A DNA stretch of 40,917 nt. It comes from Gammaproteobacteria bacterium (GTDB taxonomy: Bacteria > Pseudomonadota > Gammaproteobacteria > GRL18). Made by a program: the position numbers and the translations under genes. Below are positions 1 to 40,917 of the stretch, one piece after another; positions within the stretch are counted from its first letter, which is position 1, and each line of letters opens with the position of its first letter. The stretch lies in assembly GCA_027012135.1 (NCBI GenBank), contig JALUZF010000044.1:1-40917 (forward strand), in the 5' to 3' direction. The notes below the pieces were generated by a model. The model had not been told where the DNA came from. It ran no database searches and saw nothing but the letters and a program-made list of their open reading frames with translations.

Positions 1-2
1 GT

Positions 3-173
3 TGCTACCTCAAAGGCGCAGTCGGTGATGCCATTAATGTGGTTATGGTAGCCGCTGGTCATAACTTAAGAAAGATCCTCAATAAGCTCCGGCTTTTGTG
101 GCTCAAAATTATTTCCGGTTTGATGGGATGTTTTATCAAACCAGAACAATCAGCTGCTTTAAACCTGGCTTGA
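3..173 (+). mobile_element. IS5-type transposase, C-terminal fragment
   Basis: The open frame runs in from the window edge and stops at 171-173, so only about 56 codons are visible. The peptide contains YLKGAVGDAINVVMVAAGHN followed by LRKILNKLR, which resembles the C-terminal end of IS5-family DDE transposases (the -GxxGDAxN...AxxGHNLRKIL- segment). The catalytic DDE residues lie outside the window, so I cannot say whether the copy is intact upstream. After the stop there is no second transposase frame and I see no clear terminal inverted repeat. Family assignment is by recall of the motif. Confidence 0.6.
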
Positions 174-338
174 AGTCAGGCTTAAAACGGTATTATTCAG
201 GTTGAACTAAATCTGGTCACCAGAAGATCTTATGGCTTCAGGAGCTATGATGTGCTTAAAATCGCTTTATTTCATACAATGGGGAAGCTTCCTGAACCGG
301 AAAGAACCCACTCATTTTTTGGATGAGGCGCTTATATT
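174..338. other. Non-coding gap after the transposase tail
   Basis: I see no credible gene here. The stretch lies between the IS5-type fragment and the first 30-bp repeat copy and probably holds the IS end plus decayed sequence. Confidence 0.4.
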
Positions 339-491
339 AAGTTCTTATTTTATGGGTGGCCAGTAATGCGCCGAGTAATGCGCCGGGTAATGATATCTGG
401 TGTTGGTAGATTCAATCTTGCATTTAAATTCTTATTTTATGGATGTCCTTTAATGCTTTTTAAGTTCTTATTTTATGGGTGGTCAGTAATG
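339..491 (+). repeat. Three copies of a 30-bp direct repeat
   Basis: Copies lie at 339-368, 426-455 and 462-491, all in the same orientation. The shared core is TTCTTATTTTATGG, and each copy ends in TAATG. Copies 1 and 3 differ at a single base (position 22 of the unit, C or T). Copy 2 is more diverged. Spacing is irregular (87 and 36 bases between starts), so this is not a simple tandem array. An open frame through the region (366-629) is a by-product of the repeats and the intron remnant and is not called as a gene. Confidence 0.7.
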
Positions 492-540
492 TTGTTACCA
501 GTAAAGGCCCGTGGCGTAGCTCCAAGACCTACGGGGATTA

Positions 541-701
541 ATATGGGATTCAACGATAAGTATCTCAGAGCACAAGGACTGCTCTGTTTACGGGATATAT
601 GGATTTCACTTCACTACGGTGTCAGTTAGTGAACCGCCCTGTGCGGATCCGCATGCAGGGTGGTGTGGGGGCTGGAGGTTAAATACCTCTGGCTACCCGA
701 T
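541..701 (+). mobile_element. Group II intron 3' end (maturase tail, domains V and VI)
   Basis: From about 545 to the TAG at 627-629 one frame encodes YLRAQGLLCLRDIWISLHYG, which resembles the C-terminus of group II intron reverse transcriptase/maturases. Directly after it, 632-664 folds as a domain V: a long lower stem (ACCGCCCTG with CAGGGTGGT), a two-base 3' bulge (TG), and an upper TGCG/CGCA stem capped by GATC, with a CGC triad near the 5' side. At 671-693 a second short hairpin with unpaired A residues fits domain VI, and the intron would end near 701 in CTACCCGAT. The reverse transcriptase body and domains I-III are absent, so this is a 5'-truncated remnant. Confidence 0.65.
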
Positions 702-710
702 TATGTGATT

Positions 711-947
711 TTATAATTTATCAAAGTCATCAGGATCAACATCTTTTACTTTTGACATGGCTTTAAAAAACTGCTGTTCATTTCCTTTTTTTGACCTCTG
801 CAATAAATACTTCTCTGTCATCAGTGCTGACATTTTTTCTGCAACTGCAGAAGATATAAACTGATTGATAGAAATGCCTTCTTTTTTAACCAGATTTTTA
901 ACTTCATTATGCAGGGAGTCAGGAATTCTTAAGCTCAAGGTACTCAT
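711..947 (-). CDS. Ribbon-helix-helix (CopG/HicB-like) antitoxin
   Basis: This 78-residue protein begins MSTLSLRIPDSLHNEVKNLV. That is a typical ribbon-helix-helix start: a short beta strand of alternating hydrophobic residues, then two helices, with GISINQFI as the second-helix start. Such proteins dimerise on operator DNA and, in toxin-antitoxin pairs, neutralise the toxin through their C-terminal tail, here the acidic stretch DVDPDDFDKL. The start codon is one base after the stop of the PIN-domain gene on the same strand, so the two are translationally coupled. The order is toxin first, antitoxin second. Autorepression of the shared promoter is expected from the family but not shown here. 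Confidence 0.75.
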   Translation of the reverse strand: MSTLSLRIPDSLHNEVKNLVKKEGISINQFISSAVAEKMSALMTEKYLLQRSKKGNEQQFFKAMSKVKDVDPDDFDKL

Positions 948-948
948 T

Positions 949-1362
949 TTACATGCCTCTCTTTTTCATAAATTCTTGAGGCGTAACTGCTTTAAGCCCA
1001 AATTTCTCACAACCTTTAAAATCTTTCTTGTTGAAGGTAATGATATATTTGCTTTGGGACTCAACAGCCACTTCAAGAACCAGGTCATCTTTTGGATCCT
1101 TTAATATTGGCCTCCACAAATAAAAGACCTTCCGAATGCTAGATTTACTTAAAATATAATTTAAGATCACATCTACATCCTCGGGCTTTAGATGATTTAC
1201 TAAGTCAACTCTCTTTGTAACTGATTCATATTCAACGAATAATGGAACTGAAATACAAGGGAGATACTTACCTTCAGGCAGTGACAGCAAGAGCTTGTGT
1301 GATGCTCCTCTCGTGGATTTAAGCGCCGAAACTATTACATTTGTATCAATTACTACTCTCAT
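949..1362 (-). CDS. PIN-domain toxin of a toxin-antitoxin pair (COG1569-like)
   Basis: 137 residues from the chosen ATG. The start MRVVIDTNVIVSAL carries the first invariant acidic residue of PIN RNases (Asp6), and the central part has PCISVPLFVEYESV with a conserved Glu. The later segment DDLVLEVAVES and the closing ITFNKKDF supply the remaining acidic positions expected for Mg2+-dependent RNA cleavage. The layout matches the family annotated as putative toxin component, PIN family. An in-frame ATG exists 24 bases upstream (1386), but the PIN fold starts at MRVV and a good promoter would place transcription just before 1362. The gene is followed after one base by its antitoxin. The substrate is unknown; related VapC toxins cut tRNA or rRNA. 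Confidence 0.75.
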   Translation of the reverse strand: MRVVIDTNVIVSALKSTRGASHKLLLSLPEGKYLPCISVPLFVEYESVTKRVDLVNHLKPEDVDVILNYILSKSSIRKVFYLWRPILKDPKDDLVLEVAVESQSKYIITFNKKDFKGCEKFGLKAVTPQEFMKKRGM

Positions 1363-1369
1363 GCTTGGT

Positions 1370-1397
1370 ATTATATTCAATACCATAAATTTAGCAA
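1370..1397 (-). promoter_or_regulatory. Candidate sigma70 promoter of the toxin-antitoxin pair
   Basis: On the minus strand TTGCTA (1397-1392) and a perfect TATAAT (1375-1370) are separated by 16 bases. Transcription would begin close to the ATG at 1362, suggesting a leaderless or nearly leaderless toxin mRNA. This is pattern matching only. Confidence 0.4.
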
Positions 1398-1559
1398 CTA
1401 TTCACATAACAAGTTACTAAGCAGTTTTCGTTTAATCATCGCATACTTTTGTATATCACTCAAGAACCTCCTGCCTGGCCTGTAATTCCTTTGTGTAATT
1501 CCTTTCTAGATAACACGTTTAGATTTAGAAGTTTAGGCAGGCAAAAAAGGCCAGCCGGC

Positions 1560-1732
1560 CCTGGGCAGGACTCAGTCTGATTGCTGAACTTTTCTACAAT
1601 GGGCCTGATTAAAGCGTCTTTTCTGGCGGAATAAAGATTCACTTCTCCCTCGGCCATAGCAATACTATTGGTGTTTAAAATTGGGATAAAAGATGGAAAT
1701 AATGGGCAATAAACAGTATTATAGGCATTCAA
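1560..1732 (-). pseudogene. Broken iron(III) ABC transporter substrate-binding protein, N-terminal fragment
   Basis: The minus-strand frame contains AMAEGEVNLYSARKDALI followed by RPIVEKFSNQT. This resembles the start of the mature FbpA/FutA-type ferric-binding proteins, which read EVN(L/V)YSARK...LI.P...F...TG right after the signal-peptide cleavage site. The preceding residues are hydrophobic but irregular, a degraded signal peptide. After SNQT the resemblance ends abruptly and the frame continues about 36 unrelated residues to a stop at 1460. The rest of the roughly 330-residue protein is missing. Its start region overlaps, in antisense, the promoter of the glycine riboswitch. Identification is from memory of the family motif. 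Confidence 0.5.
1694..1722 (+). promoter_or_regulatory. Candidate sigma70 promoter for the glycine operon
   Basis: TGGAAA at 1694-1699 and TATTAT at 1717-1722 are spaced by 17 bases. A start about 7 bases later falls near 1729, ten bases before the P1 stem of the first glycine aptamer, which is the geometry expected for a riboswitch leader. Confidence 0.5.
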
Positions 1733-1738
1733 TGCCGA

Positions 1739-2198
1739 TTTGTACGGGAGAGAGTCGCTGTTTTTCTCATTTATTTATTCAATTACTTTTTTAATTGAAT
1801 AGCAGAAACAGAGACCACCGAAGGCGCAACACACCCGGAAACGCTCAGGTTTCAGAACTGTACAAATTCAGGAACTATCCGCAGAAGCCGCTTAATGCCG
1901 CTGCAAACCTGCCGATAGCCTCATTGACTCTGGAGAGAGATTGTTAAACCTAAAAAACTCGGTTGAATCGTAGCGAGAATGATCAGAGTGCTGGAGATAC
2001 AAGGATTTACAGGTTATTTTGGCTTTATTCGTACCCCAAGGGCACTTCCTTCGGGGCGTAGCCTTACTACGGGTGAAGTCAAAATGTTCTGGAAAGCCTT
2101 GTAGATTCAGTGCTATGGACATTCGGAGTAGGTTCAACTGAGTTTTTTAGGTTAAAATCCACCGAAGGGGCTAAAGCTCTCAGGTAGTTGGACAGAGG
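1739..2198 (+). promoter_or_regulatory. Tandem glycine riboswitch (two aptamers, second with giant P2 arm)
   Basis: Aptamer 1 spans 1739-1866. P1 is TTTGTAC/GTACAAA, followed by the conserved GGAGAG (1747-1752), a P2 arm (GTCGCTGTTT with AAACAGAGAC) that contains an extra 9-bp hairpin (1777-1785/1792-1800), then CACCGAAGG (1816-1824) and GCTCAGG. Aptamer 2 spans about 1926-2198. P1 is CTCTG/CAGAG, with GGAGAG (1932-1937), CACCGAAGG (about 2159-2167), CTCTCAGG and GGACAGAGGGG. Both halves match the gcvT glycine riboswitch consensus. In aptamer 2 the P2 arm is an imperfect hairpin of about 220 nt (1939-2159). The switch precedes lipA and the gcv genes, which fits glycine-induced expression. Glycine binding is inferred from the consensus. 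Confidence 0.9.
1939..2159 (+). repeat. Long imperfect inverted repeat inside aptamer 2
   Basis: The 5' arm 1939-1967 and the 3' arm 2133-2159 pair over about 27 positions, including CCTAAAAAACTC with GAGTTTTTTAGG, interrupted only by single-base bulges and one wobble. Inside, a second palindromic block (1987-2012 with 2089-2114) has ends containing GGATTTACAGG and CTGGAAA...ATTCAGTGC. These resemble the ends of the element at 12208-12352. The whole block looks like a palindromic mobile or repeat element lodged in, or grown from, the variable P2 loop. Confidence 0.75.
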
Positions 2199-2201
2199 GG
2201 T

Positions 2202-2265
2202 GAAAATAATTCTGCCGTATCCGTTTGCCGTGCTCCGGCCTGTCAAACGAATTGCAGTTATTTTC
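2202..2265 (+). promoter_or_regulatory. Hairpin between riboswitch and lipA (possible expression platform)
   Basis: GAAAATAA (2202-2209) pairs with TTATTTTC (2258-2265), and CGTTTG (2222-2227) pairs with CAAACG (2244-2249) inside. There is no T-run directly after the 3' arm, so it is not a classical terminator. It ends about 40 bases before the lipA start (ribosome site GGGTAAG), and could act on translation or processing. Confidence 0.45.
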
Positions 2266-2304
2266 AGTTATTGTCCATTAAAAAAGCCAGAAACCGGGTA
2301 AGTC

Positions 2305-3345
2305 ATGACTATCGATTCAGCAGAATCACAGCAGAAACTGCAAAAAAGCAGTATACAAAACCCTACACAGGAACCCGCACAGCCGGCTTCCTCTGTCAGT
2401 GAGCCGGATCAGACCGCATCCATGACCCGTGCCAGACGATTTATCCCCGTTTTTGATCATTCAGACAAACCCAATGGCAGTCGTATGCCGACCTATATCC
2501 GTCAGGCTCTGACGGAAAAAACTCATTTTGCTTCCACTGCAGCCAGTATCCACGGTAATAAACTGGTTACCGTCTGCGAAGAAGCTCATTGCCCCAACCG
2601 TAATGAATGCTGGAACCGCGGTACTGCGACTTTTATGTTATTGGGTGATACCTGTACCCGGGCCTGCGGTTTCTGTGCCGTTAAAACCGGTCGGCCCGGA
2701 ACTGTGGATACGACTGAACCGGCCCGTATTGCTCAGGCCGTGCGGGAAATGGGGCTGGACTTTATTGTCCTGACTTCTGTTAACCGGGATGAACTGCCCG
2801 ATGGCGGAGCGCAGATTTTTGCAGACACCTACCGTGCTCTGCGTCATGACAAACCTGATATCGGCGTGGAGTTTCTAACGCCGGACTTTAGAGATTGTCA
2901 GGAACCGGCAGTGGAAATAATTCAAACAGCAATGGGAGATTCACCCTATACCGGCACACCGGAAATGCAGCTGATCTGGGGGCATAATATAGAAACCGTG
3001 CCTTCTTTATATAAGGAAGTGCGCAAGGGCAGTAAATACCAGCGCTCGCTTGATATGCTGCGTCTTGCGGGTGGACTGGACAAGGTAGAAACCAAGTCAT
3101 CCATTATCCTGGGTCTGGGTGAAAGCCGTGATGAAGTCTATGAGGTTATGCAGGATCTGCGGGCGAATAATGTTTCCCGTATTGCCCTGGGACAGTATTT
3201 AAGACCGACCAAATTTCACCTGCCGGTTAAGGAATACCTGTCCCTGGAACTGTTTGCCGAATATGAAGAACTGGCTAAAGGGCTGGGCTTTACCTGGGTA
3301 AAATCCGGCCCCATGGTGCGTTCTTCCTATCACGCAGAAGATTAG
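2305..3345 (+). CDS. lipA: Lipoyl synthase
   Basis: Radical SAM enzyme that inserts two sulfur atoms into protein-bound octanoyl groups to form lipoyl cofactors, as required by GcvH. Both iron-sulfur sites are visible. The auxiliary cluster is Cys91-x4-Cys96-x5-Cys102 (CEEAHCPNRNEC), and the radical SAM cluster is Cys117-x3-Cys121-x2-Cys124. The C-terminal RSSY signature, whose Ser ligates the auxiliary cluster, is at 339-342. The protein has 346 residues, with a polar, Gln/Ser/Pro-rich N-terminal extension of about 45 residues. There is also an insertion of about 11 residues around 206-225 (between AVEII and HNIETV) compared with my memory of the E. coli enzyme. It is the first gene after the glycine riboswitch and lies 107 bases upstream of gcvT. 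No lipB or lplA is present in the window. Confidence 0.95.
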   Translation: MTIDSAESQQKLQKSSIQNPTQEPAQPASSVSEPDQTASMTRARRFIPVFDHSDKPNGSRMPTYIRQALTEKTHFASTAASIHGNKLVTVCEEAHCPNRNECWNRGTATFMLLGDTCTRACGFCAVKTGRPGTVDTTEPARIAQAVREMGLDFIVLTSVNRDELPDGGAQIFADTYRALRHDKPDIGVEFLTPDFRDCQEPAVEIIQTAMGDSPYTGTPEMQLIWGHNIETVPSLYKEVRKGSKYQRSLDMLRLAGGLDKVETKSSIILGLGESRDEVYEVMQDLRANNVSRIALGQYLRPTKFHLPVKEYLSLELFAEYEELAKGLGFTWVKSGPMVRSSYHAED

Positions 3346-3360
3346 CCTTTATCCTGCTAT

Positions 3361-3400
3361 TCCCTCTTCTTTTGGGAGCGGGCCAGGGTGAGGGCAGGTG
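3361..3400 (+). repeat. REP-like short palindromic repeat, copy A
   Basis: The pattern is CCCTC...TTTGGGAG followed by GGGTGAGGGCAGG. It belongs to the same short palindromic family as 12435-12470 and 39602-39643, all in the same orientation. It sits between lipA and gcvT and could form a small hairpin in the operon mRNA. Confidence 0.55.
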
Positions 3401-3452
3401 ATAAATAAAAAAATAAACAAGCAATCAAACAAGCAAAACAAAAAGGTTCTAT

Positions 3453-4568
3453 ATGACCCAGACAGAATTAAAAACGACACCACTGTTTAATGCCCACCAG
3501 AAAATGGGCGCCAAACTGGTGGATTTTGGCGGCTGGAATATGCCTGTACATTATGGTTCCCAGATTGAGGAGCATCACCAGGTGCGTAAAGATGCCGGTA
3601 TGTTTGATGTCTGTCATATGACTATTGTTGATTTGCGCGGTAGTGATGTCATAGCCTATCTGTCCCGCCTGCTGGCTAATGACGTGGCAAAGATTGCCGG
3701 CAAGCCCGGCAAGGCTCTCTACAGCTGCATGCTCAATAATGAGGGTGGAGTCATAGACGATTTAATTATTTATGCCATGGCACCGGACTGGGTACGTGTG
3801 ATCGTTAACTCAGCCACCCGGGAAAACGATCTGGCCTGGATGCGCAGCCAGCTGGGTGATAATGCGGTGGAACTGACCGAACGGGATGACCTGGCTATGA
3901 TTGCCGTGCAGGGACCTAATGCCAGAGTGCTGGCAGGCAAGGCGCTGGGTGATGACATTGCCGGAGCAGAAGAATTAAAACCCTTTAATGCCATACTGAT
4001 AAACCAGGGTGCTGATAATGAACGGTTTGTAGCCCGTACCGGTTATACCGGTGAAGACGGCTATGAAATTGTCTGTGCTAACGAACAGGCTGAGTCGGTA
4101 TGGAATGGTCTGTATGAAGCTGGTGTCAGGCCTTGCGGATTAGGTGCGCGTGACACACTGCGCCTGGAAGCGGGTATGAATCTTTACGGCAGTGATATGG
4201 ATGAAACTACTTCACCCCTGGAAAGCGGCTTAAGCTGGACGGTGGATTTCAGTGATCCCGAGCGACATTTTATTGGCCGTGAAGCACTGGAAAAACAGAA
4301 AAATAACGGTATAAAATATAAATTTGTGGGCCTGATTTTAAACGGCAAGGGTGTTTTACGTGCCCATCAGAAAGTCATTGTTGAAGGAGAGGGCGAAGGT
4401 GAACTGACCAGCGGTACATTTTCTCCCACCATGCAGAAAGCCATTGGTTTTGCCAGAGTGCCGGTCGGCGCCGCAGAACATTGTCAGGTAGAAATTCGTA
4501 ATAAATTACTGGATGCGAAAATAGTTAAACTGCCCTTTGTAAGAAATGGCAAAGTTTTGTCTGGATAA
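3453..4568 (+). CDS. gcvT: Aminomethyltransferase, T-protein of the glycine cleavage system
   Basis: 371 residues, the usual length. GcvT takes the aminomethyl group carried on the lipoyl arm of GcvH, transfers the one-carbon unit to tetrahydrofolate and releases ammonia. The N-terminus has the family pattern TPLFNAHQKMGAKLVDFGGW, followed by HHQVRKDAGMFDVCHM. The segment RTGYTGEDGYEIV and the GLGARDTLRLEAGMNLYG motif of the folate-binding half are intact, as is the C-terminal beta-barrel part. AAGG just before the ATG serves as ribosome site. It is part of the riboswitch-led operon. A 112-base gap to gcvH could hold an internal start or processing site; a TTGACC and a TATAGT are present there but with poor spacing. 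Confidence 0.96.
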   Translation: MTQTELKTTPLFNAHQKMGAKLVDFGGWNMPVHYGSQIEEHHQVRKDAGMFDVCHMTIVDLRGSDVIAYLSRLLANDVAKIAGKPGKALYSCMLNNEGGVIDDLIIYAMAPDWVRVIVNSATRENDLAWMRSQLGDNAVELTERDDLAMIAVQGPNARVLAGKALGDDIAGAEELKPFNAILINQGADNERFVARTGYTGEDGYEIVCANEQAESVWNGLYEAGVRPCGLGARDTLRLEAGMNLYGSDMDETTSPLESGLSWTVDFSDPERHFIGREALEKQKNNGIKYKFVGLILNGKGVLRAHQKVIVEGEGEGELTSGTFSPTMQKAIGFARVPVGAAEHCQVEIRNKLLDAKIVKLPFVRNGKVLSG

Positions 4569-4680
4569 ATGTCTTATTCAGTGCGTTTGACCGTGTCTGG
4601 CTACAGGTGCTCTATAGTAGTAAAACTTTATTTTTAGATAAGAAAAACAAGTAAGAACATAAGTAAAAAGGTGAATAAAA

Positions 4681-5076
4681 ATGAGCGATATACCTCAGGA
4701 ATTAAAATATACCAAATCACATGAATGGGTGCGTGTTGAAGAAGACGGTACTTTAACCGTAGGTATTACCGAACATGCTCAGGGGCTGTTAGGTGATATG
4801 GTTTTTGTAGAACTGCCGGAAGTGGGTGAGTCTTATGAAGCCGAACAGGATTGTGCTGTTGTGGAATCAGTCAAAGCCGCTTCTGATATTTATTGCCCCG
4901 TTGAAGGTGAAGTGATTGAAGTCAACGAAGAACTGGAAGATGCACCGGAACAGATTAATGTTAATGCCTACCATGAAGGCTGGATTTTCCGGATTAATCC
5001 CTCCAATCCGGATGATGTGGACAACCTGATGAATGCCGATGATTATGCTGCACTAGTTGAAGCAGAAGAACACTAA
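4681..5076 (+). CDS. gcvH: Glycine cleavage system H protein
   Basis: Lipoyl carrier that shuttles the aminomethyl intermediate between the P, T and L proteins. The 131-residue sequence is close to the family norm. The lipoylated lysine is Lys65 in [10 protein letters not shown], inside the conserved biotinyl-lipoyl fold. The start [11 protein letters not shown] and the closing [17 protein letters not shown] are typical. The ribosome site AAAGGTG lies a few bases before the ATG. Its modification depends on LipA, encoded two genes upstream in the same operon. The L protein (dihydrolipoamide dehydrogenase) is not in the window, as is usual because it is shared with other complexes. Confidence 0.97.
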
Positions 5077-5100
5077 ACACCCTGAAGCCGAGATATAAAT

Positions 5101-6486
5101 ATGCCCTATATACCCCATACTTCCCAGGAAATAGCCGAAATGTTATCGGTTATCGGTGTGGACTCAATTGAACAGTTATTTGATGAAATCCCTCCTGAAT
5201 TACGCAGTGACGGTCTGGACAATATTCCGTCCCGACAATCAGAAATGCAGGTTCAGCGTCTGCTGACAGAAAAATCCATGCAGGACGGCACGCCGCTGTG
5301 TTTTGCCGGTGGTGGAGCCTATGAGCATCATATACCTGCGGCTATCTGGGAAATTGCTACCCGGGGTGAATTTTATTCGGCTTATACGCCGTATCAGGCA
5401 GAGGCTAGCCAGGGTACTCTGCAGGTTATTTACGAGTTTCAGACCATGATAGCCAGTCTTACCGGTATGGATGTATCCAATGCATCATTGTATGACGGGG
5501 CGTCAGCTCTTGGTGAAGCGGTATTAATGTCGGTACGGGCTAACCGTAAGGCAAAATCAAAACGCATTATAATGCCGGCTACGGTTTCCTCTGTTTACCG
5601 TCAGGTAGTGGCAACTATTGTTAAACATCAGGGCATTACTCTGGATATTATTGATTTTGACAGGGCTAACGGTACGATTGATATCGATAAACTTAAACAG
5701 CAGAGTGAACCTTTTGCGGCACTGGTGATTCCGCAGCCTAATTATTTTGGCTGCATGGAAGATGTGCACACCCTGACGGACTGGGCTCATGAGCAGGGTG
5801 CCATGGTGATTGGCCTGGTTAACCCTGTTGCACTGGCCTTACTGGAAGCGCCCGGTAACTGGGGCACTCAGGGAGTGGATATTGCCGTAGGTGAAGCGCA
5901 GCCTCTGGGTATTCCGCTGTCATCCGGCGGTCCCTATATCGGTTTTATGGCCTGTAAACAGAAACTGGTGCGCCAGTTACCGGGACGGATTGTGGGACGT
6001 ACGGTTGATCTGGACGGTAAACCCGGTTTCAGTCTCACCCTTCAGGCCCGCGAACAGCATATCCGCCGTTCCAAGGCTACTTCCAATATCTGTACCAACC
6101 AGGGCTTAATGGCTACAGCCACAACCCTGTACCTGGCCTTTATGGGACGGGATGGGCTGCAGAAAGTGGCAGCATCCTGCGTGCAGAATACTCAGGCGCT
6201 AATTGATTTATTAAAAATCAGTCCGGGCATCTGCTTTCCTTTCGGAACATCCGTGTTTCATGAATTTGTCATCACCCTGCCGACCGATGTAGAGCAGGTA
6301 ATAGAGGCCATGGCAGAAGAAGATATTGTGGCAGGGATTAATATCTCTCAATATTATGCACAGGACGGTCTGGAAAATGCCCTGCTGATCTGTGTGACAG
6401 AAACCAGAAGTCCGGAGGATATGGCCTTTTTTGCTGACACTTTGAATAAAGTCATCAGTGATCTGACAGGAGGGGCACGCAAATGA
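5101..6486 (+). CDS. gcvPA: Glycine dehydrogenase (decarboxylating) subunit 1
   Basis: N-terminal-half subunit of the split P protein, which decarboxylates glycine with pyridoxal phosphate and passes the aminomethyl group to GcvH. It has 461 residues, usual for the two-subunit form. The start [20 protein letters not shown] is diagnostic for GcvPA, as are [32 protein letters not shown] and the late [18 protein letters not shown]. This half lacks the catalytic lysine, which is on GcvPB. The stop overlaps the start of gcvPB by four bases (ATGA), giving coupled 1:1 translation for the expected heterotetramer. Confidence 0.96.
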
Positions 6487-7979
6487 CCCAGTTAAATGAA
6501 ACGGTTATTGAAAACAGGCTGATCTTTGAAGCCTCAGACTTTACCCGTAAAAGTAGCTCACTGGCACCGGATATTGATGTTGATATGGTAACAAAAAGTT
6601 TACCGGAACATTTGCTGCGCAAAAGCGAGCTGCTACTGCCTCAGGTTGGTGAATTACAGGTTGTACGCCACTATACCTGCCTGTCACAGAAAAATTTTTC
6701 TATTGATACCCATTTTTACCCGCTGGGTTCCTGTACAATGAAGTACAATCCCAGGATCTGTAATACTCTGGCCCAGTTACCCGGCTTTGCAGGGCGCCAT
6801 CCAATGGCGCACAGCAGTATGAGCCAGGGTATTATGAGCTGTCTGTATGAACTGCAGAATATGCTTATGGAAGCCACCGGTATGAAACAGGTCTCCCTGA
6901 CACCCATGGCCGGAGCCCAGGGTGAATTTACCGGGGTAGCCATGATCCGGGCCTACCATGATCATAATAAGGACGATGCCCGTACTGAAATTATTGTGCC
7001 CGATGCGGCACATGGTACCAATCCGGCCACGGCTGTGATGTGCGGTTATAAGGTAAAAGAACTGCCCACCAATGATCAGGGTGATGTGGATATTGATGCC
7101 CTGAAAGTCATGATCGGCCCGCAAACCGCCGGTATTATGCTGACCAACCCGTCGACTCTTGGGGTATTTGAGCGCAAAATTAAACAGATTGCCGATATGA
7201 TCCACGAAGTCGGCGGTCTGCTTTATTATGACGGTGCTAACCTTAACGCCATTCTGGGCAAGGTCAAACCTGGTGATATGGGCTTTGATGTGATCCATAT
7301 GAATCTGCATAAAACCTTTTCTACGCCTCACGGCGGCGGCGGACCCGGTGCCGGACCAGTCGGTGTAAGTGAGCGCTTACAACCTTTCCTTCCGGTGCCA
7401 ATGGTGGCATTGAAAGACGGTCAGTACTACTGGCTTAGCGAAGATGAACTGCCGCTCAGTATTGGACACCTGTCAGCCTGGATGGGTAATGCCGGTATTC
7501 TGCTACGGGCTTATATTTATGCCCTGCTGCTGGGAAGGGAAGGTATGCAGCGGGTGGCAGAATTTGCGACCCTGAATGCCAATTACCTGCTGCAGCGTTT
7601 TGCGGATGCCGGCTTTGAAATAGCCTTTCCTGAACGCCGGGCCAGCCATGAATTTATTCTGACGCTGAGAAAAGAAGCCAAGCAATACGGCACCAATGCC
7701 ATGGATTTTGCCAAGCGCCTGCTGGATTACGGCTTTCATGCACCGACTACCTATTTCCCATTACTGGTACCTGAATGTTTCCTGATAGAACCCACAGAAA
7801 CGGAAGCCAAAACCGATCTGGACAGTTTTGTAAAAGCCATGGAACTCATTCTGGAAGAAGCCAGAGAATCCCCTGAAGTACTAAAACAGGCACCTTACAG
7901 TCTTCCAGTCAGACGTCTGGATGATGTTAAAGCCGCCAGGGAACTGGATCTGAACTATTATCAGAGCCATGCCGAATAA
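6483..7979 (+). CDS. gcvPB: Glycine dehydrogenase (decarboxylating) subunit 2
   Basis: Catalytic half of the split P protein, 498 residues. The pyridoxal-phosphate lysine is Lys277 in the motif [34 protein letters not shown] near residue 78 and AHGTNPATA near 176 are also intact. With GcvPA it forms the glycine decarboxylase. The two-gene arrangement differs from the single 950-residue GcvP of E. coli and is common in other bacteria, including several gammaproteobacterial groups. The start overlaps the gcvPA stop; dgkA follows after 18 bases, so it is probably co-transcribed. Confidence 0.97.
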
Positions 7980-7997
7980 AGTAATAAAGGAACTGAA

Positions 7998-8354
7998 ATG
8001 AAACCCGGTAAAAAAGGCCTGGCCCGAATTATCGATGCCACCGGCTATTCCTGGCAGGGCTTTACTGCCGCCTGGAAAAATGAAGCAGCCTTCAGGGAAG
8101 AGCTCATGCTGTGTATCATTCTGGTACCCGCAGCCTTCTGGCTGGGACAATCCGGCACCGACATCGCCCTGATGATCGGTAGCCTGTTTATTGTCCTGAT
8201 TGCAGAAATCCTGAACTCGGCCATAGAAGCCGTAGTTGATCGCTTCGGCTCAGAACACCACGAACTCTCCGGCCGCGCCAAAGACATGGGCTCCGCCGCC
8301 GTATTCCTGGCCCTGACCAATGTCATAATTACCTGGATTCTGCTTCTGATATAA
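7998..8354 (+). CDS. dgkA: Diacylglycerol kinase
   Basis: Small integral membrane kinase that phosphorylates diacylglycerol (recycled from membrane-derived oligosaccharide or lipid A modification) to phosphatidic acid. It has 118 residues, with three hydrophobic spans around 35-50, 54-70 and 98-118. The catalytic motif EILNSAIEAVVD (70-81, with Glu70 and Glu77) is followed by HHELSGRAKDMGSAAVFL, both hallmarks of the family. Ribosome site AAGGA precedes the ATG. It ends the glycine operon by position; there is no known functional tie to glycine cleavage, so it may simply be a passenger. Confidence 0.95.
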   Translation: MKPGKKGLARIIDATGYSWQGFTAAWKNEAAFREELMLCIILVPAAFWLGQSGTDIALMIGSLFIVLIAEILNSAIEAVVDRFGSEHHELSGRAKDMGSAAVFLALTNVIITWILLLI

Positions 8355-8386
8355 TGACGAACAGTCACAAATATTTTATACTTATT

Positions 8387-8421
8387 CCTTAACACTTAAC
8401 ACTTAACACTTAACACTTAAC
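8387..8421 (+). repeat. 7-bp tandem repeat, five copies
   Basis: The unit ACTTAAC is repeated from 8387 to 8421, the first copy with C instead of A. It lies between dgkA and the PfkB kinase gene, ending 17 bases before the ATG. Such short arrays change length by slippage and could alter spacing in the leader of the next gene. Confidence 0.85.
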
Positions 8422-8438
8422 CCCCACAGGACCCACCA

Positions 8439-9371
8439 ATGACAGCACTAATCTGCGGCTCCTACGCTTACGACACCATTATGGTTTTCCCCGATCATTT
8501 TAAAAACCATATTCTACCCGATAAAATACACATGCTTAATGTCTCCTTTCTGGTACCTGATATGCGGCGTGAGTATGGTGGCTGTGCTGGTAATATTGCT
8601 TATAACCTGAACCTGCTCGGCGGCGATGCAACACCTATGGCAACCATAGGTACAGATTTTGCGCCTTATGCACAGTGGATGGATAAATGCGGCATCAGCC
8701 GTAAGCACTTAAAAGAAATTCCCGGCTCTTATACCGGGCAGGCATTCATTACCACGGATCAGGATGATAATCAGATCACTGCTTTTCACCCAGGAGCGAT
8801 GAATGAGTCTCACCAGAACAGGGTGGAGGATGCTGAAGGCGTTAGTATTGGTATTGTTTCTCCTGATGGACGTGACGGTATGATTGAACATGCTCGTCAG
8901 TTCAAGGAAGCAGGTATTCCTTTTATTTTTGATCCCGGTCAGGGTATGCCTATGTTTGGCGAGCAGGACTTAAAAACTTTTATTGAACAGGCGACCTGGT
9001 TAACTGTTAATGACTATGAAATGCAAATGTTAATGGATAAAACCGGTCTAACGGCAGGAGAAATTGCAGCCCAGGTGGATGCTTTAATTATTACGTTAGG
9101 CGGAGAAGGTTCAGAAATTATTACTCAGGACAAAACCATTAATATTCCTGCTGTGGAGACAAAAGCTGTACTGGATCCCACCGGTTGTGGTGATGCTTTT
9201 CGCAGCGGCCTGTTATATGGTTTAATGAATAATATCGACTGGGAAATTACGGGACGTATTGCCAGCCTGCTGGGATCCATAAAAATTGGACACCACGGTA
9301 CCCAGAATCATCACTTCACTGTCGACGAATTTAAAGCACGTTTTAAGTCCGAGTTTAATACTAACTTTTAA
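8439..9371 (+). CDS. PfkB-family carbohydrate/nucleoside kinase (adenosine kinase-like)
   Basis: 310 residues. The C-terminal PfkB signature DPTGCGDAFRSG (246-257) holds the catalytic base Asp252 and the anion-hole glycines. The N-terminal half has YGGCAGNIAYNLNLLGG (46-62), the GG...N pattern that contacts the substrate ribose. ITLGGEGSEI (218-227) is the usual strand before the ATP site. The overall layout, especially the ICGSYAYD start and the HHGTQNHHF close, resembles proteins annotated as adenosine kinase or carbohydrate kinase. The exact substrate cannot be decided from sequence. It is probably a soluble cytoplasmic enzyme and a single-gene unit, with a hairpin after the stop. Confidence 0.85.
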   Translation: MTALICGSYAYDTIMVFPDHFKNHILPDKIHMLNVSFLVPDMRREYGGCAGNIAYNLNLLGGDATPMATIGTDFAPYAQWMDKCGISRKHLKEIPGSYTGQAFITTDQDDNQITAFHPGAMNESHQNRVEDAEGVSIGIVSPDGRDGMIEHARQFKEAGIPFIFDPGQGMPMFGEQDLKTFIEQATWLTVNDYEMQMLMDKTGLTAGEIAAQVDALIITLGGEGSEIITQDKTINIPAVETKAVLDPTGCGDAFRSGLLYGLMNNIDWEITGRIASLLGSIKIGHHGTQNHHFTVDEFKARFKSEFNTNF

Positions 9372-9412
9372 TCCTTAATAAGCAGGACCTGGTCTTATTC
9401 TAAAATTTAGGG

Positions 9413-9437
9413 AGAACCCGATTTGTACCCGGGTTCT
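9413..9437 (+). terminator. Hairpin after the PfkB kinase gene
   Basis: AGAACCCG (9413-9420) pairs perfectly with CGGGTTCT (9430-9437), with a 9-base loop. The tail is pyrimidine-rich (TCTTGATTC) but lacks a real T-run, so termination may be weak. Confidence 0.45.
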
Positions 9438-9778
9438 TCTTGATTCAACTTCCTATTAACCCCTTGTATTAGAAGTATATTCTTTCTCTTGTTGCTTATA
9501 AAATGGTCATGTCTTGCGTTTTATAGATATGTTCTGTTTAAGCTTAATCAGTATTTATGTGAAATTTGTCATATAAATAACAGAAATTCCTGCAAATTAA
9601 TGAATTTTTATCATTGGATATTGCTTCTGATTTTTTTTCGGCGTATAAATAAAAGTGCCTGAAGTGATGTGTGCTTTGTGGGCGATTGACCGGGAAGTCA
9701 TCATGAGTATAAACAATCTGCTAGCATTCCGGTCTTTAATTATTGTATGTATGGAAGTAAAAAGGTAGGGATGTAACA
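9438..9778 (+). other. Long AT-rich leader region of the cold-shock gene
   Basis: Apart from the hairpin at its left edge, this 340-base stretch has no credible gene. It is AT-rich and includes a T-run near 9630. Cold-shock genes often carry long structured 5' leaders that act as thermosensors, and this could be one. I could not identify a specific cold box. The ribosome site before the ATG, AGGTAGGGA, is strong. Confidence 0.4.
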
Positions 9779-10000
9779 ATGGAAAAACGCGAAACTGGAA
9801 CGGTTAAATGGTTTAACAATGCCAAGGGCTTTGGTTTTATTGTGCTGGAAGATCAGGAGGATGTGTTCGTACATTTTCGTTCAATTCGGGGGGATGGCTA
9901 TCGAACCCTTAAGCAGGGAGCCAATGTTGAATTTAACCTGATCTCAGGTCAGAAAGGACTGCAGGCTGAAGACGTTGTTTCTCTTAGCGAAGCTCATTAA
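9779..10000 (+). CDS. Cold-shock domain protein
   Basis: A single cold-shock domain of 73 residues. It begins with the strand GTVKWFNNAKGFGFI, which contains RNP1 (KGFGFI), and is followed by VFVHF (RNP2). These aromatic residues stack on single-stranded RNA or DNA; such proteins melt RNA structure or act as antiterminators. The residue after RNP1 and the loop SIRGDGYRTLKQG match the common bacterial Csp pattern. There is no extra C-terminal domain, so it is the short form. It is monocistronic, with a long leader and a strong terminator directly after. The exact paralogue cannot be assigned. Confidence 0.95.
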   Translation: MEKRETGTVKWFNNAKGFGFIVLEDQEDVFVHFRSIRGDGYRTLKQGANVEFNLISGQKGLQAEDVVSLSEAH

Positions 10001-10030
10001 GAGCGAATTTAATTAAATAAAAACCAATCA

Positions 10031-10063
10031 ACCGAATCCAGTCTGTTTCAGACTGGATTCGGT
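10031..10063 (+). terminator. Intrinsic terminator after the cold-shock gene
   Basis: A perfect 15-bp stem (ACCGAATCCAGTCTG, 10031-10045, with 10049-10063) with a TTT loop is followed by TTGCTTTCTCC. This is the strongest hairpin in the window. It lacks an uninterrupted T-run but is pyrimidine-rich. Confidence 0.85.
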
Positions 10064-10109
10064 TTGCTTTCTCCTTCTCTCAAACAGTCTCAGGACAAAA
10101 TCTTTCCTT

Positions 10110-10138
10110 AGCCTGATAGATTCTATCTGTGGTATGAT
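10110..10138 (+). promoter_or_regulatory. Candidate promoter of rlmI-lgt
   Basis: A TATGAT (10133-10138) is preceded by TGTGG; the -35 side is weak (TTAGCC about 17 bases upstream). The first in-frame ATG of the rlmI frame lies inside this hexamer, supporting the downstream start at 10185. Confidence 0.35.
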
Positions 10139-10184
10139 CAGTGGTTATAATTTTCTGGAACTTTTCTGGGACAATAGACCAATA

Positions 10185-11381
10185 ATGACTCATTCACTGG
10201 CCGATTTATATCTTAATAAAGGACAGGAACGCCGCCTGGTTCAGGGGCATCTGTGGATCTACAGTAATGAAATAGATACCTGCAAAACCCCTTTAAAAAA
10301 CTTTACGGCAGGGGAGCAGGTTGTCGTGCATTCCGCACAGGGAAAAAACCTGGGTATTGCCTATATTAACCCCCATTCTCTTATCTGTGCTCGACTGGTC
10401 AGCCGTAAAACGGATATTTTTCTGGATCGTGCGCTGTTGGTGCATCGCATTAAAGTAGCCCTGTCCTTAAGAAAGCGTCTGTTTGACAGGCCTTATTACC
10501 GCCTTATTTTTGGCGAAAGTGACTTATTGCCCGGTCTGGTTGTGGATCGTTTTAATGATGTTGTGGTGGTTCAGATCACTACGGCCGGGATGGAACAGCA
10601 GCGTCAGGCAATTATTGAAGCTCTGGAAAAGGTGATAAAACCAGAAGTCATTTTACTGAGAAATGACGTTAAAATGCGCGAACTGGAAGGCCTGGAATTA
10701 TATAATGAGGTAGCACTGGGGAATTTGCCGGAAATCATTGAAATAGAAGAAAACCAGACCCATTTTCAGCTGGATCCACTTAAAGGTCAGAAAACCGGGT
10801 GGTTTTATGACCACCGTATGAACCGGGCCAGGGTACAGACTTATGCCAGTGGTAAACGGGTGCTGGATCTGTTTTCCTATGCCGGTGCCTGGGGGCTGGC
10901 GGCCGCAACGGCGGGTGCCAGTGAAGTGTATTGTGTGGATGCATCGGAGCAGGCTCTGGACTGGCTGGATCAAAGTGCTGAACTGAATGGCTTTAATCAT
11001 ATAACCAGTATCCAGGGGAATGTTTTTGAAGTGCTGAAACATCTGCGCAATGAAAAAGAAAAATTTGATATTGTTATTGTTGATCCGCCGGCCTTTATTA
11101 AACGCAAAAAAGATTTTAAGGAAGGCATGAATGCCTATCGGCGGGTCAACCAGATGGCCATGCAGTTATGTAATCGGGACAGCCTGCTGGTCTCGGCCTC
11201 CTGTTCCCATCATATGCCGGAGCAGACTCTCCTGCAGCAGATCCAGGGAGCGGCACGGCATCTGGATCGTTTTGCCCAGATGCTGGAACGGGGTTACCAG
11301 GGACCGGATCACCCGGTGCATCCGGCCATTCCTGAAACCGCCTATATTAAATCCTTTATTAGCCGAGTACTGCCTGTCTGA
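10185..11381 (+). CDS. rlmI: 23S rRNA (cytosine-C5)-methyltransferase, RlmI-type
   Basis: SAM-dependent enzyme that in E. coli makes m5C1962 in 23S rRNA. From the chosen ATG it has 398 residues, like E. coli RlmI. An N-terminal PUA-like domain (LYLNKGQERRLVQGHLWIYS) is followed by a Rossmann methyltransferase. The SAM motif is VLDLFSYAGAWGLAAATAGA, the motif IV is VDPPAFIKRKKDFKEG, and the cysteine motif is SASCSHHM. An upstream in-frame ATG at 10134 is rejected because it overlaps a likely -10 box. The stop TGA overlaps the lgt start by one base (TGATG), so the two genes are coupled. Confidence 0.92.
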   Translation: MTHSLADLYLNKGQERRLVQGHLWIYSNEIDTCKTPLKNFTAGEQVVVHSAQGKNLGIAYINPHSLICARLVSRKTDIFLDRALLVHRIKVALSLRKRLFDRPYYRLIFGESDLLPGLVVDRFNDVVVVQITTAGMEQQRQAIIEALEKVIKPEVILLRNDVKMRELEGLELYNEVALGNLPEIIEIEENQTHFQLDPLKGQKTGWFYDHRMNRARVQTYASGKRVLDLFSYAGAWGLAAATAGASEVYCVDASEQALDWLDQSAELNGFNHITSIQGNVFEVLKHLRNEKEKFDIVIVDPPAFIKRKKDFKEGMNAYRRVNQMAMQLCNRDSLLVSASCSHHMPEQTLLQQIQGAARHLDRFAQMLERGYQGPDHPVHPAIPETAYIKSFISRVLPV

Positions 11382-12181
11382 TGTTAAATTATCCGCAAAT
11401 TGATCCGATCGCATTATCCATTGGGCCGCTGGACATTCACTGGTATGGCATGACCTATCTGGTCGCTTTTGCCGGGTTCTGGTTCTTTGCCCGCCTGAAA
11501 TCAAAACAGCCTCATGTTAACTGGACTTATGAGCAGATAGATGATTTGCTGTTTTATGGTGCCCTGGGTGTGGTATTAGGTGGACGGATAGGCTATACCC
11601 TGTTTTATAATTTTGACTACTTTATACATGATCCCCTGGTCCTGTTTCAGATTCAGAGGGGAGGAATGTCCTTTCATGGGGGGCTGCTGGGGGTGCTGTT
11701 TGCCATGTGGCTTTTTGCCCGTAAAAACCATAAGGAATTTTTTGCGGTCACCGATTTTATTGCCGTTATGGTGCCGTTCGGGCTGGCGGCCGGGCGGATT
11801 GGTAATTTTATTAACGCTGAACTCTGGGGGCGGCCAACAGAGCTGCCCTGGGCGATGATTTTCCCGACCGATCCCCTTGGGCTGCCGCGTCATCCATCCA
11901 TGTTGTATGAGTTCCTGCTTGAAGGTGTACTGCTGTTTCTTATTTTGTGGTTTTATTCCAGTCGGCCGCGGCCGAGGAAGGCGGTTTCCGGCCTGTTCCT
12001 GATTTGCTATAGTGTATTTCGGATCATGGTCGAATTTGTTCGTCAACCCGATGCTCAAATGGGCAAAGGCGGTTTTATTGCCGGTGACTGGCTGACTATG
12101 GGAATGATACTATCACTGCCCATGCTGTTATTTGGGGGGTATTTAATGTGGTCAGCGTATAAAAACGTAATTACTCAGTAA
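11381..12181 (+). CDS. lgt: Prolipoprotein diacylglyceryl transferase
   Basis: Inner-membrane enzyme that transfers diacylglycerol from phosphatidylglycerol to the lipobox cysteine of prolipoproteins, the first step of lipoprotein maturation. It has 266 residues and about seven hydrophobic spans. Family motifs are present: HGGLLGVL (His99), the Lgt signature GRIGNFINAELWGR (138-151, with Arg139, Asn142, Glu147 and Arg151), and RHPSMLYEF (170-178). The start overlaps the rlmI stop. In many gammaproteobacteria lgt is next to thyA; here thyA is about 3 kb away on the other strand, with sulfur-related genes between. Confidence 0.96.
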   Translation: MLNYPQIDPIALSIGPLDIHWYGMTYLVAFAGFWFFARLKSKQPHVNWTYEQIDDLLFYGALGVVLGGRIGYTLFYNFDYFIHDPLVLFQIQRGGMSFHGGLLGVLFAMWLFARKNHKEFFAVTDFIAVMVPFGLAAGRIGNFINAELWGRPTELPWAMIFPTDPLGLPRHPSMLYEFLLEGVLLFLILWFYSSRPRPRKAVSGLFLICYSVFRIMVEFVRQPDAQMGKGGFIAGDWLTMGMILSLPMLLFGGYLMWSAYKNVITQ

Positions 12182-12207
12182 AGATTAAAGTAATGTAGAG
12201 TGAATGG

Positions 12208-12352
12208 CTGCAGGTACTGGATTTACAGGGTTTTGAAAACATTGATGTTTTCACAATCACCTGGATAAGAACTTTTTACAAAACAAGTTTTGAAAAGTTC
12301 TAAACCGATACATGGAGGTACTTGAGCGCCCCTGGAAATTCAGTGCCTGCAG
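12208..12352. repeat. 145-bp structured palindromic element (MITE- or REP-like)
   Basis: The 23-bp ends 12208-12230 and 12330-12352 are inverted repeats with about 20 matches (CTGCAGGTACTGGATTTACA against its partner). Inside are two further hairpins: TGAAAACA/TGTTTTCA around 12233-12252, and AGAACTTTT/AAAAGTTCT around 12268-12301. The right part contains ACTTGAGCGCCCC and GGAAAT, which recur inverted at 19474-19497. The ends also resemble the block inside the glycine riboswitch (1987-2114). No open reading frame; it would depend on a transposase in trans if mobile. It occupies the 298-base gap between lgt and the DsrE gene. Confidence 0.65.
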
Positions 12353-12434
12353 ACAGTCATGGTCAGGTATACTGAATAGTTACTAAAAACAACCTTAAGA
12401 CAATATCTGTTTATCATGGATAAACAGTACCTGA

Positions 12435-12470
12435 TCCCTTCTCTCTTTGGGAGAAGATCAAGATAAGGGC
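12435..12470 (+). repeat. REP-like short palindromic repeat, copy B
   Basis: CCTTCTCTCTTTGGGAGAAG followed by ATAAGGGC. It is the same family as 3361-3400 and 39602-39643. Its right end (AAGGG) lies about ten bases before the DsrE start codon and may serve as that gene's ribosome site. Confidence 0.55.
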
Positions 12471-12479
12471 GAAACACAA

Positions 12480-12944
12480 ATGAGTAAAAGAATTGCAATT
12501 ATTGCCAGCAAGGGCACACTGGACTGGGGATACCCACCGTTTATTCTGGCCAGCACAGCAGCGGCCCTGGGTTATGAGGTAGAAATTTTTTTTACCTTTT
12601 ATGGTCTGCAGTTACTGGAAAAAAATCTTAACCTGCAGGTTTCTTCTCTGGGTAATCCCGGTATGCCCATCCCTTTTCCCGCTCCGGTGATCCTGCAGGC
12701 CATGCCTGGTGTGCAGAATTTTATTACCAGTATGATGGAACGTAAACTTGCGGATAAGGGGGTAGCGCCTCTGGAAGAACTGCGTCAGGTGTGTCTGGAT
12801 TCAGGGGTGAAATTTACCGCCTGTCAGATGACTGTGGATTTATTTGAAGTGGATATTAATTCGTTTATCGATGAAGTAGGCTATGCCGGAACAGCCGCCT
12901 ATTTTGAGTTTGCCGGAGAGGCAGATATTACGCTTTATATATAA
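12480..12944 (+). CDS. DsrE/DsrF-like (DsrE2-type) protein 1
   Basis: 154 residues with a DsrE/F/H-type fold. The N-terminal part IAIIASKGTLDWGYPPFILASTAAA is followed by VEIFFTFYGLQLL. A single conserved cysteine, Cys115, lies in FTACQMTVDLFEV. In DsrE2-type proteins of sulfur oxidisers this position carries sulfur as a persulfide or thiosulfonate and exchanges it with TusA or rhodanese. No TusA, DsrC or Hdr gene is seen nearby, so the partner is unknown. A TTG start 33 bases upstream is possible, but the ATG with AAGGG before it is preferred. It faces a paralogue (13002-13529) with nearly identical N-terminus in convergent orientation. Confidence 0.8.
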   Translation: MSKRIAIIASKGTLDWGYPPFILASTAAALGYEVEIFFTFYGLQLLEKNLNLQVSSLGNPGMPIPFPAPVILQAMPGVQNFITSMMERKLADKGVAPLEELRQVCLDSGVKFTACQMTVDLFEVDINSFIDEVGYAGTAAYFEFAGEADITLYI

Positions 12945-12962
12945 CTTTAAAGTACAGAAACA

Positions 12963-12988
12963 GCACCTCGTCTGTCAGGATGAGGTGC
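12963..12988. terminator. Hairpin between the convergent DsrE genes
   Basis: GCACCTC (12963-12969) pairs with GAGGTGC (12982-12988), extended by a G-T pair. It lies centrally in the 57-base gap between two convergent stops, so it may serve both strands; no T-run is present. Confidence 0.45.
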
Positions 12989-13001
12989 CGGATCAATGCC
13001 A

Positions 13002-13529
13002 TTACATATACAGAGACTGAGTAGTCTCAGAATCATTAGATTCTTCAAAGTACGTAGCAGCACCTACAAAATCACAGCCGTCAATAAAGTCAGAGTGTTC
13101 AAAACCAAACAGATCAACCGTCATCTGGCAGGCCAGGAATTTAACTTCCGCTTCCATACATAACTCTCTCAGTTCAGATAAAGGTGCAACACCATTATTG
13201 GCAATGGTCTTCTTCATCATGGATGTGGCAAAGGTTTCAATGCCGGGGATCTGCCAGACAATATTAGGAATTAATGGTGCCCAGTCAATAGCACGGAACC
13301 ACTCAGGACCCATTGGCATTTTCATAGGCATGTCAGGATTACCAATAGGAGTCACTTTCAGGGCTTCGGTGTCTTTCAACAATAATCTTAAGCCGTAGAA
13401 AGTAAAGAAGATAGAAACTTCTTTACCCAGTGCCGCCGCAGTACTGGCCAGAATAAACGGAGGGTAACCCCAGTCAAGTGTGCCTTTAGTGGCGATAATG
13501 GTTAATTTGGTATTAGAATTTGCTGCCAT
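13002..13529 (-). CDS. DsrE/DsrF-like (DsrE2-type) protein 2
   Basis: 175 residues, paralogous to the gene at 12480-12944. TKGTLDWGYPPFILASTAAALG is shared, as are the FFTFYGL strand and the cysteine motif FLACQMTVDLFGF with Cys134. It differs by an insertion of about 20 residues in the middle (EWFRAIDWAPLIPNIVWQIP) that may change oligomer contacts. The predicted role is sulfur transfer in the cytoplasm; the alternative is a generic peroxiredoxin-like DsrE protein with unknown partner. GGAGATTTAGAG precedes the ATG on the minus strand. It is divergent from the receiver gene at 13801 across a very AT-rich 270-base region. Confidence 0.82.
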   Translation of the reverse strand: MAANSNTKLTIIATKGTLDWGYPPFILASTAAALGKEVSIFFTFYGLRLLLKDTEALKVTPIGNPDMPMKMPMGPEWFRAIDWAPLIPNIVWQIPGIETFATSMMKKTIANNGVAPLSELRELCMEAEVKFLACQMTVDLFGFEHSDFIDGCDFVGAATYFEESNDSETTQSLYM

Positions 13530-13800
13530 CTCTAAATCTCCAGTGACGTGATTTTTTAGTCAAATGTTATCAAAAACTGTATTAAAAAACTGTTATAAAA
13601 ATCAGTATTAAACAGTTATCAAATTAAATAATAATTTTATAAACTTATAATTCCTGAACCTTAGAGTTTATCATTGATTTTTGCCGGTAGCAAAAAATTG
13701 TAGCAAAAAAGATAAGCACTGAAATCTGTAAATTTTGTTTTTTTTTGCCTACAATGGTAGGTAATAACAAATAATTACTTCTCTCCAGGCCAGATTATTA
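13530..13800. promoter_or_regulatory. AT-rich divergent promoter region
   Basis: This gap separates the minus-strand DsrE gene from the plus-strand receiver gene. It contains repeated blocks such as TGTTATCAAAAACTGTATTA and CAGTATTAAACAGTTATCAA, and two copies of TAGCAAAAAA near 13690. These could be regulator sites for both genes, but I cannot assign a factor. Confidence 0.4.
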
Positions 13801-14187
13801 ATGGACTCAGAATCAAACCTTCAACAATATCGCGGTAAAGTTCTGTTTGTTGATGATGCCAAAGTTAATTTAATGATGGGCAGGAAGTTGCTCAGTAATT
13901 TTGGGCTGGAGGTGGATACCGCTGAAAATGGTAAACAGGCTATAGCATGCTGCGAAAAAAATACTTACCAGCTGATTTTTATGGATCTGGAAATGCCGGA
14001 AGTCGGCGGTCTGGCTGCCGCTACTATGATTCGTGAAAAACAGCTCTCCTATGCCCCCATCTTTGCTCTGACCGGCACTGAATCTGAAAAGATCCGTATG
14101 TTATGTCGTGCCGCACACATGAACGGATTTGTTACCAAGCCGCTAAAAAAAGAAAAAATCGAACAAATTTTAAGTAAAGTTTTTTAA
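13801..14187 (+). CDS. Stand-alone response-regulator receiver domain
   Basis: A 128-residue protein that is only a CheY-like receiver. The acidic pair is Asp18-Asp19 (FVDDAKVN), the phospho-acceptor Asp62 is in FMDLEMPEVGG, the switch Thr91 is in ALTGT, and Lys113 is in VTKPLKK. There is no output domain and no kinase next to it. The DLEMPEVGGLAAA and KPLKKE patterns are closest to receivers that work in phosphorelays with hybrid kinases, so it could be a phosphate shuttle or an allosteric partner. The last codons are followed by an 82-base gap to the dioxygenase gene on the same strand, so the two may be co-transcribed. Confidence 0.88.
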   Translation: MDSESNLQQYRGKVLFVDDAKVNLMMGRKLLSNFGLEVDTAENGKQAIACCEKNTYQLIFMDLEMPEVGGLAAATMIREKQLSYAPIFALTGTESEKIRMLCRAAHMNGFVTKPLKKEKIEQILSKVF

Positions 14188-14269
14188 TCCATTCTGATCA
14201 ATATCAATTCAATTCCAGCCTGATTATCATGTAATAGCCTGTCATATCCCATAGTCAGGAAATCAACCA

Positions 14270-15175
14270 ATGACCATTACCAGCCCCTTTCTGCTTGAAA
14301 ATGAAAACGAATATTTACAATGGCGCGAGAAAAAAATGCATCACTATCCCACTATGCTGGGTGATCTGGTGGTGGAAATTAAGGATCCGCGTAAACTGAC
14401 CGAAACTGAGCATCGGAAGCTGCTTGAGGTCTGCCGGCAGACTAATATGGTTATTTATGCCGGACAGACCGGAGATGATCCGGATCAGGAAATTCCCCTG
14501 GCCCTGGGGCGGATCTTTAAGGTCAGCCGTCTGGATCATAACTGGCTGGCCGATGAGTCGGGTCTGACTTCTTTAACCGTGGTGGATGAAGGGACACGGC
14601 AAAACTATATCCCGTATAGCAACCAGGCCATTAACTGGCATACGGACGGCTATTATAATACTGCCGACAAACAGATCCATGCCCTGAACCTGCATTGCGT
14701 TGTACCTGCGCCCACAGGAGGGGAAAACCGTCTGATGGATCATGAAGTGGCTTATATTGAACTGCGTGACAGCAATCCGGATTATATCCAGGCCTTAATG
14801 GCTGATGATGTAATGACCATACCGGCACGGATGGACAGGGACGGCAATATTGCCCGTAAGGCAGAAACCGGACCGGTATTTTCAGTACGGCCTGACACCA
14901 GCGATCTGCATATGCGCTATACCATCCGTACCCGTAATGTGGTGTGGAAGGAGGATCCCCTGACACAGGAAGCCGTAAACTACCTTGAACAATTACTGGA
15001 AAGCGATTCACCCTATATCTACCAGGGCAAACTGGAATCGGGCATGGGCCTCATCAGCAATAATGTCCTGCATGACCGCAGTGCCTTTGAGGATAATGAC
15101 CAGCAAAAACGCCTGCTTTACCGGGCCAGGTATTATGATCGTCTGGCGGGTACCTCAGTGGGTGAAATATATTGA
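14270..15175 (+). CDS. TauD/TfdA-family Fe(II)/2-oxoglutarate dioxygenase
   Basis: 301 residues. The iron-binding facial triad is visible as His124-x-Asp126 (INWHTDGYYN) and the distal His268 (NNVLHDRSAF). Arg287, in YRARYYDRL, is placed to bind 2-oxoglutarate. This marks it as a TauD/TfdA-type oxygenase that hydroxylates an organic substrate with O2 and 2-oxoglutarate, giving succinate and CO2. The substrate (taurine or another sulfonate, a betaine, or an amino acid) cannot be read from sequence. The DsrE neighbours make a sulfonate attractive but that is only context. It converges on thyA across 55 bases with no evident terminator. Confidence 0.85.
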   Translation: MTITSPFLLENENEYLQWREKKMHHYPTMLGDLVVEIKDPRKLTETEHRKLLEVCRQTNMVIYAGQTGDDPDQEIPLALGRIFKVSRLDHNWLADESGLTSLTVVDEGTRQNYIPYSNQAINWHTDGYYNTADKQIHALNLHCVVPAPTGGENRLMDHEVAYIELRDSNPDYIQALMADDVMTIPARMDRDGNIARKAETGPVFSVRPDTSDLHMRYTIRTRNVVWKEDPLTQEAVNYLEQLLESDSPYIYQGKLESGMGLISNNVLHDRSAFEDNDQQKRLLYRARYYDRLAGTSVGEIY

Positions 15176-15230
15176 TGTTCATGGGATTATAGGCTGGTAT
15201 GCCCGCTCTTACTCACTAGTAATCAGAGCA

Positions 15231-16082
15231 TTAGACAGAAAACGGATAGCGGATGGGCTCGTGATGCTGATAGCCTTCCACTGCAAAATCATCCAGGCTG
15301 ACCCAGGTTTCCAGATCTTCCAGAGATTTAATATCCGGGTTTATTTTAAGTTGCGGCGGGGGATAGGGGGGACGTTTCAGCTGTACGTCACGCATTAAAT
15401 CCAGCTGGTCTTCATAAATATGGGCATTGACGATTTTATGGTAGGCCTGGCCTGCTTTATGACCGGTGATCTGGGCCATCAGGGCCAGCAGAACATAAAC
15501 CTGTACCATATTAAAATTCAGCCCCAGGGGGACGTCACAGGAACGCTGGGTGCTGTTCAGGTAAAGTGTATCGCCTAACAGGGAAAAATGATGGCTGTAC
15601 ATGCAGGGACGTAAGCAGCCCAGGTGAAAGGCGCCGGGGTGGTAAAAGGTATAAATTTCACCACGATTATCAATGCCCTGAGAGAGATCATCCACAATCT
15701 GGCGCAGCAGATCCACAGAACCGCCGTCGGGTTTGGGAAAATTACGGCCGATAGCGCCGTAAATCAGGCCGCAGTCATCGGTACCCTTGCGATGAGGATT
15801 GGCCAGCCAGTCCGGGTTTTTATTGGCATTGGCATCCCAGGTTTTAGTGCCGATTCTGCGAAAGTCGGCGGCATTGTCATAGCCCCGGATATAACCGAGA
15901 ATTTCAGCAATGGCGGATTTCCAGAAACTTTTACGGGTAGTGATCAGCGGGAACTCATTGTTTGCTATGTTATAAGTCAGGTCTGCATTAATAACGGTTA
16001 AACAGCGTTTGCCAGTGCGTTTATTATCAACCCAGACGCCTTTATCCACGATTCTCTGGCAGAGTTCAAGATATTGCTTCAT
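15231..16082 (-). CDS. thyA: Thymidylate synthase
   Basis: Converts dUMP to dTMP using methylene-tetrahydrofolate. It has 283 residues. The nucleophile is Cys160 in [12 protein letters not shown], and the phosphate-binding [13 protein letters not shown] (179-191) is complete. The conserved start region [30 protein letters not shown] and the late [10 protein letters not shown] motif are present. It is about 20 residues longer than the E. coli enzyme, because of an insertion around residues 80-105. It follows slt by only seven bases on the minus strand, so they form an operon. The methylene-tetrahydrofolate it uses is also the product of the glycine cleavage system encoded upstream in the window. 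Confidence 0.95.
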
Positions 16083-16089
16083 GTATGAC

Positions 16090-18102
16090 TTATTTTCCTG
16101 ATTTTTTACTGGGGACGTTCTGCATCACCTGTTCAAGACGGGTTTGTGGCAGACCCATGCGGTGTTCATAAATGGCGGTATAGGCCAGGATGCTGCTGAC
16201 GTATTCGCGGGTTTCCTTAAAGGGGATGGTTTCTATCCAGCGGTCGGCCTGCATTTCTTTATTATCGGGCAGCCAGGCCTTAACCCGGTGTCCGCCGGCA
16301 TTATAGGCAGCGCTGGCCAGGGCAGGCTGTTTATAGAACTTCTGCAGCATCATATTCAGATACTTGGTGCCGAATGCCACATTGGTGTCCGGGTTTAATA
16401 ACTGGTTCTTACTGTTAAATTTTACCTTCAGTTTTTGTGCAATAACCTTGCCGGTGGCTGGCATAATCTGCATCAGGCCCAGAGCACCAACCCGGGAACG
16501 GGCATCGGTGGCAAAAGCGCTTTCACGGCGGATCACGGCCATAGTATAGGCCGGTTTAATGGCCTGTTCTTTAGAATGTTTTATGATCCGATCTTTTTGC
16601 AGTACCGGAAAACGTAATTCAATATCATCTCTCTGATCGGTATGAGCCATGGTGATAATGGCCCGGTTATGCCAGCCCCAGAGCTGGGCTACCTTGGCGG
16701 CAATGGCCCGTTGGTGATTGTCCATGCGTTTGCGAGTGGTAAAATACCATTCCCGGCGTGCCTGCAGATCCCGACCCAGGAAGTAGAACTCCCGGGCTCG
16801 TAATAAACCGGGGTTTTCAGCAATGGCCTGAAGTTCTTTCTGGCCGGGCTGTAACGGGCTGTTGCGAAACTCATAAGGCATGTCCATTTTATCGGCCGCC
16901 AGAAAACTGTAATAACTGCGTTGACTGGCCATGGAAGAATAGTCTTTTTCTGCCTGTTCCGTATTGCCCTGATGTTCTTTAGCAGAAGCCAGCCAGTACT
17001 GCCAGCGCAGGTTTTTCTGCTCTTCTTCCGGCAGACGGTTGATGGCACTGGCAATAGCATCCCAGTTGCCTGCGCGAATGGCACTGCGTACCCGCCACTC
17101 ACGCACGGTTTCATCGCTGTACTGATCGGTGATTTTATCCAGCCATTGCCAGGCGCCTTTGCTATGACGATAGGCCAGTTTCATACCTATGGCACGATAC
17201 ATTTGGGTCTGTTCAGCTTCAGTAAAGGTATTATTCTGCTGTAATGATTTTAACAGCTTTATGGCCGCTTCCGGTTGACGCCGTGCCATTCTTTCCACGG
17301 CATGAACCAGAATATCCTGTTTAAATGCGTGATCCTGCTGCAGGCGTTTACTTTTTAATACCAGGGCCGGCTTGTGGTAGATTTTAATCCACTCCTGCAC
17401 CCACTTTTGCTCTTCCTTGTTGAGCGAACGTGCCAGGTATTTGGCCAGGCTGGTACGCCCCTTTTTCATGGCCAGTTTAATACGCTCTATAATCATATCA
17501 TCAGACAGCATACCGGCCTGTTTCCAGGCTTTGAAAACCGGATCACAGCTGCGTGGTCGGGACTCACCGCTGAGCCACAGATCAGGGACTCTGGTAAATG
17601 CCTTTTCCTTATTGCCGGTCTGGATTAGAGCATTGATATAATGGCACTGGCGTTCCACAGACTTCTGGGGGGTATAGGCATTAATATATTGCTGCCATTG
17701 TTTGTTTTTGGCTTTTTTATCCAGCCAGTTAACCCGCAGCCAGTCAGTATAGGGCGTATCTTTATATTGCTCAAAAAAGGCCAGTACATCGGATTCAGTC
17801 AGACTGGATAGTTTTTTGCGGTATTCCCTGTAGCGCAGGTAAGGCTGCAGGGGATAACCTTTGAGTTGGCGGTAATATTTGTAGTATTTTGAGTACTGAC
17901 CTTTTTTCAGCGCGCTTTCGGCTTTTAGAAAAAGGGTGCGCTGTTTTTGATAACGATCTGAAATATCAATAGCCGGTTTTTTTTCGGTATCGGCATGCAG
18001 TGGACTTATGCTCAGGATAGACAATAGCAGTAGCAGCCCCAGGCTAATGCAGTGTTTTATATTTAATGGCTTATGTCTGTTTGCGGCTGGATGTGTGGTC
18101 AT
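16090..18102 (-). CDS. slt: Soluble lytic murein transglycosylase
   Basis: Periplasmic enzyme that cleaves peptidoglycan with formation of 1,6-anhydro-muramyl ends. It has 670 residues, as for Slt70. An N-terminal signal segment (about residues 17-37, [20 protein letters not shown]) is followed by a long alpha-superhelical U/L domain rich in Tyr and Trp. The C-terminal lysozyme-like SLT domain has the catalytic Glu527 in [14 protein letters not shown], then [13 protein letters not shown] and the AYNAGGHRV loop. It is the first gene of a two-gene operon with thyA and lies back to back with dusA (87 bases between the chosen starts). Confidence 0.94.
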
Positions 18103-18189
18103 CTGCTCTGTTCTGTTAAGGTGAAATTCAGGTTCTTGCTGTAAGTATAGTATTATATGGCGATTATTTTCAGGAAGGAAAGGAATTTA

Positions 18190-19218
18190 ATGTCCTTAAT
18201 ACAACAAAAGCCAGATTCAACGCCCAATATAATCAATGTAAGAACAGCTGACCCACGTAAAGTCAGCCTGGCCCCCATGCTGGACTGGACCGATCGGCAT
18301 TTTCGCTACCTGCTGCGCCTGGTCTCACGTCATATGTGGTTATATACCGAAATGGTGACTACCGGAGCTATTTTATACGGGAATAACCAGCCCCGTTTTA
18401 TGGGCTTCAGTGTTGAGGAAAAGCCCCTGTCCCTGCAACTGGGCGGCAGTAATCCTGAAGAACTGGCACGCTGCTGTGTGCTGGCTCAGGAACAGGGCTA
18501 TGATGAAGTTAATCTGAATGTGGGCTGCCCCAGTGACCGGGTTCAGTCTGGTATGTTCGGTGCCTGTCTGATGGCTAAACCGGAACTGGTGGCTGAATGT
18601 ATTGCTGCTATGGTAGAGAGTGTGGATATACCGGTTTCTGTGAAAACCCGTATTGGTATTGATCACGAAGATCATTATGAGCAGTTGCAGCATCTGGTGG
18701 AGGCTGTCAGTGAGACCGGCTGCCGTTATTTTACCATCCATGCCCGTAAGGCCTGGCTGGAAGGCTTGAGTCCCAAAGATAACCGGACTATTCCACCGCT
18801 TCGTTACGACTATGTTTATCAGCTTAAGCAGGACTTCCCCGAACTGCATATTACTATTAACGGGGGTATTAAAACGCTGACGGATATGCAGAGGCATCTT
18901 GAACAGGTTGACGGGGTGATGATCGGCCGGGAGGCTTATCATAACACCTATCTAATGTCTGAAGTGGACAGACTTTTTTATGGTGCAGCAGAAGTGCCAT
19001 TAAGCCGTAAGCAGGTGATACAGGCCTATGCGGATTATATTGAAACCCAGATGCAGCAGGGTGTTCCCCTGATACAGATGACCAGACACACTTTAGGGCT
19101 GATGCATTCCTGTCCCGGAGCCCGGACTTTTCGGCGTATTTTAAGTGAAAATGCCTGGAAAAAAGGACAGGGTGCAGAATTGTTGATCCATGCGGCAGAA
19201 GCGGTAGATTGTGACTGA
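18190..19218 (+). CDS. dusA: tRNA-dihydrouridine(20/20a) synthase
   Basis: FMN- and NADPH-dependent reduction of uridines at tRNA positions 20/20a. From the chosen ATG it has 342 residues. VSLAPMLDWTDRHFRYLLRL and the following TEMVTTGAI are DusA-specific. NLNVGCPSDRVQSGMFGACL carries the catalytic cysteine, and HARKAWLEGLSPKDNR and NGGIK...VMIGREAY build the FMN and phosphate sites. The upstream ATG at 18157 lies just after a TATAGTATTAT promoter-like stretch with no ribosome site, while AGGAAAGGA precedes 18190, which decides the start. Confidence 0.95.
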   Translation: MSLIQQKPDSTPNIINVRTADPRKVSLAPMLDWTDRHFRYLLRLVSRHMWLYTEMVTTGAILYGNNQPRFMGFSVEEKPLSLQLGGSNPEELARCCVLAQEQGYDEVNLNVGCPSDRVQSGMFGACLMAKPELVAECIAAMVESVDIPVSVKTRIGIDHEDHYEQLQHLVEAVSETGCRYFTIHARKAWLEGLSPKDNRTIPPLRYDYVYQLKQDFPELHITINGGIKTLTDMQRHLEQVDGVMIGREAYHNTYLMSEVDRLFYGAAEVPLSRKQVIQAYADYIETQMQQGVPLIQMTRHTLGLMHSCPGARTFRRILSENAWKKGQGAELLIHAAEAVDCD

Positions 19219-19290
19219 TTGTGCCGGCCCATTGGTAAAAAAACAGTATCTTTTCTATAATTAAAAAAGCTGGTATCTATTTAGTGTCCA

Positions 19291-19497
19291 TCCGGTAATT
19301 GCCTTCCTGCCAATTTCCGGAACGCAAAAGAAAAAGTGTGATTTTTCTTTTGCTCCATTTTCAACGACTTAGTGTCGTCAAAAATGAGCGGCACATCCCT
19401 GTGCCGCAAGTGTGCATCAATAAATGGATGCACACTATTTTGCATGAATTCCCGTATCAGTCTGTAAGGGTAGTATTTCCGGGGGCGCTCAAGTGCC
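19291..19497. repeat. Chain of five stem-loops with a shared repeat end
   Basis: Between dusA and the protease gene there are hairpins at 19291-19301/19311-19321, 19324-19335/19342-19353 (perfect 12 bp), 19364-19368/19374-19378, 19388-19394/19401-19407 and 19410-19418/19427-19435. The stretch 19474-19497 is the inverse of part of the element at 12208-12352. No gene is seen. It may be a composite of miniature elements, and the T-run in the second hairpin could end dusA transcription. Confidence 0.65.
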
Positions 19498-19526
19498 TTT
19501 AATTATTTTAAAATTCTGGATTTTAC

Positions 19527-20468
19527 ATGAAAAACATTATTATAGTTTTACTGGTTTTAATTGTTGGAATACTTTTGCTGTCACAGATTGGTATAGTGCA
19601 ATTATCCAAAACAACCGTTTTAAAACAGCAGAAAATACCAGAACAGGGTGCTGAAAAATCCATCCAGGATACAAAGTCTAATGAGCCGGATGATAAACAA
19701 CAAAATAACAGAATTGTTGCTGCCAGAGATGCCACTGTATCTATTAAATCCGATTTAGGCAAAGGTGCCGGATTTTTTATCACCAGTAACTGTTATATTC
19801 TGACTAATAAGCATGTGGTTCAGTTTAATGAAAAAACACTGGGGTATGTCAATGAGGAACTGGATTCAGCAACAGAATCCTTAAGAGAACTGGGTGATAT
19901 TATTGCGGATAAACAGCAGGCTTTTATGGAACAGTGCAGCGACTGTTCTGAACAAGCCAGGGAAGAATTTGTCAGTAAGGAAACCCAGGCTTATGAAGAA
20001 CTGGCCGAGGTGTTATCTGAGACTGAAGACAAAATTTATGAATTAAATAATAACCTGGAATTTGAAGTCAGTTTGAGTAATGACAAAAAATATACTGCTG
20101 AACTGATCAGGTTAAGTGAAGATTATGATCTGGCTTTAATGAAAATTGACCATGATAATTGTAATTATCTTCAGGCTGGTGATGAAAACTCACTGGATTA
20201 CGGTGATAAAATTTATGCTATTGGCAATCCATCAGGTTTTGGACATACCATCAGCTCGGGAGTTTTTTCCAGAATTGAAGGATCAGATTCAAAACGTATG
20301 ATCCAGACCGATGCATCGGTTAATCCGGGTAATAGTGGTGGACCGCTGGTTAATGAAGAGGGCCGGGTTTTTGGTGTGGTGTCCCTAAAACGAATGGATC
20401 TGGAAGGTATTGCTTTTGCCATTCCCATATCCATTGCGCTTGAAGAATTTAATGAATATTTAAACTAA
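19527..20468 (+). CDS. Membrane-anchored trypsin-like serine protease with coiled-coil insert
   Basis: 313 residues. One N-terminal hydrophobic span (residues 3-24) with no obvious cleavage site would anchor it in the inner membrane facing the periplasm. The catalytic triad is intact: His96 (ILTNKHVV), Asp201 (EDYDLALMKID) and Ser270 (NPGNSGGPLV). This is the S1C/DegP-like arrangement but without any PDZ domain. Between the His and Asp strands sits an acidic insert of about 75 residues (104-178), predicted to be a coiled coil from its Glu/Leu/Ala pattern. It contains a CxxC pair (Cys137, Cys140). A possible role in envelope stress is inferred from the family; the substrate is unknown. Confidence 0.85.
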   Translation: MKNIIIVLLVLIVGILLLSQIGIVQLSKTTVLKQQKIPEQGAEKSIQDTKSNEPDDKQQNNRIVAARDATVSIKSDLGKGAGFFITSNCYILTNKHVVQFNEKTLGYVNEELDSATESLRELGDIIADKQQAFMEQCSDCSEQAREEFVSKETQAYEELAEVLSETEDKIYELNNNLEFEVSLSNDKKYTAELIRLSEDYDLALMKIDHDNCNYLQAGDENSLDYGDKIYAIGNPSGFGHTISSGVFSRIEGSDSKRMIQTDASVNPGNSGGPLVNEEGRVFGVVSLKRMDLEGIAFAIPISIALEEFNEYLN

Positions 20469-20487
20469 AATATTCATTAAATTTTTC
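20451..20487 (+). terminator. Terminator overlapping the protease stop codon
   Basis: AATGAATATTT (20451-20461) pairs perfectly with AAATATTCATT (20468-20478) around a 6-base loop containing the TAA stop; AAATTTTTC follows. The stem is AT-only, so strength is uncertain. Confidence 0.5.
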
Positions 20488-20523
20488 TGTTGGTTTTTTT
20501 GCTGCAGTTTAAACGAATAAAAT

Positions 20524-20775
20524 TCATTCATCAGTATTCAGTTTTTTTATGGCTTTAAGGCCTTTTTTACGTTTTGCATGAATGACGGCAATTTCTCTTT
20601 CAAGCATTTTTTTCTTGCTGCCTGGCATCTGGTTCTGGCATTTGGCTATTAATTTTTTCTCTTTAAGTTTTAATGCCTTGAGAAGTTCCTGTAATTCCAT
20701 TACCCTTTTTTTACGTTCCTTCTTGTCCAGACCCAGCAATTTTGACAGTTTTTTGAGAAGTTTATTCTGACTCAT
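20524..20775 (-). CDS. Small lysine-rich coiled-coil protein, unknown
   Basis: 83 residues with about 30 per cent Lys, no signal peptide and no membrane span. Heptad-like spacing of Leu in KKLSKLLGLDKKERKKRVME and in LQELLKALKLKEKKL suggests a helical hairpin, and a single Cys sits mid-chain. A clear ribosome site (AGGGGA) precedes the ATG. It is the last gene of the syd-phosphatase-Na/Pi transporter run, 16 bases after the transporter stop. I do not recognise a family; basic helical proteins of this size often bind nucleic acid or ribosomes, but that is a guess. Confidence 0.7.
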   Translation of the reverse strand: MSQNKLLKKLSKLLGLDKKERKKRVMELQELLKALKLKEKKLIAKCQNQMPGSKKKMLEREIAVIHAKRKKGLKAIKKLNTDE

Positions 20776-20791
20776 GGTATTTATCCCCTGA

Positions 20792-22600
20792 TTAAGTATT
20801 ATTCAGTTGTTTGTTAATTTCATCCAGTTCATCATCATCAAGCAATACGGCTCGGGTAGCTTCGCTCATATTCAGGTTTTGTTTTACAAACAGGATTTCA
20901 CTCATTTGCAACAGGTTTCTGTAAACATCTGTGGCATAGGATACGTCATTCATAAGCGACGTGGCCATCTCCGGGGTAATTAGATTATTGCGGATGGCGT
21001 TGGCCAGCCATTTGTTCATATCGGTGATGTGCTCATCCAGCAGCAGTCTGAGGTGATCCAGCGAAAATATACAGTCTTCATCTTCTGTTTCCAGACGGAT
21101 GGCTTCCAGCTTACGGATCAGCAGGGCCAGTTCCACTCTGATTTTGGTATAAGCTTCCCGCATATGCGGATTGGATGAATTGGCATAGATAACCAGGTTT
21201 TTCTGTAAGTGCTTGGTATCTTTAACGGCATCGACAATATTCTGATTAGCCTTACGCAGCCAGTGAATCTGTCCGGACTGCTCCATTTCCCAGGAAAAGC
21301 CGGCTTTACTGATAAAAGCGACAATTTCACTATAAAGCACCTTAATTTTCTGTTCATATACCGAGTCAATATCATATTGAGCCAGGCGTTGCTGAGACTG
21401 GGCAACCTGGTACAGGTCTTTCTCAGAGAGCACGTCGGAACGCTTAAAACCGAAAACACCGGACAACAGGTCAATAGTAATATCCCAGATATGCAGGGTT
21501 TCATTACGTACGGATTCTACTGCTGTATCGGGGAATTCGTAGGCGGATTCGTTTAAAAACAGCGGCCGCTCTCTGGGACGGTCGCGTTTGGGAAGCAGGG
21601 CTGAAACCAGTCGTACCAGTGGTTTAACCAGAGGTACCATAATAATAACGCCGGCAATATTAAACAGGGTGTGAAAAACGGCCAGTTTTAGAGTGTAATT
21701 ATCATCCGCAATGCCCAAAGCCGCACTGATAAAAGTAACCAGATCCATAATGCTATGCAGAAAGAGGATAAAAACAATACCGGCACTTACCTTAAACAGA
21801 ACATCGGAGAGTGCCAGCCTACGACCATTGACATTGGCAGTCAGGGAACCGATTACGGCGGTAATTGTAGTGCCCACATTGGCGCCAATGGTCAGAGCCA
21901 GAGCATTTTCATAGGTGATTTGATGTACCGAAAGTGCCGTAATGACCAGTACCAGTGTGGCGTGGCTGGACTGCATAATAATAGTGGCCAGTATGCCGAT
22001 CAGAGTAAACACCAGGATGCCGCTAAAACCATCCATAGCGTAATCGGTTAAGTTTATCTGGTGCTGAAAGGTTTCAAAACCTTCTTTCATATAGTGAATA
22101 CCCAGAAAAAGAAAGCCCAGTCCGGCCAGAATATAACCCAGGCCTTTCAGAGACCTGGATTTCTGGAAAATCAGCAGAATACCAAAAACCAGCATGGGCA
22201 TGGCATAAGCGGAAATCTTTACTTTCAGCCCAAAACCGGCAATTAGCCAGGCACCGGTTGTAGTTCCGACATTGGCACCGAAAACAATGCCCAGACCTTC
22301 AACCAGGCCGATTAAGTTGGCACTTAAAAAAGAAATGGTGATAACAGACACCAGGGAACTGGACTGCATCAGGGTACAGGTGGTAAAACCAAAAGTCAGG
22401 CTCTTCCACATTCGATTGGTGCTTTTACGCAGGATTTTTTCCAGGATACCGCCGGTAAAAGTCCGGAAACCATCTTCCAGAGACAGCATTCCAAACAGGA
22501 AAATGGAAACTCCGGCAGAAATAACTTTAAAATCCGGACTGATCCAGAATCCCCAGCTCAGCAGGGCAAAAATTGTGGGTAACAGGATTTTACGCAACAT
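20792..22600 (-). CDS. Na/Pi cotransporter family protein with PhoU-like C-terminal domain
   Basis: 602 residues from the chosen ATG. The membrane half contains the two inverted QSSS/GANVGTT repeats of the NptA/YjbB family: TLMQSSSLVSVITISFLSAN with FGANVGTTTGAWL, and IIMQSSHATLVLVITAL with IGANVGTTITAVI. It drives phosphate movement coupled to sodium. The cytoplasmic C-terminal 250 residues are helical and acidic (ESVRNETLHIWDITIDLL, then the DDDELDE end), like PhoU domains that sense phosphate status. The longer frame starts 24 bases upstream, but TGGAGAA lies just before 22600, so the shorter start is preferred. It is co-transcribed with the PP2C gene. Confidence 0.9.
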   Translation of the reverse strand: MLRKILLPTIFALLSWGFWISPDFKVISAGVSIFLFGMLSLEDGFRTFTGGILEKILRKSTNRMWKSLTFGFTTCTLMQSSSLVSVITISFLSANLIGLVEGLGIVFGANVGTTTGAWLIAGFGLKVKISAYAMPMLVFGILLIFQKSRSLKGLGYILAGLGFLFLGIHYMKEGFETFQHQINLTDYAMDGFSGILVFTLIGILATIIMQSSHATLVLVITALSVHQITYENALALTIGANVGTTITAVIGSLTANVNGRRLALSDVLFKVSAGIVFILFLHSIMDLVTFISAALGIADDNYTLKLAVFHTLFNIAGVIIMVPLVKPLVRLVSALLPKRDRPRERPLFLNESAYEFPDTAVESVRNETLHIWDITIDLLSGVFGFKRSDVLSEKDLYQVAQSQQRLAQYDIDSVYEQKIKVLYSEIVAFISKAGFSWEMEQSGQIHWLRKANQNIVDAVKDTKHLQKNLVIYANSSNPHMREAYTKIRVELALLIRKLEAIRLETEDEDCIFSLDHLRLLLDEHITDMNKWLANAIRNNLITPEMATSLMNDVSYATDVYRNLLQMSEILFVKQNLNMSEATRAVLLDDDELDEINKQLNNT

Positions 22601-22663
22601 ACAAATTCTCCAGTCATGTTGCATCTGCAGTTAAGCGGGATAACGGGTTATGTTTCAGACCTG

Positions 22664-23464
22664 TTAAATTTCCGGCTTAACCAGAACAACCGTGACATTA
22701 TCTTTACCGCCGGCTTCATTAGCAGCATCAATCAATGCCTGTGCAGCGGTGTTTAATGGACGGCTTTTATTTTCTTTCAAAATGGCTTCTATTTCAGCAT
22801 GGCTGAGCATATCACACAAACCGTCAGAGCACAGTAAAAATAGTTCACGCTTGTGCAGTTTAATGGTCTGCTGTTCTGCGACAATACGCTGCCAGGGGCC
22901 AATGGCCTTGTAGATAATATTATGTTTAGGAGCCGTGCCTTCACGGCCGGTATCCAGCCAGAGCTGATAATGGCTGTGATCGGTACTGAGCTGCTGCAGG
23001 GTATTGTCTGCAAAACGGTAGGTGCGGCTGTCTCCGACATTAAACGCATGTAACTGTTTTTTGGCTTTTTTGTGATAGGCATCAATCCAGAAACCGGTGA
23101 CTGTGGTGCCCATGCCCCGGCCTTCTGTCAGACCTTTGGCGATATTATAGCAGTGAGCCTGGTTATTGGCTTCCTCTATGGCATCCTGAAGTACGGAACT
23201 GAAACGGGTTGGGCCGGCTTCCTGCTGTTCATTAAGCATTTTTTTAATATGATTAAATATGGTTTCAATAGCCAGTTTACTGGCCACTTCTCCGGCATCA
23301 TGCCCACCCATGCCGTCAGCGACAATAAACAGCCCCAGCTTTTCATCAATCAGAAAATTATCTTCATTGAGTTTACGGCGCCGGCCCACATCACTGATAC
23401 CGGCAGAATACATGCGTACCGGATCAGGCTTATGAGTCAGTTTGTCAAAAAATTGTTTCAGCAT
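22664..23464 (-). CDS. PP2C-type serine/threonine protein phosphatase
   Basis: 266 residues, a single soluble PPM/PP2C domain. All acidic metal-binding motifs are visible: RKLNEDNF near the N-terminus, VADGMGGHDAGEVAS, GMGTTVTGFW with VGDSRTYRF, LCSDGLCDML and GKDNVTVVLV. The enzyme removes phosphate from Ser/Thr using two Mn2+ or Mg2+ ions. No partner kinase is visible in the window. It starts two bases after the syd stop and is followed by the Na/Pi transporter gene. In other bacteria such phosphatases pair with Hanks-type kinases in type VI secretion or stress control; neither is seen here. Confidence 0.93.
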   Translation of the reverse strand: MLKQFFDKLTHKPDPVRMYSAGISDVGRRRKLNEDNFLIDEKLGLFIVADGMGGHDAGEVASKLAIETIFNHIKKMLNEQQEAGPTRFSSVLQDAIEEANNQAHCYNIAKGLTEGRGMGTTVTGFWIDAYHKKAKKQLHAFNVGDSRTYRFADNTLQQLSTDHSHYQLWLDTGREGTAPKHNIIYKAIGPWQRIVAEQQTIKLHKRELFLLCSDGLCDMLSHAEIEAILKENKSRPLNTAAQALIDAANEAGGKDNVTVVLVKPEI

Positions 23465-23466
23465 TG

Positions 23467-24069
23467 TTATTTCGCTTCCAGCTTACCGTATTCCAGCTCA
23501 TCCAGAAAGTCAGTCAGGCTTACGGCCAGTACTTTTTCAAGCCCGTAGCCGGGGCGTTCCAGTACTACCTGGCCGGACTCATTGGTAATACTGATAATAT
23601 AATCAGAATCAGTACAGGCAATAAAAAAAGTGAGTTCCTGTTTATTACGGATCCTGTTCAGGGCATGACCCAGCTGATTTTCAATTAAACGCTGCATATC
23701 ATCCTCATTCCAGACAAACATCAGACTTAAATTGCCCTGCTGAAAAACGGCATCCACGTGATCAGACCAGTAACGGCTGAAAAATACCCGGATATCCGGA
23801 TGCAGCCGGATTTCCAGTGCTTTTTCCAGGCCTGCCAGGTCGTTTTTGTCCGGGCTGTCAGGGCGCAGAAAGGGCTGCCAGTGAATGGAATGCTGCATCT
23901 GTTCTGACATAAACGGCTTACCCTGCTGGCAGGATGACAGCCACTGTGCATCGTATTCAGTCACCGGTAGGTCGCCGGTCCGGGCTTCAACGGTATTGAT
24001 AAAGCGCTTAAAAAAATTATCCAGACTGTTTTGAGTGTGGTGTAAGTTTTGATTATCAGTAACAGACAT
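23467..24069 (-). CDS. syd: SecY-interacting protein Syd
   Basis: 200 residues. The pattern matches Syd: an N-terminal helix LDNFFKRFINTV, the conserved pair HWQPFLRP, then LEKALEIRLHPDIRVFFSRYWS and FVWNEDDMQRLIENQLGHAL, and the closing LAVSLTDFLDELE. In E. coli Syd is a peripheral inner-membrane protein that binds SecY and affects faulty translocons. Here the N-terminal part is about 20 residues longer than in E. coli as I recall it. It leads a tight cluster with a PP2C phosphatase (gap two bases), suggesting that the phosphatase could act on the translocon or membrane stress. The ribosome site is weak. Confidence 0.85.
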   Translation of the reverse strand: MSVTDNQNLHHTQNSLDNFFKRFINTVEARTGDLPVTEYDAQWLSSCQQGKPFMSEQMQHSIHWQPFLRPDSPDKNDLAGLEKALEIRLHPDIRVFFSRYWSDHVDAVFQQGNLSLMFVWNEDDMQRLIENQLGHALNRIRNKQELTFFIACTDSDYIISITNESGQVVLERPGYGLEKVLAVSLTDFLDELEYGKLEAK

Positions 24070-24151
24070 AAAGGAAAATAAACCCCGTAAAGATAGTATC
24101 TACAGCCAGTCATGATTAGATAACGCTGATAATAGATACAAAAAATAAAAG

Positions 24152-24775
24152 CTATCCGGTTAAGGTTCCCATATTTAGTTCACCCTTACAGATATTTTGC
24201 AGCTGCTGGCTGGTTTCTGCCATGCTGTCCTGTTCTGGCTCCAGAGTAAAAACAACCTGCTCCTGATATTCTACATCAGTTAGCGGCACATCATGGGTGT
24301 CAAGAAAGTGTCGGATAGCGGATTCATAGCAGTAAGGGAAACGAATGGTGACAGCTGTTCTCCGTATAATTTCCTTAACGGCTAATTGTTCAATGGCTGC
24401 CTGGGTACTATTGCTGTAGGCGCGAACCAGACCGCCGGCACCAAGTTTGATACCGCCGAAATAGCGGCTGACCACGCAGATAATTTCCCCGTATCCACTG
24501 TGCTGCAGAACATTTAAAATAGGTTTGCCTGCAGTCCCCGAAGGTTCTCCGGCATCAGAAAAACGCACTGCTGAAGCAGAATCAGGCGGGCAGGCAATAT
24601 AGGCCCAGCAATGATGCCGGGCATCAGGGTAACGCTGTTTATCCTGTTCAATAATGGCCATAGCCTGTTGTGGATCCGGGCAGTGAGTAATATGGGCAAT
24701 AAAACGGCTGCGTTTTATTGCCGTGGTCACTTCAATATCATGAGCCGGAATAAAATAAGCTTCAGCAGCGGACAT
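24152..24775 (-). CDS. YigZ/IMPACT-family protein
   Basis: 207 residues from ATG 24775. The N-terminal UPF0029/Impact domain shows KRSRFIAHITHC, DARHHCWAYI, FSDAGEPSGTAGKPIL and VVSRYFGGIKLGAGGLVRAY, all signature segments. The C-terminal half is the ferredoxin-like domain YRTAVTIRFPYCYESA in diverged form. Bacterial YigZ resembles a translation-factor-like fold and can bind nucleic acid; its role is not settled. An in-frame GTG at 24814 would give 220 residues, but the extra 13 residues are hydrophobic and unconserved. It lies between the giant CNBD gene and syd on the same strand, with gaps of about 75 and 80 bases. Confidence 0.9.
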   Translation of the reverse strand: MSAAEAYFIPAHDIEVTTAIKRSRFIAHITHCPDPQQAMAIIEQDKQRYPDARHHCWAYIACPPDSASAVRFSDAGEPSGTAGKPILNVLQHSGYGEIICVVSRYFGGIKLGAGGLVRAYSNSTQAAIEQLAVKEIIRRTAVTIRFPYCYESAIRHFLDTHDVPLTDVEYQEQVVFTLEPEQDSMAETSQQLQNICKGELNMGTLTG

Positions 24776-24848
24776 CAGGTAGCGAACAGCAATATAAATT
24801 TTAATAAAAAGCACATCATTTAACAGTGCTGAGCCGGTTCAGTAGCCA

Positions 24849-27800
24849 TTATGTTTCTTTCTTGATGGAGTCATAAGCGGCTTTCAGTTCATCATGGATA
24901 GAGCTGTCTGAAGGGCTGGTGCCGACAGGTGCTCCGTTAACCACCTGTTGTGAATCCTCAGGATGCAGTACCGGTGGAACGGCCGTGGTACTCTGAGCTT
25001 TGGCCATAATGTCTTCACGGCGGCGTTTGGCTTCTTCAATAGCCTGTTTGCGTGCTTCTTCCCTTGCTCTTAACAGGGCATTCTGGCGTTCAATTTCACG
25101 GCTGCGTTGAGATTCGGCTTCCAGCTGGCTGCGGGCCTGTTCGGCCTCCTGCTGGAGACGTTTCAGTTCATCACGTTGCAGGGCAATGGACTGTTCCTGC
25201 AGTTTTTTATTGATTTCAATCTGTTCCAGCTGTTCTTTTAGCTCCAGGGCTTCTGCCCGGGCCTGCTGTTCCATTTCTTCTTTCTGCTGTTTCAGGCGTT
25301 GTGCTTCTGTCTGGGCTTCCTGTTTGGCCTGCTCAATACGCTCAAGCTGTTCCTTGAGTTCCTGGGCTTCCTGCTGAGCCTGCTGTTCCATTTCTTCTTT
25401 CTGCCGTTTGAGACGTTCTGCTTCTTTCTGAGCCTCCTGTTTGGTTGCTTCCAGCTGCTGCTTTAGTTCTTCAGCTTCCTTAAGTACCTGCTGCTCCATG
25501 TCTTCCTTTTCCTGTTTCAGCTGTTCGGATTTCTTCTGTGCTTCCAGGCGGGTCTGTTCCAGTTGTTCCTTAAGCTGCAGGGCTTCTTCATGAGCCTGCT
25601 GTTCAAGCTGCTCTTTCTGCTGGCGAAGTTGTTCGGCTTCTGCCAGAGCCTGCTGTTTGGCTGTTTCGACTTCTGCCTTGAAGGCCAGGATTTCCTGCTG
25701 GTAATTAAGTGCTTCCTGTTCCAGCTTCTGGGCTTCTTCAGCCAGCAACAGTTTTTCTTCTTCCATCTGCTGACGCTGTCTGGCAAGCTGGGCTTCAAGC
25801 TCCCTGCGCTCGGTTTCAACTTCCCGGGCCATATCCTCACGCATTTGCTCCATTTCAGCGCGAGCCTGTTCGGTTTCGGCCCGAACCTGCTCCAGTTCTT
25901 CCTCAAATTCCCTGCGGGCCTGTTCAGCCGCCTGGGCGCGTTTATTGGCACTTTCAATACGTTCCTGGGCTTCGGCCAGTTCTGCAGAGCGTAAGCGTTC
26001 CTGTTCTTCCCGAGCCCGCTTTTCTTCTTTCATCTGTTCACTCAGACGCTGAATTTCCTGCTGAGCTTCCAGACGGGCCTGTTCTACATTCTGACGCTCC
26101 TGTTCACGTCGGTCGGCTTCTTCCTGGGCTTTATTGATTTTTTCCTGTAGAGCCAGTTCCTGCTCCATACTAAGGCGGGAGAATTCTTCAGCCAGAGCGG
26201 TCTGGGCGGCTTCCATTTCCTGTTTTAGCTGTTCAATTTCTTCTTCGCTGGTCTGCAGGTGGCCTAACTGCTTTTCCTGCAGCTTAAGTTGTTCCTGCTG
26301 CTGTTTTTCCAGTTCTCTGGCCATTTCCTCCTTGGCCAGTTCCATTTCCTGTTTCAGGCGCTCAACTTCATCCAGAGCGGCCTTACGGTCGGCATCAATT
26401 TTTTCGGCCCGTTCTTTTTCTTCCTGAGCTTTAATACGAGCTTCATGAATTTCTGCCTGCTGGCGGGCATCAGCATCTTTTCTCAGGCGTTCAATTTCTT
26501 CCTTTGCCCGGATCAGTTCTTCTTCTGCCTGGGAGGACAGTTTGGCCTGTGACTCGGACTGTTCCAGAGCCTTTTCTGCTTCTTCACGCAGGCGCCGGGC
26601 TTCTTCGATGGCTGCCTCTGCCCGCTGGGCTTCTTCCTGAGACTGTTTGCGTGCTTCTTCCAGAGCGGCTTCTTTTTCACTAAGCTGCTCCTGGCTGGCC
26701 TGGCGAATGGCTTCTTCTGCTTCAATACGAGCCTGCTCAGCGGCTTCTGCTCTGCGGGCTTCCTCTTCTGCTTTCTGATGTGCCTGTTCAGACTCTTCGC
26801 GCAGACGCCTGGCTTCCTGTTCGGCATTTTCAGCCCGTTCAGCTTCGGCCTTGGCTTTTTCCAGGGCTTCATTAATTTCTCTTGATTTCTTTTCCAGGGC
26901 TTCCTTATGCAGCTTTTTGGCCTGTTCGGTGGCTTCCTTACGGGCGGTTTCGGCGGCAGCAGCCCGCTGGGCTTCTTCTTCTGCCTGCTTACGGGCTGTT
27001 TCAGCTTCCAGGCGTAATTTTTCAGCATTTTCCTCCGCTTTCAGGCGGGCTGCTTCAGCTTCGGCTTTTAGACGGGTTTCTTCATCGACCTGCTGTTTAA
27101 TTTTTTCCAGTTCAGCCGATGTCTGTCCCTGTTCCAGGGTCTGGGACTCCAGCTGCACGGCTTTTAATTGTGCGGCCTTCAGAGCCAGTTCAGCCTGTTG
27201 GGCACGGCGGGCTTCTTCTTCCGCTTTTTGCAGAGCCAGCTGAGCTTCGCTGCGCAGATCGGCGGCCATGAGTTCGGCTTCCTTGCGGGCCTGTTCAGCC
27301 TGAGATAGCTGTCTGGACTGATCTTCTGCCACTTTACGGGCTGCTTCAATTTCCGGTGAAGTAATGTTTTCCGCTTTTACCGCTTCTGCTGTCTTAACGG
27401 CTTCCTTTGCAGCAACGGGTGCTTCTGTTTCAGCTGTTTCAGCCGAACTGGCTGGTGTGGGCGCTTCAGGGGATTTTTCTTCAGTGACAGCAGGACGGGT
27501 AATATCAGCTTCGCCAATACCATTCTCAATAATGGAACAGTTGTAGCCCTGCTGAATAAACAGAAAGGCTGCCGCACTGCTGCGGCTTTCATGTCCGGAA
27601 TAGGCTATATAATGTTTTTCCGGAGATAGTTGATCCAGCTGGGTACGGATCAGGTTAATAGGGATATTAATACTGTTATCCAGGCCATTAGCCTGATGTT
27701 CATCTTCATTTCGGACATCGATAAGCTGGTATTGATCTTCTTTGAGCGTTTTTACTTCTTCAGGTTTAATGCGGTGGATCAGTGGTTCCACCAGCAGCTC

Positions 27801-28532
27801 AATAAAGTCTTTTTTGTCCAGTGACAGGATCACCCCGTCAGTTTTCATGGTGACACTGGCACTGCGAATGCCGCCGGTAATTAAGGCTTCTTCGCCAAAG
27901 CCGTCGCCCAGGCGTAATTCAGCCAGAGGCACCTGTTCTCCTGAAGTCGGACTGGTTTTGGTGACAACACAGCGGCCCTGCTGGATAATATAAAACTTGT
28001 CATCATTGGCGTCATTTTCCCGGATAATGGTTTCTCCCCTGGCCAGGGGGGTTTCCTGCAGGCGCATCATCAGGGCCTGAATATTGGCTGCGGGTAATTG
28101 TAAAAAAGCATTGGACTGCAGAAAACGGGTCATCCAGTCTTCATCATCAAGTTCATTGACTTCAATGCTGGAGGGCGCATTCCAGTTCATCAGGATATCC
28201 AGCAGATCCTTGTCAATGAGCAGAATACTGATATCAGTTTTGGCCTTGGCAGAAGCAGGGCGGGGAATTTTGTCAGCAATGGGGGAACGGGCAGCATCGC
28301 TGCCGGCTTCAATAATCTGCCGTTTGCCATCGGCCTTTTTAAGTTCGATCTTGCCTGTCAGCAGGTAAACAGTCCACTTGTCGCGATCACCTCGTTTAAA
28401 AAGCACCCGTCCGGCAGGTATTTTCTGCACAGCCGACTTTTCAATAACTTCTTTAACTTTATCAATACTTAAAGAGTCCAGGGGATGGAATTTCTTTATG
28501 ACATTGACATCAAGATTAGGCGCAGCAGCCAT
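24849..28532 (-). CDS. CNBD-CNBD-rhodanese-coiled-coil giant protein
   Basis: 1227 residues and no signal peptide. Residues 14-115 and 135-250 are two cyclic-nucleotide-binding-like domains. The second keeps a good phosphate cassette (GFGEEALITGGIRSASV, 211-227); the first is degenerate. Residues about 255-345 form a rhodanese fold (IDVRNEDEH, then the active loop SGHESR at 312-317), but the catalytic cysteine position is Ser312, so it is probably inactive. After an Ala/Pro/Glu-rich linker (345-385), roughly 800 residues form a Glu/Gln/Ala-rich coiled coil, including four 35-38-residue tandem repeats at about 964-1110. A non-helical tail of about 50 residues ends the chain. It could be a filamentous scaffold or polar organiser that reads cAMP or cGMP. 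It is divergent from hrpA. Confidence 0.85.
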   Translation of the reverse strand: MAAAPNLDVNVIKKFHPLDSLSIDKVKEVIEKSAVQKIPAGRVLFKRGDRDKWTVYLLTGKIELKKADGKRQIIEAGSDAARSPIADKIPRPASAKAKTDISILLIDKDLLDILMNWNAPSSIEVNELDDEDWMTRFLQSNAFLQLPAANIQALMMRLQETPLARGETIIRENDANDDKFYIIQQGRCVVTKTSPTSGEQVPLAELRLGDGFGEEALITGGIRSASVTMKTDGVILSLDKKDFIELLVEPLIHRIKPEEVKTLKEDQYQLIDVRNEDEHQANGLDNSINIPINLIRTQLDQLSPEKHYIAYSGHESRSSAAAFLFIQQGYNCSIIENGIGEADITRPAVTEEKSPEAPTPASSAETAETEAPVAAKEAVKTAEAVKAENITSPEIEAARKVAEDQSRQLSQAEQARKEAELMAADLRSEAQLALQKAEEEARRAQQAELALKAAQLKAVQLESQTLEQGQTSAELEKIKQQVDEETRLKAEAEAARLKAEENAEKLRLEAETARKQAEEEAQRAAAAETARKEATEQAKKLHKEALEKKSREINEALEKAKAEAERAENAEQEARRLREESEQAHQKAEEEARRAEAAEQARIEAEEAIRQASQEQLSEKEAALEEARKQSQEEAQRAEAAIEEARRLREEAEKALEQSESQAKLSSQAEEELIRAKEEIERLRKDADARQQAEIHEARIKAQEEKERAEKIDADRKAALDEVERLKQEMELAKEEMARELEKQQQEQLKLQEKQLGHLQTSEEEIEQLKQEMEAAQTALAEEFSRLSMEQELALQEKINKAQEEADRREQERQNVEQARLEAQQEIQRLSEQMKEEKRAREEQERLRSAELAEAQERIESANKRAQAAEQARREFEEELEQVRAETEQARAEMEQMREDMAREVETERRELEAQLARQRQQMEEEKLLLAEEAQKLEQEALNYQQEILAFKAEVETAKQQALAEAEQLRQQKEQLEQQAHEEALQLKEQLEQTRLEAQKKSEQLKQEKEDMEQQVLKEAEELKQQLEATKQEAQKEAERLKRQKEEMEQQAQQEAQELKEQLERIEQAKQEAQTEAQRLKQQKEEMEQQARAEALELKEQLEQIEINKKLQEQSIALQRDELKRLQQEAEQARSQLEAESQRSREIERQNALLRAREEARKQAIEEAKRRREDIMAKAQSTTAVPPVLHPEDSQQVVNGAPVGTSPSDSSIHDELKAAYDSIKKET
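25203..25643 (-). repeat. Four in-frame coiled-coil repeats
   Basis: Within the giant gene, residues about 964-1110 consist of four consecutive units of 35-38 residues. Each has the form (Q)xEAxxLKxxKEEMEQQAxxEA followed by xELKEQLE. The units differ at scattered positions, so the duplications are not very recent. Confidence 0.7.
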
Positions 28533-28717
28533 TCACATTACTCCAGAGTTCGTTTTATTGTTCAGGCTCTAATAATTCTAGCAGAAAGCTTCTAAATGCC
28601 TAGAAAGAAGTCGTAATTTTTTGAACCAGTTCGGGTATAATTGTATTTTACTCAGACCAGCAGCGACTGCCTTTTATCCTCGCTCTTGGTAAGAATCTGT
28701 TTTCTTTACAAAAATTT
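28533..28717. promoter_or_regulatory. Divergent promoter region of the giant gene and hrpA
   Basis: This 185-base gap must contain the start signals for both leftward and rightward transcription. I see AT-rich stretches but no consensus promoter that I would place with confidence. Confidence 0.35.
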
Positions 28718-31700
28718 ATGCCACAGTCCATCACATATCAGAAATATTATGCACGTTTATCAGGGCTGTTAGGGCAGTGCTATCTATACGATCGCTATCC
28801 TCTTAATAAACAGCTTGCGCAATTAAAGCAGCAACTGAAAAAACTGTCCTTTAACGATTTCAGACAGAAAAGCAGAAAAAAAGGCGCAGATAATAACAAT
28901 AAACCGCTTAAACAACTGCAGCAAAAGTTCGAGCTTTGCGAACAACGTATTGAGCAATCTATTGCCAGGGTTGAACAACGCCGGCAGGGGGTTCCTAAAG
29001 TTGATTTTCCGTCAGAACTGCCGGTTACTCAAAAAGCACAGCAGATTAAACAATTACTGGAACAGCACCAGGTTATTGTAGTGGCCGGTGAAACCGGTTC
29101 AGGAAAAACCACGCAGCTGCCTAAAATTGCCCTGCTGGCCGGGCGGGGGATCTATGGCCAGATTGCGCATACCCAGCCCCGACGGCTGGCGGCACGTAGT
29201 GTGGCGGCCCGCATCGCAGAAGAACTGCATACACCGCTGGGCGATAAGGTGGGGTTTAAAGTGCGTTTCAGTGACCACAGTCATCCTGATACTCTGATTA
29301 AACTGATGACTGACGGTATTCTGCTGGCGGAGACCCAGACCGATCGGTTTTTAAATCAATACGATACCATTATTATTGATGAAGCCCATGAGCGCAGTCT
29401 CAATATTGATTTTCTGCTGGGCTATATTAAGCAGATCCTGCCCCGCCGTCCTGATCTGAGGCTTATTATTACCTCAGCCACCATTGATACCGGGCGCTTT
29501 TCTGAATTTTTTAATCAGGCACCGGTGATTGAAGTATCCGGGCGTACCTGGCCGGTTGAAATCCGTTACCGGCCTCTGCAGGATGCACAGGATTTGACGG
29601 ATGGTATTGTGGCAGCGGTGGATGAACTGAGTCAGGAACAGGATGGTGATATTCTGGTGTTTCTGTCCGGTGAAAAGGACATCCGTGAAACCACGGAAGC
29701 TCTGCGCAAACATCCTGTTTACCACCATGAGCAGCGCACGGAAATCCTGCCCTTGTACGCCCGTCTGTCACCGGCGGAACAGAGCCGGATTTTTGCGCCC
29801 CATGCAAAACAGCGCATTATTCTGGCCACCAATGTAGCAGAAACCTCCTTGACGGTACCGGGTATCCGTTATGTGATAGATACCGGTTATGCCCGTATCA
29901 GCCGCTATAGTGTCCGCCACAAAATCCAGCGTCTGCCCATTGAAAAAATATCCCAGGCATCAGCCCGTCAGCGCAGCGGCCGTTGCGGGCGGGTCAGTGA
30001 CGGGGTGGCAATTCGTCTGTACAGTGAAGCCGATCATAATCAGCGGCCGGCCTTTACCGAACCGGAATTGCTCAGAACCAATCTGGCTCAGGTGATTCTG
30101 CAGATGCTGTCGCTGCACCTTGGGGACATCCAGGCCTTTCCGTTTCTGGAAAAACCTTCGGCCAAACAGATCAATGATGGTTTTTTACTGCTGGAGCAGT
30201 TAGGGGCGATTACCCCGCAGCGCCGCCTGACGGCCATTGGCCGTTCCCTGTCCCGTCTGTCGGTGGATCCCAGGATAGGGCGGGTGATTATAGCTGCAGA
30301 AAAACAGGGGGTATTGTCCGAAGTGTTAATTATTGCTTCAGCACTGAGTTGTCAGGACCCCCGTGAACGCCCCGCAGACAAACAGCAGGCGGCCGATGAA
30401 AAACATAATGAATATGCCAGTAAACAATCGGATTTTATCACTTATCTGAATTTATGGTTTCGTTATGAAGCACAGCGGCGGCATCTGTCGCAAAATAAAC
30501 TGCGCAAATACTGTCAGAACCACTTTTTATCCTTTATGCGTATGCGGGAATGGCGGGAACTGTATCAGCAGCTTTATACCCAGACCAGGGAATTGAAGTT
30601 TCGCTTTAACCAACTGCCTGACGTGGCACACAATGAGCTGTTTGCAGATGATGATAAACGTCTGGATTATGCTGCTGTCCATCAGGCCTTGCTGACCGGT
30701 TTTCTGGGTAATATCGGCTTTAGGGAAGATAAAAATAATTATCTTGGCGCCAGGAATATGCGTTTTGGTATTTTCCCCGGTTCAAAATTGTATAAACGCA
30801 AACCCAAATGGATTATGGCCGCAGAAATTGTGGAAACCTCAGCCGTTTATGCCCGCATTGTGGCCGGTATCGAACCGGCCTGGCTGGAGCAGCAGGCCCG
30901 GCATCTGCTAAAGCAGCATTATTTTGAGCCATTCTGGGAAGCAAAAAGCGGTCAGGTCTCCGCCTGGTCCAGAGTCAGTTTATATGGTTTGATCATTAAC
31001 CCAAAAAAGAAAGTCAATTACGGCCCGGTTGATCCGCAGGCCGCCCAGGAAATTTTTATCCGCGATGCGCTGGTCACTGGCGAATACCGGGATCATAACC
31101 GGAAAATCCCGCCTTTTATCCAGCATAATCTGGATTTAATCAGGCAACTGGAACATCTTGAGCATAAGTCCAGACGTAAGGATCTGCTGGTGGATGATCT
31201 GGTGATTTTTGAGTTTTACCAGCAGCGCATCCGCCATGATCTGCAGCAGCGGGGTAAGGAAAAACAGTATATTTATTCCCGTTCGGCCTTTGAACAATGG
31301 CGCCGGAAAGTTGAAAAGGAGCAGCCTGACTATCTGTTTCTGCAGCAGGCAGACCTGTTAAAGAAAGATTCTGATCATATTTCAGATGAGCTCTATCCTC
31401 CTTATATTCAAAGTGGAGATCTGCAGCTGCCGCTGGAATATCACTTTCTGCCCGGTCATGCCCTGGACGGTGTGACGGTGATCCTGCCCCTGGCCGTCAT
31501 TAACCAGCTGGATGAATCGGTATTCGACTGGCTGGTACCGGGGCTGATCCGGGAAAAAATTACCCTGCTGATCCGGGCGCTGCCCAAGGTGATCCGCAAA
31601 CAGTTTGTGCCGGTACCGGATACTGTGACGGCCTTTCTGGAAGCGGTACCCTACCGCGAAGGTGAACTGGTGCCGAGGCTGGTGGCATTTTTAAAATCCC

Positions 31701-32839
31701 GGCTGTCTTATACCCTGGCCAATCAGCTGGACCATGAAATGTCTAAAACCATTCATGCCGACTTTGATACTAAAATACCTGAACATCTGAAAATGAATTT
31801 CAGGCTGATTGATAATAATGGCCGGGAGCTGGATTCATCCCGGGACTTTCAGCAATTAAAACAGCAGTGGTCCGGGCAGGCCATGGCGCAGCTGGATGCC
31901 GTGGTGGATGACTCCATAGAGCGTCAGGGGATTAAAGGCTGGGATTTTGATGGTCTGGATGAGCAAATGGAGATTGACCGTCACGGCCTGCTCATGACAC
32001 TGTATCCGGCTTTGCAGGATCAGCAGGACAGTGTGTCCATTAAATTGTTTGACCAGGCTGAAACTGCCCGGATTAATCATGCTCAGGGTGTCTATAGACT
32101 GCTGTTTCTGGCCCTGCAGCCACAGCTAAAGGTGCTGCAGAAACAGTTGCCGGACATTAATAAGGCCTGTTTATTATTTACGGCCTTTGGCTCCTGCCAG
32201 GTACTCAGACAGGATATTATACAGGCACTGCTGGTCAATGCGCTGCATAAGGTTCTGCAGCAGGGGGATATTGAGTCAGTAACACAGCTGCACCAGATCC
32301 GCAGCAGACAGCAGTTTGAACACTTGCTGTCTATACTGCAGTCGGAGCTGGAGAATGAAAAAGGTACTGAACTCATGGGTGCATTGCTGAATATTCTGCA
32401 AGAGGCGCAGAAACTGTTCAAAACCCTGAAGGGCAATATACCGTTTAATCTGGTTAAAACCATAACCGATATTAAAGCCCAGCAAAAGCAGCTGGTTTAT
32501 CCCGGCTTTGTGGCACAGACGCCTGTACAATGGCTTAAACGGCTGCCCCGATATTTTAAGGGTATGCAACTACGCCTGGAAAAAGCCCGCAATGACTATC
32601 GTCGTGATGCCCTGAATCAGGCTCAGATCACACCTTTATGGGAAAAATATCAGAATCGTATTGAACAGCTAAAAACCGATAAGAACAGTCCGGCTGAAAT
32701 TTATTTTGCCTGGCCGGAATTAACGGAATTTCGCTGGTTAATTGAAGAGTTGAGAATATCTCTGTTCGCTCAGGAACTTAAAACCTGCCAGCCGGTTTCG
32801 GTGAAACGGCTGGAGAAAAAATGGCAGCAGATACCCTGA
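28718..32839 (+). CDS. hrpA: ATP-dependent RNA helicase HrpA
   Basis: DEAH-box RNA helicase of 1373 residues; E. coli HrpA has 1300. The helicase core is complete: Walker A GETGSGKTT (124-132), TQPRRLAARSVAAR (motif Ia), DEAHERSLNIDF (motif II, Asp221-His224), SATID (motif III), ILVFLSGEKDIRE (motif IV) and QRSGRCGR (motif VI). An N-terminal basic helical region precedes it. The long C-terminal half (about 600-1370) matches the HA2, OB and DUF3418 regions of HrpA. HrpA is involved in mRNA processing and in rescue of stalled or collided ribosomes in E. coli. It appears monocistronic, and converges with the SAP gene over 30 bases. Confidence 0.95.
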   Translation: MPQSITYQKYYARLSGLLGQCYLYDRYPLNKQLAQLKQQLKKLSFNDFRQKSRKKGADNNNKPLKQLQQKFELCEQRIEQSIARVEQRRQGVPKVDFPSELPVTQKAQQIKQLLEQHQVIVVAGETGSGKTTQLPKIALLAGRGIYGQIAHTQPRRLAARSVAARIAEELHTPLGDKVGFKVRFSDHSHPDTLIKLMTDGILLAETQTDRFLNQYDTIIIDEAHERSLNIDFLLGYIKQILPRRPDLRLIITSATIDTGRFSEFFNQAPVIEVSGRTWPVEIRYRPLQDAQDLTDGIVAAVDELSQEQDGDILVFLSGEKDIRETTEALRKHPVYHHEQRTEILPLYARLSPAEQSRIFAPHAKQRIILATNVAETSLTVPGIRYVIDTGYARISRYSVRHKIQRLPIEKISQASARQRSGRCGRVSDGVAIRLYSEADHNQRPAFTEPELLRTNLAQVILQMLSLHLGDIQAFPFLEKPSAKQINDGFLLLEQLGAITPQRRLTAIGRSLSRLSVDPRIGRVIIAAEKQGVLSEVLIIASALSCQDPRERPADKQQAADEKHNEYASKQSDFITYLNLWFRYEAQRRHLSQNKLRKYCQNHFLSFMRMREWRELYQQLYTQTRELKFRFNQLPDVAHNELFADDDKRLDYAAVHQALLTGFLGNIGFREDKNNYLGARNMRFGIFPGSKLYKRKPKWIMAAEIVETSAVYARIVAGIEPAWLEQQARHLLKQHYFEPFWEAKSGQVSAWSRVSLYGLIINPKKKVNYGPVDPQAAQEIFIRDALVTGEYRDHNRKIPPFIQHNLDLIRQLEHLEHKSRRKDLLVDDLVIFEFYQQRIRHDLQQRGKEKQYIYSRSAFEQWRRKVEKEQPDYLFLQQADLLKKDSDHISDELYPPYIQSGDLQLPLEYHFLPGHALDGVTVILPLAVINQLDESVFDWLVPGLIREKITLLIRALPKVIRKQFVPVPDTVTAFLEAVPYREGELVPRLVAFLKSRLSYTLANQLDHEMSKTIHADFDTKIPEHLKMNFRLIDNNGRELDSSRDFQQLKQQWSGQAMAQLDAVVDDSIERQGIKGWDFDGLDEQMEIDRHGLLMTLYPALQDQQDSVSIKLFDQAETARINHAQGVYRLLFLALQPQLKVLQKQLPDINKACLLFTAFGSCQVLRQDIIQALLVNALHKVLQQGDIESVTQLHQIRSRQQFEHLLSILQSELENEKGTELMGALLNILQEAQKLFKTLKGNIPFNLVKTITDIKAQQKQLVYPGFVAQTPVQWLKRLPRYFKGMQLRLEKARNDYRRDALNQAQITPLWEKYQNRIEQLKTDKNSPAEIYFAWPELTEFRWLIEELRISLFAQELKTCQPVSVKRLEKKWQQIP

Positions 32840-32869
32840 ATAATTTGAATTGTTCTGAGCCTGGACAGC

Positions 32870-33076
32870 TTAGTGACTGACGGCCTTTTTGGCCAGTTTA
32901 AAACAGTCATCCTGCCAGATGCAGTCAGGCTGATCACAATAACTATTAACTGCAGAAGCAAAACAGTCAAAGTTGCCCTCGGTAGTCTGAATTTTTCTTA
33001 CCAGAGTGACTTTATTGTACTTACTGGATGGAATGCCTTTCTGTTTGGCGATTTTACGAATGTCCTGCATTTTCAT
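32870..33076 (-). CDS. Small SAP-like domain protein
   Basis: 68 residues. The N-terminal 30 residues, MQDIRKIAKQKGIPSSKYNK followed by VTLVRKIQ, fit the helix-extended loop-helix SAP motif that binds DNA or RNA. The C-terminal part has four cysteines (CFAS, CDQPDCIW, DDCF), which could bind a metal ion. Comparable short proteins are annotated as SAP domain-containing in gammaproteobacteria. GGGAG lies nine bases before the ATG, supporting the start. Function unknown. Confidence 0.7.
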   Translation of the reverse strand: MKMQDIRKIAKQKGIPSSKYNKVTLVRKIQTTEGNFDCFASAVNSYCDQPDCIWQDDCFKLAKKAVSH

Positions 33077-33259
33077 ATTAAAACTCCCTGATTAATAACT
33101 GCTATTGTCAGTTATTGTTAGATACTAAAATAGCAATGTTTAAAGATACTGTGTACTGTAGTCAAAAAAGATTAAAATACAATAAAAATCTTAATTAATT
33201 TCAAAATTTGACATTTATTTAACACTTGTCATCAGGTTGCATTGTTAGAAAATTAAAAA

Positions 33260-33484
33260 ATGAATGAAATACGTTTTCATGTTGCCATAAGTGCCCAGGA
33301 ATATCTGCAGTATTATCAGGGAATGGTTAATTCCATTCTGGTTACTACGGCGGAAGGCAGGGTGGTACAACTACCGGCGGGTACTCTGCAGAAGTTTGTG
33401 GATCAGTCCGGTGTTAACGGCAGTTTCAGGGTGATTTATGATGATAATAACAAACTGGTGCGGGTGGAAAGAATTTCTAATTAA
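33260..33484 (+). CDS. DUF2835-family protein
   Basis: 74 residues. The sequence FHVAISAQEYLQYYQGMVNS followed by VQLPAGTLQKFVDQSGVNGSF matches the DUF2835 pattern: the YxxYYxG... helix, the (V)QxPA...L..FV strand, then GxF and a final hydrophobic strand. The family is common in gammaproteobacteria and has no established function. The upstream region carries TTGACA (33208-33213) within an inverted TGACA-N13-TGTCA, but no matching -10 box. A pentapeptide gene follows after 67 bases on the same strand. Confidence 0.85.
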   Translation: MNEIRFHVAISAQEYLQYYQGMVNSILVTTAEGRVVQLPAGTLQKFVDQSGVNGSFRVIYDDNNKLVRVERISN

Positions 33485-33551
33485 GGCTATGCTTGCTTTA
33501 GGCTATTACTGGCTTAAGGCTATATTGCAAATAATATAACGGAATAAAACG

Positions 33552-33929
33552 ATGACAAAAAGTCCTGCAATTTCTAATGATCCCATGTATCAGCTTCTCA
33601 GAGAGGGAAAGATTGAGGAGTTTAATGCTAAAAAACACTCTGGTGAATACTGTAATTTAAAAGGCTGTGACTTCCGTTCTCTGGATTTAAGAGGTATTGA
33701 TGCCGTGGGGCTTGATTTCAGAGGGGCTTATTTCCGCCAGGCGGATTTAAGAGGCATTGATTTGAGAGGGTCGCTTCTGGATGGTTGCAGCATAAATGCT
33801 GCAAAAATATCCGGAACCTATTTTCCATTGAACATACCGGCCCAGGAAATACTACTGTCTCTGGAGCACGGTACCCGGCTAAGAGTGATTCATGAGAAAA
33901 AACAGCTGGAACTGGATAAGAGCCATTAA
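33552..33929 (+). CDS. Pentapeptide-repeat protein
   Basis: 125 residues. After a polar start, residues 34-85 show at least ten consecutive pentapeptides of the A(D/N)LxG type (CNLKG CDFRS LDLRG IDAVG, then further LDFRG, ADLRG and IDLRG units). These would coil into a short right-handed beta helix. The remaining 40 residues are a helical, basic/acidic tail ending in LDKSH. Some pentapeptide proteins mimic DNA and protect gyrase, but the small size and the charged tail do not decide this. The tandem repeat that begins 12 bases after the stop (33942) reuses the gene's final codons. Confidence 0.85.
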   Translation: MTKSPAISNDPMYQLLREGKIEEFNAKKHSGEYCNLKGCDFRSLDLRGIDAVGLDFRGAYFRQADLRGIDLRGSLLDGCSINAAKISGTYFPLNIPAQEILLSLEHGTRLRVIHEKKQLELDKSH

Positions 33930-33941
33930 CCCGGGGATAGA

Positions 33942-34033
33942 GAGCCATCAGCTCCAGATAAGAGCCATCAGCTCCAGATAAGAGCCATCAGCTTCAGATA
34001 AAAGCCATCAGCTCCAGATAAAAGCTATCAGCC
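33942..34033 (+). repeat. 20-bp tandem repeat, about 4.6 copies
   Basis: Unit GAGCCATCAGCTCCAGATAA begins at 33942, 33962, 33982, 34002 and (partial) 34022. The first two copies are identical; later ones carry single changes. The same GATAAGAGCCAT also occurs at the 3' end of the preceding gene (33915-33926). Confidence 0.95.
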
Positions 34034-34050
34034 AGTGAAGCAGCAGGGTT

Positions 34051-34407
34051 TTAACAGGCCCATTTCTGAGGATTTTCCTGCTGCTGGTTGAGCAGTTGCT
34101 GAATAACCCCCATGCCGTTAGCAAGAGTATTTTTATGTTCAGATGGAGAATTTCTGAACATAATGCCAATACCCTTACCACTGTTGTGAATGACAATTGC
34201 CGGGATCTGTATCGGAATTTCTGATAAAGAGGGCAGGTTCAGGGTGATTTCTATGTCTGAATAATGTGACAGGGATGCCACGGCCGTTTCTATAAACATA
34301 CCATCGTGACTGATATTGGTTGCCTTACCTCTGAGCAGTCCAATCGCGGGATAGTTGATCACCAGGTCCAGTTGTACCGGCTTTCTGCTGTTCCAACGTT
34401 TGTTCAT
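34051..34407 (-). CDS. PilZ-domain protein
   Basis: 118 residues from the ATG at 34407, which is preceded by a strong GGGGGGAAC ribosome site; an upstream frame to 34476 lacks this. The domain starts RWNSRKPVQLDLVINYP and continues with the NISHDGMFIET strand, matching the PilZ signature ((D/N)xSxxG). The usual RxxxR has become RWNSRK, so c-di-GMP binding is plausible. The C-terminal tail is Gln-rich. The protein probably reads c-di-GMP and affects motility or surface behaviour, which would fit the cheV gene further right. Confidence 0.82.
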   Translation of the reverse strand: MNKRWNSRKPVQLDLVINYPAIGLLRGKATNISHDGMFIETAVASLSHYSDIEITLNLPSLSEIPIQIPAIVIHNSGKGIGIMFRNSPSEHKNTLANGMGVIQQLLNQQQENPQKWAC

Positions 34408-34512
34408 AATGTTCCCCCCATTTTTATATTTAGTTATTTTGTGCATGATTTTAGTATCTTGCTTTTGCGCATGCATCTACATGTTGTTTTCTGGATTAAA
34501 AATTATAAGTGG

Positions 34513-34559
34513 AAAAAAAAGACATATTGGATCAGAAATAGTGTTCTGCCCAATATGTC
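34513..34559 (-). terminator. Intrinsic terminator, minus strand
   Basis: On the minus strand a 10-bp stem GACATATTGG (34559-34550) and CCAATATGTC (34530-34521) is followed directly by eight T (34520-34513). It is oriented to end transcripts that come from the ttrSR genes, 545 bases after the ttrR stop. The plus strand has only a diluted T stretch, so it is mainly a minus-strand terminator. Confidence 0.8.
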
Positions 34560-35103
34560 CCGTTTTAATTTTTTATAATAATTGTTATTATTTGGCTTAC
34601 CTCCACCAAATAAAGATTTCCATTCCATGGAAAAAGATATTCATTTATTTTTTTGATATCCCTGTGTTTTTCTTCCCTGATTCTCCTTTGTAATTAAGTC
34701 CTGCCGTGCTCTGTTCTCCGTTTCCATGGAGATTATTAAGCCATTTTTCATTATTATTGAGCTTCCTGTTTAATACCTGGCTCATACAGGCATTTTTGTG
34801 GCTAATCCTTAAGCACAGTCTATATTAAGCCAGTCTAACAAGTTTCCCTGTAAATTTCGCAGGTGTTCCATTACTGCGCCTTAGGACTAGTTTAAAAGAA
34901 CAATTGGTTAAGGATAATTGGGTTGTTTACTGTAAGACTTGGGGATATCCCTGATAGGAAATAATCTTTCATGTAGAAACAAGGGATTATGGCTTTAGAA
35001 CTGGTTTTGTTCCAGATACAAACATTTGTTATTGAGAACTATTTCGCATAAACACAGCCGGGAGGAATGGCTATGTTACAGGAATTTTTATAATAAATGT
35101 AAA
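34560..35103. other. Gene-free stretch between ttrR and its terminator
   Basis: Neither strand has a convincing coding frame. A 6-codon frame at 35073 with GGAGG before it is likely chance. Short palindromes such as TTTCCATTCCATGGAAA occur at 34617-34633. It may be a long 3' untranslated region or contain a small RNA gene. Confidence 0.5.
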
Positions 35104-35712
35104 TTAACGGTTATTGGCCTGAATAGTGACTTTAACCAGTTCAGCCACTGAACTGGCTTCCATTTTTTCCATCATCCGGGCACGATGTACTTCTACTGTC
35201 TTGATGCTGACATTGAGTTCATGGGCAATAACCTTATTGGGTTTGCCTTCGGTTACTCTTAACATAACCTCATGTTCTCTGGGCGTCAGTGAGGCTATAC
35301 GCCGGTCAATTGATTCGTTCTGTATCAGGGATTCTCGTGCTTCACTGTTCTGTTTCAGTCCGCGTTGTACTGCATCGAGGAGTAACTGATCATTAAAGGG
35401 TTTTTCAATAAAATCAAAAGCACCGCGTTTTAAGGCTCTTACTGCCATGGGGACATCACCGTGGCCGGTAATAAAAATCAGGGGCAGGTTGATATCTCGT
35501 TCTTTCAGCTCTTCCTGGGCTTCAAGGCCGCTCATGCCAGGCATCCTGACGTCCATAACTATGCAGCCGGACTCATTATTATAGTTTTCCAGAAATTCAT
35601 CGGCAGAAATAAAGGTTTGAACTTTTAAACCAATGGATTCAATTAACCAGGCGGTTGATTGCCGTACCGCTTCGTCGTCATCCACAATAAAGACTAAAGC
35701 ATCATCACTCAT
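35104..35712 (-). CDS. FixJ/TtrR-type response regulator
   Basis: 202 residues. The receiver domain (1-120) has Asp11-Asp13, phospho-acceptor Asp54 (IVMDVRMPGM), Thr82 and Lys104 (FIEKPFNDQ). A LuxR-type helix-turn-helix (about 138-198) follows: SLTPREHEVMLRVTEGKPNK, then IAHELNVSIKTVEVHRARMMEKM. Residue patterns such as GHGDVPMAVRALKRGAFDFI are typical of FixJ/TtrR. It starts inside the 3' end of the kinase gene (overlap of 8 bases), so kinase and regulator form one operon. No target operon (such as tetrathionate reductase) is in the window. Confidence 0.92.
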   Translation of the reverse strand: MSDDALVFIVDDDEAVRQSTAWLIESIGLKVQTFISADEFLENYNNESGCIVMDVRMPGMSGLEAQEELKERDINLPLIFITGHGDVPMAVRALKRGAFDFIEKPFNDQLLLDAVQRGLKQNSEARESLIQNESIDRRIASLTPREHEVMLRVTEGKPNKVIAHELNVSIKTVEVHRARMMEKMEASSVAELVKVTIQANNR

Positions 35713-37594
35713 TATTATTATTTCCTAAATACTCTTTTGTTACAGCTTGTTCCGTGACCGGTTCTTCAGTAACAGGCAGTGTAAAACAGAATCGGGCACC
35801 ACTGACGGGGTTATTTTCGGCATATAATTTACCATCATGAGCCTCGATAATAGAACTGCTGATTGATAGCCCCATGCCCATACCACTGGTTTTGGTGGTA
35901 AAGAAGGGGTTAAAAATCCGCTTGAGCTTATCTTCACTGATTCCGTGACCGCTGTCAATAACACACAATTCAACAAGTTTATTATCCTTTCTTCGGGTGA
36001 CAACGGTAATAGCAGGCTGTTCATTTCCAGACATGGCTTCAATACCGTTTTTGAGCAGGTTAATCAGAACCTGTTCAATCTGGATAATATCCGCCAGTAC
36101 GGGAGGCAGATCTTCTTCCAGATCCAGGGTCAGATTAACCTGTTTATTGTGTAACTGGCTTTCCAGAAACCCCGTGACTTCATTAACAATATGGTTAATA
36201 TCCGTGTAGGTTTTATGTGATTCACCTTTGCGTACAAAGCTGCGTAGCCGGCGGATAATTCCACCGGCCCGATCTGCCTGCTGGGCTGTTAGCTGCAGGG
36301 CATTAATAATGGCTTCAGGATCATGCTTATCCATTTTAAGCAGACGGATACAGCCCTGAACATAGGTATGGATGGCTGAGAGCGGCTGATTCAGTTCATG
36401 AGCCAGACCGGAAGCCATTTCTCCCATGGTACTGAGGCGGGCAACATGGGCCAGTTCGGCCTGATGGGTCAGTGCCTGTTCCTGAGCGTGCTGACGTTCC
36501 TTTATCTCCAGCTCCAGAGATTCCTTGGAATTTTTAAGACGATTATTTAAATCCCGGGAAGAACGCAGGTACATGATCAGTATAACCAGCAGGAAACAGA
36601 TAATCAGAAAACTGAGCCAGTACTGTAATTTTACTGAAAAGGAAGAAGGAGGAGGGGATTGGGCAGTTTCCATTTCTCTGGACAGGGCAAATAAATCAGC
36701 AAGACCATGGTATTTCTGGGCAAAAGTCCAGTGGTACTGTTCAGAGAGATAGTTAACATGATCATTTTTTTTATGGCCAATCAACAGGGTAATGATCTGA
36801 TTGACAATTTCATCATTAATAAACCAGGCCCGGGCAAAGGCCCATTCAGGAACCAGTACCGAGCTGTGCAGAAATGGTGCATGCCAGCCTCTGCGGGGAT
36901 GCACCAGACGTAAGGTTTCCAGGGTATTTTTATCCAGTTGTTTTTCCAGCAGGCCGGACTTGGTGATCAGGGCATCGATTTTCCCTGCTTTCAGCCAGGA
37001 CAGGGCCAGGTCGATACGCTCAAGAACCAGCAGATCCACATTTTCTCCAATATTCAGATCATGAATATTGAGGAATTTTTCCAGGAACAGTTCAGAAGTT
37101 GAATATTCGTTTTCCAGCAGAGCTATGCGTTTACCCTGCAGATCGGAAATGCGGGTGACTTCGGCATTGTTGTTTAGAGTAAAAATTGATAAAGCCTCAG
37201 AACTGATGTATTCGCCGTCAAATTTTTCTGTACGGGTCAGCAGGCGTAGTACATCATGTTTTTTTTCCAGAATCAGGTAGTTGAATGCATCAGTGATAAC
37301 AAAATCCAGTTCATCATTTTCCAGGGCATTGGCCAGTTTATTTGGGGGGAGAAATACTGTCTCAAAATGGTATTCTGGATGTTGATTCAGGCGAGCAATG
37401 GTCAGCTGCCAGGGTGAACCTTCTAACTGATGCTGATGGGTGGCATGCAGGGTTAATATACCAATATTAAAAGTCTGTTTCTGGGGGGCAGACCAGGCTG
37501 GTATAGCCGGGTAAAATAAGCACAACAGGGTTAAGAATAAAAATGCAGACAAAGAAATGAAACATGGCTGCTTTTTTAAAGGCATGCGTAGCAA
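35705..37594 (-). CDS. TtrS-like sensor histidine kinase with PhnD-type periplasmic domain
   Basis: 629 residues. The chain is: a signal/anchor segment (about 11-36), a periplasmic PhnD/TtrS-like binding domain (about 40-300) with the pattern NIGILTLHATHQ, DFVITDAFNYL and DLQGKRIALLENEY, a membrane span (326-343), a short coiled coil, HisKA with His399 in GLAHELNQPLSAIHTY, and an HATPase domain with NLLKNGIEAM, SGHGISEDKLKRIFNPFFTT and GMGMGLSIS. TtrS detects tetrathionate in Salmonella; here the ligand is uncertain (oxyanion or sulfur compound). It overlaps the start of the regulator gene. No transporter or reductase is next to it. Confidence 0.9.
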   Translation of the reverse strand: MLRMPLKKQPCFISLSAFLFLTLLCLFYPAIPAWSAPQKQTFNIGILTLHATHQHQLEGSPWQLTIARLNQHPEYHFETVFLPPNKLANALENDELDFVITDAFNYLILEKKHDVLRLLTRTEKFDGEYISSEALSIFTLNNNAEVTRISDLQGKRIALLENEYSTSELFLEKFLNIHDLNIGENVDLLVLERIDLALSWLKAGKIDALITKSGLLEKQLDKNTLETLRLVHPRRGWHAPFLHSSVLVPEWAFARAWFINDEIVNQIITLLIGHKKNDHVNYLSEQYHWTFAQKYHGLADLFALSREMETAQSPPPSSFSVKLQYWLSFLIICFLLVILIMYLRSSRDLNNRLKNSKESLELEIKERQHAQEQALTHQAELAHVARLSTMGEMASGLAHELNQPLSAIHTYVQGCIRLLKMDKHDPEAIINALQLTAQQADRAGGIIRRLRSFVRKGESHKTYTDINHIVNEVTGFLESQLHNKQVNLTLDLEEDLPPVLADIIQIEQVLINLLKNGIEAMSGNEQPAITVVTRRKDNKLVELCVIDSGHGISEDKLKRIFNPFFTTKTSGMGMGLSISSSIIEAHDGKLYAENNPVSGARFCFTLPVTEEPVTEQAVTKEYLGNNNNE

Positions 37595-37759
37595 AAATAG
37601 TCCTTTTACCCGGATAGTAATAAAGATTAACGATTTAATAACATACCGTTTTACGGGAAAAAGGTAAAGCTTCCGCCCTGTCTTATCCTGTAATAGTGAG
37701 CAGAAGGAAGCCTGGTTTTATTCAACTGGTTAATTTAGGTTGAAGTTTAGATTGCAATA

Positions 37760-38740
37760 TCAGGAACTGGAATTTCCCAGTGCAGGCGTTTCATTACCCT
37801 TAAGAATTTCTACCAGCTTGTTGGATAATTCCCGGGGTTCAAATTTGGCAACATAGGCATCTGCACCGACGCCGCGGCCCAGAGACATATTAGCCTCTGC
37901 AGACAGTGAAGAATGCATAATAACGGGAATACCGGCAAAACGCGGATCATTTTTTATATGCTTGGTTAATACATAACCGTCCATTTCCGGCATCTCGACA
38001 TCGGTCAGAATAGCCTGAATATAATCCGAAACCGGCAATCCGGTGGTTTTTGCACGGGAGGCAATTTCCTTGAGCTTGGCCCAGGCTTCAGCACCGTTCA
38101 TAGCGCTGACATGAGCTATACCCATGTGATCCAGGGTGCGTTCTATCTGAGAGCGGGCAACAGATGAGTCATCTGCAAATAAAATGGTATAACCCTGACC
38201 ATCCAGGGTGCTGACTTCTTCAAAATAACTTTCTTCCTGGGCAAAGTGCGCGGTTTCTGCCAGTACTTTTTCTACATCCATAATCATGGCAATGCGGCCA
38301 TCCTGAAGTTCAGTAACGGCAGTAACCAGTCCGCCCAACCGGTCTGACATCATGGGTGGAGGCACCTTAATATCATTCCACTGCAGGCGCAGAATATTTT
38401 CTACCGAGTGCACCAGAAAACCCTGCATGTGTTTATTGTATTCGGTAACAATTAAAATCTGCGGTTCGTCAGAAATATTCAGGCCACAGAATTTTGGCAG
38501 GTTAACCACTGGCACCATGGTACCGCGCAGACTGGTCATGCCTTCTACCGAATCAGGCATATCCGGAGCATGGGTAATATCAGGCACCTGCATAACTTCT
38601 CTGACTTTAAATACATTAATGCCATAAACTTCCTGCCGGTCTGTAGTATCATCTTTACCCAGACTGAATAGAAGCACCTCCAGCCGGTTAGTCCCTGCCA
38701 GGTTGGTACGTTCATCAACCGATTGAATAAAATTAGCCAT
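37760..38740 (-). CDS. cheV: Chemotaxis protein CheV
   Basis: 326 residues: an N-terminal CheW-like domain (about 18-165, with EVLLFSLG, YGINVFKVREVM and TSLRGTMVPVVNLP) and a receiver (184-315) with the pair Asp190-Asp191, phospho-acceptor Asp247 (ILTDVEMPEMDG) and Lys303 (AKFEPREL). CheV couples chemoreceptors to CheA and helps adaptation. No other che genes are near, so the main chemotaxis cluster is elsewhere. The promoter should lie in the region right of 38740. Confidence 0.95.
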   Translation of the reverse strand: MANFIQSVDERTNLAGTNRLEVLLFSLGKDDTTDRQEVYGINVFKVREVMQVPDITHAPDMPDSVEGMTSLRGTMVPVVNLPKFCGLNISDEPQILIVTEYNKHMQGFLVHSVENILRLQWNDIKVPPPMMSDRLGGLVTAVTELQDGRIAMIMDVEKVLAETAHFAQEESYFEEVSTLDGQGYTILFADDSSVARSQIERTLDHMGIAHVSAMNGAEAWAKLKEIASRAKTTGLPVSDYIQAILTDVEMPEMDGYVLTKHIKNDPRFAGIPVIMHSSLSAEANMSLGRGVGADAYVAKFEPRELSNKLVEILKGNETPALGNSSS

Positions 38741-39122
38741 GGTGTATTTCTCTTAAATATTTAGCCAGTAGGTTCAATTTTGCTGCAAAAGCAGCAGCCT
38801 GCCTGTTATAACGACAAATCAGCCGGAAACTTTAGTATTGGGCTGATTTTTTTTTAATAATATCTGATTAATGCAAATATAGTATAAATTTTTAAAATAA
38901 GCCAAGTGCAGTCCAAATGATTTTTTCTGATATTGTCTCTTTGTTAGACTGAAAATAATCCGTCAATTTCAGGCTGCTTGTAGGATTTTTCATATTACAG
39001 GTCTGGAAATTAAAGAAAATTTTCGATTTTTTTAAAATTAACAGGTAATATAGGATACTCAAACGCTTTAGAATCTAATACCAGAAATAACAACCGTATT
39101 TAAACAGGAACGGGAAATAAAA
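38741..39122. other. Divergent intergenic region between cheV and rsd
   Basis: An AT-rich gap of 382 bases. It should hold promoters for cheV (leftward) and rsd (rightward). In its left part lie two hairpins and a plus-strand T-run that look like the 3' end of a transcript. The right part (38900-39120) shows no clear motif apart from a GGAACGGGAAATAAAA segment before the rsd start, which serves as ribosome site. Confidence 0.5.
38782..38855 (+). terminator. Orphan plus-strand intrinsic terminator
   Basis: A small hairpin GCTGC-AAAA-GCAGC (38782-38795) is followed by AATCAGCC (38817-38824) pairing with GGCTGATT (38841-38848) and a run of nine T (38847-38855). The plus strand has no gene upstream here because cheV is on the other strand, so the signal would end an unknown plus-strand RNA. 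Confidence 0.7.
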
Positions 39123-39581
39123 ATGGCTGATACCATTGTCAAAGACCGCCGCGTCAACTCACGCCGTATTGTTGAATCTCTGATTGAATCCAGAACTACT
39201 GCCCTGACTCAATATAAAGAGGTAATGACTTACCAGCCTTTTGAAATTAGTGATACTCTGAAGGAAGTGCTGGAGGATTTCTGTGAGTCATTGGTTGATT
39301 ATACTGCCAAAGCCCATTTTCATCTGTATAATTACCTGGAAGAAAACAAGGAACGTCGTACCTCGGTATTAAAAATTGCTGATAGCATTTACCCGGAACT
39401 GCTGGATAATACTCAGAAACTGCTGGATTTTCATGATCGCTTTAACAGTGATGTTTCAGAATTAAAATGTGAGCAATTAGAGGAATGCCTGAATGGCGTC
39501 GGTGAGTTACTGGCGGATCGCATTAACCTTGAAGATGAAGTGATTAATGCCCTGTTATCTGTAGATGGCATTGGCCACTAA
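39123..39581 (+). CDS. rsd: Rsd/AlgQ anti-sigma70 regulator
   Basis: 152 residues, all helical, of the Rsd/AlgQ family that binds sigma70 region 4 and favours alternative sigma factors in stationary phase. Family features are the start NSRRIVESLIESRTTALTQY, FCESLVDYTAKAHFHLYNYL and the repeated IYPELLDNTQKLLDFHDRF. In pseudomonads the homologue (AlgQ) also influences alginate and virulence genes. It appears as a single gene; a short palindromic repeat lies 18 bases after the stop. Regulation cannot be read beyond a possible rightward promoter in the AT-rich upstream gap. Confidence 0.88.
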   Translation: MADTIVKDRRVNSRRIVESLIESRTTALTQYKEVMTYQPFEISDTLKEVLEDFCESLVDYTAKAHFHLYNYLEENKERRTSVLKIADSIYPELLDNTQKLLDFHDRFNSDVSELKCEQLEECLNGVGELLADRINLEDEVINALLSVDGIGH

Positions 39582-39601
39582 TTAAGCGTGTATCCCCTGG
39601 T

Positions 39602-39643
39602 TCCTTCTCCCTCTGGGAGAAGGTTAGAAGGTTAGGATGAGGG
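39602..39643 (+). repeat. REP-like short palindromic repeat, copy C
   Basis: CCTTCTCCCTCTGGGAGAAGG forms a 7-bp stem and is followed by GGATGAGGGA. It is the best-preserved hairpin of the three copies (others at 3361 and 12435). Located between rsd and mazG, it could act as an mRNA 3'-end stabiliser. Confidence 0.65.
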
Positions 39644-39780
39644 ACTTTTATATCAATGATCTGTAGTTAATAATCCCCTTCACTCTCACCAAATATCTGC
39701 ATTCAAGCATAATAACCGCAAACCGGTTATACTCTTTCTTTATTCACATTTTCCATATTTTCTGAATAACAGGTTTTATT

Positions 39781-40662
39781 ATGCAACATTTACAACGCCT
39801 GCTGGATATTATGAGCGCCCTGCGGGATCCTGATACCGGCTGTCCCTGGGATCTGAAACAGGATTATAAATCCCTGGTTCCCTATACCCTGGAAGAAGCC
39901 TACGAAGTGGCAGAAGCCATTGAGCAGGGCGATATGGATGAAGTCAAAAAAGAACTGGGTGATTTATTATTCCAGGTGGTCTTTTACGCTCAGCTTGCCA
40001 AAGAAGAAGGACTGTTTGATTTTGATGATATTGCAGTCGCCATTGCTGATAAAATGGTGCGTCGTCATCCTCATGTGTTCAGTGATCATCAATATGAAAA
40101 TGAGGCGGCTTTTTTAAAAGCCTGGGAAGAGCAGAAAGAACTTGAAAACCAGCAGGCCAGAGCTGAAAAAGGGGAGACTGCCAAATCGGAGCAGGTACTG
40201 AGCCTGATGGATAATATCAGTAAAATACTGCCTGCCATGACCCGGGCGGTTAAAATTCAGAAGCGCATTGCTCAGGTGGGGTTTGACTGGGATTCTGCAG
40301 AAGAAGTACTACCCATTATTCAGGGTGAGCTGCAGGAACTGCAGGATGAAATTACTCAATATGAACAGCTACAGGAAAAGTCCGCAGGCTTTGTAGCAGA
40401 GCAGCAGAGTGAACTAAAAGCCCGACAGTATGAACGTATGCAGGTGGAAATGGGTGATGTGCTGTTTACCTGCGTCAACCTGGCCAGAAAACTGGAAATT
40501 GATCCGGAAAAAGCCCTGCGGGTCAGTAATCATAAATTTTCCCAGCGTTTCCGGAAAATGGAACAGTTTTATAATAATGATCGGCAGCGTATGGAACAGG
40601 CCTCTATTGACGAACTGGAAGCCGTCTGGCAACAGGTTAAAAAACAGGAACAGAGCGGATGA
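39781..40662 (+). CDS. mazG: Nucleoside triphosphate pyrophosphohydrolase
   Basis: 293 residues with two MazG domains, the usual two-domain layout. The N-terminal domain shows DPDTGCPWDLKQDYKSLVPY followed by the EExxE catalytic helix EEAYEVAEAI and KKELGDLLFQVVFYAQLA. The C-terminal domain has VQVEMGDVLFTCVNLARKL. The enzyme hydrolyses all (d)NTPs to monophosphates and pyrophosphate, and in E. coli lowers ppGpp-related stress. It is about 30 residues longer than E. coli MazG, with an insertion of Gln/Glu-rich sequence near 200-220. It overlaps the next gene by four bases (ATGA). Confidence 0.95.
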   Translation: MQHLQRLLDIMSALRDPDTGCPWDLKQDYKSLVPYTLEEAYEVAEAIEQGDMDEVKKELGDLLFQVVFYAQLAKEEGLFDFDDIAVAIADKMVRRHPHVFSDHQYENEAAFLKAWEEQKELENQQARAEKGETAKSEQVLSLMDNISKILPAMTRAVKIQKRIAQVGFDWDSAEEVLPIIQGELQELQDEITQYEQLQEKSAGFVAEQQSELKARQYERMQVEMGDVLFTCVNLARKLEIDPEKALRVSNHKFSQRFRKMEQFYNNDRQRMEQASIDELEAVWQQVKKQEQSG

Positions 40663-40917
40663 TACACAGGCCAAAATATTTTATCGGCCTGGCTCTTATT
40701 GGCTTATGTCTGGCTCAGGGTTTATTTCTGGCCGGCAATAATCTTCAGGCACAGGAAATCATACCGGTGACTGCCAGACCTCTGTCGGATCTATTGTTTC
40801 ACCCGGTTAAAAAAGCACCGGCCAGGGTGGTCAGTCTGCAGAGCAGTCAACTCAGTTCTCAGCTTTCTGCTCTGGTTAGGAGCGTTGAAGTACAGGTTGG
40901 TCAGCGGGTTAAAAAAG
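40659..40917 (+). CDS. RND/HlyD-type periplasmic adaptor, N-terminal part (cut by window end)
   Basis: Translation from the ATG overlapping the mazG stop gives 86 residues before the window ends. A signal-like segment (IGLALIGLCLAQGLFLAG, with cleavage probably after LQA) is followed by the start of a periplasmic adaptor. The stretch ARVVSLQSSQLSSQLSALV, then VEVQVGQRVKK, matches the first beta strand and lipoyl half-motif of membrane fusion proteins that link an inner-membrane RND pump to an outer-membrane channel. The pump gene should follow downstream. The family is fairly clear, but the substrate cannot be guessed. Confidence 0.75.
   Translation, partial: MIHRPKYFIGLALIGLCLAQGLFLAGNNLQAQEIIPVTARPLSDLLFHPVKKAPARVVSLQSSQLSSQLSALVRSVEVQVGQRVKK

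Follow-up and report, generated by a model that had tools for sequence, protein, structure and literature searches.

Self-folding inserts are tolerated at the tips of peripheral helices in other structured RNAs, namely as hairpin intervening sequences in 23S rRNA helices and as repeats in cyanobacterial RNase P RNA. Among riboswitch leaders, the nearest published case that we found is the pneumococcal trp locus, where a BOX element lies between two T-box riboswitches upstream of the genes and the switches were reported to be still functional (PMC3049150). A review of bacterial MITEs merely speculates that such elements might form riboswitches or terminators (PMC10969869). Structures of glycine riboswitches have demonstrated that P1 and P3 are conserved while P2 and P4 are variable, and that the P2 arm is poorly resolved and mobile (PMC12060979).

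The window analyzed here is a stretch of 40,917 nucleotides (contig G000:C44) from a gammaproteobacterial MAG, referred to here as G000, which is a draft of 325 contigs; the other G numbers denote further genomes. It contains a tandem glycine riboswitch (RF00504) upstream of the glycine metabolism genes lipA-gcvT-gcvH-gcvPA-gcvPB (2305-7979), and the features of this leader are collected in Table 1. The GTATTAT block of the promoter-like site is conserved in relatives. In G000, G002, G003, and G005, the glycine switch is followed by lipA and then gcvT, an order that would tie GcvH cofactor supply to glycine. Outside the leader, positions 632-701 near the contig start match domain V/VI of a group II intron (48.4 bits); no reverse transcriptase ORF is listed upstream of this match, and the intron has probably either degenerated or been truncated where the contig ends. 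Furthermore, a PIN-domain protein (PF13470; 715-1386, minus strand) is preceded by a small ORF that looks antitoxin-like by eye, and the two are likely a toxin-antitoxin pair.

Table 1. Coordinates of the riboswitch leader, the inserted element, and the downstream genes in the window.
Feature	Position	Strand	Remarks
Promoter-like site, -10 TATTAT at 1717-1722	1694..1722	+	Ahead of the riboswitch; consensus match only
Glycine aptamer 1	1735..1870	+	RF00504, 51.0 bits
Expanded P2 of aptamer 1, AT-rich hairpin of ~60 nt	1753..1812	+	Found in G002 too; G003 has a shorter one
True 5' half of aptamer 2, CTCATTGACTCTGGAGAGAGATTG	1920..1943	+	Identical in G002; in G003 identical up to the P2 base
5' parts of aptamer 2	P1 5' strand CUCUG 1928-1932; GGAGAG 1932-1937; P2 base GAUU 1939-1942	+	
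Left target-site duplication TTAAA	1944..1948	+	
Palindromic MITE of 203 bp, CCTAAA...TTTAGG, the distal P2 hairpin	1949..2151	+	
Right target-site duplication TTAAA	2152..2156	+	Perfect 5-bp match to the left one
3' half of aptamer 2: P2 3' strand, CACCGAAGG, P3 (2161-2185), P1 3' strand CAGAG (2193-2197)	2157..2205	+	
Putative expression platform: UGGACAG (2189-2195) can pair with UUGUCCA (2271-2277), competing with P1	2189..2277	+	Predicted fold
lipA (lipoyl synthase), heading the controlled cluster	2305..3345	+	TIGR00510, 326 bits
gcvT (3453-4568), gcvH (4681-5076), gcvPA (5101-6486), gcvPB (6483-7979)	block 3453..7979	+	

The original prediction held that P2 of aptamer 2 is stretched into a long imperfect hairpin carrying a foreign palindromic block, and our data bear out both parts. 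The span from GGAGAG to CCGAAGG is 230 nt in this aptamer versus 13-72 nt in all other aptamers surveyed in relatives, and the two aptamer halves lie more than 200 nt apart. Over 24 nt, the two arms of the hairpin (1944-1967 and 2133-2156) show 92% complementarity, and the region 1925-2200 is predicted to fold at -117.1 kcal/mol compared to a mean of -73.9 kcal/mol for shuffled sequences (z = -9.8). The block itself is a copy of a short, non-coding, multi-copy element with terminal inverted repeats and arms CCTAAAAAACTCGGTTGAA and TTCAACTGAGTTTTTTAGG. With positions 1940-2160 as the query, the same genome contains approximately 27 matching places of at least 150 bp along with many shorter ones, and matches were found in 22 of the 57 genomes searched, nearly all of the same family. 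Many copies elsewhere are 80-95% identical and have the same ends and 5-bp duplications; the boundary (CCTAAA...TTTAGG) is sharp across copies, whose main lengths are 203 and 176 bp. We found a perfect 5-bp duplication in 56 of 79 copies, while re-dealing the right ends gave a mean of 10.5 and a maximum of 21 in 2000 trials. Since shorter derivatives (37-118 bp) occur elsewhere, several of them with retained duplications, internal deletion of the palindrome is common. The window copy departs from its subfamily consensus at two pairs of positions, the partners of each pair lying in opposite arms (alignment columns 7/199 and 10/196, 0-based), so that the stem remains complementary. Selection on the hairpin could account for these changes, but so could a variant source copy or repair of the palindrome.

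Several transposase-bearing elements point to the parent of this MITE. In G001, a transposase of the PF13701/IS1380 type is bounded by CCTAGTTTAATCAGTTAAA and GTTAACTGATTTTTTTAGG. The transposase at locus L122 passes Pfam PF13701 (45.1 versus 34.7), and one end of its element is identical over 18 bp to an arm of the MITE copy L015. Two elements related to the one in G001, found in genomes G013 and G007, have matching ends and perfect 5-bp duplications: L213 begins with CCTAAATTAATCACTTAAC and is flanked on both sides by TTAAT, and L214 is flanked by TTTAA. The transposase at L212 in G018 is intact (522 residues) and has NF033539 (IS1380) as its best NCBIfam match (1.5e-35; 122.7 versus a cut-off of 180); since this score is below the curated cut-off, we refer to the parent as IS1380-like. 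A search for PF01609 transposases returned other IS families, mostly without matching ends. We take IS1380-like autonomous elements, which have matching ends and the same duplication length, as the parent of this MITE.

We compared the same position in relatives, where a short P2 arm had been proposed as a check, and such an arm is indeed found in G001, G003, and G005 (span 26-29 nt) as well as in further family members. The exact pre-insertion sequence was not seen among these short-P2 relatives. In G002, the site reads GATTG-TTAAA-CCTAATGAGTTTTTTAGG-TTAAA-ATCC, i.e., both ends of the element with the middle deleted; this remnant of 18 bp has the same duplications as G000, and the resulting P2 span of 45 nt lies inside the 13-72 nt range. 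The arm variants CCTAAAAAACTC and GAGTTTTTTAGG occur, among the fetched loci, at the riboswitch locus of G000 and G002 only. Because the duplications and these private arm variants are common to both genomes, we conclude that a single insertion preceded the split of G000 and G002. In the gcvT tree, G003 falls outside G000 and G002 with a support of 0.89, while the lipA tree does not resolve the order; G004 and G007 have no lipA match and are outside the lipA comparison. The P2 loop of G003, GATTTTAAGGTTAAATC (L080:1626-1655), holds GGTTAAA, the letters of the right end of the MITE plus the duplication, and this loop could be the old state, a footprint of excision or deletion, or chance.

These data bear on three other explanations for the long arm. 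That the riboswitch itself expanded, ancestrally or within one lineage, with no mobile DNA involved, would fit the observations that P2 arms do drift in length and that P2 of aptamer 1 is also expanded in G000 and G002, but the multi-copy element and its target duplications refute this idea, the short P2 of the outgroups also speaks against it, and we assign it a negligible probability. The expansion in aptamer 1 has no convincing second copy and is unrelated to the MITE; since it is not a repeat, it was enlarged by some different process. Joining of two contig pieces through the repeated element during metagenome assembly might be suspected in such a fragmented draft, but the sequence on either side of the insert is collinear with this riboswitch in relatives, the two copies of the target duplication match perfectly, and only the G002 remnant at this position shares the arm variants. 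Matching junctions in two separate genomes exclude such a chimera in practice, and we regard it as extremely improbable. We also considered whether the element targets RNA hairpins or terminators, which would make the riboswitch insertion site-directed. Two copies, L178 and L025, lie between inverted flanks whose complementarity is in the top 0.5% of control positions (i.e., hairpin tips); yet over all 72 sites compared, the complementarity of the flanks does not exceed that at control positions (mean rank 0.63, KS p = 0.92), and targeting of this kind is very improbable. Targets of the element look AT-rich (TTTAA/TTAAA/ATAAT-like), no further copy was found inside an Rfam RNA among approximately 80 loci scanned, and the insertion into the riboswitch is best read as a chance event that survived. 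At one other locus (L014:27-423), a MITE copy of 176 bp with the duplication TTGAA separates a cobalamin riboswitch (49.7 bits) from a ribonucleotide reductase gene and sits just ahead of the start codon of that gene; this is a second riboswitch leader invaded by the same MITE.

Both aptamers were predicted to keep their conserved core elements, and this agrees with the RF00504 score of aptamer 1 and with the sequence, alignments, and predicted pairing of aptamer 2, in which GGAGAG, CACCGAAGG, CUCAGG, and the P1 and P3 pairing are all present. The proposed covariance search was less clear-cut for aptamer 2: the match (2079-2205) scores 33.0 bits, above the gathering threshold of 32, but it is misaligned, its 5' half (UUCUGGAAAG) being drawn from inside the insert. 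Aptamer 2 scores 51.7 bits in G002, where the insert is cut to 18 nt and the core is identical, and 55.6 bits in G003. Because the shortened G002 aptamer with an identical core scores this well, the weak score reflects insert length and not decay of the core. The aptamer-1 core of G002 (L079:431-565; 38.3 bits) has several changes (CACUGAAGG, GCAAUAC, and AAUGCUC), and aptamer 1 may be weakening in that genome.

All divergence between G000 and G002 postdates the insertion. The aptamer-2 core differs at 0 of 81 positions between these genomes versus 40 of 164 fourfold lipA sites (24%), a rate at which approximately 20 core changes would be expected. Differences elsewhere number 6/51 in the inter-aptamer linker, 11/97 in the expression platform, and 4/54 in the aptamer-1 core. 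Since the core remained unchanged while neutral sites diverged after the insertion, our data suggest that aptamer 2 kept working, as had been predicted for the aptamer around the block; this is our strongest argument, although the G002 branch may in part be younger than the deletion, so that some of this conservation could have come about after the remnant had formed. Folding predictions are in keeping with a tolerated insert, with P1 pairing at 0.84 without the element and 0.93 with it, and P3 pairing at 0.62 and 0.63, respectively. For length-matched inserts with dinucleotide-shuffled sequence, the P1 and P3 values fell to 0.46 and 0.28, and only 1 of 100 shuffles equaled the element on both. 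We reason that a self-folding insert is tolerated here because P2 is a point where size matters little.

We propose that a near-perfect palindrome, a non-autonomous transposable element with an IS1380-like parent, inserted itself into the P2 loop of aptamer 2 and in doing so duplicated the 5-bp target TTAAA. The insert is self-complementary and P2 is a variable peripheral arm, so the RNA of the insert would fold on itself and extend P2, with P1, P3, GGAGAG, CACCGAAGG, and CUCAGG left intact. G002 would later have shed most of the element by internal deletion, leaving a shorter hairpin. The platform pairing in Table 1 suggests the usual P1/anti-P1 switch, and, as judged from the conserved sequence, lipA-gcvTHP is very probably still under glycine-responsive control by this leader. 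Overall, we consider this account (i.e., a MITE in P2 that folds as an extension of P2, an intact core, and a switch that still controls its genes) to be likely.

The insert might instead have broken or weakened the switch, its hairpin terminating transcription or delaying aptamer 2, in which case the leader would be a decaying relic. The right arm contains a 10-bp stem (CUCGGUUGAA/UUCAACUGAG) followed by UUUUUU (U6), and some termination inside the insert at this tract is conceivable; 203 nt delay the second aptamer half, and G002 has lost most of the insert, perhaps because the full length is mildly harmful. We regard a broken switch as unlikely, given that the aptamer-2 core stayed unchanged while neutral sites diverged and that lipA and the gcv genes are intact. 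Moreover, the U-tract is itself paired within the full hairpin, and a terminator scan called none at the stem and U6 of the insert, which also counts against this reading. It is quite improbable that the palindrome has been kept for changing the switch, for example as a delay of aptamer 2 or a conditional terminator, such that a mobile element retuned a riboswitch. Our preferred reading remains a working switch that carries a MITE in P2.

If so, this locus is a clear natural case, as far as sequence can tell, of a transposable element that entered the fold of an RNA sensing a metabolite, and the signs that this RNA still functions are strong. Short-armed relatives, the full element, and a deletion remnant are all visible within one genus. 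It suggests a route by which the peripheral arms of riboswitches grow and change. Because its transcript folds on itself, palindromic DNA may act as a structure-neutral insert. The locus also exposes a practical pitfall: when the hit length is limited, covariance searches align such RNAs wrongly or overlook them.

The host and the guest are each of a known kind and their combination is unusual; our full-text search of the open-access literature found no description of a MITE within a riboswitch aptamer. The rRNA and RNase P RNA inserts differ from this one in their host, which here is a ligand-sensing switch. With its two aptamers, core motifs, and place upstream of gcv genes, the leader resembles the tandem glycine riboswitch (gcvT element, RF00504), whereas its aptamer-2 P2 far exceeds the usual size and is made of a mobile element, and lipA is the first gene. 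The insert is similar to bacterial MITEs (PMC10969869), which are shorter than 500 bp and have terminal inverted repeats, target duplications, AT-rich targets, stem-loop transcripts, and an IS parent; unlike the reviewed MITEs, it has CCTAAA ends and IS1380-like parents, and one copy lies in a functional RNA domain and not in spacer DNA. As in the BOX/T-box case (PMC3049150), a mobile palindromic repeat occupies a riboswitch leader, but BOX lies between two separate switches while the MITE described here lies inside one aptamer, within the fold of the binding domain.

Follow-up and report, generated by a model that had tools for sequence, protein, structure and literature searches.

One review names CRP as the sole route, in most bacteria, for the global regulatory function of cAMP (PMC11139211). 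For Pseudomonas aeruginosa, two papers describe CbpA (PA4704) as a polar cAMP-binding protein (PMC3019171, PMC11139211). Rhodanese folds, in turn, can serve without catalysis. The rhodanese of TBC1D23 is a non-catalytic binding module which helps to grip coiled-coil golgins (PMC7274447), and the non-catalytic rhodanese domain of USP8 is assigned to protein or peptide binding (PMC12057046). Here we examined a gene in a 40,917-nucleotide contig of a gammaproteobacterium (the window, i.e. the whole stretch of DNA that was analysed). Its product joins two cyclic-nucleotide-binding (CNB) domains to a rhodanese fold and a long helical rod. No description of a CNB and rhodanese domain pair was found in the literature searched; a 2023 survey of the rhodanese superfamily (Burroughs and Aravind), outside that search, may mention it.

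Results

An ORF check of the window returned a CDS with an ATG start and 1227 codons for amino acids, exactly where the sequence-only reading had placed it. Pfam assigned two stretches to cNMP_binding (E 4e-26) and residues 257-339 to Rhodanese (E 1e-10), and the AlphaFold2 model of residues 1-346 (mean pLDDT 84.2, pTM 0.57) has a pair of CNB folds followed by a rhodanese fold. The order first read from the letters, two CNB-like domains and then a rhodanese, was upheld by Pfam and AlphaFold2. A helix-turn-helix, the hallmark of CRP/FNR transcription factors, had no Pfam match in the 1227-residue protein; the rhodanese follows CNB2. The same Pfam scan contained no kinase, no cytoskeletal family and no domain beyond CNB and rhodanese. 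In the following, alignment columns were counted over 114 distinct CNB-CNB-rhodanese sequences, and dN/dS values are pairwise, window gene versus its near relative L165. Chance resemblance of the domains was ruled out, because Pfam, fold and alignment are concordant and strong purifying selection acts on the gene. The features are collected in Table 1.

Table 1. Features of the gene and its neighbours in the window.
Feature	Residues	Positions	Strand	Evidence
Whole CDS, CNB1-CNB2-pseudo-rhodanese-helical rod-C-terminal helix		24849..28532	-	ORF, Pfam
CNB1, degenerate CNB fold; Arg82 replaces ribose-binding Glu, Pro90-Arg91 conserved	1-118	28179..28532	-	AlphaFold2 fold, alignment
CNB2, intact phosphate-binding cassette	131-251	27780..28142	-	Pfam; PDB folds of PKA/PKG CNB (Z about 16)
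Phosphate-binding cassette, GDGFGEEALITGGIRSA	209-225	27858..27908	-	114-sequence alignment
Rhodanese-fold domain	252-340	27513..27779	-	Pfam, AlphaFold2, fold match
Active-site loop S312-GHESRS; Ser in Cys position, Glu315 in Gly position, Arg317 kept		27579..27599	-	Clade alignment
Variable linker	343-395	27348..27506	-	27% identity with 8 relatives
Helical rod; 396-950 conserved, 951-1100 repeat-like and length-variable, 1101-1165 conserved	396-1165	25038..27347	-	Alignment, periodicity, model
Disordered linker	1166-1209	24906..25037	-	Low pLDDT; 46% identity
Conserved C-terminal helix	1210-1227	24852..24905	-	75% identity with 8 relatives; helix in model
YigZ/IMPACT-family protein, next gene downstream		24152..24814	-	Pfam; same place in 8/97 loci
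Syd (SecY-interacting) homologue		23467..24069	-	Pfam; within 5 genes in 10/97 loci
PP2C-type Ser/Thr phosphatase, farther along the same-strand array		22664..23464	-	Pfam; PP2C within 5 genes in 12/97 loci
HrpA helicase, divergent neighbour		28718..32839	+	Pfam; same place in 15/97 loci

In PKA the cassette Glu and Arg are nine residues apart. CNB2 has this spacing in its F212-G-E214...R223 cassette, whereas CNB1 carries R82 for the Glu. Of the 114 sequences, 112 have E214 and 113 have R223; the PF00027 score was 91.3 bits at a cut-off of 27.5. Column 82 of CNB1 is R or K in 89/114 sequences and R91 is kept in 107/114; among the commonest residues of CNB1 in this alignment there is no cassette-type Glu. 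CNB1 was under weaker constraint than CNB2 (dN/dS 0.126 and 0.042, respectively). The claim of a single good phosphate cassette was right. The genome encodes two class III cyclases, a Crp-like protein (by sequence) and seven protein-kinase matches. Because E214 and R223 are near-invariant and two class III cyclases are at hand, cAMP is the likely ligand of CNB2. From the initial suggestion of a cAMP- or c-di-GMP-sensitive protein only cAMP was retained; nothing spoke in favour of c-di-GMP, and the cassette belongs to the cAMP type.

The rhodanese domain matched persulfide-reductase rhodaneses (Z about 16, rmsd 1.8-1.9 Å over about 95 residues). Alignment and phmmer confirmed that Ser312 occupies the position of the catalytic Cys. 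It falls into a column with 95 Cys, 18 Ser and 1 Gly, opposite residue 531 of the Shewanella persulfide reductase; this residue is a Cys in 3nta/4ocg and was engineered to Ser in the C531S entries. The whole protein has Cys only at 188 and 332, neither of which lies in the loop. S312, E315 and R317 were invariant in all 17 members of the window clade, with TCC, TCA and TCT all in use as Ser312 codons. At a dN/dS of 0.048, and with Ser/Glu/Arg in every member, a decaying rhodanese was ruled out for the window clade; comparisons with L036, L037, L038, L041 and L042 gave no ratio as synonymous sites in the rhodanese were saturated. Judged by alignment and model, the predicted rhodanese fold is intact, its nucleophile is lost and a new S-x-x-E-x-R loop is fixed. 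The proposal that a dead rhodanese acts as a binding module fits this loss together with the purifying selection. One may also consider the Ser/Glu/Arg loop as a re-tooled site for a small anion, a phospho-residue or a sulfur species, which would make the protein a two-input sensor for cAMP and a ligand. The fixation of the motif throughout the clade exceeds what neutral loss of Cys would lead one to expect, and Arg317 is retained together with D272/R274/E278 in the rhodanese core; however, Glu in the Gly position adds a negative charge where such a loop normally binds anions, and we regard this possibility as doubtful.

No other long stretch was as constrained as residues 396-950 of the rod (dN/dS 0.022); the end of the rod, 1101-1165, was under looser constraint (0.153). 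Identity in the rod was 74% compared to 14% in a shuffled null, and its length differed among eight relatives by +1 or +2 residues in six and by +23 in two. In view of the dN/dS values the rhodanese is not decaying and the coil is not filler. A scaffold, as had been envisaged, fits such strong constraint. The rod is acidic and rich in Glu, Gln and Ala. A near-heptad hydrophobic period of 3.52-3.58 was present in windows from 491 to 1130 and weak at the start (381-580); in the model the last part of the rod is a continuous helix. Should residues 396-1165 form one straight helix, it would span about 115 nm. The reading of an 800-residue coiled coil was nearly right: the predicted helix has about 770 residues and is followed by the disordered linker and a 16-residue helix. 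The rod may pair as a coiled coil; its weak period at the start and the i/i+4 charge pairs (opposite-charge 0.17, like-charge 0.04) suit a single alpha-helix too. A cAMP-switched cytoskeletal filament built of such rods could draw on the long helix and its period, yet an acidic Glu/Gln/Ala-rich rod with one conserved tip is equally typical of tethers and no cytoskeletal Pfam family is present. The filament of the sequence-only reading received no positive support in the present analysis, and we consider it very improbable. Several clade members are short-rodded (L035, 465; L046, 458; L047, 471; L049, 458 amino acids); therefore, some members manage without a long rod. The head of L035 is 96% identical, and either an assembly artefact or a genuine truncation may apply.

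A search for the domain order across genomes uncovered a widespread family, not confined to the source genome: 232 genomes of the class were sampled, and CNB-CNB-rhodanese proteins are present in 110 of them. Tail-less members, mostly of about 350 amino acids, account for 76 of the 114 distinct sequences. They retained C-x-x-G-x-R in the loop in 71/76 cases, compared to 11/38 of the tailed proteins (Fisher p 1e-12). Because of this conserved loop the tail-less relatives are probably active or persulfide-carrying. Tailed forms were confined to one part of the tree; when no state is assigned to L050, which a contig end truncates, the tail state changes once. As they share this part of the tree, the association of tail and loop is nearly one event. 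The base of the tailed part had a support of 84 and was drawn open; several long branches meet there. Counted on the tree, the loop changed 8 times in tailed and 4 times in tail-less lineages, over 26.9 and 43.1 branch units (p 0.045); p rose to 0.13 once the three longest tail-less branches were removed, and an independent-pairs test, with 2 pairs only, gave a median p of 1. That gain of a tail loosens the catalytic loop is suggestive only. The tail-less majority, together with a degenerate N-terminal and an intact C-terminal CNB as in CbpA, would agree with a CbpA-like receptor that cAMP sends to the cell pole, in which function resides in the head and the rod is a decoration that only lengthens or oligomerises the protein. 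The exceptional constraint on the rod and the conserved C-terminal helix argue against a decorative tail, and such a receptor appears unlikely.

PP2C phosphatases occurred near the gene in three contexts, i.e. eight loci of the window clade, L068, and L110/L141/L145 (raw counts). At the L110 locus a cluster of CHASE2-kinase, PP2C, FHA and CHASE2-cyclase genes is located beside the relative. That a PP2C phosphatase gene stands in the array of the CNB-rhodanese-rod protein suggests a pathway shared with Ser/Thr phospho-signalling. Beside tail-less relatives Amt, PII and AroE-like genes were present in 18, 16 and 18 of 97 loci; AroE-like is what we take the sequence start to be. A PilZ gene accompanies some relatives (10/97 loci) on the opposite strand, alongside a gene (cluster 3) whose first residues, by eye, presumably are those of a DNA polymerase III delta' gene; given this strand and company PilZ is probably part of a housekeeping cluster. 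In the window PilZ is at 34051-34476, beyond HrpA. Loose CRP-box matches in the window numbered 20 with 16.5 expected, and no CRP-like site was present between the gene and HrpA, the promoter region. Promoter-like sites were near chance (8, by chance 5.8). Terminator-like sites amounted to 16 (by chance 8.6), many of them within the coil-coding stretch. There was no Rfam match near the gene, and PADLOC and plasmid searches returned none.

Discussion

On balance, we favour a cytosolic, non-transcriptional cAMP effector in which the pseudo-rhodanese is a binding module while the rod and the conserved C-terminal helix position or link partners. cAMP from the class III cyclases of the genome would bind to CNB2. 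The C-terminal helix of CNB2, which runs into the rhodanese, may then shift, and the pseudo-rhodanese would read out this shift and bind a protein or peptide partner instead of transferring sulfur. The rod would pair the heads and place the C-terminal helix at a second partner; in this way two partners could be linked or spaced in a cAMP-dependent manner. A wider proposal is tentative and a good deal less probable: CNB-CNB-rhodanese proteins may constitute, beside CRP, a widespread second class of cAMP effectors in bacteria. The ancestral form of about 350 amino acids would couple cAMP to a persulfide-carrying rhodanese; one lineage would have dropped the sulfur chemistry, fixed S-x-x-E-x-R and become a cAMP-controlled tether on the 100-nm scale whose tip carries a docking helix. 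Non-transcriptional cAMP signalling would become open to direct test through a conserved protein that is probably a cAMP receptor, has no DNA-binding domain and occurs in almost half of the sampled genomes. The window clade also is a clear natural example of a pseudoenzyme that arose from an enzyme domain and has been maintained by selection, and it offers a long conserved rod.

The closest described case would be CbpA (PA4704) of Pseudomonas aeruginosa, which Endoh & Engel (2009) reportedly described as a polar cAMP-binding protein. Both proteins have tandem CNB domains, the first degenerate and the second intact, and no DNA-binding domain, whereas CbpA is not known to carry a rhodanese or a rod. 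The tail-less CNB-CNB-rhodanese proteins of Gammaproteobacteria share the same head (about 30-50% identical) but lack the rod. PKA regulatory subunits and PKG also have tandem CNB domains and were the best PDB matches (E 2.7e-20 to CNB-A/B of PKG I beta); in contrast, the window protein has no kinase domain, one of its CNB sites is degenerate, and rhodanese and rod are added. The C531S variant of the NADH-dependent persulfide reductase from Shewanella loihica was among the best rhodanese fold matches. That rhodanese belongs to an active oxidoreductase; in the window protein the same Cys-to-Ser change is natural. USP8 and TBC1D23 are eukaryotic and not known to contain a CNB, and TBC1D23 keeps a buried Cys whereas the loop in the window protein has none. 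Nevertheless, in both a catalytically idle rhodanese fold has been put to binding, which is a precedent for a pseudo-rhodanese module.

Anatomy and fold of the 1227-residue protein

The protein begins with a head of two cyclic-nucleotide-binding domains (CNB1, residues 1-118; CNB2, 131-251) and a rhodanese domain (252-340) and continues in a helical rod (396-1165) and a C-terminal tip helix (1210-1227). The Pfam scan gave two cNMP_binding stretches and Rhodanese at 257-339. Using 57 aligned sequences, AlphaFold2 modelled residues 1-346 as a pair of CNB folds plus a rhodanese fold (mean pLDDT 84.2, pTM 0.57). In PDB comparisons the top matches were the two tandem CNB domains in PKG I beta (E 2.7e-20). 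CNB2 resembled the CNB domains of PKA and PKG (Z about 16), and residues 250-345 fitted the rhodanese domain of the persulfide reductase from Shewanella loihica over about 95 residues, with an rmsd of 1.8-1.9 A (Z about 16). The domain order proposed in the sequence-only reading is real.

Coordinates of features in the window and at loci of relatives or of the same genome (L-numbers)
Feature	Location	Strand	Basis
CNB-CNB-rhodanese-rod ORF, 1227 aa	24849-28532	-	ORF call
117-bp repeat around rod residues 951-1100	25228-25444		
Group II intron RNA match, near the PIN-domain ORF	632-701	+	48.4 bits
PIN-domain ORF	949-1386	-	
Glycine riboswitch aptamer, first	1735-1870	+	51 bits, above gathering score
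Glycine riboswitch aptamer, second	2079-2205	+	33 bits, above gathering score
ORF shortly after the aptamer pair	2305-3345		
DsrE2-family gene, facing the next	12447-12944	+	
DsrE2-family gene, facing the previous	13002-13529	-	
Histidine kinase with phosphonate-type periplasmic binding domain, adjoining a LuxR-type response regulator	35104-37594	-	
CNB1-like degenerate head, own genome	L002 715-1956		HDOD body by Pfam
CNB1-like degenerate head, own genome	L003 742-1947		
Protein with cyclase-like end, own genome	L156 237-3267		cyclase part scanned
Short copy, same genus, 465 aa	L035 6067-7464		
Tandem tailed members	L063 4995-7340 and 7408-9702		

A rhodanese domain without its cysteine

The catalytic Cys position is occupied by Ser312, which phmmer paired with position 531 of the Shewanella persulfide reductase, a Cys in native entries and a Ser in the C531S mutants. 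The only Cys residues of the whole protein are 188 and 332; the domain had been well read as a dead rhodanese.

A family member (E <= 1e-30) was present in 110 of 232 genomes sampled from the class. A contig scan gave at least 553 relatives, of which 80 were kept, belonging by title to Gammaproteobacteria or unranked proteobacterial bins. The working set comprised 122 sequences, 114 of them distinct. Their catalytic column holds 95 Cys, 18 Ser and 1 Gly. All 17 members of the clade of the window protein (tree support 97) carry Ser312, Glu315 and Arg317, a new, fixed loop; residue 315 is Gly in nearly all other sequences. The Ser312 codons of the clade are TCC, TCA or TCT. L050, the nearest outgroup, retains Cys (loop CDNGSRS). 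The first of the two tandem members in L063 has the loop SDTGSRA, with Ser at the catalytic position: a second loss outside the clade.

Members were called tailed when 80 residues or more followed the head; L050, cut by a contig end, was counted as tail-less. C-x-x-G-x-R is kept in 71 of 76 distinct tail-less and in 11 of 38 distinct tailed sequences. With L050 left open, the tree shows a single change of tail state; the link between having a tail and having a decayed loop does not count as independent evidence. Three tailed forms (L055, L112, L051; 1446-1767 aa) end in an FGE-sulfatase (SUMF1-like) domain by Pfam, preceded by a long coil. By sequence likeness the ends of L061, L142 and L144 resemble these tails.

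Selection was estimated by comparison with a copy from the same genus, L165, whose longer segments have dS values of about 0.17-0.26. In this pair dN/dS was 0.126 in CNB1, 0.042 in CNB2 and 0.048 in the rhodanese domain, and 0.267 and 0.193 in the linker after it and the second linker. The head is under purifying selection; the rhodanese domain has lost its nucleophile and remains under selection.

One intact and one degenerate nucleotide site

The CNB2 cassette (G209-DGFGE214-EALITGGI-R223-SA) is intact. Because its Glu214 and Arg223 are conserved in 112 and 113 of the 114 distinct sequences, whereas CNB1 has Arg or Lys at the Glu position in 89 and Arg at the Arg position in 107, the CNB2 site is of the cAMP type and that of CNB1 degenerate. 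The E-to-R spacing and R-S-A of CNB2 are those of PKA and CRP. The ligand would be cAMP rather than cGMP.

The genome itself encodes two class III cyclases and one Crp-like protein, identified by its sequence. Since CNB1-like heads also precede HDOD-type bodies in its 413-aa (L002) and 401-aa (L003) proteins, the HDOD domain being confirmed by Pfam in the first only, the degenerate CNB may be an independent module. The protein at L156 looks like a series of receivers ending in a class III cyclase; its neighbour reads like TPR-FGE.

Helical rod and tip

The rod is also under purifying selection (dN/dS 0.022 in 396-950, 0.076 in 951-1100, 0.153 in 1101-1165). The 767 residues scored from 396 contain 2 Pro or Gly and are 44% charged; in i/i+4 pairs opposite charges lie far above like charges. 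The hydrophobic period is 3.52-3.58 in 200-residue windows from 491 to 1130. Among eight full-length relatives, residues 396-950 showed 74% identity against 14% in a shuffled null; six had insertions of +1 or +2, two of +23, and none a net deletion. Length varies in 951-1100. In the model of the last 168 residues, a helix of 121 residues is joined by a disordered linker to one of 16 residues, and the tip is conserved (75% identity with the eight relatives). At 1.5 A per residue, a straight 396-1165 stretch would measure about 115 nm. The rod may be either a coiled-coil dimer or a single helix.

The long rod is missing in four clade members (L035, L046, L047, L049; 458-471 aa); in L036, L048 and L053 the sequence stops at a contig end. 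The L035 copy has a 96% identical head, most of the rod gone and a changed end, and would be either a truncation or an assembly artefact.

Gene neighbourhood

The gene is followed on its own strand by YigZ, Syd and a PP2C phosphatase; its divergent neighbour is HrpA. Among 97 relatives with neighbourhoods, in raw counts, HrpA adjoins in 15 and YigZ in 8, and Syd and PP2C lie at most five genes away in 10 and 12. The PP2C cases divide among three settings: 8 belong to the window clade, one is L068, where FHA follows PP2C, and the others are L110/L141/L145. The run at L110 reads head gene, GAF-HD protein (opposite), CHASE2-kinase, PP2C, FHA, CHASE2-cyclase. A CHASE2-cyclase adjoins the member at L060, and an FHA-cyclase lies five genes off at L081. 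By genome context and raw counts, the family is tied to cyclases and Ser/Thr phospho-signalling. Directly upstream of tail-less members (L064, L057, L087-L089, L096, L098, L099, L115, L119, L126 and others) are genes for the ammonium transporter Amt (18/97 loci) and for PII (16/97).

Proposed mode of action and relation to known systems

In the most likely reading, binding of cAMP to CNB2 would shift the helix at the C-terminal end of that domain. The adjoining pseudo-rhodanese would be the read-out, holding a partner, and rod and tip helix would add a second partner or site. Phosphorylation linked to PP2C would act upstream or downstream.

Idle rhodanese domains are described as peptide or coiled-coil binders in the eukaryotic TBC1D23 (PMC7274447) and USP8 (PMC12057046). 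CNB domains are found in family 2B encapsulins, and the cysteine-desulfurase operons of family 2A often include a separate rhodanese (PMC8346489); unlike in the family studied here, the two are not fused there. Our literature searches found no description of a CNB and rhodanese domain pair. The window protein represents one lineage of a gammaproteobacterial family that is common but for which no description was found; its members are most likely cAMP effectors. CbpA of Pseudomonas aeruginosa is a cAMP-binding protein of polar location. Its CNB domains stand in tandem. The window protein probably belongs with the tandem-CNB cAMP receptors that have no DNA-binding domain, as a putative cAMP-binding, partner-binding and rod-assembling member.
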